Assembly (NCBI RefSeq): GCF_003350405.1
Contig: NZ_QQAW01000015.1
Coordinates: 1 to 64,000, forward strand
Length of the DNA stretch: 64,000 bases
Origin: Gluconacetobacter liquefaciens
Lineage (GTDB): Bacteria; Pseudomonadota; Alphaproteobacteria; Acetobacterales; Acetobacteraceae
Direction of reading: 5' to 3'
Positions within the stretch are counted from its first letter, which is position 1. Every line of letters begins with the position of its first letter. A program made the position numbers and the translations under genes. This document shows, piece after piece, positions 1-64,000 of the stretch. A model generated the notes under the pieces. That model saw nothing but the letters and a program-made list of their open reading frames with translations. It did not search any database and was not told where the DNA came from.

Positions 1-362
1 ATCAACTTGCGGCCCTCGGCGGCTTCCAGCCGCTCCAGATGCAGGACGATCCGCTCCTTCAGCCCGTCATGGTCGTCGGGGATGTCGTGCGAGCGCTGGC
101 GTTCGGTCTCGGCGGCCATGACCAGCGTGTGGGCGATACAGTTTTCGCGGGTGCCCTGCTCGCCGAGATCGAGCGTTCCCGCCGTCTCCAGCGTCTTTTC
201 CGCCTTCGTCAGCGCCATGCGGGTGCGGAACAGTTCGACCGACTTGGCGATGAAGATGGTCCAGGTCAGCAGTGATGCCACCGCCAGCAGGGTCATCACG
301 CAGCGGACCACCGGCCCGGCATTGAGGAACATCTCCCACGGGGAGAACGACAGGTCGATCAT
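1..362 (-). CDS. exbB: ExbB-type TonB energy transducer (partial, leaves window)
   Basis: N-terminal part of an inner-membrane ExbB/TolQ/MotA family proton-channel subunit, which with ExbD drives TonB. The start reads MIDLSFSPWEMFLNAGPVV, followed by a hydrophobic helix (about residues 21-40) ending TWTIFIAKSVEL, the usual ExbB beginning. The reading frame is open to base 1, so the C-terminal two helices lie outside the window. A strong Shine-Dalgarno (aaggaggt) precedes the ATG at 362, and the ATG overlaps the upstream stop as ATGA. It is the last visible gene of an operon-like series following an iron-type receptor, so exbD and tonB would be expected next. TolQ is the alternative; gene context favours ExbB. 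Confidence 0.8.
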   Translation of the reverse strand, partial: MIDLSFSPWEMFLNAGPVVRCVMTLLAVASLLTWTIFIAKSVELFRTRMALTKAEKTLETAGTLDLGEQGTRENCIAHTLVMAAETERQRSHDIPDDHDGLKERIVLHLERLEAAEGRKL

Positions 363-595
363 GAACGACCTCCTTTGTCAGATGGCCGGCTCCATGCCCG
401 CACCAGGCAGATCACCGTCACGATGAGGGGAAGGGAAAGGACTGCCCACGACAGGGCCAGCCAGATGCCGTGCTGCCCCAGCAGGGCCGAGAGCAGGCCG
501 AAGACGGTCAGCAGCCCCAGCGCGATCGGCCACGGCCAGACCGCGACCGACGGCCGGCGGCCGGAGAGGGCCTGTGCGGGCGGAAAGGCGTTCAT
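359..595 (-). CDS. Small two-helix inner-membrane protein
   Basis: A 78-residue protein with a short basic N-terminus and two predicted membrane helices (about residues 22-40 and 44-66), ending in a basic, charged tail. I do not recognise a named family. Small membrane proteins of this size recur between PepSY proteins and ExbB in iron-uptake operons, so a supporting role there is plausible but only inferred from position. Both ends overlap neighbours by the ATGA pattern (stop of the PepSY gene at 592-594, start of exbB at 362), which indicates translational coupling and supports it as a real gene. Confidence 0.7.
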   Translation of the reverse strand: MNAFPPAQALSGRRPSVAVWPWPIALGLLTVFGLLSALLGQHGIWLALSWAVLSLPLIVTVICLVRAWSRPSDKGGRS

Positions 596-1836
596 CGCGC
601 ACCCTCCGCCAGCGCGGAAACGGGGGTGCCGTCTCCGTCATCGAGATCGTAGCCCAGGGCGCGCAGGCGGGCGTCGGTGGCGACCTTGCGCTTGCCTGCC
701 CACAGCACCAGCCCGCTGACCAGGACGACGATGACCATCACATCCAGCAGCGCCCAGAGGATGCGCAGCGGCATGCCGCCATAATCGCCGAAATGCAGCG
801 GACGCGAGATTTCGAGAAAACGCAGATACCACGGCATCGGATAGGCTCCCGTCAGGTTCCCGGTCCGGGCATCGATCAGGACCGGCGTGAACAGGCGGGC
901 CCGCAGCGGCGTGGCCCCGCGCGTCCACAGGACGTAATGGACCGGACTGCCGAAGGAGGCGCCCGGAAAGGAAAGGCCCGTGACCTCGTTGCCGGGAGCG
1001 GCCTTGCGCGCCGTATCGAAGGCCGCCTGCACGGAGGACAGATGGTCCTGCGCCGGCACAGGCAGATGGGCATAGGGCTTGAGGATCTGCCGGACATCCG
1101 TCACGCGCCACAGGCCGAAGAGCGGGGTCTGGAGTTCGTTGACCAGTCCGGTGAAGCCGACCACCAGCGCCCAGACCAGGGTCGCCGCGCCCAGCAGGTT
1201 ATGCAGGTCGAGCCAAGCCAGGCGCGCGGCACGATCGCGCCGGACGCTGCCGAAGGGTAGCCGCTTCATGAAACGGCCGTAGAGCACGGTCCCGGAGACC
1301 AGGGAGGCCACGAACACGCCGCCCATCGCGCCCATGAACAGGGCACCCGGCAGGCCGGCGAACAGGTTCATATGCAGGCGGGTGCAGGTGCCCAGGATGG
1401 CGGCCGTCCAGGTGCGCGGCGCCTTCGGCGCATCGGCCGGCCGGGATTGTTTCAGCACCTTCGCCGTGCGAGCGTCGAATTTGATCCAGTGACCGGAATG
1501 GCGGTCGGGAAACGTCTCGTCGTCCTTCAGGGCCTGCCACGAGGGGGCCATGGAGACGAGCACGGCGGGCTCGTCGTCGTCGGGCGCGACGTTGGTGACG
1601 ATCTGCCCCGGATAGAGCGCGCGGGCCTTGCCCACGATCTCATCAAGGCCGGCATTGGGCGTTCCCGGTGGCAGGACCTCGTATGGCGGGTCGTCGTCGC
1701 CGATGAAGGCGTCCCAGATCTGTTCGGAGAACAGCATCGGCAGGCCGGTCACGCACACGATCAGCAGAAACAGCGTGCAGGCCAGGCTCGTCCATTTATG
1801 GACGACGAACCAGCGGCGCAGCGTGGCGGTCGTCAT
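592..1836 (-). CDS. PepSY-associated transmembrane protein, iron-uptake type
   Basis: A 414-residue member of the PepSY/PiuB-like family found next to ferric-siderophore receptors; some members are thought to act as inner-membrane reductases releasing iron from siderophores. The N-terminus RRWFVVHKWTSLACTLFLL is the family's characteristic first helix, with conserved His and Trp. Further helices lie near residues 165-190, 210-235 and 350-375, with the PepSY-like periplasmic segments between. It follows the receptor at 2189-4828 after a 352 bp gap and overlaps the next small gene by ATGA. Family assignment is firm; the reductase role is inferred. Confidence 0.85.
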   Translation of the reverse strand: MTTATLRRWFVVHKWTSLACTLFLLIVCVTGLPMLFSEQIWDAFIGDDDPPYEVLPPGTPNAGLDEIVGKARALYPGQIVTNVAPDDDEPAVLVSMAPSWQALKDDETFPDRHSGHWIKFDARTAKVLKQSRPADAPKAPRTWTAAILGTCTRLHMNLFAGLPGALFMGAMGGVFVASLVSGTVLYGRFMKRLPFGSVRRDRAARLAWLDLHNLLGAATLVWALVVGFTGLVNELQTPLFGLWRVTDVRQILKPYAHLPVPAQDHLSSVQAAFDTARKAAPGNEVTGLSFPGASFGSPVHYVLWTRGATPLRARLFTPVLIDARTGNLTGAYPMPWYLRFLEISRPLHFGDYGGMPLRILWALLDVMVIVVLVSGLVLWAGKRKVATDARLRALGYDLDDGDGTPVSALAEGAR

Positions 1837-2188
1837 GCCTCAGGCCCTGTCCCTGGATGGCGCAGAAGATGCGTCTACGAATGAGTCGCAATGCCCAAAT
1901 CCACGCATAGTCACGTCTCGCATCCTCTTTCATGCCGCAGGGGGAGCCCTCGCCGAGGGGCGGCTCCGCGGCCCCCATGGAACCGAAACAGGGGCCTCTA
2001 TTGTCTAAGACGATTCAAACCGGCTTTTCGGTAACGGAAATTCCGAAAAAATCCGTCACCCGGACCGATGGCTGCTCTGCGCGATGCGCCGGAGGCATGG
2101 AATTCCGGCGCTTGCGGCGTGAACTCACGAATCCGTCAGGAATGCGCCTGGCACATTCGGCGCATGCGGAACGGCCGGGGCGGCCCGC
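1837..2188. other. Intergenic region between receptor and PepSY gene
   Basis: No convincing gene. It contains a compound hairpin around 1943-1967 (GGAGCC at 1943-1948 pairs with GGCTCC at 1962-1967, with CCCTC/GAGGG inside), which could attenuate or process a transcript running from the receptor into the PepSY gene. No T-run follows on the minus strand, so it is not a clear terminator. Confidence 0.4.
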
Positions 2189-4828
2189 CTACCAGCGATA
2201 GGAGAGGTTGCCGTACACGCGCCGGCCCTGGCCGAGATAGCAGGAATAGGTGCCGCCGCATGAGGTGACGTAATATTTGTTGGTCAGGTTGGAGACCGCC
2301 AACTGGCCGCGAAGCCCTTTCAGGAACGGTGCGGCCTGGGCGAAATCGTAATGCGCGCCGATATCGAACAGCACATAGGACGGGACCTTGAAGCTGTTCA
2401 CGGCATCGGCATAGGTGAAGCCGACATAACGGACGCCGCCATTGAAACCGAAACCTTTCAGGACGCGAACCGGCGGGGTGTAGTCGAGAAAGGCGTTGGC
2501 GAGGTTGCGCGGCACGGATTGAATGTATTTTCCCCTCTCCGAGATGACCGCACCGGCGGTACCATCGGGAAAATCCTGCTCGTCGGAGAGATTGGTCTTG
2601 GCGTAGGTGGCCGAAATATAGCTGTAGGACGCCATGAAGCGCAGATCGCGGGTGATGTTGGCATGCGCCGAGACTTCGAAGCCTTCCGACCGCACCCGGC
2701 CGCCATCTGCCGAATAATTGGTGTGCACAGGATCGTTGACCAGATAATGGTCTTCGTTGATGCGGTAGGCCGCCGCCGTCACCATGACATTGTGGTCCGC
2801 TGTTTCATATTTCAGGCCCGCCTCCATCTGGCTACCGGTCAGAGGGGGGAACGGCTTGGCATTCCAGTCAGAGCCGCTTTGCGGGACGAAGGATGTCGAA
2901 TAGCTGAAATAGGGCGACAGGCCGAAATCGAAATTATAGACGATGCCGGCGCGCCAGGTGAAAGCGTTCTGGGGCCGAGGGACCTGGCTATTGTCTGTAT
3001 CGGTTATACTATGACTTGCGTTGCGATTGCTCGCGAGGCCACCATGGCCGTGGTAATTGATCCAGTCCTGACGACCACCGAGCGTGACGGAGAGTCTTTT
3101 ATATTTTATCTGATCCTGGAAATAGACACCTTCCTGAAAATACTGATAGGTGCCGTGGGGATGGGTGACCATGCATGCACTCGACCTTATGTCGATGCAG
3201 GGAACGTAATTGCTCTGCGGGTTGTAGATATCCACGACGCTGTAGCCGTCTTCGCCGGGATAACCGTTATGTCCGGGTGTCCAGTCGATATAGTTGCTGG
3301 TTGAATATTCGTACTGCCGGAAATCGGAACCGACGATCCAGGTATTGCGGACCGGGCCGAGATTGAATTTTCCCCCTACCCTGCTGTCCAGCCCGATGGT
3401 CGTGCTTTCGGAATGCGTCTGCATCGGCATCCTCTCGAGCAGCGTCGGCGAAATCATGCCGCCACCGGTGTTCATGCTGCGGGTCCAGCTTGAGGACTGT
3501 TCCCATCGGAACGTCTGGCTGAAATTGATGGCATCGCCGAATTTATGCTGGAACATATATTCGAACATCGCGTCGCGGTTGCCGTCGACATTCCAGTTCG
3601 GGTCGCCAAAGAAGCGGCTGCGGGGGATGCGCCCGTTGGGATTGTCCAGCAGCACGGAGGGTGGAAGCTGTGTATTGTTCAGGCCGTTTCCGGGTGTGTA
3701 GAGATAGCTGCCCAGCAGGGTCAGCGAGGTCTTGCGGTCGATATCCCACGTGAGCGATGGCAGGACACCCACGCGGTTGTAATCGAGATTGTTCGTCTGG
3801 GTGCCCTGGGTCACGCCGATAGCGGCCACGCGGTAGCGCACATTGCCGGACCTCGTAACCTTGTCACTGAGATCGAGCGTGGCCTCGTAGCGGCCCCAAT
3901 TGCCAAAACCGAGCGTGACTTCGTGCAGCGGCGTATCCGTCGGCTTTTTCAGGCTCATGTCGATCATGCCGCCGGGCGTGGTTTGGCCATACATGACGGA
4001 GGCCGGGCCATTGAGCGCTTCGACCCGTTCCAGAAACGCGGTCTCGCCAGCGCTGTAGGAGTAGGAACGGATGCCGTCGACGAACTGCGAGGTACCGAAT
4101 CCGCGCTGCATGATGTTATTGCTGTTGGCGGCGCCGGACTGGTAGCCGCCCATCGTCTCGGCGTTGATCCCCGGTGTATAGCGCAATGCCTCCATGAGGT
4201 TCTGGGGCTGCTGGTCGATCATCTGCTGTTTCGTGATCACGTAAATCGAATTGGGGATTTCCCGCAGCGGTGTGTCGGTCTTGGTGCCCACCACCGTGTT
4301 TTCCGCCACGTAGCCGACACCGGGACCGGCTGGATTCTGATGCACGACCATGCCGCCGACACGCACCGGCCCCAGCGTGATGGTGGAGGAAGAGGCCTTG
4401 CCGAGCGTGACGCTGTTGGGACCCGTCAATCGATAGGCCAGGCCCGTGCCGGCGAGAATCCGCTCAAGCGCGGTGGACAGGGACATGTCACCGCTGATCG
4501 CCGTCGAACGCAGACCCTGGCTGAGTTGGCTGCTGTAGAAAAGCTGGACGCCGGTGACATTGGACAATGCCACCAGCGCCGACGACAGGGCCTGCGCGGG
4601 AATATCCAGATGATAGACCCTGGCGGACGCATCAGGGGACGCGCGCGTTGTCTCCGCCGCGCGGACAGGAGAGGAGTTGAGCAGGACCGTACCGACAAGG
4701 GTGGCGAAGCCGAGGGAACCTGTCAGGGAAAGAAGGCTGGGAGCGCAAGGATTTTCCCTGCCGTGCCTGTTTGAAGATTTTCGAAGGGGTATCCTGTAAC
4801 CGACCCTGCCTGTCGCACGCATGTCCAT
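2189..4828 (-). CDS. TonB-dependent siderophore receptor with STN signalling domain
   Basis: An 879-residue outer-membrane transporter of the FpvA/FecA signalling type. An atypically long N-terminus precedes a hydrophobic signal region (about residues 31-57). Residues 73-143 form an STN domain (LDIPAQALSSALVALSNVTG), which talks to an inner-membrane FecR. The plug begins near residue 190 with PNSIYVITKQQMIDQQ, and the barrel ends in the aromatic YRW expected for outer-membrane assembly. It lies downstream of its own sigma and FecR genes on the same strand, so ligand binding should induce its own synthesis. The ligand cannot be read from sequence; a ferric siderophore is the family expectation. 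The start could be slightly downstream (Met3). Confidence 0.9.
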   Translation of the reverse strand: MDMRATGRVGYRIPLRKSSNRHGRENPCAPSLLSLTGSLGFATLVGTVLLNSSPVRAAETTRASPDASARVYHLDIPAQALSSALVALSNVTGVQLFYSSQLSQGLRSTAISGDMSLSTALERILAGTGLAYRLTGPNSVTLGKASSSTITLGPVRVGGMVVHQNPAGPGVGYVAENTVVGTKTDTPLREIPNSIYVITKQQMIDQQPQNLMEALRYTPGINAETMGGYQSGAANSNNIMQRGFGTSQFVDGIRSYSYSAGETAFLERVEALNGPASVMYGQTTPGGMIDMSLKKPTDTPLHEVTLGFGNWGRYEATLDLSDKVTRSGNVRYRVAAIGVTQGTQTNNLDYNRVGVLPSLTWDIDRKTSLTLLGSYLYTPGNGLNNTQLPPSVLLDNPNGRIPRSRFFGDPNWNVDGNRDAMFEYMFQHKFGDAINFSQTFRWEQSSSWTRSMNTGGGMISPTLLERMPMQTHSESTTIGLDSRVGGKFNLGPVRNTWIVGSDFRQYEYSTSNYIDWTPGHNGYPGEDGYSVVDIYNPQSNYVPCIDIRSSACMVTHPHGTYQYFQEGVYFQDQIKYKRLSVTLGGRQDWINYHGHGGLASNRNASHSITDTDNSQVPRPQNAFTWRAGIVYNFDFGLSPYFSYSTSFVPQSGSDWNAKPFPPLTGSQMEAGLKYETADHNVMVTAAAYRINEDHYLVNDPVHTNYSADGGRVRSEGFEVSAHANITRDLRFMASYSYISATYAKTNLSDEQDFPDGTAGAVISERGKYIQSVPRNLANAFLDYTPPVRVLKGFGFNGGVRYVGFTYADAVNSFKVPSYVLFDIGAHYDFAQAAPFLKGLRGQLAVSNLTNKYYVTSCGGTYSCYLGQGRRVYGNLSYRW

Positions 4829-4956
4829 CTTACCGTTCCGTTATCCATCGGCATGGCTCTCGTCCATGCAAATGAGAAAAAATCGCATCCATTAGTGAGG
4901 ACGAACGGCGACGAGAATGATATGAGTGCCCGAAGCAATTTTTTTGCGAAGGCTGT

Positions 4957-5922
4957 TCAGCTTATGGGCGAGAGGGTGACCAGCCAGGGCGTGTAATGCC
5001 GCACGCGCAGGCGCAGCGACGCCGCGATGGTCGCGATCGCTGCATCGGGGTCCGTCACGCTGACGGCTGCCGTAACCGGCAAGGCCTTCAGGCGCGGGTC
5101 CATGATCAGGATACGACCTCGGCGATATCGGGACAGTTCGGTCACGAAATCGGCCAGCGGCATGCCATCCGCCACCAGCCGGTTATCCCGCCATGCAAGA
5201 ACGAATGCCGGGTCGACGGTCGTCGGCCCGGCCGCGCTACCGTTCGCACAGCGGACCTGCTGGCTTGCGGCCAGCCTGATCCCTCCGACGGGAGGGGTGA
5301 CCGTCACCTCGTCCCGAATGGCTGTGACCAGGGTACTGTCGGTCAGGTGATTCACGTCGAACAGGGCGGCATCCGTCCGCATGACTGCGCCCCCCGCCGT
5401 GACGAGAAACGGCCGATGCGGATCGTATCGGGCATCGAACAGGGCCTGGCCGGCATGAAGCGTCATGTGGCGCATGCGAGGTGACCAGGACACGGACAGG
5501 GCGGTGCTCCGTGCCAGTTCGACTGTGGAGCCGTCGGCGAGGGCAATCGTTCGCGACGTATCGATGCCAGTTCGGTAGTCCGCGAAGAACTCCGGATGGG
5601 TCGCCACATAGCCGCCGCCCGCCACAATGCCCGTTACGGCGGCCGCCGCAGTGCCCATCCATTGCCGCCGGCTCAAGCGGCGCGGGCCCGGATCATTGGC
5701 TATGGGGGGCGCGATGACGCCCGGCCCCCTCTCCGGTGCGAGGGCATCCAGCCGGGACCACAGCATGGTGGCATTAGCCCATGCGCGCTGTTGCGTTTCT
5801 CCCTGGGCAAGCCATGCCGCCCATGCCCGCCGGTCGTCTTCACTGGTATCGACATCGTTCAGGATTGCCAGCCAGTGAAGCGCCTCCTGCCGCGCGGGTG
5901 CCTGGTCGTCTTCATCCATCAT
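4957..5922 (-). CDS. FecR-family anti-sigma regulator
   Basis: A 321-residue cytoplasmic-membrane signal transducer. Residues about 10-60 are the N-terminal FecR domain (HWLAILND, WAAWLAQGETQQRAWANA) that binds the sigma factor. One membrane helix lies near residues 85-107 after RRLSRRQWMG. The periplasmic FecR domain follows (RTIALADGSTVELARSTALS), and the C-terminal part (about 235-315) resembles an STN-like fold that receives the receptor signal. It sits between the sigma gene at 6049-6573 and the receptor at 2189-4828, the standard FecI-FecR-FecA order, so the three form one signalling unit. Confidence 0.9.
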   Translation of the reverse strand: MMDEDDQAPARQEALHWLAILNDVDTSEDDRRAWAAWLAQGETQQRAWANATMLWSRLDALAPERGPGVIAPPIANDPGPRRLSRRQWMGTAAAAVTGIVAGGGYVATHPEFFADYRTGIDTSRTIALADGSTVELARSTALSVSWSPRMRHMTLHAGQALFDARYDPHRPFLVTAGGAVMRTDAALFDVNHLTDSTLVTAIRDEVTVTPPVGGIRLAASQQVRCANGSAAGPTTVDPAFVLAWRDNRLVADGMPLADFVTELSRYRRGRILIMDPRLKALPVTAAVSVTDPDAAIATIAASLRLRVRHYTPWLVTLSPIS

Positions 5923-6048
5923 CGTCTTCGCGCGTTGCAGGCGCGCTCCATCATGGCCCGCACGACACCATGGACGTCAACCGCGCGCGACGGATGCCCT
6001 CTTGCAGGACCGAGCGCATGAGGATGCGGAAAAAGAGAGAACAAAGTT

Positions 6049-6573
6049 CTATTTTTCCTGTGCCAGCGCCCGGTCGAGGGCCGCGAGTGCGGTGACCATG
6101 TGCGTCACGACCGTATTGCGGCTGATCCCGAGCCTATCCGCGACCCGCTGATAGGAAAGCCCTTCCAATTTCGCAAGAATGAAGACTTCGCGACAACGCG
6201 GGGGCAAGGTTTCCACAGCGGCACGCAATCGTTCAAGCTGGTCCCGCTGAATCGCGATCTCTTCGGGAGAGGCGTTGGGTGCGGCGATGGCGCCGGTCTG
6301 GCGCTCATCCGCCTGGATCTCGATCTGAAGAGTGTCTCTCCGCAGGTGGTCGAGCGCCAGATTCGATGCAATCCGGTACAGATATTTCGCGGGACTGTCC
6401 GGCATCTCGGGATGATGGCGGCGAGCAATACGGACCCACACATCGTGGGTCAGGTCTTCCGCAAGCGCGTGGTTGCCGACTTTCCGGAACAGAAACCGCA
6501 GCAGACCCGATCGTTGCTCAGAGAAGATTTCCGGCCAGCTCCGGGAACCGGCGTTCATCGTATCCAACCTCAT
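6049..6573 (-). CDS. FecI-type ECF sigma factor
   Basis: A 174-residue extracytoplasmic-function RNA polymerase sigma factor. Region 2 (about residues 15-80) includes GNHALAEDLTHDVWVRIARR and YLYRIASNLALDHLRR; region 4 (about 112-165) includes LPPRCREVFILAKLEGLSYQ and the helix-turn-helix VADRLGISRNTVVTHM. Size and motifs fit the iron-starvation FecI group. It should direct transcription of the receptor downstream, under control of the adjacent FecR. A second possible start is Met6. It diverges from a second, distinct sigma factor gene at 6901. Confidence 0.9.
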   Translation of the reverse strand: MRLDTMNAGSRSWPEIFSEQRSGLLRFLFRKVGNHALAEDLTHDVWVRIARRHHPEMPDSPAKYLYRIASNLALDHLRRDTLQIEIQADERQTGAIAAPNASPEEIAIQRDQLERLRAAVETLPPRCREVFILAKLEGLSYQRVADRLGISRNTVVTHMVTALAALDRALAQEK

Positions 6574-6795
6574 CCTTGCGGCTCAGGCCATGCCCACGCG
6601 GATCACACCTCGGGCCGCGTCTTCCGATCCGGCCGCTGCCCGTCCGGCCTTCCGGCCCTCGGGCCGTTTTCCGCTGCGTCCCATCAGATGACCAGATTAA
6701 GAATTGCTGTCAACACCAGCGGTGCCTGCCCCGCTGCCGTCAGGATGGCAGCGGGAAGCGTACAATCCTTTGATAAAAAGACGATTGCGACATAC

Positions 6796-6808
6796 CGGAC
6801 CAGGTCCG
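6796..6808. promoter_or_regulatory. Perfect 13-bp dyad CGGACC-A-GGTCCG
   Basis: Perfect inverted repeat of six-base arms about one central A, in the shared promoter region of the two sigma genes. Size and symmetry fit a repressor or activator operator; the binding protein is unknown. Confidence 0.35.
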
Positions 6809-6830
6809 ATAACAAAAATACCTCCCATAA

Positions 6831-6847
6831 TTGCGAATAATTATCAA
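6831..6847. promoter_or_regulatory. Fur-box-like dyad TTGCGAATAATTATCAA
   Basis: A 17-bp imperfect palindrome (six of eight pairs match) rich in the GAATAATTATC pattern reminiscent of Fur boxes. It lies 25-70 bp upstream of the right-hand sigma gene, a typical operator position. Assignment to Fur is tentative. Confidence 0.4.
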
Positions 6848-6871
6848 CAGTGCTAGGAGGCGGGAAGCGTC

Positions 6872-6904
6872 ATGGAAGTCGGGCGGCATATTTCGTGGAC
6901 ATGA
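6872..6904 (+). CDS. Possible 10-residue leader peptide upstream of sigma factor
   Basis: The best Shine-Dalgarno in this promoter (AGGAGG at 6855-6860) precedes an ATG at 6872 that is out of frame with the sigma factor. It opens a 10-codon frame (MEVGRHISWT) whose TGA overlaps the sigma ATG at 6901 as ATGA. This looks like a leader coupled translationally to the sigma gene. The alternatives are a frameshifted N-terminus or that the sigma gene starts at the in-frame GTG at 6850. Real but unproven. Confidence 0.35.
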   Translation: MEVGRHISWT

Positions 6905-7392
6905 GACGGATCAGCGGGCTCTTTCTGCGCCATCGCCGGGAACTGGCCGATTATGTCAACCGGCGGCTGCATGACCGCGATCTGGCGACCGATTTCGTGC
7001 AGGAGACCTTCCTGCGCTTCATCGAGCATGGGGATGCGCTTCCGGCCGGTGCCTGCCGCTCTTTCCTGTACAGCACGGCGCGGAACCTGACGGTGGACCA
7101 TGTGCGCGCCTTACGCAGACGGCGCACCGCGAGCGTCACGCATGACGACCTCGCCCACATCGCCGACGACCAGCCCTGGCCCGAGGAGGTGGCGGCGGCA
7201 CGGCAGAAGATCCGCCAGCTTGCTGCCATCCTGGATGAGCTGCCTCGACTGACGCGCCGCATCTTCGTGCTCAACCGGGTTTCCGGCCTTAATTACCGGC
7301 AGGTTGCCGCCCGTCTCGATGTCTCGGAAAGCACGGTACAGAAGCACCTCGCGACCGCGCTGCGGCATCTGCTGCGTCGGCTCCCGGCCTGA
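6901..7392 (+). CDS. FecI-type ECF sigma factor (second module)
   Basis: An ECF sigma factor of about 163 residues. Region 2 reads FLRHRRELADYVNRRLHDRD, ATDFVQETFLRFIEHG and SFLYSTARNLTVDHVRALRR; region 4 reads LPRLTRRIFVLNRVSGLNYR followed by the helix-turn-helix VAARLDVSESTVQKHL. I place the start at the ATG 6901, which overlaps the stop of a short upstream frame; a GTG at 6850 would add 17 residues of non-conserved sequence. A FecR gene follows 82 bp downstream and then a receptor, so this is the regulator of the second iron-uptake module. It is clearly different in sequence from the sigma factor at 6049-6573. Confidence 0.88.
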   Translation: MRRISGLFLRHRRELADYVNRRLHDRDLATDFVQETFLRFIEHGDALPAGACRSFLYSTARNLTVDHVRALRRRRTASVTHDDLAHIADDQPWPEEVAAARQKIRQLAAILDELPRLTRRIFVLNRVSGLNYRQVAARLDVSESTVQKHLATALRHLLRRLPA

Positions 7393-7474
7393 TTCATGCG
7401 GTCTTCGTTACTGCTTTCCTGATGCCGGAACGTCTTGACCATATACGCCCCATCACGATTCACGGGCAGGAGAC

Positions 7475-8431
7475 ATGACGGACACCGATGACGACCGGCA
7501 GGCGGCGACCGAAGCCCAGGCCGCCGACTGGATCATCCGCCTCGGCGGCACGCCGCTCGGGCCGGAGGACCAGCGGAGCCTGAGGGCGTGGCGGGCGGCT
7601 TCTCCCGCTCATGAGGCCGCCTTTCGGCGCGCATCCGCCTTATGGTCCGACCTCGACGTGGGCGGCTGGCAAAAAAAGACGCGGCGTCGGCGCCACGCGG
7701 CCGCTGCCGCGACGACCGGCGCACTGGGTTGTGCGCTTCTCTTTGCCGGCCTCAGCGCGGGCTGGATCGACGCACCGCACTGGTTCGCCGATTATGCGAC
7801 CGCGCCTGGCGAAATCCGTACCGTGCGGCTTGCGGACGGCAGTATCGTGGATCTCGATAGCCGGAGCGCGCTTGCGATCCATTACAGTGCGACCGAACGG
7901 CGTGTCGCGCTGCTGGACGGTAGCGCCTATTTCAAGGTTGCCCCCATGATCGGCGACGAGCACCGGCCCTTCGTGGTCGCGGCCGCGCGCGGCACCGCGA
8001 CGGCATTGGGGACACAGTTCATGGTCACCCGCGATGCCGGAGGGGTCGACACCACCGTGACGGAACACAGCGTCCGGGTGGCCACCAGAAATGCCGATAA
8101 CCTCCCCCGTTCGGTGATCGTGCCCGAGGGGCAGCGTGCGCATTACGACCCCGACGGCACGTTGGGCATGGCGCAGGCCGCACCTGTCGCCGCCCTGACC
8201 GCCTGGCGCACGGGGCAGCTTGTGTTCGACGATGCGCCGCTCTCCCGCGTTGTCGCGCATCTCAATCGCTACCGGCGCGGCCGCATCCTGCTCATGGGCC
8301 GGGGGCTTGGCGAGCGTCGGGTGAGCGGTGTGTTCTCATGCGCCGATATCGACGGGGCCGTGACGACGATCACCCGCGAACTGGGCGTAAAGACGATCAC
8401 CCTCACCCGCCTTGCCACCGTGATCTATTAG
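7475..8431 (+). CDS. FecR-family anti-sigma regulator (second module)
   Basis: A 318-residue FecR homologue. The N-terminal cytoplasmic domain (ADWIIRLGGTPLGPEDQRSL, AFRRASALWSDL) precedes a basic KKTRRRRH stretch and one membrane helix (about residues 75-97). The periplasmic FecR domain follows (VRLADGSIVDLDSRSALAIH, GTATALGTQFMVTRD), then a C-terminal segment containing LSRVVAHLNRYRRGRILLMG that resembles the end of the paralogue at 4957-5922. It should transmit the state of the downstream receptor to the sigma factor at 6901. A Shine-Dalgarno (gcaggaga) precedes the ATG. Confidence 0.9.
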   Translation: MTDTDDDRQAATEAQAADWIIRLGGTPLGPEDQRSLRAWRAASPAHEAAFRRASALWSDLDVGGWQKKTRRRRHAAAAATTGALGCALLFAGLSAGWIDAPHWFADYATAPGEIRTVRLADGSIVDLDSRSALAIHYSATERRVALLDGSAYFKVAPMIGDEHRPFVVAAARGTATALGTQFMVTRDAGGVDTTVTEHSVRVATRNADNLPRSVIVPEGQRAHYDPDGTLGMAQAAPVAALTAWRTGQLVFDDAPLSRVVAHLNRYRRGRILLMGRGLGERRVSGVFSCADIDGAVTTITRELGVKTITLTRLATVIY

Positions 8432-8555
8432 CGCTGTTTCCGGAACGGGGGAAAACACCTTCAACCAATTGATATTTCGTTTGAAAATAAAAATATTCAC
8501 TTTTCAGGAATAAAATCTTACCGACTTTCCTCCCCTCGGACGTCCTACCCAATGA

Positions 8556-8576
8556 CGCAAATGCATTGCATTCGCG
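8556..8576. promoter_or_regulatory. Near-perfect 21-bp dyad upstream of receptor
   Basis: Ten-base arms about a central T at 8566, with nine of ten pairs matching (CGCAAATGCA against TGCATTCGCG). It ends 37 bp before the receptor ATG at 8614, the position expected for an operator overlapping the promoter. Candidate site for an iron-responsive regulator (Fur or Irr type); not proven. Confidence 0.45.
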
Positions 8577-8613
8577 ATCATGAGACCAACCGGCTGGTAG
8601 GACAATTGAAGTC

Positions 8614-11094
8614 ATGGATCGGAAGACGGCGCGAGGGTTCAAGAGGCGCGGATACAACAATACTCTGCTTTTTCGCCTGCTGATGTCGGGGAGCGCGCTG
8701 GCCTGCGGTGCCCTCGCCCTGTGCCCCGCGATTGCTCTGGCCCAGACGGCCGGCATCACCGCCGGGCAGCAGAAGCTTTCGGTGAATATTCCGGCCGGTG
8801 ACCTGAACAGTTCCCTGCTTGCCCTCAGCCAGGCGGCGCATCTTCAGATTTTCTATGACATGGGCAAGGTGAAGGGCCTGAAGGCGCATGCCGTCTCGGG
8901 AACCATGACGGCGGACCAGGCCCTGGCGACCATCCTGAACGGCAGTGGCTATAGTTTTTCCAGATCGGCGGGGAACCGCGTATCGCTGGTGAAGACATCA
9001 GCCAGCACGATTGTGCTTGGCCCGGTCAAGGTGGGCGGCCATGTTTCCGAACCGAATGCGCAGGCCCCCTATGGCCCTGGCGAAGGGTTCGTCGCCACAC
9101 GTTCGCTGTCCGCGACCAAGACCGACTCGCCGATCCTGACCACGCCCAAATCCATCTATGTCATCACCCGCCAGCAGATGGACGACCTTCAGCCCCTGAC
9201 CATCGACGAGGCGCTGCGGTACGCTCCGGGCATATCGGACCCGATCGGCGGCAGCGGAACGCCGATGAACAATTCCCACGACATCTACCAGCGCGGCTTT
9301 CAGTCCGACACGTTCGTGGACGGGCTGATGACCGGCGTCTCGCCTTCGGTTGTCGAACCGTTCATGCTGGACCGGCTGGAAGCGCTCAGCGGGCCGGCTT
9401 CGGTCATGTATGGTCAGGCCGCACCCGGCGGCATCATCAATGTCAGCCTGAAGCGGCCGACCGAGAAGGCCCAGAATCAGGTCAATATCGGCTTCGGAAG
9501 CTACGGCCGCTATGAAGGGCAGTTCGACAGCAGCGGTCCGCTGACCAAAGACGGGAGCCTGCTGTATCGCATCGTCGCCATCGGCAACACGCAGGGTGAC
9601 CAGACGCAATACAAGAAATACGAAAGGTTGGCGATCCAGCCCGCCCTGACCTGGAAAATCGACCGGAAGACGGAACTGACCTTTATCGGCCAATATAATT
9701 ACACGCCCGCACTCATGTCCAACGCCGGCGGTCCGGCCATGGGGGCCATATTTCCGCAGAAATACCTGAAATACAGTCCGTACACTTTCACCAGCGACCC
9801 GGCGTTCCAGAACTCACACCAGAATAGTGGTTTTTTTGAATATATCTTCTCCCACATATTCAACAGCCATCTGAAATTCAGCCAGAATTTCCGCTACGAG
9901 CATGTGGACAGCTATTTTGCCCAGTTGTTCAGCCAGGGACTGGTCGCGGGCACTTCGAACATGAGGCGATACGCGCTCGTCAATAGCGACCAGGGTTATT
10001 CCGTCCTGCTGGACAACCACCTTCAGGGCGATTTCTCCACCGGCCCCGTCAAACATACCGTCCTGATCGGCGTGGATTACCGATTGCAGAAGGATGTCAA
10101 TCGCTACGCTTTCGATTTCAGCACGGTCCCGACGCTCAACCTTCTGTCCCCGAGATACCATCAGTACACCTACGCCGATTTCATCAAGGGCAGCGGCAAT
10201 GAATGGGACGCTGATCATAATTACCTCGAACAGGAAGGGATCTATTTTCAGGACCAGTTCCAGTGGAAGGGCCTGAACATCATGCTCGGCGGCCGGGAGG
10301 ACTGGAACAACTGGTACGATCAGTTCCAGCGTGCCTTCACCTGGCACGCCGGCGCATCGTACGAACTGCCTTTCGGGCTCGCGCCATATTTCAGCTACGC
10401 GACCTCGTTCAACCCGCAATCCGGTGACATTTACGGTGCGGGACAGGCGTCTCCCCTGGTGGGAAAGCAGTGGGAAGTCGGGCTGAAATACCAGCCGCGT
10501 CATTCACAGATGCTCTTTACCGCCGCCGCCTATGATCTGCGCGAGAACAATGTTCTGATCAACGATCCGGACCACCAGAATTTCGATCTTCAGGTCGGAC
10601 AGATCCGGGTGCGCGGCGTCGATCTGTCGGCGAATGCCAATCTTGCCCAGGGGCTGAATCTGAGCGCGACCTACAGCTACATGGAGCCGCAGAACAGCCG
10701 CACCAATCTGACGACCACCACCTATACGGGCGAGACCGTCTCCATGAAGGACAAGGCACCGTCGCAGCTTCCACGCCATACGGTCAGCCTGTTCGTGGAT
10801 TACAAATTTCCCCGCGACATCGCGCCGGGCCTCTCGATCAATGCCGGATTGCGCTATGTCGGTTCGACTTACGGAGACAATGCCAACTCTTTCAAAGTCC
10901 CGGCCTATACCGTCTTCGACGGCGGCGCGACCTATGATTTCGGTGCGCTCATGCACAGCCTGAAAGGGCTGAACATGCGCGTCAGCCTGATCAACGCCTT
11001 CGACAAGCAATATGTCGTCAGTTGCTCCTCCGGCTCGTCCTGCGCCTGGGGTCAGCTCCGCAGGGTCTATGGTTCGGTCGGCTATCGCTGGTAG
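8614..11094 (+). CDS. TonB-dependent siderophore receptor with STN domain (second module)
   Basis: An 826-residue outer-membrane receptor paralogous to that at 2189-4828. A signal peptide ends near residue 43 (CPAIALAQ). The STN domain covers about residues 56-118 (NIPAGDLNSSLLALSQAAHL). The plug starts with PKSIYVITRQQMDDLQPLTI and contains LEALSGPASVMYGQAAPGG. The barrel ends SYGYRW-like (GSVGYRW), with Cys pairs near the C-terminus (VSCSSGSSCAWGQLRRVYG) that the left-hand paralogue shares (TSCGGTYSCYLGQGRRVYG). Presence of STN plus adjacent FecI/FecR marks it as a signalling receptor, presumably for a different siderophore than the first. Confidence 0.92.
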   Translation: MDRKTARGFKRRGYNNTLLFRLLMSGSALACGALALCPAIALAQTAGITAGQQKLSVNIPAGDLNSSLLALSQAAHLQIFYDMGKVKGLKAHAVSGTMTADQALATILNGSGYSFSRSAGNRVSLVKTSASTIVLGPVKVGGHVSEPNAQAPYGPGEGFVATRSLSATKTDSPILTTPKSIYVITRQQMDDLQPLTIDEALRYAPGISDPIGGSGTPMNNSHDIYQRGFQSDTFVDGLMTGVSPSVVEPFMLDRLEALSGPASVMYGQAAPGGIINVSLKRPTEKAQNQVNIGFGSYGRYEGQFDSSGPLTKDGSLLYRIVAIGNTQGDQTQYKKYERLAIQPALTWKIDRKTELTFIGQYNYTPALMSNAGGPAMGAIFPQKYLKYSPYTFTSDPAFQNSHQNSGFFEYIFSHIFNSHLKFSQNFRYEHVDSYFAQLFSQGLVAGTSNMRRYALVNSDQGYSVLLDNHLQGDFSTGPVKHTVLIGVDYRLQKDVNRYAFDFSTVPTLNLLSPRYHQYTYADFIKGSGNEWDADHNYLEQEGIYFQDQFQWKGLNIMLGGREDWNNWYDQFQRAFTWHAGASYELPFGLAPYFSYATSFNPQSGDIYGAGQASPLVGKQWEVGLKYQPRHSQMLFTAAAYDLRENNVLINDPDHQNFDLQVGQIRVRGVDLSANANLAQGLNLSATYSYMEPQNSRTNLTTTTYTGETVSMKDKAPSQLPRHTVSLFVDYKFPRDIAPGLSINAGLRYVGSTYGDNANSFKVPAYTVFDGGATYDFGALMHSLKGLNMRVSLINAFDKQYVVSCSSGSSCAWGQLRRVYGSVGYRW

Positions 11095-11284
11095 CGTGGA
11101 TTCTTCCTTCGGTTTTGGAGAAAAGAGCCAAAAACGTCTGATCCGTTCGGGAACCTTGGGCCTGCGTGCCCGATGCTCCTGAACGGGAAAGACTTGCCGG
11201 CCACTCTTCCGGGGGGTCTTGTCCCGGTCGCCTGTCGTTCATAGCTCAACAGTTGCGAGAGATGCTCAGACACCGGAGACGCAT

Positions 11285-11947
11285 ATGAAAATCGGCATTA
11301 TCGGCGCCGGCCACATTGGCAGTGCCCTGACCAGGCGCCTGACGGCACTGGGACATACCGTTCTGGTGGCCAACTCCCGCAATCCGGCGACCCTGAGCGA
11401 CCTCGCGGCCGAAACAGGGGCGACTGCGGTCACACCGCAGGAGGCGGTAAAGGACGTCGATCTGATCGTGCTGACGATCCCGGAGAAGAACGTTCCCCAT
11501 TTGCCCCACGATCTGTTCGCGGACGTTCCCCCAGCCTTGCCGGTCGTCGATACCGGGAACTACTACCCCCAGCAACGGGACGGCCGGATTGCGGCGATCG
11601 AGGACGGCCTGCCGGAAAGCCGCTGGGTCGAGCAGACAATCGGCCATCCGGTCATCAAGGTGTTCAACAACATATATTCCCTCCATTTGCAGGAAAACGG
11701 CAAACCGCAGGGAACGCACGGGCGCATTGCCCTGCCGGTCGCGGGTGACGACCCCACCGCGAAGGCGATCGTGCTGGATCTGGTGAATGATCTCGGCTTC
11801 GATCCGGTCGATGTCGGTGGGCTGGACGAATCCTGGCGGCAGCAGCCCGGCACACCAGTCTATGCGGCCGATCTGGACATGGCGGGCGTGAAAAAGGCAC
11901 TGTCCGAGGCCCGGCCCGAACGGGCTGCACAATGGAAGGCCACATGA
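11285..11947 (+). CDS. NADP-dependent oxidoreductase, F420-reductase-like Rossmann family
   Basis: A 220-residue protein with an N-terminal dinucleotide-binding motif (IGIIGAGHIGSALTRRL) followed by NSRNPATLSDLA, the pattern of the NADPH-dependent F420 reductase-like group. These use NADP(H); acetic acid bacteria do not normally use F420, so a flavin- or NADP-linked reductase of unknown substrate is more likely. The start at 11285 has a good Shine-Dalgarno (GGAGA) and begins exactly at the Rossmann strand; an upstream extension to 11219 is unlikely. It overlaps the following dioxygenase gene by ATGA, so the two are co-translated. Confidence 0.8.
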   Translation: MKIGIIGAGHIGSALTRRLTALGHTVLVANSRNPATLSDLAAETGATAVTPQEAVKDVDLIVLTIPEKNVPHLPHDLFADVPPALPVVDTGNYYPQQRDGRIAAIEDGLPESRWVEQTIGHPVIKVFNNIYSLHLQENGKPQGTHGRIALPVAGDDPTAKAIVLDLVNDLGFDPVDVGGLDESWRQQPGTPVYAADLDMAGVKKALSEARPERAAQWKAT

Positions 11948-12375
11948 CGCCGATGCCCGAACCGATCCGGCTGGTCGAGACGATCGCCAGCTACCACGCC
12001 CATGTGTATTTCGAAGGGCCGGACGAGCGGGCGGCCGCCGAATGCCTGCGCGCGGCCATCGCCGACCGCTTTGCCGTGCGCCTCGGCCGCTGGCATGAGG
12101 TGCCGGTCGGGCCGCACACCCTGCCCATGTATCAGGTCGCGTTCGACACCACGCTCTTCGCGACGCTCGTGCCCTGGCTGATGCTCAATCATCAGGGGCT
12201 CAGCATCCTGATCCATCCGAACACACGCTTCCCGCGCCGGGACCACATGCGCGACGGGGTGTGGCTGGGCCAACGCCGCGCGTTGCTGGCCGAGCGCGTG
12301 CCCGAGAGCGCGCCCGAGGCCGATGGCGCCGGCCTTCCGAATACCCGGCCGGGCAGTCAGGAAACCGCTGATTGA
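11944..12375 (+). CDS. DOPA 4,5-dioxygenase family protein
   Basis: A 143-residue protein of the small DOPA-dioxygenase-like family (extradiol ring-cleavage enzymes first described in fungi and plants; bacterial members are poorly studied). Conserved features are SYHAHVYFE near the N-terminus, FAVRLGRWHEVPVGPHTLPM in the middle and LMLNHQGLSILIHPNT towards the end, supplying several His ligands for a metal. The ATG at 11944 overlaps the oxidoreductase stop. Co-translation suggests the pair acts on one aromatic substrate. It is the last gene before the Wadjet operon. Confidence 0.8.
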   Translation: MTPMPEPIRLVETIASYHAHVYFEGPDERAAAECLRAAIADRFAVRLGRWHEVPVGPHTLPMYQVAFDTTLFATLVPWLMLNHQGLSILIHPNTRFPRRDHMRDGVWLGQRRALLAERVPESAPEADGAGLPNTRPGSQETAD

Positions 12376-12534
12376 GGTTTCCTCCCGCCCACGTCCTGTC
12401 GATGAGGCAGCCTGTTCCGTTGCCTTCCTCCGGCACGCCAGACCGCTGAGAACCGCCTCCCTCGCCTCGCAGGGCTGCATCCTGTAACAAGGCCCCCTTG
12501 GCATCGGTGGTCGATCGGATATGGACTGGCGCGG

Positions 12535-14010
12535 ATGAAGCTCGATTTCACGACTCTGAACAGCATGCGCCAGCATAATGCCGCCTGGCGCCTGTTATGC
12601 TCGGACCATGCGCCCCTTATTCTCAGCTTTCTGCATCAGGCGTTCATCCGCCCCAATGTGCGCAGCCTGGAAGCCGAGAGCATGGCGGAAGCGCTGGAAG
12701 ACGTGCTGTATGCGCTCCGCCAGCAACTGGATGAGACCGCGTTTCCCAGAACGGCGCGGGAGTATCTGGAAGACTGGGCTTCTCCCGACAAAGGTTGGCT
12801 GAGAAAATTCTACCAGCATGGCACGGACAATGCCGTGTTCGACATGACCCCGGCCACCGAGAAAGTCCTGTCATGGCTGGAGCAACTGGCCGAACGCAGC
12901 TTTGTGGGCACGGAATCGCGCCTGCGGACGCTGTTCGACCTGCTGCGCCAGATGAATGAGGGCTCTCAGAGCGACCCGGACCAGCGCCTGGCGGACCTGC
13001 GCCGGCGTCGCGACGAGATCGACGCGGAAATCGCCCGAATCCAGAGCGGCGACCTCAGCCTGATGGATGATACCGGCATCAAGGAACGGTTCTCGCAATT
13101 CACACGCATGGCGCGCGACCTTCTCGCCGATTTTCGTGAGGTGGAGTATAATTTTCGCCGCCTGGACCGCGCCGTGCGAGAACGCGTTGCCTTGTGGGAT
13201 GGCACCAAGGGCGCCCTGCTGGATGAAATCCTGACCCAGCACGACCTGATCAATGAGTCCGACCAGGGACGCAGTTTTCAGGCCTTCTGGAACTTCCTCA
13301 TGTCCAATCGCAGGCAGGAGGAACTGTCGCAGCACCTGGAGCGCATTCTCTCCCTGCCGGTTATTGCGAACCTGCACCCGGACCCGCGGCTGCGCCGCAT
13401 TCATTATGACTGGCTGGAAGCCGGCGAACACACGCAACGCACGGTCGCGCAGCTGTCTCATCGCCTGCGTCAGTTTCTCGATGACCAGAGCCGGCAGGAA
13501 AGCAGGCGCATCACGGAGATTCTGTACAACATCGAGGCGCACGCGCTCGCCATGCGTCCCTACCTGTCCGACTGCCCGCCCGACGAGGCCCTGATCGGGC
13601 TTGATGCCATGTCGGCCTCCCCAGACCTGCTCATGGAACGGCCGCTTTATACGCCTCCTCTCCCCACGATCCTGACCATCGACCCGCTTCCTGACGATGA
13701 AACGGACGATGCCGACCCGACGGCCCTGTACGAACAGGTTATGGTGGATCGGGTGCGCCTGGCCGAAAACATTCAGCAGGCTCTGGCAGAAGTCCCGCAG
13801 GTCAGCCTGGCAGCCCTGCTGCGCCGTTATCCCCTGGAACAGGGGTTGTCCGAACTGGTGGCCTATCTTCAACTCAGCAGTGAGCGCTTCGAGAGCCTCA
13901 TTGATGAAAAGACAAACGACCATGTAAGCTGGGATATCATGACCGCTGACGGATCCATCATAACGCGCGACGCCACCCTTCAACGCGTGATTTTCGTGAG
14001 ATCGGCATGA
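12535..14010 (+). CDS. jetA: Wadjet protein JetA (DUF3375, MukF/kleisin-like)
   Basis: A 491-residue DUF3375 protein, the kleisin-like subunit of the Wadjet SMC complex. The N-terminus FTTLNSMRQHNAAWRLLCSD and the block LRQQLDETAFPRTAREYLED are family hallmarks, followed by a long helical region (SFVGTESRLRTLFDLLRQMN, RRDEIDAEIARIQSGDL). In known Wadjet complexes JetA bridges the SMC heads of JetC. It starts a four-gene operon whose order A-B-C-D is that of Wadjet type I; its stop overlaps the jetB start (ATGA at 14007). Length is as expected and no frameshift is visible. The preceding 159 bp hold no gene and should contain the promoter. Confidence 0.93.
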   Translation: MKLDFTTLNSMRQHNAAWRLLCSDHAPLILSFLHQAFIRPNVRSLEAESMAEALEDVLYALRQQLDETAFPRTAREYLEDWASPDKGWLRKFYQHGTDNAVFDMTPATEKVLSWLEQLAERSFVGTESRLRTLFDLLRQMNEGSQSDPDQRLADLRRRRDEIDAEIARIQSGDLSLMDDTGIKERFSQFTRMARDLLADFREVEYNFRRLDRAVRERVALWDGTKGALLDEILTQHDLINESDQGRSFQAFWNFLMSNRRQEELSQHLERILSLPVIANLHPDPRLRRIHYDWLEAGEHTQRTVAQLSHRLRQFLDDQSRQESRRITEILYNIEAHALAMRPYLSDCPPDEALIGLDAMSASPDLLMERPLYTPPLPTILTIDPLPDDETDDADPTALYEQVMVDRVRLAENIQQALAEVPQVSLAALLRRYPLEQGLSELVAYLQLSSERFESLIDEKTNDHVSWDIMTADGSIITRDATLQRVIFVRSA

Positions 14011-14765
14011 GCCAGACGGTCGACGCCCCGGATGACGGGCAGGCTCCGGCTCAATCCCCCGCGTCTCTCTCCACACTCGCCATCGCCCTGCTGAAGGGCG
14101 TGATCTACCGGGAGGACGATGAAGGTCAATGGGGGCACCTGCTCCATCTGCAAAATCAGATGCGGGATTATGTATCCGTGCTGGGGCTAGTCCTGATGAT
14201 CGACCCCGCTGAAGGCTATGCCTATCTGCGCAGCATACCCGAGGCGGAGGAGGATGAGGGCGCAGCGCGCATGCCCCGCCTGGTCGCGCGGCGGCCGCTA
14301 TCCTTTCATGTCAGTCTGCTTTTAGCCCTGCTCCGCCAGCAATTGGTGCGATTCGATGCCGTGGGGGGCGAAACACGGCTTATCCTCAGCCGGAACGATA
14401 TCGCCTCCATGCTCCAGACGTTCCTGCCGGAGAGCAGCAATGAAGTCCGGCAGCTCGGGCAGATTGAAACCTACATCCGTCGCGTGACGGAACTCGGCTT
14501 TCTGCGCCCCATGGCGCCTGACAGTGCTGACGCAGCCAGCACGGCGCCCCGCTATGAGGTGCGCCGTATCCTCAAGGCCTATATTGATGCCGACTGGCTG
14601 GCCACGCTGGACGAACGGCTGGAAGCCTACCTGGCACATGCCCGCAGCCTGGAACAGACCGACGAGCCCCTGGCGGCCGCGCCCGCCACGTCCGAGCAGG
14701 CCGCCGAGCCCGACGCCCAGCTTTTTCCAGACTATGCCGATGCAGGACTGATCGACCGTGAGTGA
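14007..14765 (+). CDS. jetB: Wadjet protein JetB (DUF4194, MukE/kite-like)
   Basis: A 252-residue DUF4194 protein, the winged-helix 'kite' subunit that in Wadjet complexes binds JetA. Recognisable blocks are [40 protein letters not shown] and [20 protein letters not shown], with a second winged-helix-like part around residues 125-180 ([15 protein letters not shown]). The C-terminal 40 residues are Ala/Pro/Asp rich and probably disordered. Overlaps jetA by four bases and jetC by eight, so it is tightly coupled in the operon. Confidence 0.92.
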
Positions 14766-17700
14766 TACCCAGCAAGCCCCGCTAGACTTTGCCGTCGATG
14801 ATCGTCTGGCCGGGTTCCGCCTGCATCGTCTGGAAGTGCTGAACTGGGGCACGTTTGACAAACGCGTCTGGCGCTTTGACCTCAACGGCCGGAACGCGCT
14901 GCTTACAGGGAATATCGGCTCTGGCAAATCCACCCTGGTGGATGCCATCACGACCCTGCTCGTGCCCGCACAGCGCATTGTCTATAACAAGGCCGCCGGG
15001 GCGGAAACGCGGGAACGCTCGCTCCGCTCATACGTCACCGGCCATTATAAGTCCGAACGCAACGACGCGACTGGCTCCACCAAGTCGGTCAGCCTACGCG
15101 ATACGCAGAGCTATACGATTATTCTTGGTGTTTTCAAAAACGAAGGCTACCTGCAAACCGTAACGCTGGCGCAGGTTTTCTGGACCAAAAAGCAGCAGGT
15201 TCAGCCGGCACGGTTTTTTGTATCCGTAGAAAAAGAACTCTCCATTCAGGAGCATTTTACCGGTTTTGGCACCGACATCCTGCAACTGCGCAAGAATCTG
15301 CGCGCGCTGGGGGCGGAAGTCGAAGACAGCTTCAACCGGTATGCCGCATGGTTCCGCCGCCGCTTCGGGATTGAAAACGAGCAGGCACTGGATCTGTTCC
15401 TGCAAACCGTCTCCATGAAATCCGTCGACAACATCACGGACTTCGTACGGGAAAATATGCTGGCGCGGTTCGATGCCACTGACCGTATCCATGCCCTGAT
15501 TTCTCATTTTGAAGATCTGAACGACTCCCATCAGGCTGTTCTGAAGGCCCAGAAACAGATCAGCCTGCTGACGCCCCTGGCCGAAGACCTTGCCACTCAC
15601 AAAGACAGTGAAGCCCGCAGCGACACACTCAAGACGTTCCGACAGGCTCTGCCGGGCTATTTTGCCAGCCGGAAAGCCACGCTGCTCGAACAGCAGATCG
15701 CCAACGAGCAGGAGGTCTCCACAACCAATCAGCAACAATTGGCGGAACAGGATGCTACCCGCATAACCTGCCGGCAAAAGCTGGACGAGATCGGGCAGGC
15801 CATCTACGCCAATGGCGGCGACAGGCTGGAGCAACTGGCTTCCGCCATCCAGCAGGCGGAAAAGACCTGCGAGGAGCGTCGCAGGAATGCCGCGCACTAC
15901 GCCACGCTTGTGGAACAGCTCAACGTCAGGCCAGCCGACTCCCCCGAAGGCTTTCAAGAGCTTACGCTTCACCTCAAAAAGCAGAAAGGCGAGTGGAAGA
16001 AGCAGGACACCTGGCTTGCAAAAGACCTGACCGAGCAAAGCATTCTTTTCCACGAGGAAAAGAATCAGCACGCCGAAATCGTCACCGAACTGGACAGCCT
16101 ACGGAAACGTCAGAGCAATATTGACGAACGGCAGATCCGTATGCGCGCCATGCTCTGTGATGCCTTGGACGTTTCCGCCGAAGACTTACCCTTTGCCGGA
16201 GAGCTCATCCGTGTACGCGATGATGCACGAGAATGGGAAGGTGCGGCAGAGCGCCTGTTGCATGGCTTTGCGCTCTCCCTGCTTGTGCCGGATCATCTTT
16301 ATGCGCAGGTCGTGGACTGGGTTGACCGCACGCACCTGAAAGGCCGCCTGGTCTATTACCATATCCAGCAACATCGCTCGGGCACGCATGCTACGCGCCA
16401 GTCGAATACGCTGGCCCAGAAACTGGAGGTCCATCCGGACTCACCCATACGGCTCTGGGTGGAAAACGAACTGGCTCACCGCTTCGGTTTTACATGCTGT
16501 GAAACACAGGACCATTTTCGCAATTCCAGCAAGGCCGTAACCCGGTCCGGACAGGTGAAGGAGGCGGGCGGGCGACATGAGAAAGACGATCGTCACCGGA
16601 TCGATGACCGAAGCCGTTATGTTCTGGGGTGGAACAATGCCATCAAGATTGCGGCCCTGGAAGAGAAACAGCGTGAACAGGAAGCGCTGATACAGAAACA
16701 TGCCGGTGAGATTGCGCAGGCCGAAAACACCCGCAAGATGCTACAGGAACGGTTTGAGACCCTGACCAGGCTGGAGCGCTATCCCGATTATAGCCAACTG
16801 GACTGGCATGGTGCTGCGCAGACAGCAGCCCAGCTCACAGCAGAACGGGAGGCACTGACAGCGACATCCGATGTTCTGCGTGAACTCAAGCAGCAGCAGG
16901 ATCAGGCGGAACAGGCATGGCGGCAGGCTGAAGCGGATTATATGGTCCTGCTCAAAAAGCAGGCGCGGCTGGACCAGTCCATGGAAACGCTTCAGGCACG
17001 CTTGCAATATTGCCGGACAGTGCTGGACGATTATGCGCTCACACCGCAGCATGAGCAGGAACTCGACCAGCTTCAGCGACAGATGAATGGTGTTGAATTA
17101 ACCAGCCCCGATGCCTGTGATGTTGCGCAAACGCAGCTTCGTGACCTGCTGGATACACAACTCGACCATCTTCAGCGCACGCTGGATAGCCTGCGTGACA
17201 GTATTTTGGGCGACATGCGTGAATTCCGGACGACTTACCCTTTAGAAACGCAGGACATCGACTGTCATCTGAAAGCAGGCCCTGAATATTGTGCATTGCT
17301 GGCACAACTCCAGAAGGATGACCTGCCCCGCTTTGTCAGTCGCTTCAAGAATCTCATGACTGTCAACACCATCAACGAAATTGCGAATTTCAACGCACAT
17401 CTGGCGCAGGAACGGGAGATCATCAAGGAGCGCATTTCGGTCATCAACACCTCCCTCACCCAGATTGACTACAATCCGGACCGCTATATCCGCCTTGAAG
17501 CGCACCAGACATTGGACCCGGAAATTCGGGATTTTCAGACATCTCTTCGAGCCTGCACGGAAAATTCCGTTTCCGGAGATGATACCGAACAATATTCCGA
17601 ACGGCGCTTTCATCGGGTCAAAGAGATTATCGAACGTTTCCGGGGGCGAGAGGGTCGGGCGGAACAGGATCTTCGGTGGACCAGAAAAGTGACCGATGTA

Positions 17701-18162
17701 CGCAACTGGTTTTCCTTCGCTGCCAGCGAACGCTGGCGTGCGGATGAGACCGAATTTGACCATTATACAGATTCAGGCGGCAAATCCGGTGGCCAGAAAG
17801 AGAAGCTGGCCTACACCATTCTGGCAGCCAGCCTGGCCTATCAATTCGGGCTGGAATGGGGTGAAGTGCGCTCACGCTCATTCCGCTTCGTGGTGATCGA
17901 CGAGGCTTTTGGCCGTGGGTCTGATGACTCGACCCAATATGGTCTGCGGCTGTTCCAGCAACTGAACATGCAGCTTCTTATCATTACGCCATTGCAGAAA
18001 ATCCACATTATTGAACCGTTTGTTTCGAGTGTCGGCTTTGTCGACAATCGGGACGGGAATTACTCGCGCCTGCGCGTACTCAGTATCGAGGAGCATTTTA
18101 CCAACAAGGCGTCTCTGCATGACTCAACGCCAGAACGGCCAAGGCATGAGAGCCTGGCGTGA
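14758..18162 (+). CDS. jetC: Wadjet protein JetC (SMC/MukB-like ATPase)
   Basis: A 1134-residue SMC-type ATPase, the motor of the Wadjet complex that extrudes and recognises small circular DNA. Walker A is G51-N-I-G-S-G-K57-S-T; an ABC signature-like SGGKSGGQ lies near residues 1006-1013; Walker B is FVVIDEAFG with D1048 and catalytic E1049. Between them are long heptad-rich coiled-coil segments (about 250-470 and 640-800) around a hinge-like middle (about 480-620). The start is a GTG overlapping jetB. All catalytic motifs are intact. Base composition is visibly more A/T rich than the genes on either side, consistent with horizontal acquisition. Confidence 0.95.
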
Positions 18163-19340
18163 CCTGGACCACGCAGGCGGACCTCAGAGCACATCTTGAG
18201 CGCTTGTGGAAAAGGGGCATACTGCCAAATGCCCTTATCATCAGGACCAGCCTGTTTCCGATAGCCTTTCCCCTGCGCACGCCAGGCGCATCCGATATTA
18301 CGCATCGCCTGCCTGCCGTCAGAGAGTGGGTGGACACACTCAAGTCCATACCGCATGTCAAGCTCATTGCGCACACGGTCAACAACCGGGCACAAGGCGC
18401 ACAGACACTTCCGCAAACGATCGTTATTGAAACATTGGAAGATGCTCTGGCCATTCTGGGCAAAGAAGACATGGCCCGACAGATCATGGCTCTGCATGAC
18501 CTTACGCTGCAACAGGCACCTTTCTTGCAGGACTGGCTCTCTCAAAATGCTCTGACGGCCCATCGTCACGCGGCAGAATGGCAGCGACTATTGACGCTGA
18601 CTCTCTGGATGAAGGAAAACCCTTCTCCCAATATCTATCTGAGACAGGTCGACCTACCGGGAATTCATACCAAATTTATCGAACAACATAAGGCTATTCT
18701 TTCCAATCTTTTTCAGCATACCCTCCCCGCGCAAGCTGTTAATGCGTCATATTCAGGCACTGCCCAGTTTGAATCTTGCTACGGCTTTCGCACCAAACCT
18801 TTGCGTGTGCGTTTTCGGGTGTTGGATGCCGCACTGTCTCCGGTCCCCGCCTGCGCGCATCCGGACATCACCCTAGACTCTGAAAGCTTCGCAGCCCTCC
18901 CTCTTTCAGGCTGTCGCATTTTCATCGTAGAAAACGAAAATTGCTTTCTTGCATTTCCGCTGCTTGAAAATGCGCTGGTCATCTTCGGTGCGGGATACTG
19001 CTGGGGTTCCCTGAAGCGCGCCCACTGGCTGCGAGACTGCTCCGTTTATTATTGGGGAGATATCGACACGCACGGATTCGGCGTTCTTGACCAACTCCGG
19101 GACATTTTACCACATACCCGCTCTTTTCTAATGGATGAACAGACTTTTCAGACCTACCGCCAATTCTGGGATACGGAACCCACTCCCGTCCGGCGGACGC
19201 TTTCACGCCTGACACCATCGGAACAGACTATTTTTACCGCCCTTCAAAGCCATCGCTTCGGCCCCAACCTGCGCCTTGAGCAGGAACGGATTCATTTCTC
19301 CGATCTGCAACAGGTGCTGGATCAACTGACCGGCCCATAG
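18159..19340 (+). CDS. jetD: Wadjet protein JetD (DUF3322/DUF2220, Toprim nuclease)
   Basis: A 393-residue protein with an N-terminal DUF3322 region ([31 protein letters not shown]) and a C-terminal DUF2220 Toprim-like domain. Toprim acidic residues are visible: E258 in IFIVENEN and D301/D303 in [12 protein letters not shown]. JetD is the topoisomerase VI-like nuclease that cleaves plasmids trapped by JetABC. GTG start overlapping the jetC stop (GTGA). The most A/T-rich gene of the operon. Intact length and residues suggest an active nuclease. Confidence 0.94.
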
Positions 19341-19429
19341 CCCCCTTCCTTGCCCGCGACCTTCGGCCGATTTCCTACGGTCTGCTGCCAAAGGGCAGAC
19401 CCAGAAACCGAGGCTTCAGCGCTGGTTTG

Positions 19430-19740
19430 ACCCATCGGGCAGTACCATCAGCAATGGGCGCGCCTTTTACCCATTGCCGACCGTCATGCTTCGGAATCGC
19501 CAGTTCGACCGTGGCCGCCCGCGTGTCCCAACACCGGGCGCGCCAGCCATTACGCTGTGCAGTGCGGGGCGCCGAACGCGCGCCAGGCGACGCACCGGCC
19601 CCCCCCCTCCATGTCCCTCATCCGCCCGGCGGAAAATGCCAGCATCTCGCGCACAAAATCGCCATCGGAGGCTTGCTCCACAAGCTCCAGCGACGCCGAT
19701 CTTCTCATCGGCCATCGTCAGGTCTTTCAGGGTCGTTGTC
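19430..19740 (-). mobile_element. Decayed IS256-family transposase fragment (N-terminal part)
   Basis: On the minus strand, in broken frames, the sequence reads SLELVEQASDGDFVREMLAF, then AQRNGWRARCWDTRAATVEL and AIPKHDGRQWVKG. This matches the start of IS256/Mutator-type transposases (ELVEKASDGDFLREM..., RNGYR.R.WDTRAGTVELRIPK...). Frames shift around the poly-C tract near 19602, and the catalytic DDE region is missing. It lies between jetD and tRNA-Gly, so it marks past mobility at this edge of the Wadjet segment. Confidence 0.65.
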
Positions 19741-19937
19741 GCATTCGCACCCTATCAAAGACCGGCGGGGGCCACCTCAGCAGCCAATCCCGCTCCTATA
19801 CCTCGCCATAGGGCACAACCTTGTATTCGTGTCATACGGAGATTCGCGCTGCGGATAGGGTCCGTGCGGCACACCCTTCCAATGTCTTGCTTCCCAATTC
19901 GGTGGTAGCCCGGCGGTAGCCACAGCCAGAAACGACG

Positions 19938-19960
19938 AAAGCCGCCTTGCGGCGGCCTTC
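19938..19960 (-). terminator. Terminator hairpin downstream of tRNA-Gly
   Basis: GCCGCC at 19941-19946 pairs with GGCGGC at 19951-19956 around a TTGC loop, with extra A/T pairing at the base. On the minus strand it is followed by TTTCGTCGTTT, a T-rich tract, about 30 bp after the tRNA 3' end. Confidence 0.7.
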
Positions 19961-19989
19961 ACGTATCCGACTGATTTCTTGGAAAAATC

Positions 19990-20064
19990 TGGAGCGGGCG
20001 ATGGGATTCGAACCCACGACCCCAACCTTGGCAAGGTTGTGCTCTACCCCTGAGCTACGCCCGC
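19990..20064 (-). tRNA. tRNA-Gly (anticodon GCC)
   Basis: Full cloverleaf on the minus strand: acceptor GCGGGCG pairs with CGCCCGC, T-arm GTGGG-TTCGAAT-CCCAT, and anticodon arm CAACCTT-GCC-AAGGTTG region giving anticodon GCC. The 3' CCA is encoded (tgg at 19990-19992 on the plus strand). The gene reads towards the Wadjet operon, i.e. its 3' end, the usual integration point for mobile islands, faces that operon. Confidence 0.95.
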
Positions 20065-20256
20065 TCACCGCGTCGGTGAACGGGGGTTTAAGGGAAAGCG
20101 GATCGGCTGGCAAGAGGGGAAAATCATCTTCGGTGTTTTTTATGACAAGGGCGCATTGCCGCTTGTGAGACAGGGAGGCGATGACAATGTTAAGGTCAGC
20201 ATGAGGCCGGGCCAGCCCGGCGGTAGAGCACGATAAAACAGGCAGGATCGGTTTTC

Positions 20257-21273
20257 ATGGAGTACATCATCGGTCAGTCCCGCGCACCGCAACGGCCGGC
20301 AGGCGGTCTGGTCGACGCAGCAGGGGCCCCGGCAGTGGGAACCGCAGCCGCTGGCAATGCTGGTCACTCCGCCAATGGTGCGGGGATGATCATCGACGGC
20401 ACCCAGGACACCTTCATGCAGGACGTGCTGGAAGCCAGTCGCACCATGCCGGTGCTGGTGGATTTCTGGGCCACATGGTGCGGGCCGTGCAAGCAACTGA
20501 CACCGGTGCTGGAAAAGATCGTCCGTTCGGCGGGTGGTCGGGTCAAGCTGGTCAAGATCGATGTCGACGCCAACCGCGCGCTGGCCCAACAACTCACGCA
20601 GGTGGGGCTGCCGCTGCAGTCGATTCCGCTGGTTGCCGCCTTCTGGCAGGGACAGATCCTCGACCTGTTCCAGGGCGCGCAGCCGGAAAGCGAGATCAAG
20701 CGCTTCGTCGAGGGCCTGCTTCAGGCCGCAGGCGGGAGTGCCATGCCGGCCGCGGAGCTGATCGCCGCCGCCCGCGCCGCGCTGGATGCCGGCAGCGCCG
20801 AGGAGGCGGCGGGGCTGTATTCCCAGACTATCGAGATCGAGCCCGAGAACCCGGCCGCCTGGGGTGGCCTGGCACGCGCCCTGATCGTGATGGGCGACGA
20901 GGAAGCCGCCGAGGCCGCCCTGGCCGACGTGCCCGCCAAGATCGCCGATCATGCCGAAATTACCGGCGCCCGCGCGGCCCTGGACCTGAAGCGCGAAGGC
21001 CGCAAGGCCGCCGAGGAAGCCGAGGATCTGCGCAAGCGCCTGGCCGCCAACCCGGCCGACCATGAAGCACGCTATGAACTGGCGGCGGCGCTGAACGCGG
21101 CCGGCCTGCGGCAGGAAGCCGCTGACGAATTGCTGACCATCATGCGTCAGGATCGTGGCTGGAATGACGATGCCGCGCGGCTGCAATTAATCCGGCTGTT
21201 CGAAGCCTGGGGTCATGACGACCCGGCCACCTTGCAGGCGCGGCGCCGCATGTCCTCGCTGCTGTTCTCGTGA
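20257..21273 (+). CDS. Thioredoxin-TPR fusion, CnoX/YbbN-like co-chaperone
   Basis: A 338-residue fusion. Residues about 45-155 are a thioredoxin domain with active site W74-C75-G-P-C78; residues 170-335 are helical TPR-like repeats (AARAALDAGSAEEAAGLYSQ, AELAAALNAAGLRQEAADEL-like). This is the architecture of CnoX (YbbN), a holdase that protects clients from chlorine stress and hands them to DnaK and GroEL. Unlike E. coli CnoX, both active-site Cys are present, so it can also be an active oxidoreductase. A GCCGGGC/GCCCGGC hairpin lies in the leader at 20206-20221. It probably starts a run with the LON-domain and Trm112 genes. Confidence 0.85.
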   Translation: MEYIIGQSRAPQRPAGGLVDAAGAPAVGTAAAGNAGHSANGAGMIIDGTQDTFMQDVLEASRTMPVLVDFWATWCGPCKQLTPVLEKIVRSAGGRVKLVKIDVDANRALAQQLTQVGLPLQSIPLVAAFWQGQILDLFQGAQPESEIKRFVEGLLQAAGGSAMPAAELIAAARAALDAGSAEEAAGLYSQTIEIEPENPAAWGGLARALIVMGDEEAAEAALADVPAKIADHAEITGARAALDLKREGRKAAEEAEDLRKRLAANPADHEARYELAAALNAAGLRQEAADELLTIMRQDRGWNDDAARLQLIRLFEAWGHDDPATLQARRRMSSLLFS

Positions 21274-21343
21274 CGTGCTCCCTCAGGGCTCGCGCGCATT
21301 GATCGACGACGACGTGCCGCGTGCCGTCCCGCGCCTGCGGGAC

Positions 21344-22030
21344 ATGACACTGGCGGACATGCCGGCCGAACTGGGGTTGTTCCCGCTGCGCGAGGTGTTG
21401 CTGTTGCCTCGGGGCAAGCTGCCGCTGAATGTCTTCGAGCCGCGCTATGTCGCGCTGCTGGAGGATGCGCTGGCGGAAAACCGGCTGATCGGGATGATTC
21501 AGCCGCGTGACGATGCCATGCAGGGCGAGGACAGCGACGGGGACGGGGACGGGGACGGCGAGAACCCGTTTCCGCCGCTGTACACGATCGGTGCGGTCGG
21601 CCGCATTGCCTCGCTGACCGAACGGGCTGATGGCACCTATGCCGTGACGCTGACCGGACTGGCGCGCTTTCGGCTACTGCGGGAGACCGGCCTGCATCGC
21701 GGGTATCGGCGGGCCCGGATCGACGTGTCATCCTTCGCCTGCGACCTGACCGACGGTGCCGACCTGTTCTTCGACCGGAGCCGCATGCTGACGGCGCTGC
21801 GGCGCTATTGCAGCCTGCGGGGCTTCGGCACGCGCTGGAACGTGATCGACCAGATGGATGATGAGACGCTGCTGATCACGCTGCCGATGATCTGCCCTTT
21901 TCCGGCCGCCGAAAAGCAGGCGCTGCTTGAATCCGCCTCGCTGAACGACCGGGCGCAGACATTGCAGACGCTGCTGGAACTGGCTGGACATGAGCCCGGC
22001 GACGATGCATCTGACCCATCATCGGCGTGA
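21344..22030 (+). CDS. LON-protease N-terminal domain protein
   Basis: About 228 residues carrying only the LON substrate-binding (N-terminal) domain: [40 protein letters not shown] and [20 protein letters not shown]. No AAA+ or protease part exists, as in other stand-alone bacterial members whose function is unknown. An acidic GDGDGDGEN insert lies near residue 65. I chose the ATG at 21344 because the conserved part begins just after it; an in-frame GTG at 21275, directly after the previous stop, would add 23 residues. It is co-directional with, and likely co-transcribed with, the upstream thioredoxin gene. Confidence 0.82.
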
Positions 22031-22097
22031 GGCGCCACCCACAACCACGCTTGATGCCCCGCCTCCGCAACCGGCCATGCGTACAGGAGACCAGCCG

Positions 22098-22289
22098 ATG
22101 ACCGAAACCGCCCAGCCCCCTCTGGACCCGCGCCTGCTGTCGATCCTGGTCTGTCCCGTGACCAAGGGGCCGCTGATCTATGACCGTGAGGCCGGGGAAC
22201 TGATCAGCCGGCAAGCCGGCCTCGCCTTCCCGATCCGCGACGGCATTCCCATCATGCTGCCTGACGAAGCCCGCTCGCTCGACGCCTGA
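22098..22289 (+). CDS. Trm112-like (UPF0434/YcaR) small protein
   Basis: A 63-residue Trm112 family protein: [38 protein letters not shown]. Bacterial members are small stand-alone zinc-ribbon-like relatives of the eukaryotic methyltransferase activator; this one keeps a single Cys in CPVTKGPL and so may not bind zinc. A good Shine-Dalgarno (AGGAG) sits 8 bases before the ATG at 22098. Gap of 67 bp after the LON-domain gene; the two are adjacent in many alphaproteobacteria. Confidence 0.85.
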
Positions 22290-22311
22290 TTTCCAGAACG
22301 TCCTGTTGTCG

Positions 22312-23193
22312 TTACGCGCCGGCGGCGGGAACCGGCACGTTATCAATCAGCCGGACCCCGGCCAGCCATGCGGCCGCCAGCAGCCGGGCGGGCTGGCCGT
22401 TGAAGCCTGCCATCGGTGCCAGATCGGCTTCGCGCCGTAATTCCAGATATTCGACATCGCTGAAACCGGCCGCCAGCAGATGTTCGCGCGTTGCCGCGAG
22501 GACCGGGCCGGCGGGCTGCCCCCCCGCAATGGCGCGGGCCGCCTCCGCCAAGGCCTGGGGCAAGGCGCGGGCACGATCGCGGTCACCGGGGCCGGTGAGG
22601 CGCCGGTTGCGGGACGACATCGCCAGCCCGTCGGCCTCGCGCCGGGTCGGGCAGGCTTCCACCCGAATGGGAATGTCCAGATCGGCGGCCATCCGGCGGA
22701 CGACATGCACCTGCTGGAAATCCTTCTCGCCGAAAAAGGCCGCGTCGGCCTGGCTTTGCAGGAACAGCTTGCACACCACGGTCGCCACGCCGTCGAAATG
22801 GCCGGGGCGGTGGCCGCCACACAGGCCCTCGGACACGCCGCGCACCGAGATGGTGGTGGCGAAGCCGGCGGGATACATTTCGGCCACCGTGGGGGCGTAC
22901 AGCACATGCGCACCGGCCTCCGCCAGCAGGCGCGTGTCCTCTTCCATGACGCGCGGATAGGTTTCGAGATCGGCCGGGTTATCGAACTGGGTCGGATTGA
23001 CGAAGATTGAGACGATCACGCGGTCGGTCGCACGCAAGGCGGTACGAACCAGGCTGAGATGGCCATCATGCAGTGCCCCCATTGTCGGCACCAGCCCGAC
23101 CGTCAGCCCGTTTCGCTTCCAGCCGCGCACCCTCTGCCGCAGGTCGGCAACGGCATGGAGCGTGCGCATGTCGGTGATAAGAGTGTCCAGCAT
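22312..23193 (-). CDS. panC: Pantothenate synthetase
   Basis: A 293-residue ATP-dependent ligase joining pantoate and beta-alanine, the last step of vitamin B5 synthesis. Signature motifs are all present: [20 protein letters not shown] (HxGH nucleotide site), [29 protein letters not shown] and the KMSKS-like [10 protein letters not shown] set the start at the ATG 23193 ([15 protein letters not shown]); the frame is open further upstream but that part is not conserved. It converges with the Trm112-like gene, only 22 bp apart. Confidence 0.95.
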
Positions 23194-23437
23194 GGTGCCC
23201 TGCTGCCCGTTCCGTGACGTGAAATCGTTGCGTCCGGTTATATCGGCCCGTTTCCCCGCCAAGGAAAGCCCGGCACCATCTCTTCCGCGTGAGCCGGGAT
23301 GTCTGCTATGAACGGTTTCGGTCCCGGCCATGCCGCAATGCGTGGATGCGTTGCCTGATCGGCAGACGACCGGGACATTCTTTTATCCAGTCTCCGCGCG
23401 ACGGATATCTGGCAGGAGGCCCCCTTTGTTCCAGACG

Positions 23438-23575
23438 ATGCGGTTTATTGGCCTGGCGGCCCTCGTTCTCTCGGTTGCCGCCTGCGGCGGGGGCAAGCAT
23501 CGCCCGAAAAACCAGAAGGAAGCCTGGCAGAGCATGGGCTTCGAAGCCGGCCTGAAGACGTCCGGAACCCACTGA
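23438..23575 (+). CDS. Small putative lipoprotein
   Basis: A 45-residue protein beginning MRFIGLAALVLSVAACGGGK: a lipoprotein signal peptide with lipobox VAAC, leaving a mature lipopeptide of about 30 residues rich in Lys and Gly (KHRPKNQKEAWQSMGFEAGL). A TTG at 23426 in the same frame has the better-placed Shine-Dalgarno (GGAGG, 6 bases) and may be the true start. No family recognised. Too short to assign function; the lipobox makes it a credible gene. Confidence 0.6.
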   Translation: MRFIGLAALVLSVAACGGGKHRPKNQKEAWQSMGFEAGLKTSGTH

Positions 23576-23582
23576 CCCGGCG

Positions 23583-24488
23583 TCAGGCGCGATCGGGCGG
23601 CGGGTCTTCCCACTCATCGGCCGGCACCAGGTCCACGCCGACCGTCAGGTCGTCATTGCCGCCGCCCAGGATCAGCCCGTGCACCGGGCTGATATCGGCG
23701 TAGTCGCGCCCCCAGCCCAGAACGACGTGCTCATCGCGCATCACGATGCCATTGGTGGGGTCGAGGCCGATCCAGCCATGGGCCGGGCCCAACCACGCGC
23801 CGACCCAGGCGTGGGACTGGTCGGAACCCAGGCGCCGGGCCTGCCCCGGCGGCGGGCGGGTGCGGATATAGCCGGACATGTAGCGCGCCGGGATGCCGAT
23901 CCAGCGGAGCGCGCTGATCATGAGATGCGTGAAATCCTGGCAGACGCCCTCGCGCCGGGCCAGGACCTGCTCGACCGGCGTGGAAAGGGTGGTGACGCCG
24001 GCACGAAAGCGGAAATCGGTGTAGATGCGCGTGTTCAAATCCAGCAGGGCGGCCAGGATCGACCGGCCGGGGGGGAAGGACAGGGCCGCATAGTCACCCG
24101 CCGCCGCATTGGCCGCGCACATCGGGCTGTCGAACAGGAATTCCGCCACCTGCCATGCCGATGCACCACCGGCGCGTGCGAGGGCGACCAGTTCTTCCCA
24201 CTTCAGGGTGGTTTCCTCGGGTGGCGGGGGGGCGAAGGCAACCTCGACCTCTGATTCCGCCAGCACGTCGAAGCTGCGATGCGGGGCTTCGTGATACAGC
24301 CACGCGATCAGGTTGCCGAAATAATCGGTGCCGTCGACGCGGCGCACCGGGGGCGGCGTAACGTCCAGCCGGGTCCAGTGTACGGCCTGCCCCGGCAGGT
24401 CACGCGGGGTGACATGTACGATATGGGCCGCCAGATCGACTGGGCTGCCATAGGCGTAATGGGTGAGATGACGCACGCGATAGATCAT
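23583..24488 (-). CDS. Transglutaminase-like cysteine protease family protein
   Basis: A 301-residue member of the bacterial transglutaminase-like family with an N-terminal beta domain (MIYRVRHLTHYAYGSPVDLA). The triad is visible: Cys in RREGVCQDFTHLMISAL, His in QSHAWVGAWLG and Asp in WIGLDPTNGIVM. It overlaps the start region of the upstream ATP-grasp/alpha-E gene by four bases. Such pairs are conserved in many bacteria and are thought to modify or hydrolyse peptides, but no reaction has been firmly shown. Confidence 0.88.
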   Translation of the reverse strand: MIYRVRHLTHYAYGSPVDLAAHIVHVTPRDLPGQAVHWTRLDVTPPPVRRVDGTDYFGNLIAWLYHEAPHRSFDVLAESEVEVAFAPPPPEETTLKWEELVALARAGGASAWQVAEFLFDSPMCAANAAAGDYAALSFPPGRSILAALLDLNTRIYTDFRFRAGVTTLSTPVEQVLARREGVCQDFTHLMISALRWIGIPARYMSGYIRTRPPPGQARRLGSDQSHAWVGAWLGPAHGWIGLDPTNGIVMRDEHVVLGWGRDYADISPVHGLILGGGNDDLTVGVDLVPADEWEDPPPDRA

Positions 24489-26983
24489 GATTCGTCCGTT
24501 GCCTCGCCCCGATCGACGGCACGCAGGCCGCCGACCGCGCGCGGCGAAGTCAGCACCACGAAATAACGCCGCGCGATCTGCTGCCCGACATCGCGCAGCG
24601 CGGCATGGATGTCGCGCAGCCGATCGGGCAGCGCCGCCGCCGCGACATCCTGCTGCGGGGCCGACAGAACGTCGGCCACCACCCCGCGCAGGCGCTCCAT
24701 GATCAGGCCGGCAGCCCCGGCCAGGCCGGTTCCGTCGCTGGGGTCCAGATCGGCCAGGGCCTCGGCCACCACCGCCATCTGGCTGGCTACGCCGCGGGGA
24801 TTACCGCCATCCAGCAGCAGCAGGTCCAGCACCGGAGCGGGCTGGAACACGGCGAAATAACGCGACCGGTAGGTGATGGCGCAATCGCTGAGTTCCAGCA
24901 TCAGCCGGAGCGCGCCCTCCATCCGGCCACGCTGGGAGACGTCCTTCTGGCGCAGGATCAACGCCATCGACACCAGGATCGCGCCGGCCCGTTCGATCCG
25001 GCGGCCGAGTTCGAGAAACTGCCGGCCGCCACTGCGCACCATGTTCTCCGCCGTGAGGCCGGAAATGGTCGCGCCGTAGCGCAGCAGGCTGTCGGTGACG
25101 CGGCCGATCCGCTCCAGCGTGCGACCGGCATCGCCTGTGACCCGCGCCTCGCGCAACTGGGTGCGCAGCGTGTCGGTGCCGTGGACGATGGTCTCGAAGG
25201 TTTCGACCGTCATCCGGTCGCGCAATCCTGCCGATACCCTCGCGATTTCGGACAGCAGGCGCTGGGGCATGCCGGAATCGAGCGTGACGGCGGCCAGCGC
25301 CCGCACCTGCGTCGCGAAGCCCGATCCGGCCATACTTTCGTCCTGGAGCAGGCCGATCTGGACCGCGAGACGCAGCACGGTTTCCAGTTCCGCCCGCTCG
25401 CGGGGGGAGCCGTCGATCCGGCCGAGCCGGCGGGTCAGCACCCGCAGGACGCGCCCGGCTTCCTCCAACTGTTCCAGGTAGCGGCCCAGCCAGAAGAAAT
25501 CGTCCGCCGCGCGGCTGGGCAGATCCCCCTGCCCGCGACGGATGGCCAGCACCGGCATGGGCGGGGCGGCGATACCGACCAGATTGCGGCTGTCCTCGAC
25601 CGTGACCCAGACATCCTTCGTGATGCTGTGGCCACCGCGCGCACGATCCATCGGGCCGCCGGGCGGCAGGTCGGAATCCGGCAGCAGGCGCGCCATGCCG
25701 CCGGGCATGACCTGCCAGCCGCTGCCGTCGAACAGGGCGAACAGGCGCAGGACGACCGCGCCGGGCTCGATCCCGCCGGGCAGGATTGCCGGCATGACCG
25801 AAGGGGCCAATGCCTCGACCGCCACGAAGCGGTCCGGGGTGCGGCGAAGGGCGGCCAGCACGCTGTCCTTCGCCCGGTCCAGCCGGCAGGACGGGCCACG
25901 GGCGCTCGCGCTGTCAAGCAGCCACCAGTTTCTGCGGTCATCGGCCAGCAGGGCTTCGACCCCATATGCCGCAGGCCAGCGCACCGGGACGTCGGGCAAC
26001 CGCAGGGCTTCGCCGATCAGGCGGCGGGCCAGGGCGGGCATGAAGGCGGCCAAACCCGGCGCTTCGACCAGGCCCGATGCCGGGTGGTTGACCAGATGGA
26101 CCGCGCCACCCCGCGCCGCGTCCAGCAGGCCGGCGATGCCGGGGGGGCTGCCGCCCTCCAATTCCAGGGGATCGACGGTCCATCCGTCCTGACGCAGCAG
26201 CAGCACGTCCACCCGGCGCAGGCCGCGCACGGTCTTGAGCCACAGCGCGCCGTCGCGCACCGCCAGATCCCCGGCTTCGGCCAGGACGCAGCCCAGTTCC
26301 CGCGCCAGGATGACATGCTCGGCCCACAGCGTGCCACGTGGTCCCGGCGTGAGCAGCGCCAGCCCGGGATTGCGGTCCGGCAGGTTGGGCAGGCGGTGCA
26401 GGCTGTCCTGCCAGGCATCGAAGAAGGGCGAGAGGGGCTGGACCTCGCGGCCGGCAAACAGTTCCGGCAGGGTCCGGGTCATCTGGCGCCGGTTTTCCAG
26501 CGCCTGGCCGATGCCGTTGGCGCGCGCCACCCGGTCGGCCGCGACATGCCAGGCGCCATCCGGCCCGCGAATCAGGTCCATGGCGTAGAAATCGAGGAAC
26601 GCGCCCGACACCGGGCCGCCCATGCGCAGGAAACCCGGCGCGGGATAGACCAGAGAGGGCGGCAATACGCCGTCCGCCAGCAGGGTGCGCGGGCCGTACA
26701 GGTCGCGCAGCGTCGCCTCCAGCACGCGGGCACGCTGCACCATTCCTTCGGACAGGCGGGCGAATTCCTGCGCCGTCAGCAGCAGTGGAACCGGATCGCA
26801 ACCCGCGGCGGCACCCTCGGCGGGGCCGGTCTGGTCGTGCAGGGCACGCGCCATCTGCCTGCCGCGTTCGAGCAGTTCACGATGGCCGAGATCGCTGATC
26901 GCGCCAAGGAGACGGCGCCAGTGAGGCCGGACGCCACCGTGACCGTCAACCATCTCGTCAACAGGGATGGGCGCCATGTCCAT
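24485..26983 (-). CDS. Circularly permuted ATP-grasp / alpha-E domain fusion
   Basis: About 832 residues. The N-terminal ~470 are a circularly permuted ATP-grasp enzyme (DLYGPRTLLADGVLPPSLVY, FYAMDLIRGPDGAWHVAADR, GILDAARG-like and LVEAPGLAAFMPALARRLIG blocks). The C-terminal ~320 are an alpha-E domain starting LPSRAADDFFWLGRYLEQLE. In many genomes the two are separate neighbouring genes; here they are fused. The family is predicted to ligate amino acids or peptides and always travels with a transglutaminase-like protein, as here. I chose the ATG at 26983 (MDMAPIPVDEM); the open frame extends to 27106 but is not conserved. Confidence 0.85.
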   Translation of the reverse strand: MDMAPIPVDEMVDGHGGVRPHWRRLLGAISDLGHRELLERGRQMARALHDQTGPAEGAAAGCDPVPLLLTAQEFARLSEGMVQRARVLEATLRDLYGPRTLLADGVLPPSLVYPAPGFLRMGGPVSGAFLDFYAMDLIRGPDGAWHVAADRVARANGIGQALENRRQMTRTLPELFAGREVQPLSPFFDAWQDSLHRLPNLPDRNPGLALLTPGPRGTLWAEHVILARELGCVLAEAGDLAVRDGALWLKTVRGLRRVDVLLLRQDGWTVDPLELEGGSPPGIAGLLDAARGGAVHLVNHPASGLVEAPGLAAFMPALARRLIGEALRLPDVPVRWPAAYGVEALLADDRRNWWLLDSASARGPSCRLDRAKDSVLAALRRTPDRFVAVEALAPSVMPAILPGGIEPGAVVLRLFALFDGSGWQVMPGGMARLLPDSDLPPGGPMDRARGGHSITKDVWVTVEDSRNLVGIAAPPMPVLAIRRGQGDLPSRAADDFFWLGRYLEQLEEAGRVLRVLTRRLGRIDGSPRERAELETVLRLAVQIGLLQDESMAGSGFATQVRALAAVTLDSGMPQRLLSEIARVSAGLRDRMTVETFETIVHGTDTLRTQLREARVTGDAGRTLERIGRVTDSLLRYGATISGLTAENMVRSGGRQFLELGRRIERAGAILVSMALILRQKDVSQRGRMEGALRLMLELSDCAITYRSRYFAVFQPAPVLDLLLLDGGNPRGVASQMAVVAEALADLDPSDGTGLAGAAGLIMERLRGVVADVLSAPQQDVAAAALPDRLRDIHAALRDVGQQIARRYFVVLTSPRAVGGLRAVDRGEATDES

Positions 26984-27147
26984 AATGCATGGTTGTATGG
27001 GCGAAGCCGCGCCAACAGTAAACGGTCTTGCACGGGGGATGGCGGCGGCACGGTCGGCGCGCCTGCGCGAACACCGGAACGGAGCGGGCTTGATGCCCGC
27101 AAGCACCGAAGCGCGTAAAAGACCCGTCGGATCGCCCTGTCAGGCTC

Positions 27148-28218
27148 TCAGGCCGGCAGGGTGCCGTGAATCAGATTATGGACATAGGCCAGCTTTTCCA
27201 GCGCCGGGGGGGCGAGGACGAACGGGTAGAAATCGATCTGGCCCATCGAACGGTTCAGGCTGTTGATCGCATAGGTCAGCGGGAGCCACGCCTGGGCGAT
27301 CCGCTCGAACCTGCCGGGGGCGTATGGGTTGAACGCGACCTCGGTCTGCATGGCCGGGTCGTCGGACACATGGATATCGACCGACAGGCCATAGGCCCGC
27401 GCGGTTTCCAGCGTGGAGACGATGTGCAGGTAATGCGCCCAGGTCTCGGCGAAATCTTCCCACGGGTGCATGGTCGCGTAGTCGCTGACGAAATTGTCCT
27501 GCCAGTTCGGGGGCGCGCCGACCTGATAGTGATGCTGCAACGCCGCCTGATAGTCGGCGCGCTCGTCCCCGAACATGGCGCGGAAATCGTCCAGGTGGCC
27601 ACCGTCGCGCACCAGCACGTTCCAGTAATAATGGCCGACCTCGTGCCGGAAATGACCCAGCAGGGTGCGATATTGCTCGCCCATTTCCACCCGCATGGCC
27701 TCGCGCTGGGCGTCGTCGGCCTCGCGCAGTGCGATGGTGATCAGGCCATCCTGATGGCCGGTCAGCACCTTGCCGCCATCGGGCGGATCGCCCAGGAAAT
27801 CGAAGGCCAGCCCGCCTTCCGGGTCTTCCTGGCGGGTCACGATCGGCAGGTTCAGGCGCATCAGCGTATAGACCAGCCGGTGCTTCGCCGTTTCCAGCTT
27901 CCGCCATTGGTCCAGATGCCGGTCCTCCGAGAGGTCCGGGATCGTGCGGTTCAGTTGGCAGGCCAGGCAGTAGGCATCGCCGCCGGCGGGGACCAGCCAG
28001 TTGCAGGCGTTCTGGGCGGCATTGGCGCAGAACCGGTAGGACGGTGCCGTTGCCGCCTTCGAGAGCGGCCGCCATGTGCCGTCCTCGCCTGCTATCTGCT
28101 CCAGCGCGCTGAGATCATTCTCCTCGGGCAGGTAGCCCAGGGTGTGACCGCATCGCTCACATGCCGTGTTCTCGAAGAACAGGACCTGATTGCAGGCCTG
28201 GCAGGCAAACAGCTTCAT
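27148..28218 (-). CDS. Putative zinc-binding metallopeptidase (zinc-ribbon N-terminus)
   Basis: A 356-residue protein. The N-terminus has a zinc ribbon (CQACNQVLFFENTACERCGH) and a second Cys set (FCANAAQNACNW, YCLACQ). The metallopeptidase motif HEVGHYYW lies near residue 213, followed by LRDGGHLDDFRAMFGDERAD-like sequence. It matches the family of bacterial DUF-type putative zinc metallopeptidases with an N-terminal ribbon; substrates are unknown. It lies downstream of the mau-type cluster on the same strand with an 81 bp gap, but no functional link is evident. Confidence 0.85.
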   Translation of the reverse strand: MKLFACQACNQVLFFENTACERCGHTLGYLPEENDLSALEQIAGEDGTWRPLSKAATAPSYRFCANAAQNACNWLVPAGGDAYCLACQLNRTIPDLSEDRHLDQWRKLETAKHRLVYTLMRLNLPIVTRQEDPEGGLAFDFLGDPPDGGKVLTGHQDGLITIALREADDAQREAMRVEMGEQYRTLLGHFRHEVGHYYWNVLVRDGGHLDDFRAMFGDERADYQAALQHHYQVGAPPNWQDNFVSDYATMHPWEDFAETWAHYLHIVSTLETARAYGLSVDIHVSDDPAMQTEVAFNPYAPGRFERIAQAWLPLTYAINSLNRSMGQIDFYPFVLAPPALEKLAYVHNLIHGTLPA

Positions 28219-28299
28219 GAGAGCGGCTCCGGCAACATTTCATGTGCTTGCACAACGCTGTAACCGGTCGATTGTTCCACTTCGGCAGAACAGGGCCTT

Positions 28300-28866
28300 T
28301 CATGCGGCGGCGGAATGCCCGGTGACGGTGGGCAGCAGGGCCTCGACCTGGCGGCGTGTGTTCACCACGTCGCGGGCCAGAATGGTGCCGTTATCATCCA
28401 GTAGCACCAGGGTCGGCAGGCGACTGACCTGCAGGACCAGCCCGAGTTCGACACCCGTGACGAAGGGGACCTCGCCCAGCGCCAGACGGGCGCGCAGGGC
28501 CTCCAGTTCGGGCACCGCGCCATCGCCGACCAGAACGGGTTCCAGGCCGCGTTCGTGCGCCACGTCCAGCGCGATCGGCAGCACGCGCTTGCAGACAGGG
28601 CAGTCGGCGCCGACGAACGGCAGCATACGGATAGTGCCGGCCGCCAGACGCTCGCCCACCGGGAAGGGCGCGCCTTCGAGCGTGCGCATGGTAATGCGCG
28701 GAAGCGCCTGGCCGACTTCGAGCCCGCGCTGGGGCTGCTGCTGGCCGATCGGGGCGATGCGTTCGTGCAGGATGCCGATCTGGCGCGCCAGGGCGAGCAC
28801 CACCAGCACCAGGGCGACGATGGCGGCGAACAGCAGCACCTGCGACACGATCAGGAGCGTCATCAT
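28300..28866 (-). CDS. mauD: MauD: thioredoxin-like maturation factor for amine dehydrogenase
   Basis: A 188-residue MauD homologue: one N-terminal membrane helix (about residues 3-27), the family block ARQIGILHERIAPIG, and a periplasmic thioredoxin-like domain with an intact C89-P-V-C92 redox motif (GADCPVCKRVLP). MauD and MauE are needed to stabilise the disulfide-rich small subunit MauA in the periplasm. The ATG overlaps the mauE stop (ATGA). It is the last gene of the cluster; a second MauD-like protein without the second Cys is encoded at 30640-31254. Confidence 0.9.
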   Translation of the reverse strand: MMTLLIVSQVLLFAAIVALVLVVLALARQIGILHERIAPIGQQQPQRGLEVGQALPRITMRTLEGAPFPVGERLAAGTIRMLPFVGADCPVCKRVLPIALDVAHERGLEPVLVGDGAVPELEALRARLALGEVPFVTGVELGLVLQVSRLPTLVLLDDNGTILARDVVNTRRQVEALLPTVTGHSAAA

Positions 28867-29402
28867 GCGGATTGTTCCTCCGGGCCGCGCGCGGCCGATA
28901 TCAGGTGCGACAGCGCCAGGATCAGCGCCAGCAGGCAGGCGCCGGCCGCCAGCGCCTGATAGCGCAGCAGCAGGGATGTGGGCAGGCCGGTCAGGACCGG
29001 CAGCAGCGCGGCCGGTGCCAGCAAGGTGCTGCGCGCGACGGCGCTCCAGGACAGGCGGGCGGATTCCATGCCGGGCAGGCAACCGCAGGAGAGATCGGCC
29101 CGCCCGCGCAGCAGGTTAATGGTCATCGCCAGCACGAACAGCACGAACAGCAGCGCCGCGCCGATACCGGCCCAGAGGGGGGCTACGCCCACCAGCAGCG
29201 CCGCGCCCACGCCGGTTTCCGCGATCGCCAGGGTCCAGGCGGCGGAGTCCAGCAGGAAATCGGGCACCAGCCGATAGGCGGACAGCGTGGTCAGAAACCC
29301 GTCATGATCGCGCAGTTTGGCGACGCCGGCGGCCAGCAGCAGCATGCCGATGCCCCCGGCCAGCAATGCACCGGCCAGGGGCAGGATGGCGGGGGCGATC
29401 AC
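28863..29402 (-). CDS. mauE: MauE: membrane factor for amine dehydrogenase maturation
   Basis: A 179-residue integral membrane protein of the MauE/DoxX-like family with four or five helices: LAGGIGMLLLAAGVAKLRDH, the conserved FLTTLSAYRLVPDFL, IAETGVGAALLVGVAPLWAG, and RADLSCGCLPG with a Cys-Gly-Cys. It acts with MauD in forming the six disulfides of MauA. The only start consistent with the family is the GTG at 29402, which overlaps the stop of a 11-codon frame that has the proper Shine-Dalgarno (see 29399-29434). If that short frame is instead the N-terminus broken by a frameshift, the protein would be about 11 residues longer. Confidence 0.85.
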   Translation of the reverse strand: MIAPAILPLAGALLAGGIGMLLLAAGVAKLRDHDGFLTTLSAYRLVPDFLLDSAAWTLAIAETGVGAALLVGVAPLWAGIGAALLFVLFVLAMTINLLRGRADLSCGCLPGMESARLSWSAVARSTLLAPAALLPVLTGLPTSLLLRYQALAAGACLLALILALSHLISAARGPEEQSA

Positions 29403-29434
29403 GCCCAGCCTCGGTGACGGAAAATCTCTGTCAT
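29399..29434 (-). CDS. Possible 11-residue leader coupled to mauE
   Basis: A good Shine-Dalgarno (aaaaggag) sits before an ATG at 29434 that opens MTEIFRHRGWA and stops with TGA overlapping the mauE GTG (GTGA). It may be a translational coupling leader. A frameshift in mauE (natural or sequencing) is the alternative explanation. Confidence 0.3.
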   Translation of the reverse strand: MTEIFRHRGWA

Positions 29435-29460
29435 GCTTTCTCCTTTTACCCCTTGCGCCC

Positions 29461-29991
29461 TCACTGCGCGACACGCGCCGCCTGCGCCACATCGTACCCA
29501 TGCAACCCCGCCGCCGCCGGGCAGGCCTGGACGACCGCGCGCACCACCTGCTCGCGATAGCCATGCAGGTCGGCCATCCGCAGCGGCCGGGCCCGCAGGG
29601 CCGCGATCTCGGCCGTGCTATAGGGGCGGCTGTTGGCCGGCACGCTGGCGCCGCCGAAGGTGAAGACCACGAAATTCATCATGCGGGCCAGATCCTCCGA
29701 CGACAGGTTGGCGAAGGCCACGTTCGGCAGGCGGACCAGATAATCCCGCCCCTCCGGCGTGCAGAGGAAATACCCTACCTGTCCCGCCAGATCGGGCACC
29801 ACCTCGCGCCCCGAACGGCCCTGGATGCCATGGCAGCCGCCGCACCCCATCAGATAATGGCCCTGCACCGCCGGAATCACCGGCAGGGCACCGGCTGTAG
29901 GGGCCGCGCGAGCCAGGCCCAGCAGGGCGAGAACCGACAGGGCAAGGACCGGCAGGACGGCCAGGGAGAGGATCAGGGACCGATGGCGCAT
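29461..29991 (-). CDS. Periplasmic mono-haem cytochrome c of the amine dehydrogenase cluster
   Basis: A 176-residue protein with signal peptide (about residues 1-29, ending LGLARA) and a single haem motif C50-G-G-C53-H54 in HYLMGCGGCHGIQG. Candidate axial Met residues occur in DLARMMNFVVFTFG. It is encoded between mauA and mauE, where it replaces the blue copper protein amicyanin (mauC) of classic clusters, so it is the likely electron acceptor of the dehydrogenase or a maturation partner. It is far smaller than MauG, which has two haems, so it should not be taken as MauG. Confidence 0.85.
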   Translation of the reverse strand: MRHRSLILSLAVLPVLALSVLALLGLARAAPTAGALPVIPAVQGHYLMGCGGCHGIQGRSGREVVPDLAGQVGYFLCTPEGRDYLVRLPNVAFANLSSEDLARMMNFVVFTFGGASVPANSRPYSTAEIAALRARPLRMADLHGYREQVVRAVVQACPAAAGLHGYDVAQAARVAQ

Positions 29992-30030
29992 CGTCGTACG
30001 GCGCTCTCCTGCCGGCGGCGCCTCCACCCG

Positions 30031-30591
30031 TCAGCCAGCCTGACCGATGATCGCGGCGGTCGAGCAATGATAGGCCGTGGAGGCCGTGCCGAAACACCAG
30101 ATGATGTCATTGCTGGCCTGCGGACGGTAGATCGGCATTTCACGATCGGCCGTGTTGCAGTCGCAGGATTTCGGGGCGGCACAGATATTGCGGCCGCAGC
30201 AGTCGCGATAGGCAATGACGTAGGAGCGGCCGTCGTCGGGGTTGCGGCAGGTGCCGATCCACGACACGGGCGATGGCTGGGTGCCGGGCGGGCAGGTATG
30301 GATGCCGCCGCCGCAGCAGCCGCACAGCACGCCGTCGATCGCACAATGGCGCCAGTAATTGCACTTGGTCGGGTCGGTGCTCTGCGCCCGCCGTTCGAAA
30401 TCCGTCAGGGTCGCGATCGGGTTGGCGGCGGGGGCCGGCGCGGCCTCGGCGCGGCGCACCGGCAGCAGCGGGAAGGCAGGCGCCACCGCCATGGCAGCGC
30501 CCATCCGCCCCAGCACGCCGCGCCGCGAGGATCGGGCCGCCAGCCGGCGCGTCACGGCTTCGCCCAGCGTATCGAGGAAAGAAACCGGCAT
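30031..30591 (-). CDS. mauA: Amine dehydrogenase small (beta) subunit, TTQ-bearing
   Basis: A 186-residue precursor of the small subunit that carries tryptophan tryptophylquinone. A long twin-arginine-type leader (SSRRGVLGRMGAAMAVAPAF, about residues 1-50) precedes a Cys-rich mature part with 14 Cys. The two tryptophans that form TTQ are W111 (PSPVSWIGTC) and W165 (NDIIWCFG). Spacing is 54 rather than the usual 51 owing to a three-residue longer loop between CCG and CDC. The middle (LCGCC, TCPPGTQPSPVSWIGTC) resembles aromatic amine dehydrogenase; the end (PIYRP, NDIIWCFG) resembles methylamine dehydrogenase, so substrate is uncertain. Confidence 0.93.
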   Translation of the reverse strand: MPVSFLDTLGEAVTRRLAARSSRRGVLGRMGAAMAVAPAFPLLPVRRAEAAPAPAANPIATLTDFERRAQSTDPTKCNYWRHCAIDGVLCGCCGGGIHTCPPGTQPSPVSWIGTCRNPDDGRSYVIAYRDCCGRNICAAPKSCDCNTADREMPIYRPQASNDIIWCFGTASTAYHCSTAAIIGQAG

Positions 30592-30639
30592 TGGCGCGTT
30601 ACTCCTGAAGGTTGCACAGGCCGGGGCGAACCGGCGCGA

Positions 30640-31254
30640 TCATGCCGCGCGAGGCCGCGCGTCCAGATAGGATTGGACCGAGACGTGGCCGGTTTCCCCA
30701 GCCACAACCAGGCTTTCGAGATGCTCACGATTATTGACCAAGCCCTTGGCCACGATCCTGCCCGACGCATCGAGCAGCAGGGCGAAGGGCAGCTTGTCGA
30801 TGCCGAGCACGCGGCCGATCTCGGGGTCGTTGACGAAACGGGACGGCGAGAGGCCGAAGCGTGCCACCAGATCGCGCTGCATGGCATCGGTATCGTCGCC
30901 CAGGCACAGCAGGTCGATGGCCTCGCGGCGCACGAAATCCTGTGCGATCGGCAGCATCTTGCGCGAAATCGGGCAGGTGCCGGAGACGAACAGCAGCAGC
31001 GTGCGCGTGCCCTCGGGCTGCGCCCCGCCTACGGTAAGCGCCGTGCCGTCCAACGCGCGCAGGGGGTGTGCTGCCAGCATCTGGCCGGGGGCCGGGCCAC
31101 CGGACGTCATCAACGCGCCCACCGGTGCCACCTTGGTAAACAGATGCCGCATCCGGCGGAACAGCAGCACCAGCACCGGCGCCAGCGCCAGCAGCAGCAG
31201 CCAGTCCAGCGCCTGGGCCCAGGCCAGGACGGTCATCGACGAAGCGGAGTCCAT
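30640..31254 (-). CDS. MauD-like protein with incomplete redox motif
   Basis: A 204-residue MauD paralogue: N-terminal membrane helix (about residues 12-32), RHLFTKVAPVGALM block, then a thioredoxin-like domain in which the active site reads C94-P-I-S97 instead of Cys-x-x-Cys (SGTCPISRKMLPIA). It lies between mauB and mauA, with its ATG overlapping the mauB stop by one base (TAATG). A one-Cys motif could support isomerase or chaperone activity but not net disulfide oxidation alone. A complete MauD is present at 28300-28866, so the two may divide the work. Confidence 0.82.
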   Translation of the reverse strand: MDSASSMTVLAWAQALDWLLLLALAPVLVLLFRRMRHLFTKVAPVGALMTSGGPAPGQMLAAHPLRALDGTALTVGGAQPEGTRTLLLFVSGTCPISRKMLPIAQDFVRREAIDLLCLGDDTDAMQRDLVARFGLSPSRFVNDPEIGRVLGIDKLPFALLLDASGRIVAKGLVNNREHLESLVVAGETGHVSVQSYLDARPRAA

Positions 31255-32414
31255 TATCCGTTATGACCCGGCAGGAGATCCGGCGCCATGATCATGGCTT
31301 CCGAATGGGCATCGACGGTGCGGCGGACGGTGCCGGTCCGCGCGTCGATCACCGCCATGTTGCCGTCGGCCGAAGTGGCATAGAGCAGGGGGGCGGCGTC
31401 ACCGCTGACGGCGATGCCGCGTGCGGGCTGCGGCAGGTCGATGCGCCGGACCAGCGTGTGGTGGGCGGGATCGAACTCCCACACCTCGGTGCCGTCGGTC
31501 TTGTGCGTCCAGTGCGGGCCGACATGCATCAGCACGAACAGGTGCCCGCTGGCGCGGTTCCACGCGAAAGGCTGCTTCCCGCCGGGGCGCCAGGCCTGCT
31601 CCTGCACGCCGGTGCCGGCCACGGGCTGGCCGGCGGCCACCTGGATCGACCAGGGCGCGGCGATCTGGGGCTTCGCGCCCAGCATCACGTCATAGACCTT
31701 GCCGGTATAGGAGACGAACAGCGCGTGGCCGGTCGCGCGATCGACCAGCCCCTGCTCGAAGATCGGGTCGTTATTGGCATCGAAGAACGGGGCCGTGTGG
31801 GTCACGGTCGGCTTGTCGCCCGCATAGCCCACATTGGTCAGCGACCCGTCGCCGCACAGGCTGGAAAATCCGTCCTGCTTCCAGGGAAAGACAAGGGCGC
31901 AGCCGGGGATATCGACCGTGCGCGCCACCGCGCCCTTCGCCAGATCAACGATCGTGACCGAGGTTGCCGGGCTCATGTCGAAGACGTAGCCCCATCTGCC
32001 ATCGGGGCTGACATCGAAATCCTGCCCCTTGTAGACCGCCAGCGCCCGCGGCGGCAGCGTGATCTCGCGCCGCAGGGCCAGGGTGTGGGCATCATATTCC
32101 TGGATCAGGTCCTGCCGCGTGCCGTGATCGACGCGCGACCAGATCGTGTCTGCGACATAGAAGGTCCGCCGGTCGGGTGAGAGTGCGATATTGCCCAGAA
32201 TGCTGGCCGGCACGGTGCCGAGGATCTTGCCGGCATCGGCATCATAGATCGTGTAGGAGTCCCGGTCGGTCGCGGGCAGGACCCAGTGCGCGCCGACCGG
32301 CGGCAGGGTCGCGACATCGCTCTGCTCGGCTTGCAGGACCGGCGACGCGGCCAGGGCGGCGCCGGCCGGGGCGGCCAGCAAGGCGGCCAGCGCCGCGCGG
32401 TACGCGGTCTTCAT
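31254..32414 (-). CDS. mauB: Amine dehydrogenase large (alpha) subunit
   Basis: A 386-residue periplasmic beta-propeller subunit with a signal peptide (AALAALLAAPAGAALA). Family blocks include GAHWVLPATDRDSYTIYDAD, TFYVADTIWSRVDHGTRQDL, QDFDVSPDGRWGYVFDMSPA and, near the end, ARGIAVSGDAAPLLYATSAD. It forms an alpha2-beta2 tetramer with MauA and oxidises primary amines to aldehyde plus ammonia. The start could be the ATG at 32429, which has a better Shine-Dalgarno and adds MVGWN. It follows a TonB receptor gene after 82 bp and is probably co-transcribed with it. Confidence 0.93.
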   Translation of the reverse strand: MKTAYRAALAALLAAPAGAALAASPVLQAEQSDVATLPPVGAHWVLPATDRDSYTIYDADAGKILGTVPASILGNIALSPDRRTFYVADTIWSRVDHGTRQDLIQEYDAHTLALRREITLPPRALAVYKGQDFDVSPDGRWGYVFDMSPATSVTIVDLAKGAVARTVDIPGCALVFPWKQDGFSSLCGDGSLTNVGYAGDKPTVTHTAPFFDANNDPIFEQGLVDRATGHALFVSYTGKVYDVMLGAKPQIAAPWSIQVAAGQPVAGTGVQEQAWRPGGKQPFAWNRASGHLFVLMHVGPHWTHKTDGTEVWEFDPAHHTLVRRIDLPQPARGIAVSGDAAPLLYATSADGNMAVIDARTGTVRRTVDAHSEAMIMAPDLLPGHNG

Positions 32415-32496
32415 GTTCCAACCCACCATCGCGGCTTTCCTGCCCCCTGTTGAACGTGAGGTGTCCGGGCGATATGGCTCGGACACGTGCCCTTGA

Positions 32497-35124
32497 TCAG
32501 TATTCGGCGCTGATCGTGCCGAAATATTCGCGCACCGCGCCACGCTCCAGCGACTGGTAGTCGCCGCCATCGCCGGACTGACCACCGATCGGGAAGCCGT
32601 TTTCACCCATCATCGCGACATATTTCTGGTTGAAGAGGTTATAGACCTCGAACGCCAGGGTGACGTTCTTCAGCACGCTGAGATTGCCGAAGCGGTATTT
32701 GGCGCCCAGATTGGCCATCCAGTACGGCGCGATGTGTGTGTCGTTCATATACGAGAAATAGCGCTTGCCGTAATAGTTTACGTCGAAATGCGCGGATGCG
32801 CCCTTGTACTCATACGACAGGCTGGTCTTGTACATCACCTGCGGATAGGCGAGCATCTTGGTGCCCTTGATGTCGCAATCGCCCTGGAGCGGGCAGATAT
32901 TGACGTGATCGGCATAGGTAAAATGGTTGTAGCTGATCGAGTTGGTCCAGGCGAGGCCGCGTGCCAGCCCTTCGAAGGGTTGCAGGGTCAGCGCGGCGTC
33001 CATGCCCCACATGACCGCGTGCTTCGAATTGACCACCGAGGTGATCGGGTTGTTCAGCGAACCGACCGATGCCGAGATCAGGCGATTGTAGACATCGGAA
33101 TGATAGCCGTCGATCGACGCCTGGATCTTGCGCGAAGTGTAGCGGTAGCCGACAACGTAGGTGAAATCGCGCTCGTTGGGCAGATTATGCTGAAGGTCCT
33201 TGAACGCATCCTGCGAGGACACCGCCCAGGGAGATACCGACCCGCCCGATGGCGCCACCATGAACGGACGCATGTTCTCGGCGAAATCGAAATAGACCTC
33301 GTGGCCACGTCCGAAATGATAATCGAGATTGACGGCCGGCAGGAACGCGGCCGCCGAGGTCATGGAGCCGCTGGGCAGACCCGAATCCACCCCGACACCC
33401 GTGCCGTAACCGGCATCGACGTTGCCGTAGTCAGCGCCGCCCGCAGTCGTCTGCAACATGGAACGGAAACCATACGTTACTGTCAGGCCCTCAACCGGGC
33501 GCCAGGCATCCATGACGTGGAACTGGAAGGTGTTGGTGTTCCATGTGAATCCGTACCCCTGCTGGAACGCGGGGCCATAGGTGGTGTAGGGGCCGACCGT
33601 CTTCAGCGGGGCGCCCTGGCCGTAGACCGGCTCGTTGTACCAGAACAAGCCCGAACGCTGGGAATTATTCTCGTACCAGCCACCGACATTGATGGTGTGA
33701 TGCCCGACATGCCAGGTAAAGGCACTGGTAAAGCCGAAGCGGCGATAAGAATTTTTCCACACTTCTTCCGACAGAGGCGCACCGGTACCCAGCGACTGGG
33801 TCCAGGGATCACCATAGGTGGCGTTACCGTCGAACGCGCCGGCATAGAACACGGTGTTCCAACGCAGGGAATTGGTCAGCGCCAGATCGGCATTGATGCT
33901 GCCGAGATAATCGCGCGTGGACTGCCCCGCATCGTAATAGGCGGTGCCGGCGCCTTCGTTCGTGTTCTTCCACGAATCCGGAATGGTCGGGCTGGTGCCC
34001 TCGGGCAGGATCAGCGGCGTGCCGCTGCCGACATCGTACGAACCGGGGCCGGTATAGGCCAGGCCGTTATCATTGACCCAGGCATAAGCCGAGGCATTAT
34101 AGGCCCCCAGATAGTTGGGCGCCCAGGATTCGGTCCGCCAGCCGGCGTTCTTGAGGATACTGAGCGACTTGTCAGCGTACCCCCAGACTTCAGCATCGTT
34201 CCAGTTGAACAGTGCGGTGATGCGGCTGTCATGGCCGATCGGCTGGACGAATTTGCCGTTGACCGTCTGCATGAAGCCCGGCGTGTCGGCATCGTATTTC
34301 CGCTCATCGGAGCGCGAATAGGCGGCGTAGAATTTCGTGCCGGTCTGGTTCAGCGCGCCGCTGTCCACGCGCGCATAGGTACGCAGCGTGCCGTAGCTGC
34401 CGAACACCTGCGAGACCTTGGCGCCCGCCTTGTCCTTGGGGTCGGACGTGTGAAAACGCATCGTGCCGCCGAGGCTGGAATTGCCCGGCAGGTCCACGCC
34501 GCCCGCGCCCTGCGAGGTCTCGACGCCCTGGATGTCGTCGGAGATCCAGGCATCGGCGATGTTGACACCGTTGACGCTGGTATAGGTCTGGTCGTTCAGG
34601 GGGATGCCGTCCAGCGTCATCCCGATCGAATCCTGGAAGAAACCGCGCACATAGACACTGGTGCCCCAGGTATCGATGCCGAGCGGATCGCTGGAACTGA
34701 AGCTGACGCCCGGCAACTGGCCGACCGCTTTCAGGATGTTGGTGCCTGCGACCTGTGATTCCAGCATCGCGCGGCTGATGCTGGTTTCCGCGCCATGCGA
34801 GGTATGGTGGCTGGCCACGACATCGACCGCCTCTTCGGCGGCGCGAGGGGCCACGATCGGGCGGGCGGACACATGCGTAGCCGTCACCGGTGTGGCGGCC
34901 CTGGCGGCGGCGCCCGGATGGGCGGCCCGGCCCGCGCCGTGACGGGCGGACGCATGGGCCGGTTTCTTCGCGGAGGGCGTCGATGCGGTGGCGGAGTCCG
35001 ATGCCGTCTGGGCAAAGGCCGGTGCGCCGATCACGCTGCCGATGACGCCGCCCAGGACTGCCGTTCCGAGAAGTCGCGTACGCAAGAATCGTCCGTTTCG
35101 CACCCAAACCCGTCCTGATCGCAT
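32497..35124 (-). CDS. TonB-dependent receptor heading the amine dehydrogenase cluster
   Basis: About 875 residues. Signal peptide (LLGTAVLGGVIGSVIGAPAFA) followed by an Ala/His/Arg-rich linker (about residues 35-95) and no STN domain, so it is a transporter without sigma signalling. The plug has EEAVDVVASHH, LKAVGQLPGVSFSSSDPLG and the TonB-family IQGVETSQGAGGVDLPGNSS; the barrel ends REYFGTISAEY. The start chosen is ATG 35124; the frame is open to 35268 but not conserved. It is the first gene of the mau-type transcription unit, divergent from a LysR regulator, which suggests amine uptake or uptake of a cofactor or metal needed by the enzyme. Confidence 0.88.
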   Translation of the reverse strand: MRSGRVWVRNGRFLRTRLLGTAVLGGVIGSVIGAPAFAQTASDSATASTPSAKKPAHASARHGAGRAAHPGAAARAATPVTATHVSARPIVAPRAAEEAVDVVASHHTSHGAETSISRAMLESQVAGTNILKAVGQLPGVSFSSSDPLGIDTWGTSVYVRGFFQDSIGMTLDGIPLNDQTYTSVNGVNIADAWISDDIQGVETSQGAGGVDLPGNSSLGGTMRFHTSDPKDKAGAKVSQVFGSYGTLRTYARVDSGALNQTGTKFYAAYSRSDERKYDADTPGFMQTVNGKFVQPIGHDSRITALFNWNDAEVWGYADKSLSILKNAGWRTESWAPNYLGAYNASAYAWVNDNGLAYTGPGSYDVGSGTPLILPEGTSPTIPDSWKNTNEGAGTAYYDAGQSTRDYLGSINADLALTNSLRWNTVFYAGAFDGNATYGDPWTQSLGTGAPLSEEVWKNSYRRFGFTSAFTWHVGHHTINVGGWYENNSQRSGLFWYNEPVYGQGAPLKTVGPYTTYGPAFQQGYGFTWNTNTFQFHVMDAWRPVEGLTVTYGFRSMLQTTAGGADYGNVDAGYGTGVGVDSGLPSGSMTSAAAFLPAVNLDYHFGRGHEVYFDFAENMRPFMVAPSGGSVSPWAVSSQDAFKDLQHNLPNERDFTYVVGYRYTSRKIQASIDGYHSDVYNRLISASVGSLNNPITSVVNSKHAVMWGMDAALTLQPFEGLARGLAWTNSISYNHFTYADHVNICPLQGDCDIKGTKMLAYPQVMYKTSLSYEYKGASAHFDVNYYGKRYFSYMNDTHIAPYWMANLGAKYRFGNLSVLKNVTLAFEVYNLFNQKYVAMMGENGFPIGGQSGDGGDYQSLERGAVREYFGTISAEY

Positions 35125-35292
35125 GTGCCGTTTTTCCCCACGCCGCGTCGCGCGTTCGCAATACTGGTCGTCCGCCTGGACCCAGTCTCGAAACAAGGCG
35201 GTTTCGTTGACAAGATCTTTTGTTGCGGCACGCCTACTTTCTTCAAAAGAGATGCACCCTCGACACACACGTTAGTCCATCGAAATAATTTG

Positions 35293-35307
35293 CGAAAGTT
35301 GCCTTCG
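35293..35307. promoter_or_regulatory. Dyad CGAA-N7-TTCG in the receptor/LysR intergenic region
   Basis: A 15-bp inverted repeat between the divergent receptor and LysR genes. Symmetry and size fit a LysR-type T-N11-A operator. It is one of two candidate sites within 45 bp. Confidence 0.4.
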
Positions 35308-35315
35308 TTGCCATT

Positions 35316-35336
35316 GTGGTGACAAAAAGGCACCAC
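35316..35336. promoter_or_regulatory. Perfect dyad GTGGTG-N9-CACCAC, candidate MauR operator
   Basis: Perfect six-base arms separated by nine bases (21 bp), ending 46 bp before the LysR start codon. The position and symmetry suit an autoregulated LysR-type site controlling the divergent amine dehydrogenase cluster. Confidence 0.5.
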
Positions 35337-35382
35337 TATCCTGTTTCTCGCAATCGCTCGTTTCTTCCATTTCCGGCATTCC

Positions 35383-36330
35383 ATGGCAGACAGACGCTCT
35401 TTTCCGCCCTTCGGACCGCTCCGTGCCTTCGATGCGTTCGGCCGCACACGTGGCATTCGCCGCGCGGCGGAATGGTTGCAGATTGATCATGCCGTCGTCA
35501 GTCGCCATCTGCGCGCGCTGGAAAAATGGGCCGGCGTGCCCCTGCTGGACCGCGCGGGCGGCGGACTGACCGAAGCAGGCCGGATCTATCATGACCGGAT
35601 CGCCAACGCGCTGGACGAGATCGCGCGCGCGACGGAGGCCCTGCGCGCCGGCGACCTGCCGCAACTGAGCGTGTGGTGCGTGCCGGGATTCGCCTTTCAC
35701 TGGCTGGTACGCCGACTGGGCAACTTCCGCACCGAATTTCCGGACATTGACCTGTTGCTGCGGCCGACCGATGCGCGCGCCCGGTTCTGGTCCGATGGCG
35801 TCGATGCCGATATCCGCTACCAACTGGACGGCCGGCCCCACGAACCGCAGCCGGGCATCCGCCAGGCGGAACTGGCCCGGCCGCCGGTCTTTCCGGTCGC
35901 CAGCCCGGATTTCCTGCGTCGCGCCGGGCCGATCCGCACGGTGGGCGACCTGCTGTCGCAACCGCTGCTGGCCGAGGAAGACAGTCATGAATGGCAGACC
36001 TGGCTGGCCCGGCAGGGGGTGGCGGCGCCATCCATGATCCCGGCGGCCCGGCTGTGGCATGCCCATCTGGTGCTGGCCTCGGCGCGTGAGGGCCAGGGCG
36101 TGGCATTGGCCAACCCGTTCCTGCTGGAAGACGATCTGCGCAACGGTACGCTGGTGCGGGTCGGGTCGCCGGAAGCGCCGTTCGACGGTGTCGCGATCGG
36201 CGCCTATACGCTGTTAATTCCCGAAAATAGCTGGGAACGCCCGGCCCTGGTGCGCCTGCGCTCGTGGCTGATACATGTCGCTGGCGCGTTTCAGCCCGGT
36301 GCCGGAGCACATGCCGCCAGGGCCTCCTGA
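35383..36330 (+). CDS. LysR-family regulator, MauR-like
   Basis: A 315-residue LysR-type regulator. The N-terminal helix-turn-helix reads PPFGPLRAFDAFGRTRGIRR, AAEWLQIDHAVVSRHLRALE; the effector domain follows (about residues 90-300, LSVWCVPGFAFHWLVRRLGN). In Paracoccus a LysR protein, MauR, is divergent from the mau genes and activates them; the same arrangement holds here with the TonB receptor as first target gene, so a MauR-like role is likely, although the inducer is unknown. Two dyads lie in the divergent spacer. Confidence 0.85.
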   Translation: MADRRSFPPFGPLRAFDAFGRTRGIRRAAEWLQIDHAVVSRHLRALEKWAGVPLLDRAGGGLTEAGRIYHDRIANALDEIARATEALRAGDLPQLSVWCVPGFAFHWLVRRLGNFRTEFPDIDLLLRPTDARARFWSDGVDADIRYQLDGRPHEPQPGIRQAELARPPVFPVASPDFLRRAGPIRTVGDLLSQPLLAEEDSHEWQTWLARQGVAAPSMIPAARLWHAHLVLASAREGQGVALANPFLLEDDLRNGTLVRVGSPEAPFDGVAIGAYTLLIPENSWERPALVRLRSWLIHVAGAFQPGAGAHAARAS

Positions 36331-36364
36331 GAGGCTGACCGGACATATGGACTGGCGAACGAGA

Positions 36365-36381
36365 GCGGCCTTGATGGCCGC
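36365..36381. terminator. Small hairpin between convergent genes
   Basis: GCGGCC pairs with GGCCGC around a TTGAT loop, between the LysR gene and the oppositely directed sulfotransferase gene. There is no T-run, so it is a weak bidirectional terminator candidate. Confidence 0.4.
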
Positions 36382-36387
36382 CCGGCG

Positions 36388-37131
36388 TCAGGCGGCGGCG
36401 ATACGGTCGAACAATGCGATGTCCTGATGATAGGCCGCCAGGATGCGCGCCCGCTGCCGCTCGGTCGGGGCCAGACCGTGCGGCCGGCCCTCGTTCAGGC
36501 GCGGCAGGCGCACGCCCCCCAGTTCCGGCATCAGTTCCGGCAGGTGCGCCACATCCTCGATGCGCAGCAGGTGCCGCACCGCCTGCCGCCCGGCCCGGTC
36601 GGTGACGTACCAGGATTGCGGGCGGAAGATATGGTCCATCGCGTAGATCGAGCGGGCCTGCTCGACATGGTCCAACGCATCGTCAAGCGACCGGAAGCCC
36701 ATATAGAGATCACGAAATCCGGGCGCCACCGTGCGATCCCGTGTGCCGCCGTCCCGGGCGTAGCTGTAGGCCGACAGGAAGCGCTCCACCGGATCGCGCA
36801 GGATGGCGAAGCTGGGCAGGTCGCGCGCCAGGTCCGGCATCACGTCCTGATAATAGCGGATGGATTGGTGCGAGAGCGTGCGACCATACAACGCGGTGGC
36901 GATCGAAGTGCCGGCATTCTTGGGCACATGGATGAACAGGACGCCGCGCCTGGCGACCAGCGCCATGCGCTCGCGCCGCTTCCGGCCCATCGGCAGATGG
37001 ATACCGCGGCGTGCCGCCCATTCATGGATATCCGTCGGCAGGCGGAAACCCATGAGGCGCGTGAGACACGCGAAAGCCTGGGCGGACAACGACGCGGAGG
37101 GAGGATTTTCCATGACCGCCTGCAACGGCAT
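36388..37131 (-). CDS. Sulfotransferase family 2 domain protein
   Basis: About 247 residues. The 5'-phosphosulfate loop is visible in GVLFIHVPKNAGTSIATALY, and the 3'-phosphate binding segment in SFAILRDPVERFLSAYSYAR. These motifs define PAPS-dependent sulfotransferases that modify polysaccharides or other acceptors; bacterial relatives often lie near surface glycan genes, which are not seen here. The frame opens at 37215, but the ATG at 37131 leaves the conserved core intact. It stands alone, convergent with the LysR gene and at the left edge of the sulfur island. Confidence 0.75.
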   Translation of the reverse strand: MPLQAVMENPPSASLSAQAFACLTRLMGFRLPTDIHEWAARRGIHLPMGRKRRERMALVARRGVLFIHVPKNAGTSIATALYGRTLSHQSIRYYQDVMPDLARDLPSFAILRDPVERFLSAYSYARDGGTRDRTVAPGFRDLYMGFRSLDDALDHVEQARSIYAMDHIFRPQSWYVTDRAGRQAVRHLLRIEDVAHLPELMPELGGVRLPRLNEGRPHGLAPTERQRARILAAYHQDIALFDRIAAA

Positions 37132-37246
37132 GATCGTCTTCTGTGGGGCAAGCACGGTCGTTCCTCCGCTCGCAATCGCAATAGGTGGAGACAATCTAGC
37201 AGCAGAAAAAATCACGGAAACCCGCGAGAGCCCCCTCGTTACAATT

Positions 37247-37283
37247 GGAAATTATTTGAAAGATAGGAAATAATTATTTCAAA
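37247..37283. promoter_or_regulatory. A/T-rich repeat pair with 14-bp palindrome
   Basis: Two similar units (GGAAATTATTTGAAA at 37247-37261 and GGAAATAATTATTTCAAA at 37266-37283); the second contains the perfect palindrome GAAATAATTATTTC (37267-37280). It lies upstream of the sulfotransferase gene and left of the IS3 remnant. It resembles an operator, possibly Fur-like, but could be drifted IS flank. Confidence 0.35.
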
Positions 37284-37370
37284 ATCGGCTATTCTTTCTC
37301 CACCTCCCTGATAGGGCGAACATATTATTGTCGATTTCCACTGATCCGGCGGAACGGGCGCACCACTCAT

Positions 37371-37783
37371 TGACCCTGCCCCGTGGAATACCCTCGATTT
37401 GAAGTGGCCTGCTGCCGGTTTCGTGGACACGAAGATAAGAGCGTGACGAAGGAACTGGAGAGTGGATGTGACGAGACGGAGGTTCAGCCGTGAGTTCAAG
37501 ATCAAGGCCGCAAGACTGGTGACGGATCGTGGTGTGACGATGGCGCAGGCCACACGGGACCTCGACGTTGCACAGAGCATGTTGCGCCGCTGGATACGGG
37601 AACTGACCGCTACCCCGACTGTGGCGTTTCCGGGGAATGGCCAGATAGGGGCCGATCTAGCCGAGATTGCAGCCTTGAAGAAAGAGGTCGCCTGGCTCCG
37701 GGCGGAGCGTGACATCCTGAAGAAAGCGGCGGCTTTTTTCGCGCGCGAGGCAATGTGAAGTTCGCTTTCATTGCCAATAGCAC
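37371..37783 (+). mobile_element. IS3-family insertion sequence remnant (truncated after orfA)
   Basis: Left end probably at the TGACCCTGCCCCG near 37371, followed by complete orfA (37462-37758). OrfB starts as expected (VKFAFIAN at about 37755) but stops after a few codons because foreign sequence begins near 37780. The element therefore lacks its transposase core and right end. It marks the left border of the sulfonate island. Confidence 0.75.
37462..37758 (+). CDS. IS3-family transposase OrfA
   Basis: A 98-residue OrfA: TRRRFSREFKIKAARLVTDR, a helix-turn-helix (MAQATRDLDVAQSMLRRWIR) and the leucine-zipper end EIAALKKEVAWLRAERDILK. This protein regulates and directs transposition when fused to OrfB by frameshifting; OrfB is truncated here, so it cannot transpose. 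The GTG at 37468 (MTRRRF) is an alternative start matching relatives. Confidence 0.9.
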   Translation: MDVTRRRFSREFKIKAARLVTDRGVTMAQATRDLDVAQSMLRRWIRELTATPTVAFPGNGQIGADLAEIAALKKEVAWLRAERDILKKAAAFFAREAM

Positions 37784-38067
37784 AACGTCATGAATAGGCC
37801 GGTCGGCCGCCATCGCGATCACCGGATTGACCTGAACCCCGGAACTCCATGTCGGCGGACTATTGACGAGGATCGCAATCCGAGGGCGCTCGACCTCCTC
37901 ATTTTCTGTTTCAAAATAGGTGCATAGAGGAAATGCACAGTCATGGTGAAAAAACCGTAACATATCACATATATACGCTTCTATATTGTCTTTCTAAAAT
38001 CCACCCAACAGGATGGAAAACAACAAAACCACAGCGCAAGACGATATTTAAGGAACAAGCCGCGACC
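37784..38067. other. Segment between IS3 break and ssu-type permease
   Basis: No intact gene. The minus strand holds an unbroken but unrecognised stretch (about 37790-37910, containing ERPRIAILVNSPPTWSS) that may be the cut end of a gene destroyed at the IS3 junction. The last 120 bp are strongly A/T rich and should hold the promoter of the permease operon. Confidence 0.4.
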
Positions 38068-38907
38068 ATGTCAGGCACTCTCATCCGGTCCTCATCCCCT
38101 ACGAGGGACAAGGGGCTCATACGGCACGCACCTCTATCGCGTTTTGGCCTACTGAAGCGCTATGTCTCCCCGATGCTGCTCGTCCTGCTGTGGCAGGTGG
38201 CCTGCTCGACCGGCCTGCTGTCCACTCATGTCGTGGCCTCCCCTTTCCAGATCGCTCTCACGGGCTGGACACTTGTGAAAGATGGTACCCTGCAGACTAA
38301 CCTGTTGGTGTCGCTCGCTCGTGCGGGCGTGGGGCTAGGCATTGCATTCGTCGCGGGTGTCGGTCTGGCCCTGATCGCCGGCCTGTCGCGCCTGGGTGAG
38401 GATATCGTAGATGCGCCCGTGCAGATCCTCCGCACTTTGCCAGCGCTGGCACTAGTACCGCTATTCATCCTCTGGTTCGGGATCGGGGAAACCCCCAAGA
38501 TTGCACTTGTGGCGCTCGGAGCCAGCTTTCCGATCTACCTTAACCTGCACAAAGGCATCCGGTCCATCGATCCGAAGTTGCTGGAAATGGCACGCACCCT
38601 TGGTCTCACTCGCACCAGCACGATCCGGGACGTCATTCTTCCCGGCGCACTGCCAGACCTTTTGATCGGCCTTCGCTTTGCTGTGGGTATCTCCTGGTTG
38701 ATGTTGGTCGTTGCCGAACAGGTCAATGCGGAAAGTGGCATCGGCCATATGATGATGGATGCCGAGGATTTTCTGCGCACAGACATCATTCTCGTCGGTC
38801 TGGTCATTTATGGCCTTTTGGGTCTCATATCTGACCAGATCGTGCGTTTTTTTGAAACCATTCTGTTGTCCTGGCGCCCCTCACATCGTGCAGCGAGGTC
38901 GGCATGA
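38068..38907 (+). CDS. SsuC-type ABC permease (aliphatic sulfonate import)
   Basis: A 279-residue inner-membrane permease with about six helices. The binding-protein-dependent motif region reads LHKGIRSIDPKLLEMARTLG, and the family blocks RTLPALALVPLFILWFGIGE and EQVNAESGIGHMMMDAEDFL mark the SsuC/TauC group. The start is the ATG at 38068. Its stop overlaps the following ATPase gene (ATGA). With the ATPase and a binding protein encoded on the other strand (39851-40789) it forms a full importer for sulfonates or related organosulfur compounds. Confidence 0.88.
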   Translation: MSGTLIRSSSPTRDKGLIRHAPLSRFGLLKRYVSPMLLVLLWQVACSTGLLSTHVVASPFQIALTGWTLVKDGTLQTNLLVSLARAGVGLGIAFVAGVGLALIAGLSRLGEDIVDAPVQILRTLPALALVPLFILWFGIGETPKIALVALGASFPIYLNLHKGIRSIDPKLLEMARTLGLTRTSTIRDVILPGALPDLLIGLRFAVGISWLMLVVAEQVNAESGIGHMMMDAEDFLRTDIILVGLVIYGLLGLISDQIVRFFETILLSWRPSHRAARSA

Positions 38908-39641
38908 ACGCCGTCTCTCAAGTGGTCGCCTTGTCACAGCGCAACGAAGCCATCGTGGTGGATGGCCTGACCCGTCGTTTCGGAAATGGTCCAGCCGTAC
39001 TCGACCAGTTGAATCTGGCCATCGCACCCGGCGAGTTTGTCGCACTGCTAGGCCGCAGCGGGTCGGGTAAATCAACTCTGCTCCGTACACTCGCGGGGTT
39101 GGATCCGGTGACCGAAGGATCGGTGATACGCCCACGCGACGTTTCGGTTGTCTTTCAGGAAAGCCGCTTGCTTCCCTGGAAACGGGTCTGGCAAAATACG
39201 GTACTGGGTCTGCCCGGAGCAAACCAGCGCGCCCATGCGCTGAGTGTGCTGGAAGAGGTCGGGCTCGGCCATCGGGTTGACGCATGGCCGCTGACGTTAT
39301 CCGGTGGCGAGGCTCAGCGGGCAGCGTTGGCGCGCGCTCTGGTCCGCGAACCCGCATTCCTGATGTTAGACGAACCGTTTGCCGCCCTCGACGCGCTAAC
39401 TCGCCTGAAAATGCAGAAACTGATCTCCGAATTATGGGGTCGGCACCGCTGCTCAGTCCTTCTGGTAACGCACGATGTCGATGAAGCATTGATGCTGGCA
39501 GATCGGGCCGTGGTTATGGAACACGGTCAAATTCATACAGACCTCCCCATCCCGATGGACCGCCCCCGCCGTCACACCGACCCGCGATTCGAGCACCTTC
39601 GCCGCGTCTTGCTCGAATCACTGGGCGTATATGACGACTAA
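38904..39641 (+). CDS. SsuB-type ABC transporter ATPase
   Basis: A 245-residue ATPase. Walker A is LGRSGSGKSTLLRTL, Q-loop VVFQESRLLPWKRV, ABC signature LSGGEAQRAALARALV, Walker B AFLMLDEPFAALD and H-loop VLLVTHDVDEAL. Length and the ESRLLPW motif match SsuB. Overlaps the permease gene by four bases. It energises uptake by the same transporter. Confidence 0.92.
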   Translation: MNAVSQVVALSQRNEAIVVDGLTRRFGNGPAVLDQLNLAIAPGEFVALLGRSGSGKSTLLRTLAGLDPVTEGSVIRPRDVSVVFQESRLLPWKRVWQNTVLGLPGANQRAHALSVLEEVGLGHRVDAWPLTLSGGEAQRAALARALVREPAFLMLDEPFAALDALTRLKMQKLISELWGRHRCSVLLVTHDVDEALMLADRAVVMEHGQIHTDLPIPMDRPRRHTDPRFEHLRRVLLESLGVYDD

Positions 39642-39850
39642 CCTACATCCACTCGATTATATGTGTTCTTGACATTCGATAAGATGAAAAATCTCTTCAA
39701 TTACATCCCCTTGATTTCGATCCATCGACAACCCCGCTTTGTATAGGGCACCGGCATCGGACGTTACCGTTCCATGTGAACCCGACGACTTCAGACTTGG
39801 CGGCGTCAGGTGCGGACAGCACCCGTTACCCCACCGATCCGCGCAGGTTC

Positions 39851-40789
39851 TCAGATTGTCGGCGCAGCCTGTGCAATATCCGGCACGCTCGGCAGCAGCC
39901 CGGCATCGACGACCGCTTGGGCGATTCGCTTCTGGCTCTGCACCATCGACGGTGAATTGTTGTGAAAGGCGTAATCGATTCTGGCCACGGATGCCGTGAC
40001 GACCGTAATATCCAGACCGGTACTTCTGGCCAGGATGGCAGCCACTTCGGCCTTGTTACCGCTGGCCCATTGATCGCATTGCTCAATGGCACTGATTACC
40101 AGATGCAAAAGATCGCGATTTTCGGTAACGAACTCTCTTCGAGCCAGATAGAATTCCGTACCGCCCCCCACATCTTCGCCCGTAGCCAGAACACGCACGT
40201 TCTGTCCCGCTCCCGTCAGATAAGGGTTCCAGATCGCCCAGGCATCGACAGTCCCCGCCTCGAAGGCCGGACGACCCGCCGCGGGCAGAAGATACGATAC
40301 CGCAATATCCTGCCACGTCAGCCCATTCCGGAGCAGGGCACCGAGCAGAAGCCAATGAGCATCCGAACCATGCGTCACGGCGACACGCTTGCCTTTCAGC
40401 TCCCGAACCGACCGGATTGGACTGTTTTCAGGCACGATAATGGCCTCGCTCGATCCATTGCGCGTCTCATGCCCGAAATAGACGAAACTGTCAGGCATCG
40501 TTGCCTGCGCAAAGATAGGTGGCAGGTCACCTGTCTGGCCAATATCCACCGCCCCGCTCGCCATGGCCTGAAGCATTGGCGGCCCGGCAGGGAATTGCGC
40601 CCAGTGAACGGAAATCCCTTTTGGTGTCAGAATCCGCTCGAGAAAGCCCTTTTCCTTCATAAGGACGAGCGTACCATATTTCTGATAGCCGATCCTGACG
40701 CTTGACGCCTGTGCCCGCGCGACAGATCCGAGCGACGAAACCAGCGAACCGGACAGCGCCAAGGCCCCGAGACGGCGTCGTGAAATCAT
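39851..40789 (-). CDS. SsuA-type sulfonate-binding protein
   Basis: A 312-residue periplasmic binding protein with a signal peptide that has a twin-arginine-like start (MISRRRLGALALSGSLVSSL). Typical SsuA blocks are VRIGYQKYGTLVLMKEKGFL, VHWAQFPAGPPMLQAMASGA and DIGQTGDLPPIFAQA. It binds alkanesulfonates. It is transcribed convergently to its permease and ATPase genes, which is unusual; a separate promoter must serve it. A second, diverged binding protein is at 52297-53421. Confidence 0.9.
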   Translation of the reverse strand: MISRRRLGALALSGSLVSSLGSVARAQASSVRIGYQKYGTLVLMKEKGFLERILTPKGISVHWAQFPAGPPMLQAMASGAVDIGQTGDLPPIFAQATMPDSFVYFGHETRNGSSEAIIVPENSPIRSVRELKGKRVAVTHGSDAHWLLLGALLRNGLTWQDIAVSYLLPAAGRPAFEAGTVDAWAIWNPYLTGAGQNVRVLATGEDVGGGTEFYLARREFVTENRDLLHLVISAIEQCDQWASGNKAEVAAILARSTGLDITVVTASVARIDYAFHNNSPSMVQSQKRIAQAVVDAGLLPSVPDIAQAAPTI

Positions 40790-40960
40790 GTTCGTTACTC
40801 CTTTTTATATAGAATACAGACCGTCAGAAAATATGAACAGCGAAATGCCTGATCAGAAATCGAGAGAGTTATCGTCCTGGTCGCCCTTCTCAACACCGAA
40901 TGCCATCATGAAACGGCTTATGATGTCGAAGCATCTCCGAACTTCACTCCGCTCATACCT

Positions 40961-40976
40961 TCATCATCGATGATGA
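40961..40976. terminator. Perfect 16-bp palindrome after the soxCD-like pair
   Basis: TCATCATCGATGATGA begins two bases downstream of the cytochrome stop codon (read on the minus strand). It may act as a weak terminator or an operator; there is no T-run. Confidence 0.35.
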
Positions 40977-40978
40977 CC

Positions 40979-41581
40979 TCATTTTCTGCCTCCCGCCTTG
41001 GACCGACAGTCCATCAATCGATTTTCTCCCGCTGTTCCCGCAACGGTAGGCCGCTCCCTTCCTTCACCTGTCTCGATAAATCCTTTTCTATTCGGCATCT
41101 CGATCCCGGCAATCGTTTTGCTATCGAGAACGAAATCTTTGGAGACTATGTGGTTAATATAAAAGAGATACGAGACGACGGCATACAGGTCGTCATTGCT
41201 CAAGGATTGCGGTGAATCCAGTGGCATGGCGCGTCTGACATAATCAAGAACGCTCTCCGGATAGGGCCAGAAACTGCCGATCGTTCGCAAGGGTTTCCTG
41301 CTTGTCAGACTCCCGATCCCGCCACGTAAGGCAGGATAGATACCCGATACTCCATCAGCCGTCGGACCATGGCAGTTGCTGCATTTCTCCTGATAAATTT
41401 TCTCTCCCGCCAACGGCGTTCCCTGACCATCGGGCAACGGACCATTCCGCGATATATCTATATTCCAAGGGGCTATATCCTTCTCGGATATCGGGGTTCC
41501 CGGGCACTGTGCAGCAAGGGCAACCTTCGCGAAGAACAGGAAAAAAATAATCGAGCTGCACGTTATATTATATGAAGACAT
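40979..41581 (-). CDS. SoxD/SorB-like mono-haem cytochrome c
   Basis: A 200-residue secreted cytochrome with a signal peptide (SSIIFFLFFAKVALA) and haem motif C67-S-N-C70-H71 in YQEKCSNCHGPTADG. The family phrase WNIDISRNGPLPDGQGTPLAG before the haem is typical of the small subunits of sulfite dehydrogenases. It accepts electrons from the adjacent molybdenum subunit; its start overlaps that gene's stop by 14 bases. I chose the ATG at 41581, which gives a clean signal peptide. Confidence 0.82.
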   Translation of the reverse strand: MSSYNITCSSIIFFLFFAKVALAAQCPGTPISEKDIAPWNIDISRNGPLPDGQGTPLAGEKIYQEKCSNCHGPTADGVSGIYPALRGGIGSLTSRKPLRTIGSFWPYPESVLDYVRRAMPLDSPQSLSNDDLYAVVSYLFYINHIVSKDFVLDSKTIAGIEMPNRKGFIETGEGRERPTVAGTAGENRLMDCRSKAGGRK

Positions 41582-42791
41582 TTGAAACGTCTCCGGATTC
41601 AGAAACAGACCAGGATTGAATAGCATTGTTGTGGTAGTAAAGGTTATCTCCATAGCGATTATGAAGAGTCTGTCGTGTTTCCTGGATGTTCCCCGAGTCA
41701 TCAAAAGCCCGACTCTGAAGAATACTGCTTTCTCCATTCCAGACCCAAGGCAGCGTAAATTTTGTCAGGCACTTTCGCAGCACCATGCCGTCCAGGCGCG
41801 CGTTCGTCCACGTCCTTCCGCCATCCGTCGAAACGTCGACCCTGGTGATCTTTCCATGTCCGCTCCACGCCAGACCGTTGATTTCCAGCAATCCGCGCGA
41901 GGACAGTTTCATCCCGCCAGAAGGGCGTACGATCACGGACTTTACCCCCATGGTCAGGCTGAAGGCGCGCGCCTTTCCATCCGGCATCAGATCGGTATAT
42001 TTTGAGGTCTCTTCGCGGGTATAAAATGGATAACGCCCTAACTTCAGGCGCCTTAGCCATTTGATGTGCGTATTGCCTTCGTAGCCGGGACAGATCAGCC
42101 GCAGCGGATAACCCTGCTCGGGGCGTATGGCCTCGCCGTTTTGGGCATAGGCAACGATCACGTCATCGAGCGCCTTTGCCAGCGGAATACTGCGTGACAT
42201 CGCCGCGCCATCGGCACCTTCTGCCAGAATCCAGCGTGCATCGCGTGCAAAGCCCGTTTCCGCAAGAAGAATGGACAGGGGCACACCTGTCCATTCGGAA
42301 CAGGAGAGCAGACCATGCGTGCCCTGCACATCCGTCCGGGTAGCCTTCGTCCATTCAGATCCTGTATTGCCGGAACATTCGATGAAATGAATCCGCGAGA
42401 CCGATGGGAGTCGATGCAGGTCATCTAGCGAAAACTGCATCGACCGATCCACCAGCCCATGGACCATCAAACTGTGCCGGGTGGGATCGATATCCGGAAC
42501 TCCGCCGTGATGCCGTTCAAAATGAAGACCACCAGGCGTTATGATACCGCGTAAGGACGCCAGCGGCGTCAGCGTCGACCCCTGCCCCGAACGTAATTGC
42601 GTCGCTGTCCGCCGCACCACCTTCTTCTCAAAGGCGGAGGGCTGTCCATAAGGATGAGTCAGAATCGGCGCCCCGGGTTTCTTCGTCCAGTCCGGCACGG
42701 ATAGTTCCGATGCTGCCGATTCTCGCATATTCTGTGCCGATGCAGCCAGAAAGGCAGCACCAGTCAGGATATTTCTCCGCCGCAGTGTCAT
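41568..42791 (-). CDS. SoxC-like molybdenum sulfite dehydrogenase subunit
   Basis: A 407-residue periplasmic molybdoenzyme of the sulfite oxidase family with a twin-arginine leader (MTLRRRNILTGAAFLAASA). The molybdenum-ligating Cys is C139 (HFIECSGNTGSEW). Pterin-binding and dimerisation blocks such as EQGYPLRLICPGYEGNTHIK and GKITRVDVSTDGGRTW are present. SoxC works with SoxD; no other sox genes are visible, so it probably oxidises sulfite released by desulfonation to sulfate rather than acting in the full Sox pathway. Confidence 0.85.
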   Translation of the reverse strand: MTLRRRNILTGAAFLAASAQNMRESAASELSVPDWTKKPGAPILTHPYGQPSAFEKKVVRRTATQLRSGQGSTLTPLASLRGIITPGGLHFERHHGGVPDIDPTRHSLMVHGLVDRSMQFSLDDLHRLPSVSRIHFIECSGNTGSEWTKATRTDVQGTHGLLSCSEWTGVPLSILLAETGFARDARWILAEGADGAAMSRSIPLAKALDDVIVAYAQNGEAIRPEQGYPLRLICPGYEGNTHIKWLRRLKLGRYPFYTREETSKYTDLMPDGKARAFSLTMGVKSVIVRPSGGMKLSSRGLLEINGLAWSGHGKITRVDVSTDGGRTWTNARLDGMVLRKCLTKFTLPWVWNGESSILQSRAFDDSGNIQETRQTLHNRYGDNLYYHNNAIQSWSVSESGDVSNVFI

Positions 42792-42887
42792 GTCATACGC
42801 CCCGGTTCCATCGACAGGCCCGAGGCCCCTGTTCCTGCCAGACGTACCATTGCATGGCAGGTGAGTTCATACTGGACATGCGCAACC

Positions 42888-43904
42888 TCATGAACGAATC
42901 ACTCTTCCCTCTACCGGATGACCCGGATCGCTGAAACCAGGTGTCGACGCATGACCCGGTGCCACCAGTGAATCGATGAATTCCTCGTCTTCCTTTGTCA
43001 AAACCACGTTCCGTGCCGCCAGATAACTCGCCCACTGGCTCTCCGTACGGGGGCCCGCGATGGTCGAGGTCACCAGCCGATTTCCCAGCACCCATGCGAC
43101 CGCAAAATCCGTAATGGAAATCCCCCTTTCTTGAACATGAGATAGAATTTTTTCTGCCACTTCGATGGATTGCGGGCGCCACTCTGTCTCCAGCAAGCGT
43201 TTATCCGCGCGCCCTGCTCGGCTGTCAGCCTCAGGAACTCCGTCAGCGCGATATTTCCCCGTCAAGACACCCCGGGCCAGAGGACTGTATGAAATGACAC
43301 CCAGGCCGTAATGGGCAGCAGCAGGCAACTCCTCGGACTCGGCCTGCCGTGTTACGATATTATAAAGGGGCTGGCTCGCGATCGGACGATCCATTCCCAG
43401 AATGTCGGCGATGCGGCATGTTTCCGCGATACGCCAACCGCGAAAATTCGAAATACCGAAATAGCGGATCTTACCCTGGCGGATCAGGTCGCCGACCGCC
43501 CTTACCGGCTCCTCCAGCCGCACGCCAAAGATTGCACGGTGAAAATAGAGAATATCGATATAATCGGTTCCAAGGCGCCGAAGGCTATGGTCGACCTGCT
43601 CGATGATCCATTTCCGAGACAGACCACCCTGATTGGCACCACTCCCAACCTTGTTCGCAAGTTTTGTCGCAAGAACCCAATAATCTCTCTGCGCCTTTAT
43701 CGCCTTGCCGACGACTGTCTCCGACAGGCCGCCATTATAGACGTCTGCCGTATCGATGGAGTTGATGCCATTATCACGTGCGCTATCGATAATGCGCCGG
43801 GACACGGCCTCGTCCGTTACGCCGCCGAACATCATTGTTCCCAATGTCAGCGGCGAAATTTTCAGCGCACTGTGTCCCAAATAGCGATAGTCACTCACGG
43901 ACAT
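42888..43904 (-). CDS. Aldo/keto reductase
   Basis: A 338-residue NADPH-dependent aldo/keto reductase. Catalytic features are DNGINSIDTADVYNGGLSET (Asp, Tyr), KLANKVGSG (Lys) and DILYFHRAIFGVRLEEPV (His). It most likely reduces or oxidises the aldehyde or ketone left after removal of sulfite from an organosulfonate. It is on the same strand as the sulfite dehydrogenase genes, 96 bp upstream of soxC, so may share a transcript. Confidence 0.85.
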   Translation of the reverse strand: MSVSDYRYLGHSALKISPLTLGTMMFGGVTDEAVSRRIIDSARDNGINSIDTADVYNGGLSETVVGKAIKAQRDYWVLATKLANKVGSGANQGGLSRKWIIEQVDHSLRRLGTDYIDILYFHRAIFGVRLEEPVRAVGDLIRQGKIRYFGISNFRGWRIAETCRIADILGMDRPIASQPLYNIVTRQAESEELPAAAHYGLGVISYSPLARGVLTGKYRADGVPEADSRAGRADKRLLETEWRPQSIEVAEKILSHVQERGISITDFAVAWVLGNRLVTSTIAGPRTESQWASYLAARNVVLTKEDEEFIDSLVAPGHASTPGFSDPGHPVEGRVIRS

Positions 43905-44011
43905 TTTCCTTCCATTTCAGAAAAATTTTCTCTTTTCGTGTATAGGCAGGGATCGGAAAAGAGAGGCGCTACCAACCTCTCTCCCGCATTGTCCATGACT
44001 GTCAGAACCTC

Positions 44012-46690
44012 TCAGAACGCTGCATGCAGCGTTCCACCAAAATAGCGCGGTCCCTGCTGGGTCAGATCCACCGATTCAGGCGAACTGGAACTTCCCGGAC
44101 TGTACCCCGTCCAGGGACGAGCATCCAACAGGTTCTTCGCCCACAACGTGATGCTGAAATTCTGATCATCGGTTCGCAGGCCGATACCCGCGTTTACGAT
44201 GGAATAGGCAGACTGATAGAACTGCCGGGCAGCCAGAGGGTCCGTCAGGCGGTTTCTGCTCCACCAGGCTTCATTGACATAACCGAATGCGGTGAAGGAA
44301 CGCTGCAACCACGAATGCCATCCACCTGACGAACGGGAGAGGTTGCGGAAAATGGCACCGACCGGGTGATGGTAGTCCGCACCGATATTGAATGTGAAGC
44401 TTGGAATACCTGGAAGGCTGCGACCGGATTCATCGACTGTTGCCGGGCCGCCCGAGTAAGCGTCACTCGTCGGGGGAGGCGCCGAGGCATATTTTACATA
44501 TTTGACCTGCTGCCACGCACCGCTACCATGAATCTCGAGGCCCGGAATGAAATCGGGATTCAAGCTTTCCGAAAGTTCCACACCATAAAGACGGGCATGC
44601 GGCGCGTTGCCCATATAACTGACATTGGCGAGATCGCCATTGGACAGGTGATAATTATAAACTTGATTGGTCTGATAATTATACAAATCGTTCCAGTACA
44701 GATTGATGTTTGACGTAAGCTGCCCATTGAAATTCATCGTCTTGGCACCGACTTCATAGTCCCACGACGTGGTAGGCTTTGAAAAATACGGTGACCACGC
44801 ATAAAAGGAATATTGCTTGGTTGTCGAATTATAAACGTTGATCGGGTTCGCATTGCCGTTAGCGGAAACTGTCTTGTCCCCGTGACCGATCAGCAGATAA
44901 ATCTGGGTGTTATCATTGATCTGATATTTCGGATTGATAATCGCCGTCACCCCGTCGTGGTCGTTGCGCTGCACCCCGGTGCGCGCATCGCCGCCACCAC
45001 CTGCAGCCATCAGCGCCTGACGCTGCTGCTCGTAGGAATAGGGCGTGCCGGGCACATATCCCACCTCGAACTTATTGTTGAATTTCTGAATATCATAGCT
45101 GTTCCGCACGCCAAGTGTCAGGGACAGCTTGTTATCGATATGAATGGTCGTCTGAGCAAAGATCGCAAATTGAAGGTTGGTGTTGTAGTTCTTTTCCCAC
45201 TGGGTCAATCCGGTCACAGCCGCCGGCCTTGAATACCATGCCGCGGCATCGCTTCCGAAGCTCGTATGGTGCATGCGATTCCAGGCCGAATTGTCGACCC
45301 CGTAAAGACCAACCGTCCAGGCAATCCTGTCCTCCTGAGGCGAAGACAACCTCAGTTCCTGCGAGCCCTGGACACCATAATCGTCCATCTCGCCACCGGT
45401 GCCGATCCAGACGTTCTGGTTATCGGTAGTGCCGCTATTAACGCCGGCGAAATGACCGACGGCGGTAATCGAGGTCAGCGTATTTCGACCCAGATGATAA
45501 TTCAGCTCATTGGAAAGCGTGAACACATTGCTCCGCTCCTTACCCGGATTGGCCAGAGCCGGCCGATAGGGATTGTACGTCAAAACAGGCTTCTGCAGAC
45601 GCGACCATAGGGTCGCAGCGTAACTACCGGCATACTTCCCATTGCCATATACCAGCACCGAATCACCGATCGGAGCGCTGGCTCCGCCCGTACCGGCGGA
45701 TGCGCCATATTGGGTATATTCATTCGCTTCGTTGTACGAAAAAATGAAGCGATCGGTATAATGCTCGCCAACACCAAGCAACTGCGCGCGAACACCGCCG
45801 CGATTGATGTTCTGATACCGCTTTCCATTCAAAAGATCATGAACCCAGCCATCGGCATTGTCATAATAACCGGAGATACGATAGGCGAGATGACCTGGTA
45901 TGATTGAACCCGTGGTATCGAGCTTTTCGATCGTATGACCATAGTTACCAACAGTCTGCTCGTAGTCGGTCTTACGTTTGAAGGAAGGAAGGGCAGTCAT
46001 GATGCTGATCGCACCGACCTCGGAATTATGGCCGCCAGCAGTACCCGCCGGGCCATATCCGATTTCAAAGGAACTGATATTGCTCCAGTCCCCCCACTGA
46101 TAATCCGGCTGGATCCAGGCGACATTGTCGACCACGAAGGCCGTTTCCGACTGATAGCCGATTCCAGCCGCGCCTGACATGGGTTGACCAAGACCGCGAA
46201 TCGACATGCGGGAGTAATGCGGCGTAGTGATATTCGGACGGAATCCAGGAACCTTGTAAGAATAGTCGTTAAGAGTCGTGAATTGCTGCTCTTTCGCCTG
46301 CTTGCCCGTGACGACATCGCCAAACCGCGACGTCGTCATCATGACGTCCTCCATCCGTCGTTCGCCCGGGTCTGCCGACGCGGTAACCACGACATCCTCT
46401 GCCTCCACGCCCCCCGAGATCGGCGCCTTCTGCCGGGCAGCATCTTTTACATTGCTCCCTTTTCCACGTTTCTCTGAAGATCTTTCAGAGGCCGCGTTCC
46501 CAGCCATATGGTGGTGAACATGCGCCGAACGCGCCCTGTGCGCATCAGAAGGCATGGGCATCTTCATCTCCTCGGCCTGCACTTTACCAGTGGCACCGAG
46601 GAAGAAAGTCAGTGTCAGAGATACCGGAACAACGCCCAGCGACCGCCCACCCCTGGAAAAATTCAAGGTTCGACTGAACTCTATCAACAT
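44012..46690 (-). CDS. TonB-dependent receptor with His-rich N-terminus (sulfur island)
   Basis: About 892 residues. The signal peptide (VPVSLTLTFFLGATGKVQA) is followed by a Met/His-rich mature start (MKMPMPSDAHRARSAHVHHH). There is no STN domain. The plug includes EDVVVTASADPGERRMEDVM and RMSIRGLGQPMSGAAGIGYQ, and the barrel ends GTLHAAF with a terminal Phe. Start by preference at ATG 46690; 46723 is also possible. It lies among sulfonate-use genes, so it most likely imports a sulfur-containing ligand rather than iron; the His-rich tail could bind a metal. Confidence 0.88.
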   Translation of the reverse strand: MLIEFSRTLNFSRGGRSLGVVPVSLTLTFFLGATGKVQAEEMKMPMPSDAHRARSAHVHHHMAGNAASERSSEKRGKGSNVKDAARQKAPISGGVEAEDVVVTASADPGERRMEDVMMTTSRFGDVVTGKQAKEQQFTTLNDYSYKVPGFRPNITTPHYSRMSIRGLGQPMSGAAGIGYQSETAFVVDNVAWIQPDYQWGDWSNISSFEIGYGPAGTAGGHNSEVGAISIMTALPSFKRKTDYEQTVGNYGHTIEKLDTTGSIIPGHLAYRISGYYDNADGWVHDLLNGKRYQNINRGGVRAQLLGVGEHYTDRFIFSYNEANEYTQYGASAGTGGASAPIGDSVLVYGNGKYAGSYAATLWSRLQKPVLTYNPYRPALANPGKERSNVFTLSNELNYHLGRNTLTSITAVGHFAGVNSGTTDNQNVWIGTGGEMDDYGVQGSQELRLSSPQEDRIAWTVGLYGVDNSAWNRMHHTSFGSDAAAWYSRPAAVTGLTQWEKNYNTNLQFAIFAQTTIHIDNKLSLTLGVRNSYDIQKFNNKFEVGYVPGTPYSYEQQRQALMAAGGGGDARTGVQRNDHDGVTAIINPKYQINDNTQIYLLIGHGDKTVSANGNANPINVYNSTTKQYSFYAWSPYFSKPTTSWDYEVGAKTMNFNGQLTSNINLYWNDLYNYQTNQVYNYHLSNGDLANVSYMGNAPHARLYGVELSESLNPDFIPGLEIHGSGAWQQVKYVKYASAPPPTSDAYSGGPATVDESGRSLPGIPSFTFNIGADYHHPVGAIFRNLSRSSGGWHSWLQRSFTAFGYVNEAWWSRNRLTDPLAARQFYQSAYSIVNAGIGLRTDDQNFSITLWAKNLLDARPWTGYSPGSSSSPESVDLTQQGPRYFGGTLHAAF

Positions 46691-47103
46691 GAAAAAGGTG
46701 CTTTCGTACTTGGCGCACGCCATCGGACAGTGAAACCCTTCCGCGCGAAGGCGGGGTACATCAAGTCAGTCTCGATTATAGACGATGCGTTACAGTGGAA
46801 TTATCTTTCATACATTTTTACGGTATATATCGTATCAAAACATATCAAGGGTGTTTTGATCGCAAAATCATATAATCGGAAAAATCATATGCAGACTGGC
46901 TTACAACTCTCGGCGTGCGGGCTACACACCCCTACGACGCCGAATAACAGCCGTTCATTTCAATGATTTTCGACATCCGGCAGACGGGAGCGACCAATTC
47001 GGATTCGTGCGTCGAAATCCGTGATACCCAGCGAATGATGCCTCCATGGAGAGCAACCGCCTGGATCAGAGCTCTTTACCGATTTGTTGCCAGATTCAAA
47101 TAT
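46691..47103. promoter_or_regulatory. A/T-rich control region upstream of the sulfur-island receptor
   Basis: About 410 bp without a gene, very A/T rich between 46770 and 46900. It contains a perfect 9-bp inverted repeat (46834-46842 and 46852-46860, listed separately). It should hold the receptor promoter and any sulfur-responsive operator. The remaining part shows nothing recognisable. Confidence 0.5.
46834..46860. promoter_or_regulatory. Inverted repeat ATCAAAACA-N9-TGTTTTGAT
   Basis: Perfect nine-base arms separated by nine bases, 144 bp upstream of the receptor start at 46690. A/T-rich arms suit an operator better than a terminator, and no T-run follows on either strand. Rrf2 regulators bind such palindromes, and one is encoded immediately upstream. 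Confidence 0.5.
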
Positions 47104-47553
47104 TTACAGAGAAACCTCGGATGACGTCGCCTTTTCAGGCAACTCCAACAACAGGGCATCCGCCAGAGAGCGGTGTTCCAGAATATCCGTCACAGCCGTA
47201 CGCACCTCTGCAAACACCTTTCGTAAGGCACACGCTTCCTCGCTACTACAATCTTCGCATCGCTCGTAGAAATTCCGGCTGACGCAGGGCAGCATGGAAA
47301 TCGGCCCATCCGTCACACGAATGATGTCTGCAAAGGTGATCAGATCGGCAGGCCGCGCCAGCCTGTAACCGCCAAGACTCCCGCGCTGGCTGGTCACAAG
47401 CCCGGCGCGGCGCAAATCGCTCATGATGGTTTCCAGGAATTTGCGCGGAATATTCTCCTGATCCGCAATATTGCTTACCTGTTGTGACGACCGATCAGAT
47501 CTCGCAAGATTCAGGAGCGCCTTGAGCGCATAACGTGCACGCTGCGAGAGCAT
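47104..47553 (-). CDS. Rrf2-family regulator with Cys cluster (CymR/IscR-like)
   Basis: A 149-residue Rrf2 family regulator. The winged helix-turn-helix is MLSQRARYALKALLNLARSD plus GSLGGYRLARPADLITFADI. Cys90, Cys99, Cys102 and Cys108 (MLPCVSRNFYERCEDCSSEE then AC) could bind an iron-sulfur cluster or sense sulfur. CymR of Gram-positive bacteria represses sulfur genes; this member sits in the middle of an organosulfur island, so a role as its local regulator is likely but not proven. Confidence 0.85.
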   Translation of the reverse strand: MLSQRARYALKALLNLARSDRSSQQVSNIADQENIPRKFLETIMSDLRRAGLVTSQRGSLGGYRLARPADLITFADIIRVTDGPISMLPCVSRNFYERCEDCSSEEACALRKVFAEVRTAVTDILEHRSLADALLLELPEKATSSEVSL

Positions 47554-47661
47554 CGTCGGGCCTTTCCCTGGAGATTATCCGTAATCCTGGTCGGGGTGAT
47601 ATTATATGGTCATGCGCGCGACCTGAGAAGCGGCCACATGAAACAGAATGCACCTTCCGCC

Positions 47662-48666
47662 TCAGCGATACGCATAAAACGACTCTCCAAGGATCTGACG
47701 CGACTGGAACCCATCCGGACCGAGCGCCAGATCGGGATCGACGGTGGTACGGCGGACAATACGTTCATTCGAAAAATAGGGATCATCGACCGGCCCCCAA
47801 TGAGCCGTCGCACGATTATCCCACACGGCAAGGGAATGCGCTGTCCAGTGGAAGCGCGCCTGCAGATCGATCCGTCCGGCAAGTTCTTCGATGAGGAAGG
47901 ATAGAAGCGTGTCACTTTCACCCGGACGCAAGGTCGGGATATAGCGGATAAAGCCCGGACTGAGAAAAAGCGACCTGCGGCCCGTTTCCGGATGGATGCG
48001 CACCAGAGGGTGCTCGGCGAGGAAAGCACCATTATACCGCCCATCCTGGCGCGGCGGGTGTGGAAAACCGATCCGGGCATCATCGCGGCCATGTATAGCG
48101 GTCAGCCCATCGAGGAAAACCCGAAGCGGCTCTGACAGGCTCTCATACAAGGCCTCCAGATCGACCCACGCCGTATCCCCCCCGAATGCAGGGGTCTCGA
48201 TCCCGCGCAGGAAGGAAATCGACGTCGGATTCGCCACGAATGTGATGTCAGTATGCCAGCCGCGGCTGCGAAAATGTCGGCTGTTCGCGCGAAGCTGCTG
48301 CTGCTCGACCTCATTCAGGACGTTCTGGCGTAAAGGGCCAAGCGACTTGACGTTCTCCATAATCTCCGGTTGCTCAGAGAGGCCGTTCTTGATCGGATGC
48401 GCCGGCGTGATCTGGCCGAAATAGCGCGAGAAACGGACCTGTTCGGCATCAGTGAGCGGCTGGTCGTGAAAGAACAGGACCTTATGGCGAAGCAGTGCCT
48501 GACGCAGGCCCTCGATAGTTGGGCCATCAAGCGTGTCCCGCAGGTCGATCCCACGCACCTCGGCACCGATCACAGGGCCCGTCGGGGTAATGATGACACC
48601 CTCGCTCTCACGAACAGGCGACGGCTCCGAAGACTCGTGGGCACGGGCAAGAATAGTCTGGGACAT
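47662..48666 (-). CDS. TauD/TfdA-family Fe(II)/2-oxoglutarate dioxygenase
   Basis: A 334-residue dioxygenase with iron ligands H138-x-D140 (RGWHTDITF) and H289 (NRATAHWGPVDD), and a C-terminal Arg for 2-oxoglutarate. The best-known relatives are taurine dioxygenase (TauD) and the alkylsulfatase AtsK, which release sulfite or sulfate from organosulfur compounds. The GTGTxxHP-like block ITPTGPVIGAEVRGIDLR is typical. The ATG at 48666 has a Shine-Dalgarno (GGAG). The neighbouring monooxygenase is on the same strand, so the two probably share a transcript. Confidence 0.87.
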   Translation of the reverse strand: MSQTILARAHESSEPSPVRESEGVIITPTGPVIGAEVRGIDLRDTLDGPTIEGLRQALLRHKVLFFHDQPLTDAEQVRFSRYFGQITPAHPIKNGLSEQPEIMENVKSLGPLRQNVLNEVEQQQLRANSRHFRSRGWHTDITFVANPTSISFLRGIETPAFGGDTAWVDLEALYESLSEPLRVFLDGLTAIHGRDDARIGFPHPPRQDGRYNGAFLAEHPLVRIHPETGRRSLFLSPGFIRYIPTLRPGESDTLLSFLIEELAGRIDLQARFHWTAHSLAVWDNRATAHWGPVDDPYFSNERIVRRTTVDPDLALGPDGFQSRQILGESFYAYR

Positions 48667-48705
48667 GATATACACTCCGTGTCGTACGATCACGACGATC
48701 GGGGA

Positions 48706-50070
48706 TCAGGCGCTACGCGCCAGCCCCTCCCCGCTGATGGAAAACTGGTTCGTCGGCCGTGTCAGGCCGAGATTTTCGCGCAGATTGCGTCCTTCATATT
48801 CATGACGAAACAGCCCGCGACGACGCAGGATCGGCACGACTTCATCAATGAAGTCGGTCAAGCCCGTGGGCAGGATAGGCGGCATGATATTGAAACCATC
48901 AGCCGCCCCCTGTTCGAACCAGAGCTGGATCGCATCGGCCACCTGCTCGGGCGTTCCGACGACGACCTGATGGCCGCGGGCCGTCGCGAGCGTGCGATAC
49001 AGCGCACGCAATGTCGGCTGCTCACGCAGGATCAGGTCGTGCACCAGTTTCAGGCGGCTCTGATTTCCATTCGTCGTGGCGGCAGGGGGCGGTGCGATAT
49101 CGTCGAGCGTATAGGATGACAGATCCACGCCCCGGTAATACTGGCGCAGGATAGCCCACGCCGTTTCCGGATCGATCAGAGACTGGAGATACTCATAGTT
49201 GTCTCGCGCCTCCCGCTCCGTTCCTCCGAGAACCGGAAAGATGCCCGGCATGATCAGAAGCTGATCCGCCGTCCGGCCGTGACGCCCAAGACGATTTTTG
49301 AGATCCGCGTAAAACGCCTGCGCATCCTCCAGAGTCAGATTGGCGGTAAAGATCACCTCCGCCGTTCTGGCAGCAAGCTCGCGGCCTGGCTCCGACGCTC
49401 CAGCCTGAACGATGACCGGATGACCTTGCGGTGGCCGCCCGACATTGAGCGGGCCACGAACCTGAAAGAATCTGCCGTGATGATCCAGCCGGTGAACTTT
49501 GGACGCAGAGAGATAGACGCCACTCTCACGGTCGCGCAGAAAAGCATCGTCCTCGTGACTGTCCCACAACCCCTTGACAACGTCGATGAATTCCTCTGCC
49601 CGGGCATAGCGATCGTCATGGACGGGATGTGCCGAGAGGCTGAAATTCGCCGAGGCATCCACACCGGTCGTAACGACATTCCAGGCGGCCCTCCCCTGTG
49701 AAATCCAGTCCAGAGAAGCAAATTTCCGCGCAGTGGTATAAGGGTCCTCATAAGTCGTGGTTGACGTTGCCACAAAACCTACATGCTCTGTCACCTGGGA
49801 TAGCGCGGACCATAGCGTCAATGGCTCGAAATGCGCATTCTTTGCATTGCGGGCCAGCGCGGCGGGCGTGACCTCACCTGAGGTCGCGGGTGAATCGGCC
49901 AGAAAAATCAGGTCGAGCTTTCCACGCTCTGCCGTTTTCGCAAGTTCTCTGTAGTGGGCAATATTATGTCCCGCATCTGCCTGCGCAGCCGGATGGCGCC
50001 ATGCGGCGACATGATGGCCCGTAGCCTGCAGGAACGCACCGAGTCTGAGCTGTCGAACCGAATCAGGCAT
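48706..50070 (-). CDS. NtaA/SnaA/DszA-family FMNH2-dependent monooxygenase
   Basis: A 454-residue luciferase-like monooxygenase of the NtaA/DszA/DmoA group. Signature blocks: LRLGAFLQATGHHVAAWRHP, AERGKLDLIFLADSPATSGE, LSQVTEHVGFVATSTTTYED, SQGRAAWNVVTTG and IVQAGASEPGRELAARTAEV. Members split carbon-sulfur or carbon-nitrogen bonds of compounds such as dimethyl sulfide, dibenzothiophene sulfone or nitrilotriacetate with reduced flavin from a separate reductase. Context points to a sulfur substrate. Confidence 0.88.
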   Translation of the reverse strand: MPDSVRQLRLGAFLQATGHHVAAWRHPAAQADAGHNIAHYRELAKTAERGKLDLIFLADSPATSGEVTPAALARNAKNAHFEPLTLWSALSQVTEHVGFVATSTTTYEDPYTTARKFASLDWISQGRAAWNVVTTGVDASANFSLSAHPVHDDRYARAEEFIDVVKGLWDSHEDDAFLRDRESGVYLSASKVHRLDHHGRFFQVRGPLNVGRPPQGHPVIVQAGASEPGRELAARTAEVIFTANLTLEDAQAFYADLKNRLGRHGRTADQLLIMPGIFPVLGGTEREARDNYEYLQSLIDPETAWAILRQYYRGVDLSSYTLDDIAPPPAATTNGNQSRLKLVHDLILREQPTLRALYRTLATARGHQVVVGTPEQVADAIQLWFEQGAADGFNIMPPILPTGLTDFIDEVVPILRRRGLFRHEYEGRNLRENLGLTRPTNQFSISGEGLARSA

Positions 50071-50089
50071 GTGAAAACCCCGTTTTCCA

Positions 50090-50097
50090 TCGATAGG
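50090..50097. promoter_or_regulatory. TCGATAGG element upstream of the DszA-like gene
   Basis: An eight-base match to the element at 54702-54709 upstream of ssuD, followed in both by an A/T-rich stretch. It lies about 20 bp upstream of the monooxygenase ATG. See also the CCTA/TAGG dyads at 53502 and 54693. Confidence 0.25.
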
Positions 50098-50237
50098 ATA
50101 TTAAACACACCAGATAAGTATGATTAGTCAATATTCTTCTTCCCTGTATTCGTTCCCCATCGATCAAGACGTTGAATTTCAAAACAGGCGGCCCATCCGG
50201 CCGATGGAGCAGCGGATATCCCCGCCGCTCCAGCCCC

Positions 50238-50624
50238 TCAATGCTCGGACAGGAGGGGCTCTATCCAGGTTTGCCCTGCCTCGACACGCCAGGCATGCAG
50301 GCCCCCGCGCAGATTGTAGACCTGGCTATAGCCAAGGCGCCGCAGGCTATCCGCTGCCAACGCGCCGCGATTTCCCCCCGCGCAATACAGGATCAATGGC
50401 GAATCGCGATCACTGACCGCATCACCGATCAGAAATTCCAGCCGTCCCCGGCTGAACTGCAAAGCCCCGGGAAGCGGCCGATTGCGGCGGATTTCCTCTT
50501 CATCCCGTACATCAACGACCAGTGCCCCCTGCGCGATTCGGACGCGCGCTTCCTCTGGGCTGATTTCCACGATGCGCGACCGTGCCTCGGCAGCCAGCTT
50601 CCGAATGTCGTCATAACGAGACAT
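50238..50624 (-). CDS. Rhodanese-like sulfurtransferase
   Basis: A 128-residue single-domain rhodanese. The active-site loop is LILYCAGGNRGALAADSLRR with catalytic Cys, and the end GYSQVYNLRGGLHAWRVEAG is typical. These transfer sulfane sulfur between thiols or make persulfides, fitting an organosulfur assimilation island. It lies between the DszA-like monooxygenase and the second importer on the same strand. Confidence 0.9.
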   Translation of the reverse strand: MSRYDDIRKLAAEARSRIVEISPEEARVRIAQGALVVDVRDEEEIRRNRPLPGALQFSRGRLEFLIGDAVSDRDSPLILYCAGGNRGALAADSLRRLGYSQVYNLRGGLHAWRVEAGQTWIEPLLSEH

Positions 50625-50705
50625 CGCGCGTTTCTCCCTTATGGTTTCTGTTCCATGCGAAACCGCATGCCTGAATGCCGACGCGATACCGGTGGACAGC
50701 GACCG

Positions 50706-51410
50706 TCATGATGTGGTCTCCACGCCAAGCTGGACGAGCAGCTTCTTTCTGATCTCCAGACTTCTGACGGCGCGCTCCTCCCCATCATCGGGCAGAATGA
50801 TCCTTTCCTCATGCGCCACCTTCCCGTGATCGAGAACAATCACCCGTCCCGCCAGGGCAATCGCCTCCTCGACATCATGGGTAACGAGCAGAACGGCCGG
50901 TCGGTGAATGGCCGACAGGTGGCGCAGGAGCGTATGCATCCTGATTTTTGTCAGTGCATCAAGTGCTCCAAACGGTTCATCCGCAAGAAGCAGACGAGGC
51001 TCCCGCACCAGCGCACGCGCCAGGGCGACTCTCTGCTGTTCCCCACCCGACAATTCGTAGGGCCATGACGCTTCGCGCCCGTTCAACTCGACTTCCGCCA
51101 GCGCAGTACGGGCACGCGTCGCAGCATCTGGACCGTCGAGTCCGAAAACGACGTTATCCAGAACAGTCTTCCAGGGCAGCAGACGGGCGTCCTGAAAAAC
51201 GACCGCCAGATCATCCGGCACCTCGATCAGTCCGCTGCCGCGCGCTTCATGGTCGAGGCCCGCAAGCGCACGCAGAAGCGTCGATTTACCCGAACCGCTG
51301 CGCCCGAGCAGGGCAACGAACTCACCTTCCGCGATATCGAGATCGACGCCGTTCAGCACGCCTTTCCGTGTAAAGTGCCGTTCGAGATTCCGGACACGCA
51401 CGACGCTCAT
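50706..51410 (-). CDS. SsuB-type ABC transporter ATPase (second importer)
   Basis: A 234-residue ATPase: Walker A LGRSGSGKSTLLRALAG, Q-loop VVFQDARLLPWKTV, signature LSGGEQQRVALARALV, Walker B RLLLADEPFGALD and H-loop VLLVTHDVEEAI. Overlaps the permease gene by four bases. Together with the permease (51407-52300) and binding protein (52297-53421) it forms a second sulfonate-type importer, all three genes overlapping. Confidence 0.92.
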   Translation of the reverse strand: MSVVRVRNLERHFTRKGVLNGVDLDIAEGEFVALLGRSGSGKSTLLRALAGLDHEARGSGLIEVPDDLAVVFQDARLLPWKTVLDNVVFGLDGPDAATRARTALAEVELNGREASWPYELSGGEQQRVALARALVREPRLLLADEPFGALDALTKIRMHTLLRHLSAIHRPAVLLVTHDVEEAIALAGRVIVLDHGKVAHEERIILPDDGEERAVRSLEIRKKLLVQLGVETTS

Positions 51411-52300
51411 GCCACGAGGGTCCGCCGCCAGGACAGAACCTTTCTTTCGATCCTCAGCAATGTCTGATCCGCAATCACGCCGATGACGACGTACGTCACC
51501 AGGCCGACCAGCATGATATCCGACTGCGCATATGTACGGGCCAGATCGATCATGTAGCCGATACCGCTTGTCGCGTTCACTTCCTCGACCACCACCAGAC
51601 CCAACAAAGCTGCCATGACGCCAAAGCGCAGACCCAGCATCATCCCAGGCAACGCGCCGGGGAGAACGATATGCCGAACGAACCGCCAGTATCCGATACG
51701 CAGGGTTTCAGCCAGTTCGACATAGCGAATGTCGATCGCACGCAGCGCCGTGTGGGTATGGAGATAGACCGGCGTAAAGGCGCCGATGGCTATGACCATG
51801 ATTTTCATCCCTTCATCCACGCCGAACCAGAGGATGAAAAACGGAATCAACGCCACCGCAGGTACGGCACGTTTGACCTGCGCAATGCCATCGACGAAAT
51901 AGTCCCCGGCCCGGCTGAGACCGGACAACAGCGCAAGGGCAATTCCAACGACAGCTCCGAGCACAAAACCTTCCGCCGCCCGCAGCAGGGAAATCAGAAG
52001 ATTGATGGGCAGCCGTCCGTCACGGACCAGATCGGCTCCTGTACTGATCGCAACCCAGGGGGACGGCAGTATCCGATTGTCGATCAGGCCGACAGCCGAC
52101 GCAGCCGCCCAGTAAGCAAGAAGAAAGAGCGGCCCGGCCAGCCAGCCGTAACGCAGGGCCGGAGGGGGCGACAGGCGTTGCGCGGTCATTCTCCTGTGCC
52201 TCTTACCGTCTCGGGCTGCGCTGCCCTGCGGGGCATCACGCTTTGGCCAGGCGAAGAGGGTCGCCAGAGATGGCGCCACCATTGGTTTTCCATTCATCAC
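51407..52300 (-). CDS. SsuC-type ABC permease (second importer)
   Basis: A 297-residue permease. The family core is RAVPAVALIPFFILWFGVDE, VYLHTHTALRAIDIRYVELA and EEVNATSGIGYMIDLARTYA. An extra N-terminal segment of about 45 residues precedes the first helix, so the true start may be later. Its start overlaps the binding-protein stop (ATGA). Confidence 0.9.
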   Translation of the reverse strand: MMNGKPMVAPSLATLFAWPKRDAPQGSAARDGKRHRRMTAQRLSPPPALRYGWLAGPLFLLAYWAAASAVGLIDNRILPSPWVAISTGADLVRDGRLPINLLISLLRAAEGFVLGAVVGIALALLSGLSRAGDYFVDGIAQVKRAVPAVALIPFFILWFGVDEGMKIMVIAIGAFTPVYLHTHTALRAIDIRYVELAETLRIGYWRFVRHIVLPGALPGMMLGLRFGVMAALLGLVVVEEVNATSGIGYMIDLARTYAQSDIMLVGLVTYVVIGVIADQTLLRIERKVLSWRRTLVA

Positions 52301-53421
52301 AAGGCTCCATTTTCTTTGTGATCAGGATGGCTTTTTTCCTGCGCGGCCCATGTCGCGTAATCAGCAAGCCCGTCGATCGCGACAGATTCGAAGCGACGAT
52401 CGAACAGATGCGCTGCATCGAAGGATTGGCGGCCCGTTTCCTTCGCCAGCAAATCGATCGTTTCCTGCTGGTAGCCCACCATCCAGGACCAGTCACTCGG
52501 GATGTCGGCATGCCCCGCGCGTTCCACTTCCGCACGGGCAGCATCGGGCGACAGTCCGAGGAATTTCACATAATAGAGCGTTGCCCATTCATCAGGATGC
52601 GCATCCTTCCAGGCTGCAACCCGCGCCCACATGCGAACATAAGCCCGCAACGCCGCCGCCTTCGCCGGGTCCTGCAGGATTTCTGTACGCACATAGAGAA
52701 CGTCGGGATCATCACGAAAGTCGCCATGATCGATGACCGTCCCGCCCGAACGACCCCAATCGGCCAGATATCGTGCCGCCAGTGCTCCCGAGGCGATGGG
52801 CGCAACATCGACGATGCCCGCCCCCAGGGCGCCATTATAATTGTTGATCCGCGTCGTCGGCAGATCCACCAGCGTCACATCGGCAGGCGTCAGGCCGCCG
52901 GCCCGCAGGGCGCGCAGCACGACCAGGCCCTGGGCCTGGCCGGGGCTGAATGCAATCTTCTTTCCACGCAGGTCGGACAGCGTCTTCACACCGGCTTTCG
53001 GCGAAACACCCAATACGTAAATCGGATGTGAAAGCGGTTGCTGGCGCAGGCGGACGGCGATGATCCTGACCGGAATGCCAACCCAGATTGCCCTGATCGG
53101 CGGAATGTTCGCGCCGGTACCGACATCAATGGCGCGCGCATGAAAAGCCTCGGTCGTCGCCGGACCGCCCGTAATATTGGCCCAGCGGATCGAGAAGGGC
53201 AATTCACGCCCCCAGCCAGTGTAGTCCAGAACCTGCTGGGTCATGGGATCACCGATTGCCAGCGTCACGCCAGGCGGCACCTGCTCGGGAAGACGATCGG
53301 ACAGCGCCAACCCTTCACGCACGGCGGACGCCCCCCTGACGACGTGCAGCGCCAGAGGCGCAATGGCAAGCGTCAGCAGGATGGCCACGACGATCGCGCC
53401 TATGCGGTCTCCCTTTGTCAT
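52297..53421 (-). CDS. ABC transporter substrate-binding protein (second importer)
   Basis: A 374-residue periplasmic binding protein held by an N-terminal hydrophobic helix (IGAIVVAILLTLAIAPLALH). Blocks typical of SsuA/NMT1-like proteins: VTLAIGDPMTQQVLDYTGWG, AFHARAIDVGTGANIPPIRA, LSDLRGKKIAFSPGQAQG and YADWGRSGGTVIDHG-like. It is longer than and only distantly related to the binding protein at 39851-40789, so the two importers probably carry different ligands. It is the first gene of its operon, reading leftwards. Confidence 0.85.
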   Translation of the reverse strand: MTKGDRIGAIVVAILLTLAIAPLALHVVRGASAVREGLALSDRLPEQVPPGVTLAIGDPMTQQVLDYTGWGRELPFSIRWANITGGPATTEAFHARAIDVGTGANIPPIRAIWVGIPVRIIAVRLRQQPLSHPIYVLGVSPKAGVKTLSDLRGKKIAFSPGQAQGLVVLRALRAGGLTPADVTLVDLPTTRINNYNGALGAGIVDVAPIASGALAARYLADWGRSGGTVIDHGDFRDDPDVLYVRTEILQDPAKAAALRAYVRMWARVAAWKDAHPDEWATLYYVKFLGLSPDAARAEVERAGHADIPSDWSWMVGYQQETIDLLAKETGRQSFDAAHLFDRRFESVAIDGLADYATWAAQEKSHPDHKENGAL

Positions 53422-53501
53422 CCGCCAGTATCACCATTTTTAATCGTTATTAATCCATATAGCTTTACACCTACGTTTAACTCATGCAATACAAATTCAT
53501 A

Positions 53502-53514
53502 CCTACAGAATAGG
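53502..53514. promoter_or_regulatory. CCTA-N5-TAGG dyad in the divergent spacer
   Basis: Inverted repeat between the divergent binding-protein gene (53421, minus) and aldo/keto reductase gene (53579, plus). Similar CCTA/TAGG half-sites occur at 54693-54709. Confidence 0.25.
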
Positions 53515-53578
53515 ATATGCGATCAAATGTCGTGCAATCTTGTCGGAAAGATTCCCGGCCGCGAAGGGCATGCGCCAC

Positions 53579-54640
53579 ATGGTTGAGTATCGCCCCCTGG
53601 GCCGCACGGATATCCGCCTCTACCCTCTCGCCCTTGGTACAATGACCTGGGGACAGCAGAACACGGAGCAGGAAGCGCACGCTCAACTCGATTACGCCGT
53701 AGAGCGCGGCGTGAACCTGATCGATACGGCGGAAATCTATTCCATTCCGCCGCGCGCCGAGACCCAGGGATCAACCGAACGCATCATCGGAAACTGGCTG
53801 GGGTCCCGCGGGAAGCGGGACAGGATTGTACTGGCGACGAAGGTGACCGGACGCAGCAATGCAGACTGGCTGAGACCCGGCGGCGAAACGCCGCAGCTTG
53901 ATCGCAAGAACATCACCTACGCACTGGAACAGTCCCTCAAGCGCCTCCAGACCGACTATATCGATCTGTACCAGCTTCATTCACCCGATCGCTCCCTGCC
54001 TCTCTTCGCGGCCAGCACCACCACCTGGCCAGCCAGAAACCACAGCGACGCCCCTGAGATCCCGATCGAGGAAACGCTTCACGTCCTGGGCGACCTCGTC
54101 CGGCAGGGCAAGATACGCCACGTCGGGGTTTCGAACGAGACCGCATGGGGAGCCGGCCGTTTCCTGTTCGAAGCTGAGCGCAACCCCGAACGCCCGCGCA
54201 TCGTCTCGATCCAGAATGCCTATAACCTCCTGAATCGCACGTTCGAAATCGGGCTGGCGGAAACTGCCGTGCGGGAAGATGTGGGGCTGCTGGCCTATTC
54301 ACCCCTCGCACAAGGCTTTCTGACCGGCAAATATCAGAACGGCGCCCGCCCGCCCAACGCCCGCCTGACACTATTCGATCGGGGCCAACGCTATCAGAAG
54401 CCCGGCGTTCACGAAGCGGTCGAAGCCTATCTGGCTCTGGCCCGCGAATTCGGCCTTGATGCGGCTCAATTAGCCCTTGCCTTCGTGACGTCACGGCCCT
54501 TCGTCACGGCAAATATCCTCGGTGCGACATCCCTGGCCCAACTCACGGCCGATCTCGATTCACTCGATGTAACGATCACACCTGAACTGGAAGCCCGCAT
54601 CAACGCCATTCATCAACGCTTCAGCAACCCGGCGCCCTGA
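53579..54640 (+). CDS. Tas-like aldo/keto reductase
   Basis: About 353 residues, close to the Tas family of aldo/keto reductases. Motifs: LALGTMTWGQQNTEQEAHAQ, GVNLIDTAEIYSIPPRAETQ, TDYIDLYQLHSPDRSLPLFA and HVGVSNETAWGAGRFLFEAE. The start is the ATG at 53579 (MVEYRPLGRTDI), which aligns with family beginnings; 53570 is an alternative. It is divergent from the importer operon and precedes ssuD on the same strand. Confidence 0.87.
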   Translation: MVEYRPLGRTDIRLYPLALGTMTWGQQNTEQEAHAQLDYAVERGVNLIDTAEIYSIPPRAETQGSTERIIGNWLGSRGKRDRIVLATKVTGRSNADWLRPGGETPQLDRKNITYALEQSLKRLQTDYIDLYQLHSPDRSLPLFAASTTTWPARNHSDAPEIPIEETLHVLGDLVRQGKIRHVGVSNETAWGAGRFLFEAERNPERPRIVSIQNAYNLLNRTFEIGLAETAVREDVGLLAYSPLAQGFLTGKYQNGARPPNARLTLFDRGQRYQKPGVHEAVEAYLALAREFGLDAAQLALAFVTSRPFVTANILGATSLAQLTADLDSLDVTITPELEARINAIHQRFSNPAP

Positions 54641-54692
54641 TCGGCCCAGAGCACTTCACACTTTCGGTCATGAGCCGTAGTGCGCCACAAAT

Positions 54693-54709
54693 CCTATTAT
54701 TTCGATAGG
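54693..54709. promoter_or_regulatory. CCTAT-N7-ATAGG dyad upstream of ssuD
   Basis: Perfect five-base arms, 68 bp upstream of the ssuD ATG, followed by an A/T-rich stretch resembling a -10 region. It includes TCGATAGG, also found upstream of the DszA-like gene (50090). Possible sulfur-responsive operator. Confidence 0.35.
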
Positions 54710-54776
54710 TATAATATAACTATTCTCCGGTGCCCGGATACACCATCCGCCTCCGGAGCATCCGGAGTAAGAAAAC

Positions 54777-55850
54777 ATGTCGAACAGCACCAAGGAATTT
54801 CTCTGGTACATCCCCAACCAGATCACGCCGGGTCATCGTGGAGATCCGACGCAGGAGAATCACAACAGCCTCGACACCCTGACCGAACATGCCCGTGCGG
54901 TCGAGGCACATGGATGGACAGGCGCACTGATCGGCACAGGATGGGGGCGCCCGGATACATTCACCCTGGCAACGGCCCTGGCCGCCCGCACGTCCACGTT
55001 CGAACCGCTGATCGCCATTCGACCCGGCTACTGGCAGCCAGCCCATCTCGCCTCCGCCACCGCAACACTGGATCACCTGACATCCGGGCGGGTCCGTATC
55101 AACATCGTTTCAGGCAAGGACGATCTGGCCGCCTATGGCGACAGCGAGGAAACCCAGGACAAACGCTACGACCGCACGCGCGAATTCATGCACGCCCTCC
55201 GCCGCCTGTGGACCGAAGACAATGTCACGTTCGAAGGAAAGCATTTCCGTCTTACCAATTCCACGGTGACCCCCCGGATCGTGGAACGCAATGGCCGCCG
55301 TCATCCGAAGCTCTATTTCGGCGGAGCCTCGGAAGCCGCGGAAAACGTATCCGCGACCGAGGCAGACGTGCAGTTGTTCTGGGGCGAGCCGCTGGCCGAC
55401 CTGGCGGCGCGGATCGATCGCCTGAAGACCCTCAGCACCGCCCTCGACCGTAACCTGCCTCCCCTGGAATTCGGGTTACGCATCACCACCCTGATCCGCG
55501 ACACGACCGAGGAAGCATGGAGAGATGCCGAAGCAAAAGTCCAGGAAATGGCCCGCTTCCAGGGACAGGGCTGGCACGATCATCGCGGCGCACCCGCCGT
55601 CGGACAGAAACGGCTGCTTGATCTGCAGGAACGGGGCGAGGTTCTGGATGAGAACCTTTATACCACTCCGGGGCGGTATGGTGGCGGCGGCGCCGGTACG
55701 ACCTGGCTGGTCGGTTCGGCCGCGGATGTTGCCCGTTCGTTGAAAAAATACGCAGCATTGGGCATTTCGCAGTTTGTCCTGTCGGACACGCCCTATCTTC
55801 CGGAAATTGCCCGCCAGGGACGCACACTCCTTCCCCTGCTACGGGACTGA
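54777..55850 (+). CDS. ssuD: Alkanesulfonate monooxygenase, SsuD-like
   Basis: A 357-residue FMNH2-dependent monooxygenase that releases sulfite from alkanesulfonates, forming an aldehyde. SsuD hallmarks: FLWYIPNQITPGHRGDPTQE-like start, LIGTGWGRPDTFTLATALAA, LIAIRPGYWQPAHLASATAT, RVRINIVSGKDDLAAYGDSE and the KLYFGGASEAAENVSATEAD block, ending with IARQGRTLLPLL. A Shine-Dalgarno (ccggagtaa) precedes the ATG. It lies convergent to a nitroreductase that may supply reduced flavin. Confidence 0.92.
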   Translation: MSNSTKEFLWYIPNQITPGHRGDPTQENHNSLDTLTEHARAVEAHGWTGALIGTGWGRPDTFTLATALAARTSTFEPLIAIRPGYWQPAHLASATATLDHLTSGRVRINIVSGKDDLAAYGDSEETQDKRYDRTREFMHALRRLWTEDNVTFEGKHFRLTNSTVTPRIVERNGRRHPKLYFGGASEAAENVSATEADVQLFWGEPLADLAARIDRLKTLSTALDRNLPPLEFGLRITTLIRDTTEEAWRDAEAKVQEMARFQGQGWHDHRGAPAVGQKRLLDLQERGEVLDENLYTTPGRYGGGGAGTTWLVGSAADVARSLKKYAALGISQFVLSDTPYLPEIARQGRTLLPLLRD

Positions 55851-55882
55851 CCCTCCCCGGCGCAGACGCCGAAATACACAAT

Positions 55883-55908
55883 GGAGCCGAACCGATCGGT
55901 TCGGCTCC
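55883..55908. terminator. Perfect 26-bp palindrome between convergent genes
   Basis: GGAGCCGAACCGA and its exact complement lie back to back, 33 bp after ssuD and 23 bp after the nitroreductase stop. It would fold into a strong hairpin for either transcript, but no T-run follows, so it is a factor-independent terminator only in part. Confidence 0.6.
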
Positions 55909-55930
55909 AGGAAGATGTCGGGGACGTCCG

Positions 55931-56800
55931 TTATTTCAGTCCAAAACCCAACCCGCGCAGCACCTCTGCCAGACGGTCACGGCCATGAAGGGAGGCAGCA
56001 TGACGCAGGCGCTGCGCCACCGTTTCCGTCCAATCACGCTGCGGTATATTTTGCCCCGCCTGGAAATGTCTCAGACGCAGATTATACTCATTGAAGGGCA
56101 CGTTTGCCCTTTCCGTCGCATAGGTTTCGCGGAATAGAACCGCATCCTGTGGCAGGCGCGGCTTTACCGCAGTGGCAACCGCTGGATCCGGATAGCCGAC
56201 AGCCAGCCCAAACAGGGCAAATACATGAGGCGGCAACGCGATTTCCTTCGCCACCTTTTCGGGATTGTTGCGGATTGCACCGATATACACCGCGCCCAGA
56301 CCAAGGGACTCCAGCGCGACCACGGCATTCTGCGCGGCCAGCGCCGCATCCACCGCCCCCAGCAGGAAACTCTCCAGATATTGCAATCCTTCGGATGGCG
56401 AGGATTCAAGCCGGCCGATTGTTTCCAGGCGGTGAAGATCGACCAGCCAGACCAGAAAAAGCGGTGCCTGGATAATCTGTTTCTGCTCTCCGGCCAATGC
56501 GGCCAGACGCGCCTTGCGCTCCGGATCTTCGACGGCGACGACGCTCCAGGCCTGAAGGTTGGAAGAACTCGCAGCGGATTGTCCCGCAGCCACAAGCAGC
56601 TCCAGCGTACCGTCAGGCAGAGGGTCCGGACGATAATCGCGGACAGACCGATGCCCCAGCACTGTATGGAGTGTTTCATTCCATACCCCCAGGTCCGGCA
56701 CCGCAGTGCCATAGCGTGCCGACAGCAAGGCAGCGAGCCGACTGTCATCCACGCCTGACAGAACCCGCGTCCCCCCGGCATTGGTCAGATTATCTGTCAT
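55931..56800 (-). CDS. Nitroreductase-family FMN-dependent oxidoreductase
   Basis: A 289-residue NfsA/Frp-like nitroreductase: HRSVRDYRPDPLPDGTLELL, AASSSNLQAWSVVAVEDPER and IGAIRNNPEKVAKEIALPPH. These proteins bind FMN and use NADPH. In sulfonate loci they may reduce the FMN needed by SsuD and the DszA-like monooxygenase, as no dedicated SsuE is visible. It is convergent with ssuD. Confidence 0.82.
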   Translation of the reverse strand: MTDNLTNAGGTRVLSGVDDSRLAALLSARYGTAVPDLGVWNETLHTVLGHRSVRDYRPDPLPDGTLELLVAAGQSAASSSNLQAWSVVAVEDPERKARLAALAGEQKQIIQAPLFLVWLVDLHRLETIGRLESSPSEGLQYLESFLLGAVDAALAAQNAVVALESLGLGAVYIGAIRNNPEKVAKEIALPPHVFALFGLAVGYPDPAVATAVKPRLPQDAVLFRETYATERANVPFNEYNLRLRHFQAGQNIPQRDWTETVAQRLRHAASLHGRDRLAEVLRGLGFGLK

Positions 56801-57217
56801 ACCAAACTCCCTCCTTGCATATTGACACAGTAGAATTGCGATTAATCGCTAACATGACTGAAAAAGTCACAACGTGAAATCACACGGCATATATCATATA
56901 TATCACACTGACATGATATGATTTATTGACACACACCATCTTCCGCATATAAAATTAAATACTGTTAATTATCGTGAATTTTGCCTGCATCGCTCATGCC
57001 AGGCAACAGGCGTTACGGACTTACCATGAAGGTGATGAAAGATGCGTTTCTGTCGTAGCTGCTGATCAGAGCACCGTTTCTCGCACGTCGGACTTTCTTT
57101 GCCCCCTCCCGTTTCAAACGACATTCCGGTCAGGCGCGCGTGTGAAGAGGTCCAGCGATTTGACATTCGTGAATGGGCAGGTGGTGACGCCACCGCGCTC
57201 AATAGAAAGTTCTGACC
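56801..57217. promoter_or_regulatory. Divergent control region, nitroreductase and TonB receptor
   Basis: About 417 bp without a recognisable gene. It is very A/T rich from 56800 to 56975, with the perfect 12-bp palindrome GCGATTAATCGC at 56838-56849 and repeated CATATAT/ATATATC units nearby. It serves promoters of both genes. The right half (57000-57200) is G/C richer and shows nothing I recognise. Confidence 0.5.
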
Positions 57218-59815
57218 ATGCATCACGTTAATCCACGAATTCTTCAGCCGATTATCATATCGCGCCGCTACGGGACCGGCCACGTCCTGGCCGTAAAGGT
57301 GGCTGTCGCCTTCGGAACCATGGCTGCCACGTCGCTCTATGCGATGGAAAAACCCGCGATAGCCGCCACGACGCTTCTGGAAAAGAAGAAACCGGTTCGT
57401 TCCTCCAAGGCAGCCACCCGTAGCACCACCCTGCAACAGGGTAAGAGCGTAGCTCGGTCGCAACCCATCCCGACACCTCCAGCACATGCCGGCAAGCCCT
57501 ACCGGGCGGCAGACGCCGAAACGATCAGCGTTCTGTCCGCCAGCCGCAGCCATCGGCAGGCAACCGCCCGCCAGTCCGATCCAGTCGCGGTGACCACCCT
57601 GACAAGTCATGACATTACCGAACATCAGATTGCCAACCTTCAGTCCGCGGTCAAATACATTCCCGCGGTGACTATGCAGATTTCCAATCCACGCAACGTC
57701 GCCATCAACATCCGGGGGCTCGGAAACTTCAGTGCGTCAGCCCAGGACGGCATACGCAATGGCGTCGCCCTCTATCTGGATGGCGTCTACCAGGCAATGG
57801 TGGGGCAATCCATCTCGGATATCGTCGATCTGGACGGCATCGAGGTCCTCAAAGGTCCGCAGGGTACGCGCGGTGGTGTTGACAACAACGCCGGCGTTAT
57901 CAACATCACGACACGTATGCCCAGCTTCAAGCGTGAATATAGCGCTGAAGTTCTTTATGGCAGCTACAACAGTACAAGCGTGAAGCTCCATGCATCCGGT
58001 GCGATCGGGAACAGTGACAAGGTCGCCTACAGTCTGGCTGCACTTTTCCGAAGGCAGGACGGCTACGTCCACAATGTGACCAACGGGCGTGATTACCAGG
58101 GCTATAATACGAAAGGAATCCGTGGACAGATTCTGGCAGTACCAACCGAACGGCTTCGTATCCGCCTGATTGCGGACTATACGCACACGCACGAAAGTTG
58201 CTGCGTCAGCGTCTATAATGGCCTCGTATCGAGCTACTCCAACGGCGCGCCCATCAACAACAGCCTGCCCGTCCGCCTCGGGCGACTTGGCCTGCCCATG
58301 CCACCAGCACATTCCACGCGGGATCTGCTGACCAATACCGTGGGCGGTCAGTCGGTGGACCAGGAAGTCTATGGCGTTTCGCTGGATCTGCGCTACACGT
58401 TTAGCAACAACTGGGTTCTGAGTTCTCTGGCATCATGGCGCACCTGGTTCTGGTATCCCCACAATGCCTCGGGCGATTTCGGCGCCGACACCTACTCGGC
58501 CAGCAACAATCAGGTCTACGAGCAGAACGCGACCGAAGAAGTAAAAATTTCCTCCCCTGAGAACAGAAACTTCAAGTTTGAAGGTGGTGTTTTCTACATG
58601 TGGCAGGAGGTTCCCGATTACATTAACGATACATACAGCAAGGATGCAGGCGTTTTCTACGGCAACCCCACCACGGCGCGGCAGCGATACGTCGATACGC
58701 TGGCACTCAACGGCTACAGCTACTGGGCGTATGACGAGCCTGTGACCAACACCGTCTCGGTCTATGGCCGGACCACATGGCACGCAACGTCGAAGCTCGA
58801 TGTCATCGCCGGACTGCGATATTCCAATACCACCGTCTTCGGCAGCCGCCGCGCATGGCAGACCGGCCAATCCCTCGCCGGCCTGACTGCGGCCGAACAG
58901 GCAGCAGCACAAACCCTGCGCAATAGCTTGCGTGGCGGTCCGCAATCCTTCTCGGCCCATACGAACGAAAGCCATCCCTCTGGAGCCTTGACGCTCAACT
59001 ACAAGATAACACCACGAAACCTGCTCTATGTTTCGTACGCGCGCGGCATACGCAATGGTGGCATCAATCCCAACAATCTGCCTAGCGGCGCGTCAGCGAT
59101 CGTCAAGCCGGAACTTCTTGATGACGTTGAGGTGGGTCTGAAGAATGTTTTCTTTCATGATCGTGTTCTGCTCAATCTGGCCGCATTCTGGGAAGACGAC
59201 CACAACTATATCTCCCAAGGTTACGTCTATACGCAAAATGCCCAGATTTCCTACCTGACCAACGCAAAAGAAGTCATTTCACGCGGCTTCGAAGCAGACG
59301 CCCGCGGACAGATCATAGCAGGGCTGGAAGGCCGCCTGTCAGCCGCCTATACGGATGCCTATTACGCTTCGTTTCACAATGCGACGAAAGCCTATGAAAA
59401 CTCCTATCCTGGCGCGCCAACGACGGCCGACCTGACAGGTAGCCAGATTTCCCTGAATTCGAAATGGAACCTGTCTGCGGGACTGGAATATACGACGCAT
59501 GTCGATCATATCCTGCCTGACAGCAGACTGTCACGCGCCACAGATTTCTATGTCGGAATGGATTACTCCTGGCGAAGCAACTACAATTCCGAGCCGACCA
59601 ACTCTCGATACTCCGTCATCAAGGCCTACGGTCTTCTGGACGCGCATCTGGGCGTGCGCGCACGTTCGGGGCGATGGGATCTGGGCTTCTGGGGACATAA
59701 TGTCACCGACCAGCGGTATTTCATCACACGGAGCGCATCGAGCGCCGGCGGTGTCATCAGTGGGCAGCCGGGTGATCCGGCCATGTTTGGAGGAACATTC
59801 CGTATAAATTACTGA
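57218..59815 (+). CDS. TonB-dependent receptor (sulfur island, right end)
   Basis: An 865-residue outer-membrane receptor without STN domain. The N-terminus includes a hydrophobic segment (LAVKVAVAFGTMAATSLYAM) and a long polar linker to about residue 115. The plug reads NLQSAVKYIPAVTMQISNPR, VAINIRGLGNFSASAQDGIR and the barrel ends GDPAMFGGTFRINY. It is downstream of, and divergent from, the nitroreductase, and followed by a small Cys-rich protein and an IS1182 remnant. A sulfur-compound ligand is inferred from context. Confidence 0.88.
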   Translation: MHHVNPRILQPIIISRRYGTGHVLAVKVAVAFGTMAATSLYAMEKPAIAATTLLEKKKPVRSSKAATRSTTLQQGKSVARSQPIPTPPAHAGKPYRAADAETISVLSASRSHRQATARQSDPVAVTTLTSHDITEHQIANLQSAVKYIPAVTMQISNPRNVAINIRGLGNFSASAQDGIRNGVALYLDGVYQAMVGQSISDIVDLDGIEVLKGPQGTRGGVDNNAGVINITTRMPSFKREYSAEVLYGSYNSTSVKLHASGAIGNSDKVAYSLAALFRRQDGYVHNVTNGRDYQGYNTKGIRGQILAVPTERLRIRLIADYTHTHESCCVSVYNGLVSSYSNGAPINNSLPVRLGRLGLPMPPAHSTRDLLTNTVGGQSVDQEVYGVSLDLRYTFSNNWVLSSLASWRTWFWYPHNASGDFGADTYSASNNQVYEQNATEEVKISSPENRNFKFEGGVFYMWQEVPDYINDTYSKDAGVFYGNPTTARQRYVDTLALNGYSYWAYDEPVTNTVSVYGRTTWHATSKLDVIAGLRYSNTTVFGSRRAWQTGQSLAGLTAAEQAAAQTLRNSLRGGPQSFSAHTNESHPSGALTLNYKITPRNLLYVSYARGIRNGGINPNNLPSGASAIVKPELLDDVEVGLKNVFFHDRVLLNLAAFWEDDHNYISQGYVYTQNAQISYLTNAKEVISRGFEADARGQIIAGLEGRLSAAYTDAYYASFHNATKAYENSYPGAPTTADLTGSQISLNSKWNLSAGLEYTTHVDHILPDSRLSRATDFYVGMDYSWRSNYNSEPTNSRYSVIKAYGLLDAHLGVRARSGRWDLGFWGHNVTDQRYFITRSASSAGGVISGQPGDPAMFGGTFRINY

Positions 59816-59849
59816 TTAGCAGGCTGTCGGGTTGGGCACTACGGTAGTG

Positions 59850-60038
59850 ATGAGTGACGAAGATACCTGCGTTTTATGCAACCGTCAGTCGGGTGATCCT
59901 GCGGCAGTTATATGCGAGGGCGACAAGCATCCATTCTGTTACGACATTTGCGAGGCCCATGAGGAGGAATGGGTGAAGACCAAGGTGCTCTTGATGATAC
60001 CGAAGAGCAATTCGACGGCCTGCTTGCGTAAGGCATAG
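59850..60038 (+). CDS. Small Cys-rich protein truncated by IS1182
   Basis: A 62-residue frame, MSDEDTCVLCNRQSGDPAAV then ICEGDKHPFCYDICEAHEEE. Four of its Cys (C7, C10, C22, C30) form a zinc-ribbon-like array. From about residue 47 the sequence is that of the adjacent IS1182 remnant read backwards, so the natural C-terminus is lost. The frame also opens with a TTG at 59832. No family recognised. Confidence 0.45.
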   Translation: MSDEDTCVLCNRQSGDPAAVICEGDKHPFCYDICEAHEEEWVKTKVLLMIPKSNSTACLRKA

Positions 60039-60995
60039 AAGACTTTTGCCGGACCCTGTTGCAGCCTGGCTTTCATATCCAGGCGCCAGGACTCGGTGAT
60101 CCGACGCGGTTCATTGGGTGATGGTTATGGCCGGAAATCATAAGAGCGCCGACCCACGGGGGGTCCGATGGCGACCAGCGGGTCGATACCCGTGGCCTGC
60201 ACCGTTTCGACGGCCTTGCGGCTGGCGAAGCCCGTATCGGCGAGGACGGTTCGCGGCAGGCCGATCCTTCCCTCCATGCCCAGGATCATGTCGGCAAAGC
60301 TGGGCGCGGCGGCCGTGGTCGCAACGACGCCCTTTTCCACGATCACCCGGCAGCCCTCGGCACACATCATGACCTGGGCGTTTTACGCTTGGTGGTATTC
60401 ATGCGCATCGGAGCAACGCAACAGCTTGCCGTCCAGATCGGTCAGGTTGATCTGCCAGTCGGGCGGCGATTCATCGTCCGGCTCTTGCGGCGGACGGCCT
60501 TGGCCTACTTGCGGGCCTCCGCTTCCCGCCACGCGCAGACTTCGTCCAGTTTTGCCTTCAAAGCCTCGCGGCGGGCCAGTTCATCCGGTAACGCCTGGTG
60601 ACACACCTCGGTCGGCATCTGCCCGCTCTGCGCGCTCCATCAGGGTGGCAATGTCGATGGCCAGTTTCTCGCCTAGGTCTTTCGCGCGATCATACTGGAT
60701 GGAACGGTATTTCGAGGCGTTGGCATCGATCTTCGTGCCGTCGATCGGCGACCGTGTCGAGCCGCATCCGTCCCATCTCGATGCCAATTCCAGCATGTGC
60801 AGGAACGGTGCCTCGATCGCCGAAATGTTTCCGTTCCAGAACGTCGTGATCGTGTCATGGTCAGGATGCAGGTTCGCCGCCACAAAGCGCATACCAATGT
60901 CACGACGAAATGCGCCACATCCTCCGCAGGTAGCCAGGATTTCAGATCCGGCGGCAGAAAATGCGGCTGCAATCGGTCAGACGGGATGAAGCTGC
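59985..60995 (-). mobile_element. Decayed IS1182-family transposase
   Basis: In broken frames on the minus strand the order is SDRLQPHFLPPDLKSWLPAE, ANLHPDHDTITTFWNGNISA, DGTKIDANASKYRSIQYDRA, LPRTVLADTGFASRKAVETV and RLDMKARLQQGPAKVFYALR, LRKQAVELLFGIIKST. That is the full layout of IS1182-type transposases (start to end) but with several frameshifts and a cut C-terminus. It is a dead element bounding the sulfur island. Confidence 0.8.
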
Positions 60996-61073
60996 TCGCC
61001 CCGCAAGCTTACCGCAGATCCCCGCAGACAGGTACCCCAACCCGACAGCGTGCCAGGTGGATATTTTGTATCG

Positions 61074-61949
61074 TCAGATTTCATATTCGAGCGGCGGCAA
61101 TGTCTGATCCATGGTTAGAGACGGCAACCCCTCATGTCGCACGCCGACGACGCGCGCAGGATTACCGACGACCGTCGTGAACGGGGCAACGGATTTCAGC
61201 ACGACCGACCCAGCTCCGACCTTGGCGCCCTCGCCGATTTCGATATTACCCAGCACCTTGGCTCCGGTACCAATCAGCGCGCCACGCCGTATCTTGGGGT
61301 GCCGGTCGCCATTTTCCTTGCCTGTACCGCCCAGGGTCACGTTCTGTAGCAGGGCAACGTCGTCCTCAATGACTGCCGTCTCGCCCACCACGATGCCGGT
61401 TCCATGATCGAATATAATCCGCTGCCCCAGTTGCGCAGCAGGATGGATGTCCACGGCAAATAGCTCCGATGCCCGGCTTTGGATGTAATGGGCCAGAGAC
61501 CGACGGTTTTCCTGCCATAGCCAGTGCGCAATCCGATAGGATTGGATTGCGTGAAAACCTTTGAAGAACATGAACGGCACCAAAAAATCGGCTGCAGCCG
61601 GGTCGCGTTCGCGGATCGAAGCCAAGTCGGCCGCCGCCATATCGACTGCCAACGGCTGATTGCCCTGAAACTCTCGCGCTAACGCGAAGATCGTCGCCGT
61701 AGACAGCAAATCGCCGCCGAGCTTGCGAGACAACAAAAAGGCCAAAGCCGTCGCAAAATCCGGCTGGTCAAGAATGCCAGGGCGTAAAAGACCCTTCAAC
61801 ACAGGATCTTTATGTGTCCGAGCCTCGCTCCTCATGATTTCCCACGACGCCATCTCTGTCGCACTCACGTTATTTGCGGCTGACAGAGCAATGGCATTCG
61901 CTCGATCGCGGACGAGGTAGCTTTGCAGGCTGATGATATTTACAGCCAT
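61074..61949 (-). CDS. cysE: Serine O-acetyltransferase
   Basis: A 291-residue CysE with an N-terminal helical domain (SWEIMRSEARTHKDPVLKGL) and a left-handed beta-helix of hexapeptide repeats (IIFDHGTGIVVGETAVIEDD, TLGGTGKENGDRHPKIRRGA). It makes O-acetylserine, the carbon acceptor for sulfide in cysteine synthesis, and so links the sulfur island to cysteine production. Its start lies 69 bp downstream of groEL on the same strand; it may be co-transcribed with it. Confidence 0.92.
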   Translation of the reverse strand: MAVNIISLQSYLVRDRANAIALSAANNVSATEMASWEIMRSEARTHKDPVLKGLLRPGILDQPDFATALAFLLSRKLGGDLLSTATIFALAREFQGNQPLAVDMAAADLASIRERDPAAADFLVPFMFFKGFHAIQSYRIAHWLWQENRRSLAHYIQSRASELFAVDIHPAAQLGQRIIFDHGTGIVVGETAVIEDDVALLQNVTLGGTGKENGDRHPKIRRGALIGTGAKVLGNIEIGEGAKVGAGSVVLKSVAPFTTVVGNPARVVGVRHEGLPSLTMDQTLPPLEYEI

Positions 61950-62018
61950 TCTTCTACCTCATCGATCACGGCAACGATCCGGCCCGGATATTCATCCAGA
62001 CCGGACCGTCACGTTGGA

Positions 62019-63671
<1,653 letters not shown>

Positions 63672-63971
63672 TTACCGCGCGCCGCCAACAATGCCGAACA
63701 GGTCGGACTCCTTGGCGATCAGCAGATCCTCGCCGCCGATCTTCACTTCCGTGCCGGACCATTTCCCGAACAGGACATGATCGCCCGCGCGGACTTCCAG
63801 CGGCACGACCTGCCCGCGCTCGTCCCGTGCGCCAGGCCCTACCGCCACCACGACGGCCTCGACAGGCTTTTCCTGCGCCGTATCGGGAATGATGATGCCT
63901 CCCGCCGTCTTTTCGGCAGGAGAAATGCGCCGCAGGACCACACGGTCATGCAGGGGACGAAATCCACTCAT
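63672..63971 (-). CDS. groES: Co-chaperonin GroES (10 kDa)
   Basis: A 99-residue Gro[22 protein letters not shown], the mobile loop [13 protein letters not shown] and ESDLFGIVG. It caps GroEL in protein folding. First gene of the groESL pair; only 29 bp of its leader lie inside the window, so promoter and any CIRCE element cannot be judged. Confidence 0.96.
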
Positions 63972-64000
63972 TGTCTTGACCTCTGACTCTCTGGATTATC

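Follow-up and report, generated by a model that had tools for sequence, protein, structure and literature searches.

A TonB-dependent receptor gene heads a TTQ amine dehydrogenase cluster with a mono-haem cytochrome and no linked mauG in Gluconacetobacter liquefaciens

How TTQ enzymes of the aromatic-amine type complete their cofactor when MauG is missing is, to our knowledge, an open question, and a gene cluster of Gluconacetobacter liquefaciens raises it together with a second one, namely what a TonB-dependent outer-membrane receptor does at the head of such genes. The cluster lies in a stretch of 64,000 nucleotides (contig NZ_QQAW01000015.1, positions 1 to 64,000; hereafter the window). Its minus-strand order is receptor, mauB, a MauD-like gene, mauA, a mono-haem cytochrome gene that we label cytX, mauE, and mauD, with a LysR gene in divergent orientation. 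The receptor, gene 1 of the predicted operon (32497..35124), is followed by mauB, the large subunit of the TTQ amine dehydrogenase (31254..32429; PF06433, 1.3e-45), whose start was set by comparison with locus L080. The two MauD-like proteins match TIGR02661 below its cut-off; the first has a CPIS (CxxS) motif (30640..31254; 5.4e-39) and the second a CPVC (CxxC) motif (28300..28866, from an internal ATG start; 2.1e-39). Between them lie mauA, encoding the TTQ-bearing small subunit (30031..30591; PF02975, 1.7e-52), cytX directly 3' of it (29461..29991, with an alternative GTG start at 30027), and mauE (PF07291, 6e-22), given here as the longest ORF (28863..29564), whose start is uncertain and probably internal. 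The divergent gene on the plus strand (35383..36330) encodes a GcvA-like LysR-family regulator (PF00126 and PF03466; best NCBIfam match GcvA, 8.1e-57, below the cut-off).

The MauA protein of the window (P0002) contains W111, W165, and D130, which are invariant among 14 aligned proteins, as are many cysteines. Going by MADH, we take W111 and W165 to be the TTQ tryptophans and D130 to be the catalytic Asp, and with these residues and its cysteine-rich fold the protein groups with the TTQ small subunits. MauA matches MADH and AADH in the PDB, and the best PDB match of MauB is aromatic amine dehydrogenase (2.7e-39); both proteins miss the MADH equivalog cut-offs (MauB, 151 of 454 bits; MauA, 191.3 of 196.85 bits). 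The genes mauF, mauG, and amicyanin, which would mark a methylamine dehydrogenase (mau) cluster, were not found among the annotated ORFs of the window cluster. It holds B, E, D, A, and a mono-haem cytochrome, the same content as the aromatic amine dehydrogenase (aau) cluster on a Pseudomonas aeruginosa plasmid (L178) in a different order, and by gene content it is a predicted TTQ cluster of the aau type. A sequence scan found no relatives of MauA on viral contigs.

Comparison with known systems shows what is shared and what sets the window apart. The aromatic (aralkyl)amine dehydrogenase (aau) cluster of Alcaligenes faecalis lacks mauF, mauG, and amicyanin and has mono-haem cytochromes. The P. 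aeruginosa copy likewise lacks all three and, as in the window, encodes the large subunit, MauE, MauD, the small subunit, and mono-haem cytochromes, cytX among them; the window differs in that the receptor comes first, an additional MauD-like gene with CxxS is present, mauE and mauD follow cytX, and cytY, an optional further cytochrome, is missing. The mau cluster of Paracoccus denitrificans (L177) has in common with the window MauA and MauB with the TTQ residues and the MauD and MauE families, but it carries mauF, amicyanin, mauJ, mauG, and napG/napH-type genes and no cytX, whereas the window has cytX and none of the others. A likeness in plan is found in Novosphingobium, on plasmid pNL2 of N. 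aromaticivorans (L180) and in EMRT-2 (L214), where a TonB-dependent receptor also lies just upstream on the same strand. There, the order after the receptor is large subunit, MauE, MauD, small subunit, and cytX, unlike in the window; on pNL2 a c-type cytochrome gene intervenes, and, as a further difference, the Novosphingobium neighbours are ring-cleavage genes. The accessible part of a report on the N. aromaticivorans periplasm lists an amine dehydrogenase (Saro_1685) without a TTQ mass (PMC3608174).

Is the receptor part of this cluster at all? Among Pfam models the protein matches only the Plug domain (PF07715, 2.3e-10), as a TonB-dependent receptor should; the beta-barrel model PF00593 is not matched at 0.001 in the window protein and is matched by its distant relative at L076, and the predicted structure (pLDDT 45, 15 rows) is too poor to judge a barrel. 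The genome is rich in receptors, with 85 Plug matches in 4.17 Mb and five inside the window, and several relatives have none at the locus, so that a chance neighbour had to be considered. We regard this as very improbable, given how close, same-strand, and recurrent the receptor is across several genera and families and in several receptor lineages. Receptors 85–92% identical to it occupy the mau locus of three other genomes of the genus among those searched, and among the best 80 of 572 loci, gene orders and a tree place the linkage in Gluconacetobacter, Acetobacter, Komagataeibacter, Acidomonas, and Asaia. Across 46 distinct acetic-acid-bacterial mauA genes, a receptor is linked at 21 distinct loci, upstream at 20 and downstream at L076 (four loci with two mauA genes each, L087, L088, L136, and L154, were counted once per locus), and on the receptor tree the mau-linked label has to change three times or more. 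As these 80 loci are skewed towards the window's kind, a neighbour-blind sample of 28 mauA loci was drawn; mau-linked receptors were detected with nine seeds in the first sample and with profiles in the second. In the blind sample, 6 of 28 loci have a same-strand receptor at most 500 bp upstream of mauB, compared to about 0.3 expected (P ~6e-7, assuming 85 receptors in 3800 genes). The receptor is absent at L050, L051, L085, L086, L095, and most sphingomonad loci, so it is not a universal requirement of the enzyme.

The promoter region also ties the receptor to the mau genes. A dyad, GGTGCCTTTTTGTCACC, with the T-N11-A form of a LysR-type box, lies upstream of the receptor (35318..35334, minus strand) and is kept in eight aligned Gluconacetobacter promoters, as is the receptor ATG at 35124 in eight species. 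With up to two mismatches allowed, the window contains it a single time, against 0.08 expected, and it is exact in 13 of the 275 loci examined. The same box stands directly before mauB in the receptor-less L050 and L051, which argues further against a chance neighbour; it is thus a putative LysR site common to receptor and mau genes. The distance from the receptor stop to mauB is 67 nt in the window and 27 nt in G. sacchari, and no minus-strand terminator-like site was found between the two genes in the window. A short hairpin seen there by eye, in the window and some relatives, was counted against our preferred explanation. These observations support the view that the receptor and the mau genes belong together as one unit, in which they would be co-transcribed.

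On balance, we favour the view that this unit is a LysR-controlled operon for the import and periplasmic oxidation of a primary amine, with TTQ made without a linked MauG and most likely with the aid of cytX. Under putative LysR control, the receptor would carry a bulky amine, perhaps an aromatic or plant-derived one, through the outer membrane into the periplasm, where the MauA/MauB TTQ dehydrogenase would oxidize this primary amine to an aldehyde. Disulfide formation in MauA would be the task of MauE and both MauD-like proteins, and TTQ would be completed without a linked MauG, most likely helped by the mono-haem cytX. Here, we infer co-transcription, the ligand of the receptor, the substrate of the enzyme, and the role of cytX, whereas the sequence itself shows the genes, the TTQ residues, the recurring receptor linkage, the common promoter box, the coupling of cytX to mauA, and the lack of mauG in the cluster. 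In plan, such an operon would resemble the PEG dehydrogenase (peg) operon of Sphingopyxis, whose periplasmic dehydrogenase is supplied by a TonB receptor; the enzyme class is another, and the likeness is one of plan.

The genomic surroundings of related receptors are consistent with amine import. Paralogues of the receptor adjoin tannase, carboxylesterase/isochorismatase, and POT (peptide) transporter genes, and the receptor-headed Novosphingobium clusters lie close to ring-cleavage dioxygenase genes. Small amines, however, should need no energised receptor, which we counted against import. Alternatively, the receptor might import a cofactor, such as iron or haem, that the production of cytX or of the enzyme requires. 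Haem is required by cytX, and the window receptor weakly matches a haemoglobin/transferrin receptor model (5.6e-14; 51 of 323.75 bits, below the cut-off), as does the mau-linked receptor of N. aromaticivorans a siderophore receptor model (92 of 223.5 bits, also below the cut-off). We nevertheless hold cofactor uptake to be decidedly unlikely: the receptor's LysR-type box is common to the mau genes, its paralogues stand beside catabolic genes, and TTQ is made from protein side chains and thus needs no imported cofactor. The initial annotation had proposed import of either an amine or a metal or cofactor; the former is plausible from the gene neighbourhoods, and the latter gained no positive support beyond these weak matches. 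It had also made its case depend on the receptor being conserved with mau genes and not separately regulated. The linkage in five acetic-acid-bacterial genera and the common box bear this out, with some relatives lacking the receptor, and separate iron-type regulation found no support, albeit without a dedicated Fur-box scan. Its statement that such a receptor is undescribed in TTQ clusters holds for the open-licence papers searched, in which we found no description, although the arrangement is visible in public annotation (pNL2 and EMRT-2). The linkage suggests that energy-driven outer-membrane import can feed TTQ dehydrogenases, and a wider substrate range is worth testing.

We then turned to the completion of TTQ. 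TIGR03791 was rejected as a test for the absence of MauG because the MauG of P. denitrificans itself scores 96.8 of 443.85 bits; PF03150 (CCP_MauG), which finds that protein, was used instead. The missing mauG, noted earlier for the cluster, was confirmed, and the rest of the genome holds three unlinked PF03150 proteins over the cut-off, one with three CxxCH motifs and Met at the place of the MauG Tyr ligand and two with Tyr there. TTQ might be finished in trans by an unlinked member of the MauG superfamily, for instance either of the Tyr-type di-haem proteins, and some PF03150 protein is indeed present in 16 of the 18 mauA genomes of the family. Both Tyr-type genes, however, adjoin phosphoesterase-like and not mau genes (by eye), and mauA occurs without any PF03150 match at E <= 1e-5 in two genomes, G178 (89% complete) and G219 (100%, in 150 contigs), although in G219 this may reflect an assembly gap. 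Completion in trans therefore appears unlikely.

The recurrent partner of MauG-less mauA clusters is cytX. The protein carries a single CxxCH, matches no Pfam or NCBIfam model at 0.001, and was recognised by its own profile (A3). It accompanies 104 of 106 distinct mauA genes, and among 299 family genomes it occurs in all 18 with mauA, copy for copy, and in a single genome (66% complete) outside them. In the neighbour-blind sample, cytX is present and MauG is absent from the stretch at 26 of 28 loci; a further locus has MauF/MauG without cytX, and the last has neither. The lack of mauF, mauG, and amicyanin, correctly noted before for the window cluster, is thus the rule for this type and not a peculiarity.

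As the main alternative, cytX may be dedicated to accepting electrons from the TTQ enzyme, with TTQ finished by another factor. We consider this quite possible: a class I cytochrome c fold is supported, the sequence is c552-like, and 103 of 107 cytX sequences have some Met after CxxCH, so that it may be an electron carrier. In addition, cytX is the sole cytochrome in the window cluster and most sphingomonad clusters, a carrier would likewise be coupled to mauA, and amicyanin occupies that place in three of four mau-type plasmid loci. Against it, cytX has about five residues where Thermus cytochrome c552 has its Met-ligand loop (48–70), and no conserved axial Met loop was found, the best Met column reaching 59% of the 107 sequences. 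The optional cytY, by contrast, keeps Met-Pro in 89% of 28 sequences, and the compared loci with cytY still have cytX. The idea that an invariant Asn of cytX might be a special haem ligand was given up, as this residue is shared with Thermus c552. More tentatively, cytX, alone or as haem partner, could be the TTQ-forming enzyme of MauG-less TTQ dehydrogenases, with one dedicated copy per mauA, in which case methylamine dehydrogenase, with its MauG route, would represent the minority solution. The question of how the cofactor is made thereby gains one small candidate gene, near one-to-one with mauA. The same genome also has a second TTQ cluster (C3:370.8–373.7 kb), consisting of mauB, mauA, and two mono-haem cytochromes.

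On the minus strand of the window, the cluster at 28300-35124 starts, in transcription order, with a gene for a TonB-dependent receptor and continues with mauB, a mauD-like gene, mauA, the gene of the mono-haem c-type cytochrome cytX, mauE, and another mauD-like gene; divergent from these is a LysR gene (35383-36330). The host genome (4.17 Mb, 31 contigs, completeness 100%) belongs to the genus Gluconacetobacter. Alignment showed that the window MauA keeps the catalytic aspartate as well as the two tryptophans of TTQ, and its best named relative among the 80 best of 572 matches was MauA of G. dulcium (99% identical). The top solved-structure matches were a methylamine dehydrogenase (6.8e-54, in an alignment that includes the leader) and aromatic amine dehydrogenase (4.6e-41) for MauA, and aromatic amine dehydrogenase (2.7e-39) followed by methylamine dehydrogenase (1.1e-37) for MauB. 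We filed the cluster as an aromatic-amine-dehydrogenase (aau)-type TTQ cluster with a built-in outer-membrane receptor. The MauD-like proteins carry CPIS (30640-31254) and CPVC (28300-28866), and such a pair, one CxxC and one CxxS, occurs in many acetic-acid-bacterial clusters; the 132 loci with a MauD match comprised 28 with both motifs, 100 with CxxC only, 3 with CxxS only, and 1 with neither.

The receptor gene ends 67 nt before the mauB start in the window and 27 nt before it in G. sacchari, and a search of this gap for a minus-strand terminator-like site found none; by eye, the window and some relatives have a short hairpin in this gap, and locus L080 has none. A 17-bp dyad, GGTGCCTTTTTGTCACC, is conserved in the divergent LysR/receptor promoter. 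Exact copies were found in 13 of the 275 loci compared, every one from Gluconacetobacter and some being two copies from one species, and at up to 2 mismatches the window holds one site (0.08 expected). Because the same dyad precedes mauB where the receptor is missing, between LysR and mauB at L050 and L051, the receptor is inside the LysR-mau unit. This shared dyad, along with recurrent same-strand linkage to mauA loci, bears out the initial annotation, in which the receptor belonged with the mau genes.

Plug matches number 85 across the own genome, the window alone accounting for five (further receptors lie at 2189-4828, 8614-11094, 44012-46723, and 57218-59815), so the linkage needed a control. 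A first mauA scan, which combined the best 80 of 572 matches with a family search, found a same-strand receptor within 250 bp at 21 distinct loci among 46 distinct acetic-acid-bacterial mauA genes and for 4 of the 60 other mauA genes. A second sample, chosen blind to neighbours, was drawn from 397 phylum and 387 class genomes, of which 13 and 14, respectively, had mauA over the cut-off (own genome counted in both); 28 mauA places from 24 genomes were examined, excluding the own two, a degenerate match in genome G122, and a short one in G513. At six of these (L250, L252, L260, L261, L262, and L271) a receptor gene lay on the same strand no more than 500 bp upstream of mauB, with a small cytochrome ORF in between at L261 and L262, and two further receptors lay 1.5 and 3.4 kb upstream. 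The chance expectation is 0.31 (P about 6e-7, or 1.4e-5 counting five) under a model that applies the own-genome rate to all, with 85 of an assumed 3800 genes taken as receptors and half of these on the right strand. On a tree of 41 window-subfamily receptors, the minimum number of label changes for the 19 mau-linked rows is three, counted on starred branches, against a shuffled mean near 14, the 22 unlinked rows representing 20 stretches hand-picked among matches of the receptor search. The largest mau-linked group (support 92) holds 15 receptors from Gluconacetobacter, Acetobacter, Komagataeibacter, and Acidomonas; the remaining rows are a group of three including Asaia, plus L076. The receptor was absent at L050, L051, L085, L086, and L095 in the locus scan, and most sphingomonad loci had none directly adjoining the TTQ genes. 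In the survey of mauA neighbourhoods that had been proposed, the receptor proved conserved with the mau genes in several Acetobacteraceae genera, though it is missing in some relatives.

The cluster had been described as lacking MauG, and no MauG was found linked to it; likewise, cytX is present at 26 of the 28 neighbour-blind loci, with no MauG reaching 100 bits within the stretch. The other two are L267, with MauF and MauG and without cytX, and L263, with neither cytX nor MauG. The genomes of both have a cytX-bearing locus elsewhere (L269, which lacks MauG, and L264, respectively), and the former genome, G922, holds both TTQ cluster kinds. Among plasmid records, 31 had a mauA match and 14 were examined. 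Four of these loci served to build a MauG profile, which among the 14 matched only those four; all four have MauF, and two annotate MauG as cytochrome c peroxidase only. The cytX profile matched nine other loci with at least 72 bits, and a Thermomicrobium locus matched neither profile. Overall, cytX lies beside 104 of 106 distinct mauA genes (102 by ORF, L080 and L154 by tblastn), the exceptions being L152, where the contig ends, and a mauB-mauA pair of Komagataeibacter europaeus (L095:5022-6789). L095 and L263, both mauB-mauA pairs with no cytX found close by, offer natural tests of a possible action of cytX in trans. The family searches for mauA and cytX each drew 299 genomes with agreeing handles, and cytX (E <= 1e-10) was found in every one of the 18 genomes whose mauA passed the cut-off (29 copies of each) and, without such a mauA, in one further genome, G145 (66% complete). 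A second TTQ cluster of the own genome (L011:8803-11712, contig C3:370.8-373.7 kb) consists of mauB, mauA, the further mono-haem cytochrome cytY with Met-Pro, and cytX; neither a receptor nor mauD/mauE was found beside mauB-mauA, and the cluster thus has a cytX of its own but no own mauD/E.

The AlphaFold2 model of cytX (pLDDT 84, from 64 rows) best matched Thermus c552 among solved structures (E 4.6e-3, TM 0.67 of target), which the cytX profile also found, in two blocks, at about 1e-17. Stretch 48-70 of c552, the Met-ligand region containing the ligand, Met69, is shrunk to about 5 residues in cytX. With the second block extended, the residue at the Met place among 107 cytX is N in 76, G in 25, and D in 6. 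The top Met column reaches 59%, yet some Met follows CxxCH in 103 of 107; Met-Pro is retained in 89% of 28 cytY. Since the Met loop is reduced and no Met column is well conserved, cytX is unlikely to be a Met-ligated carrier of the standard kind, and a ligand-accessible, catalytic haem would fit these features, short of proof. For the systems that it compares, PMC7876137 gives the MauG substrate as a Trp already bearing one hydroxyl; both steps would need an explanation in a MauG-less route.

Alternatively, an unlinked MauG relative could finish TTQ. The genome-wide search called for in the initial annotation did return three PF03150 proteins over the cut-off, all located away from the mau genes. 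The first has three haem motifs and a Met in the ligand position; the other two, both di-haem (L013:5349-6626 and L014:5791-7107, on contigs C2 and C4), have Tyr where MauG has its ligand, and by eye their genes adjoin phosphoesterase-like genes. PMC6405878 describes di-haem proteins of the BthA type, carrying a Tyr of this kind, from Burkholderia. Some PF03150 protein occurs in 16 of the 18 mauA genomes of the family, but none at E <= 1e-5 in G219 (100% complete, 150 contigs) or G178 (89%), where an assembly gap is possible. By TIGR03791 (NCBIfam TTQ_mauG), MauG of P. denitrificans (L177:10880-12043) scores 96.8 bits against a cut-off of 443.85. We found no report of a mono-haem TTQ maturation factor, or of a TonB receptor in TTQ clusters, among open-licence papers, which is weak evidence.

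We infer that the receptor ligand is a bulky, perhaps aromatic or plant amine, which the receptor would import into the periplasm; delivery there suffices because the TTQ enzyme, judging from its leader and family knowledge, should be periplasmic. Weak, sub-cut-off matches of receptors to haem and siderophore receptor models count against this reading. Among 12 gene neighbours of receptor paralogues scanned for families were tannase, GMC oxidoreductase, alpha/beta hydrolase, S15 peptidase, carboxylesterase, isochorismatase, POT and MFS transporters, and Zn-alcohol dehydrogenase, as well as EamA, PEP mutase-like, and GGDEF proteins, which give no catabolic hint. Catechol or intradiol dioxygenase genes adjoin two receptor-headed Novosphingobium clusters. 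By eye, ORFs of ~720-730 aa near the TTQ clusters of L100, L118, L126, L129, and other sphingomonads resemble molybdenum aldehyde oxidoreductases, which would suit oxidation of amine to aldehyde to acid. In the window, a putative zinc metallopeptidase gene (Peptidase_Mx, 27148-28218) lies immediately downstream of the cluster on the same strand, and a sulfotransferase-family gene with an ABC transport set (permease and NMT1-like binding protein; 36388-40789) adjoins the LysR gene.
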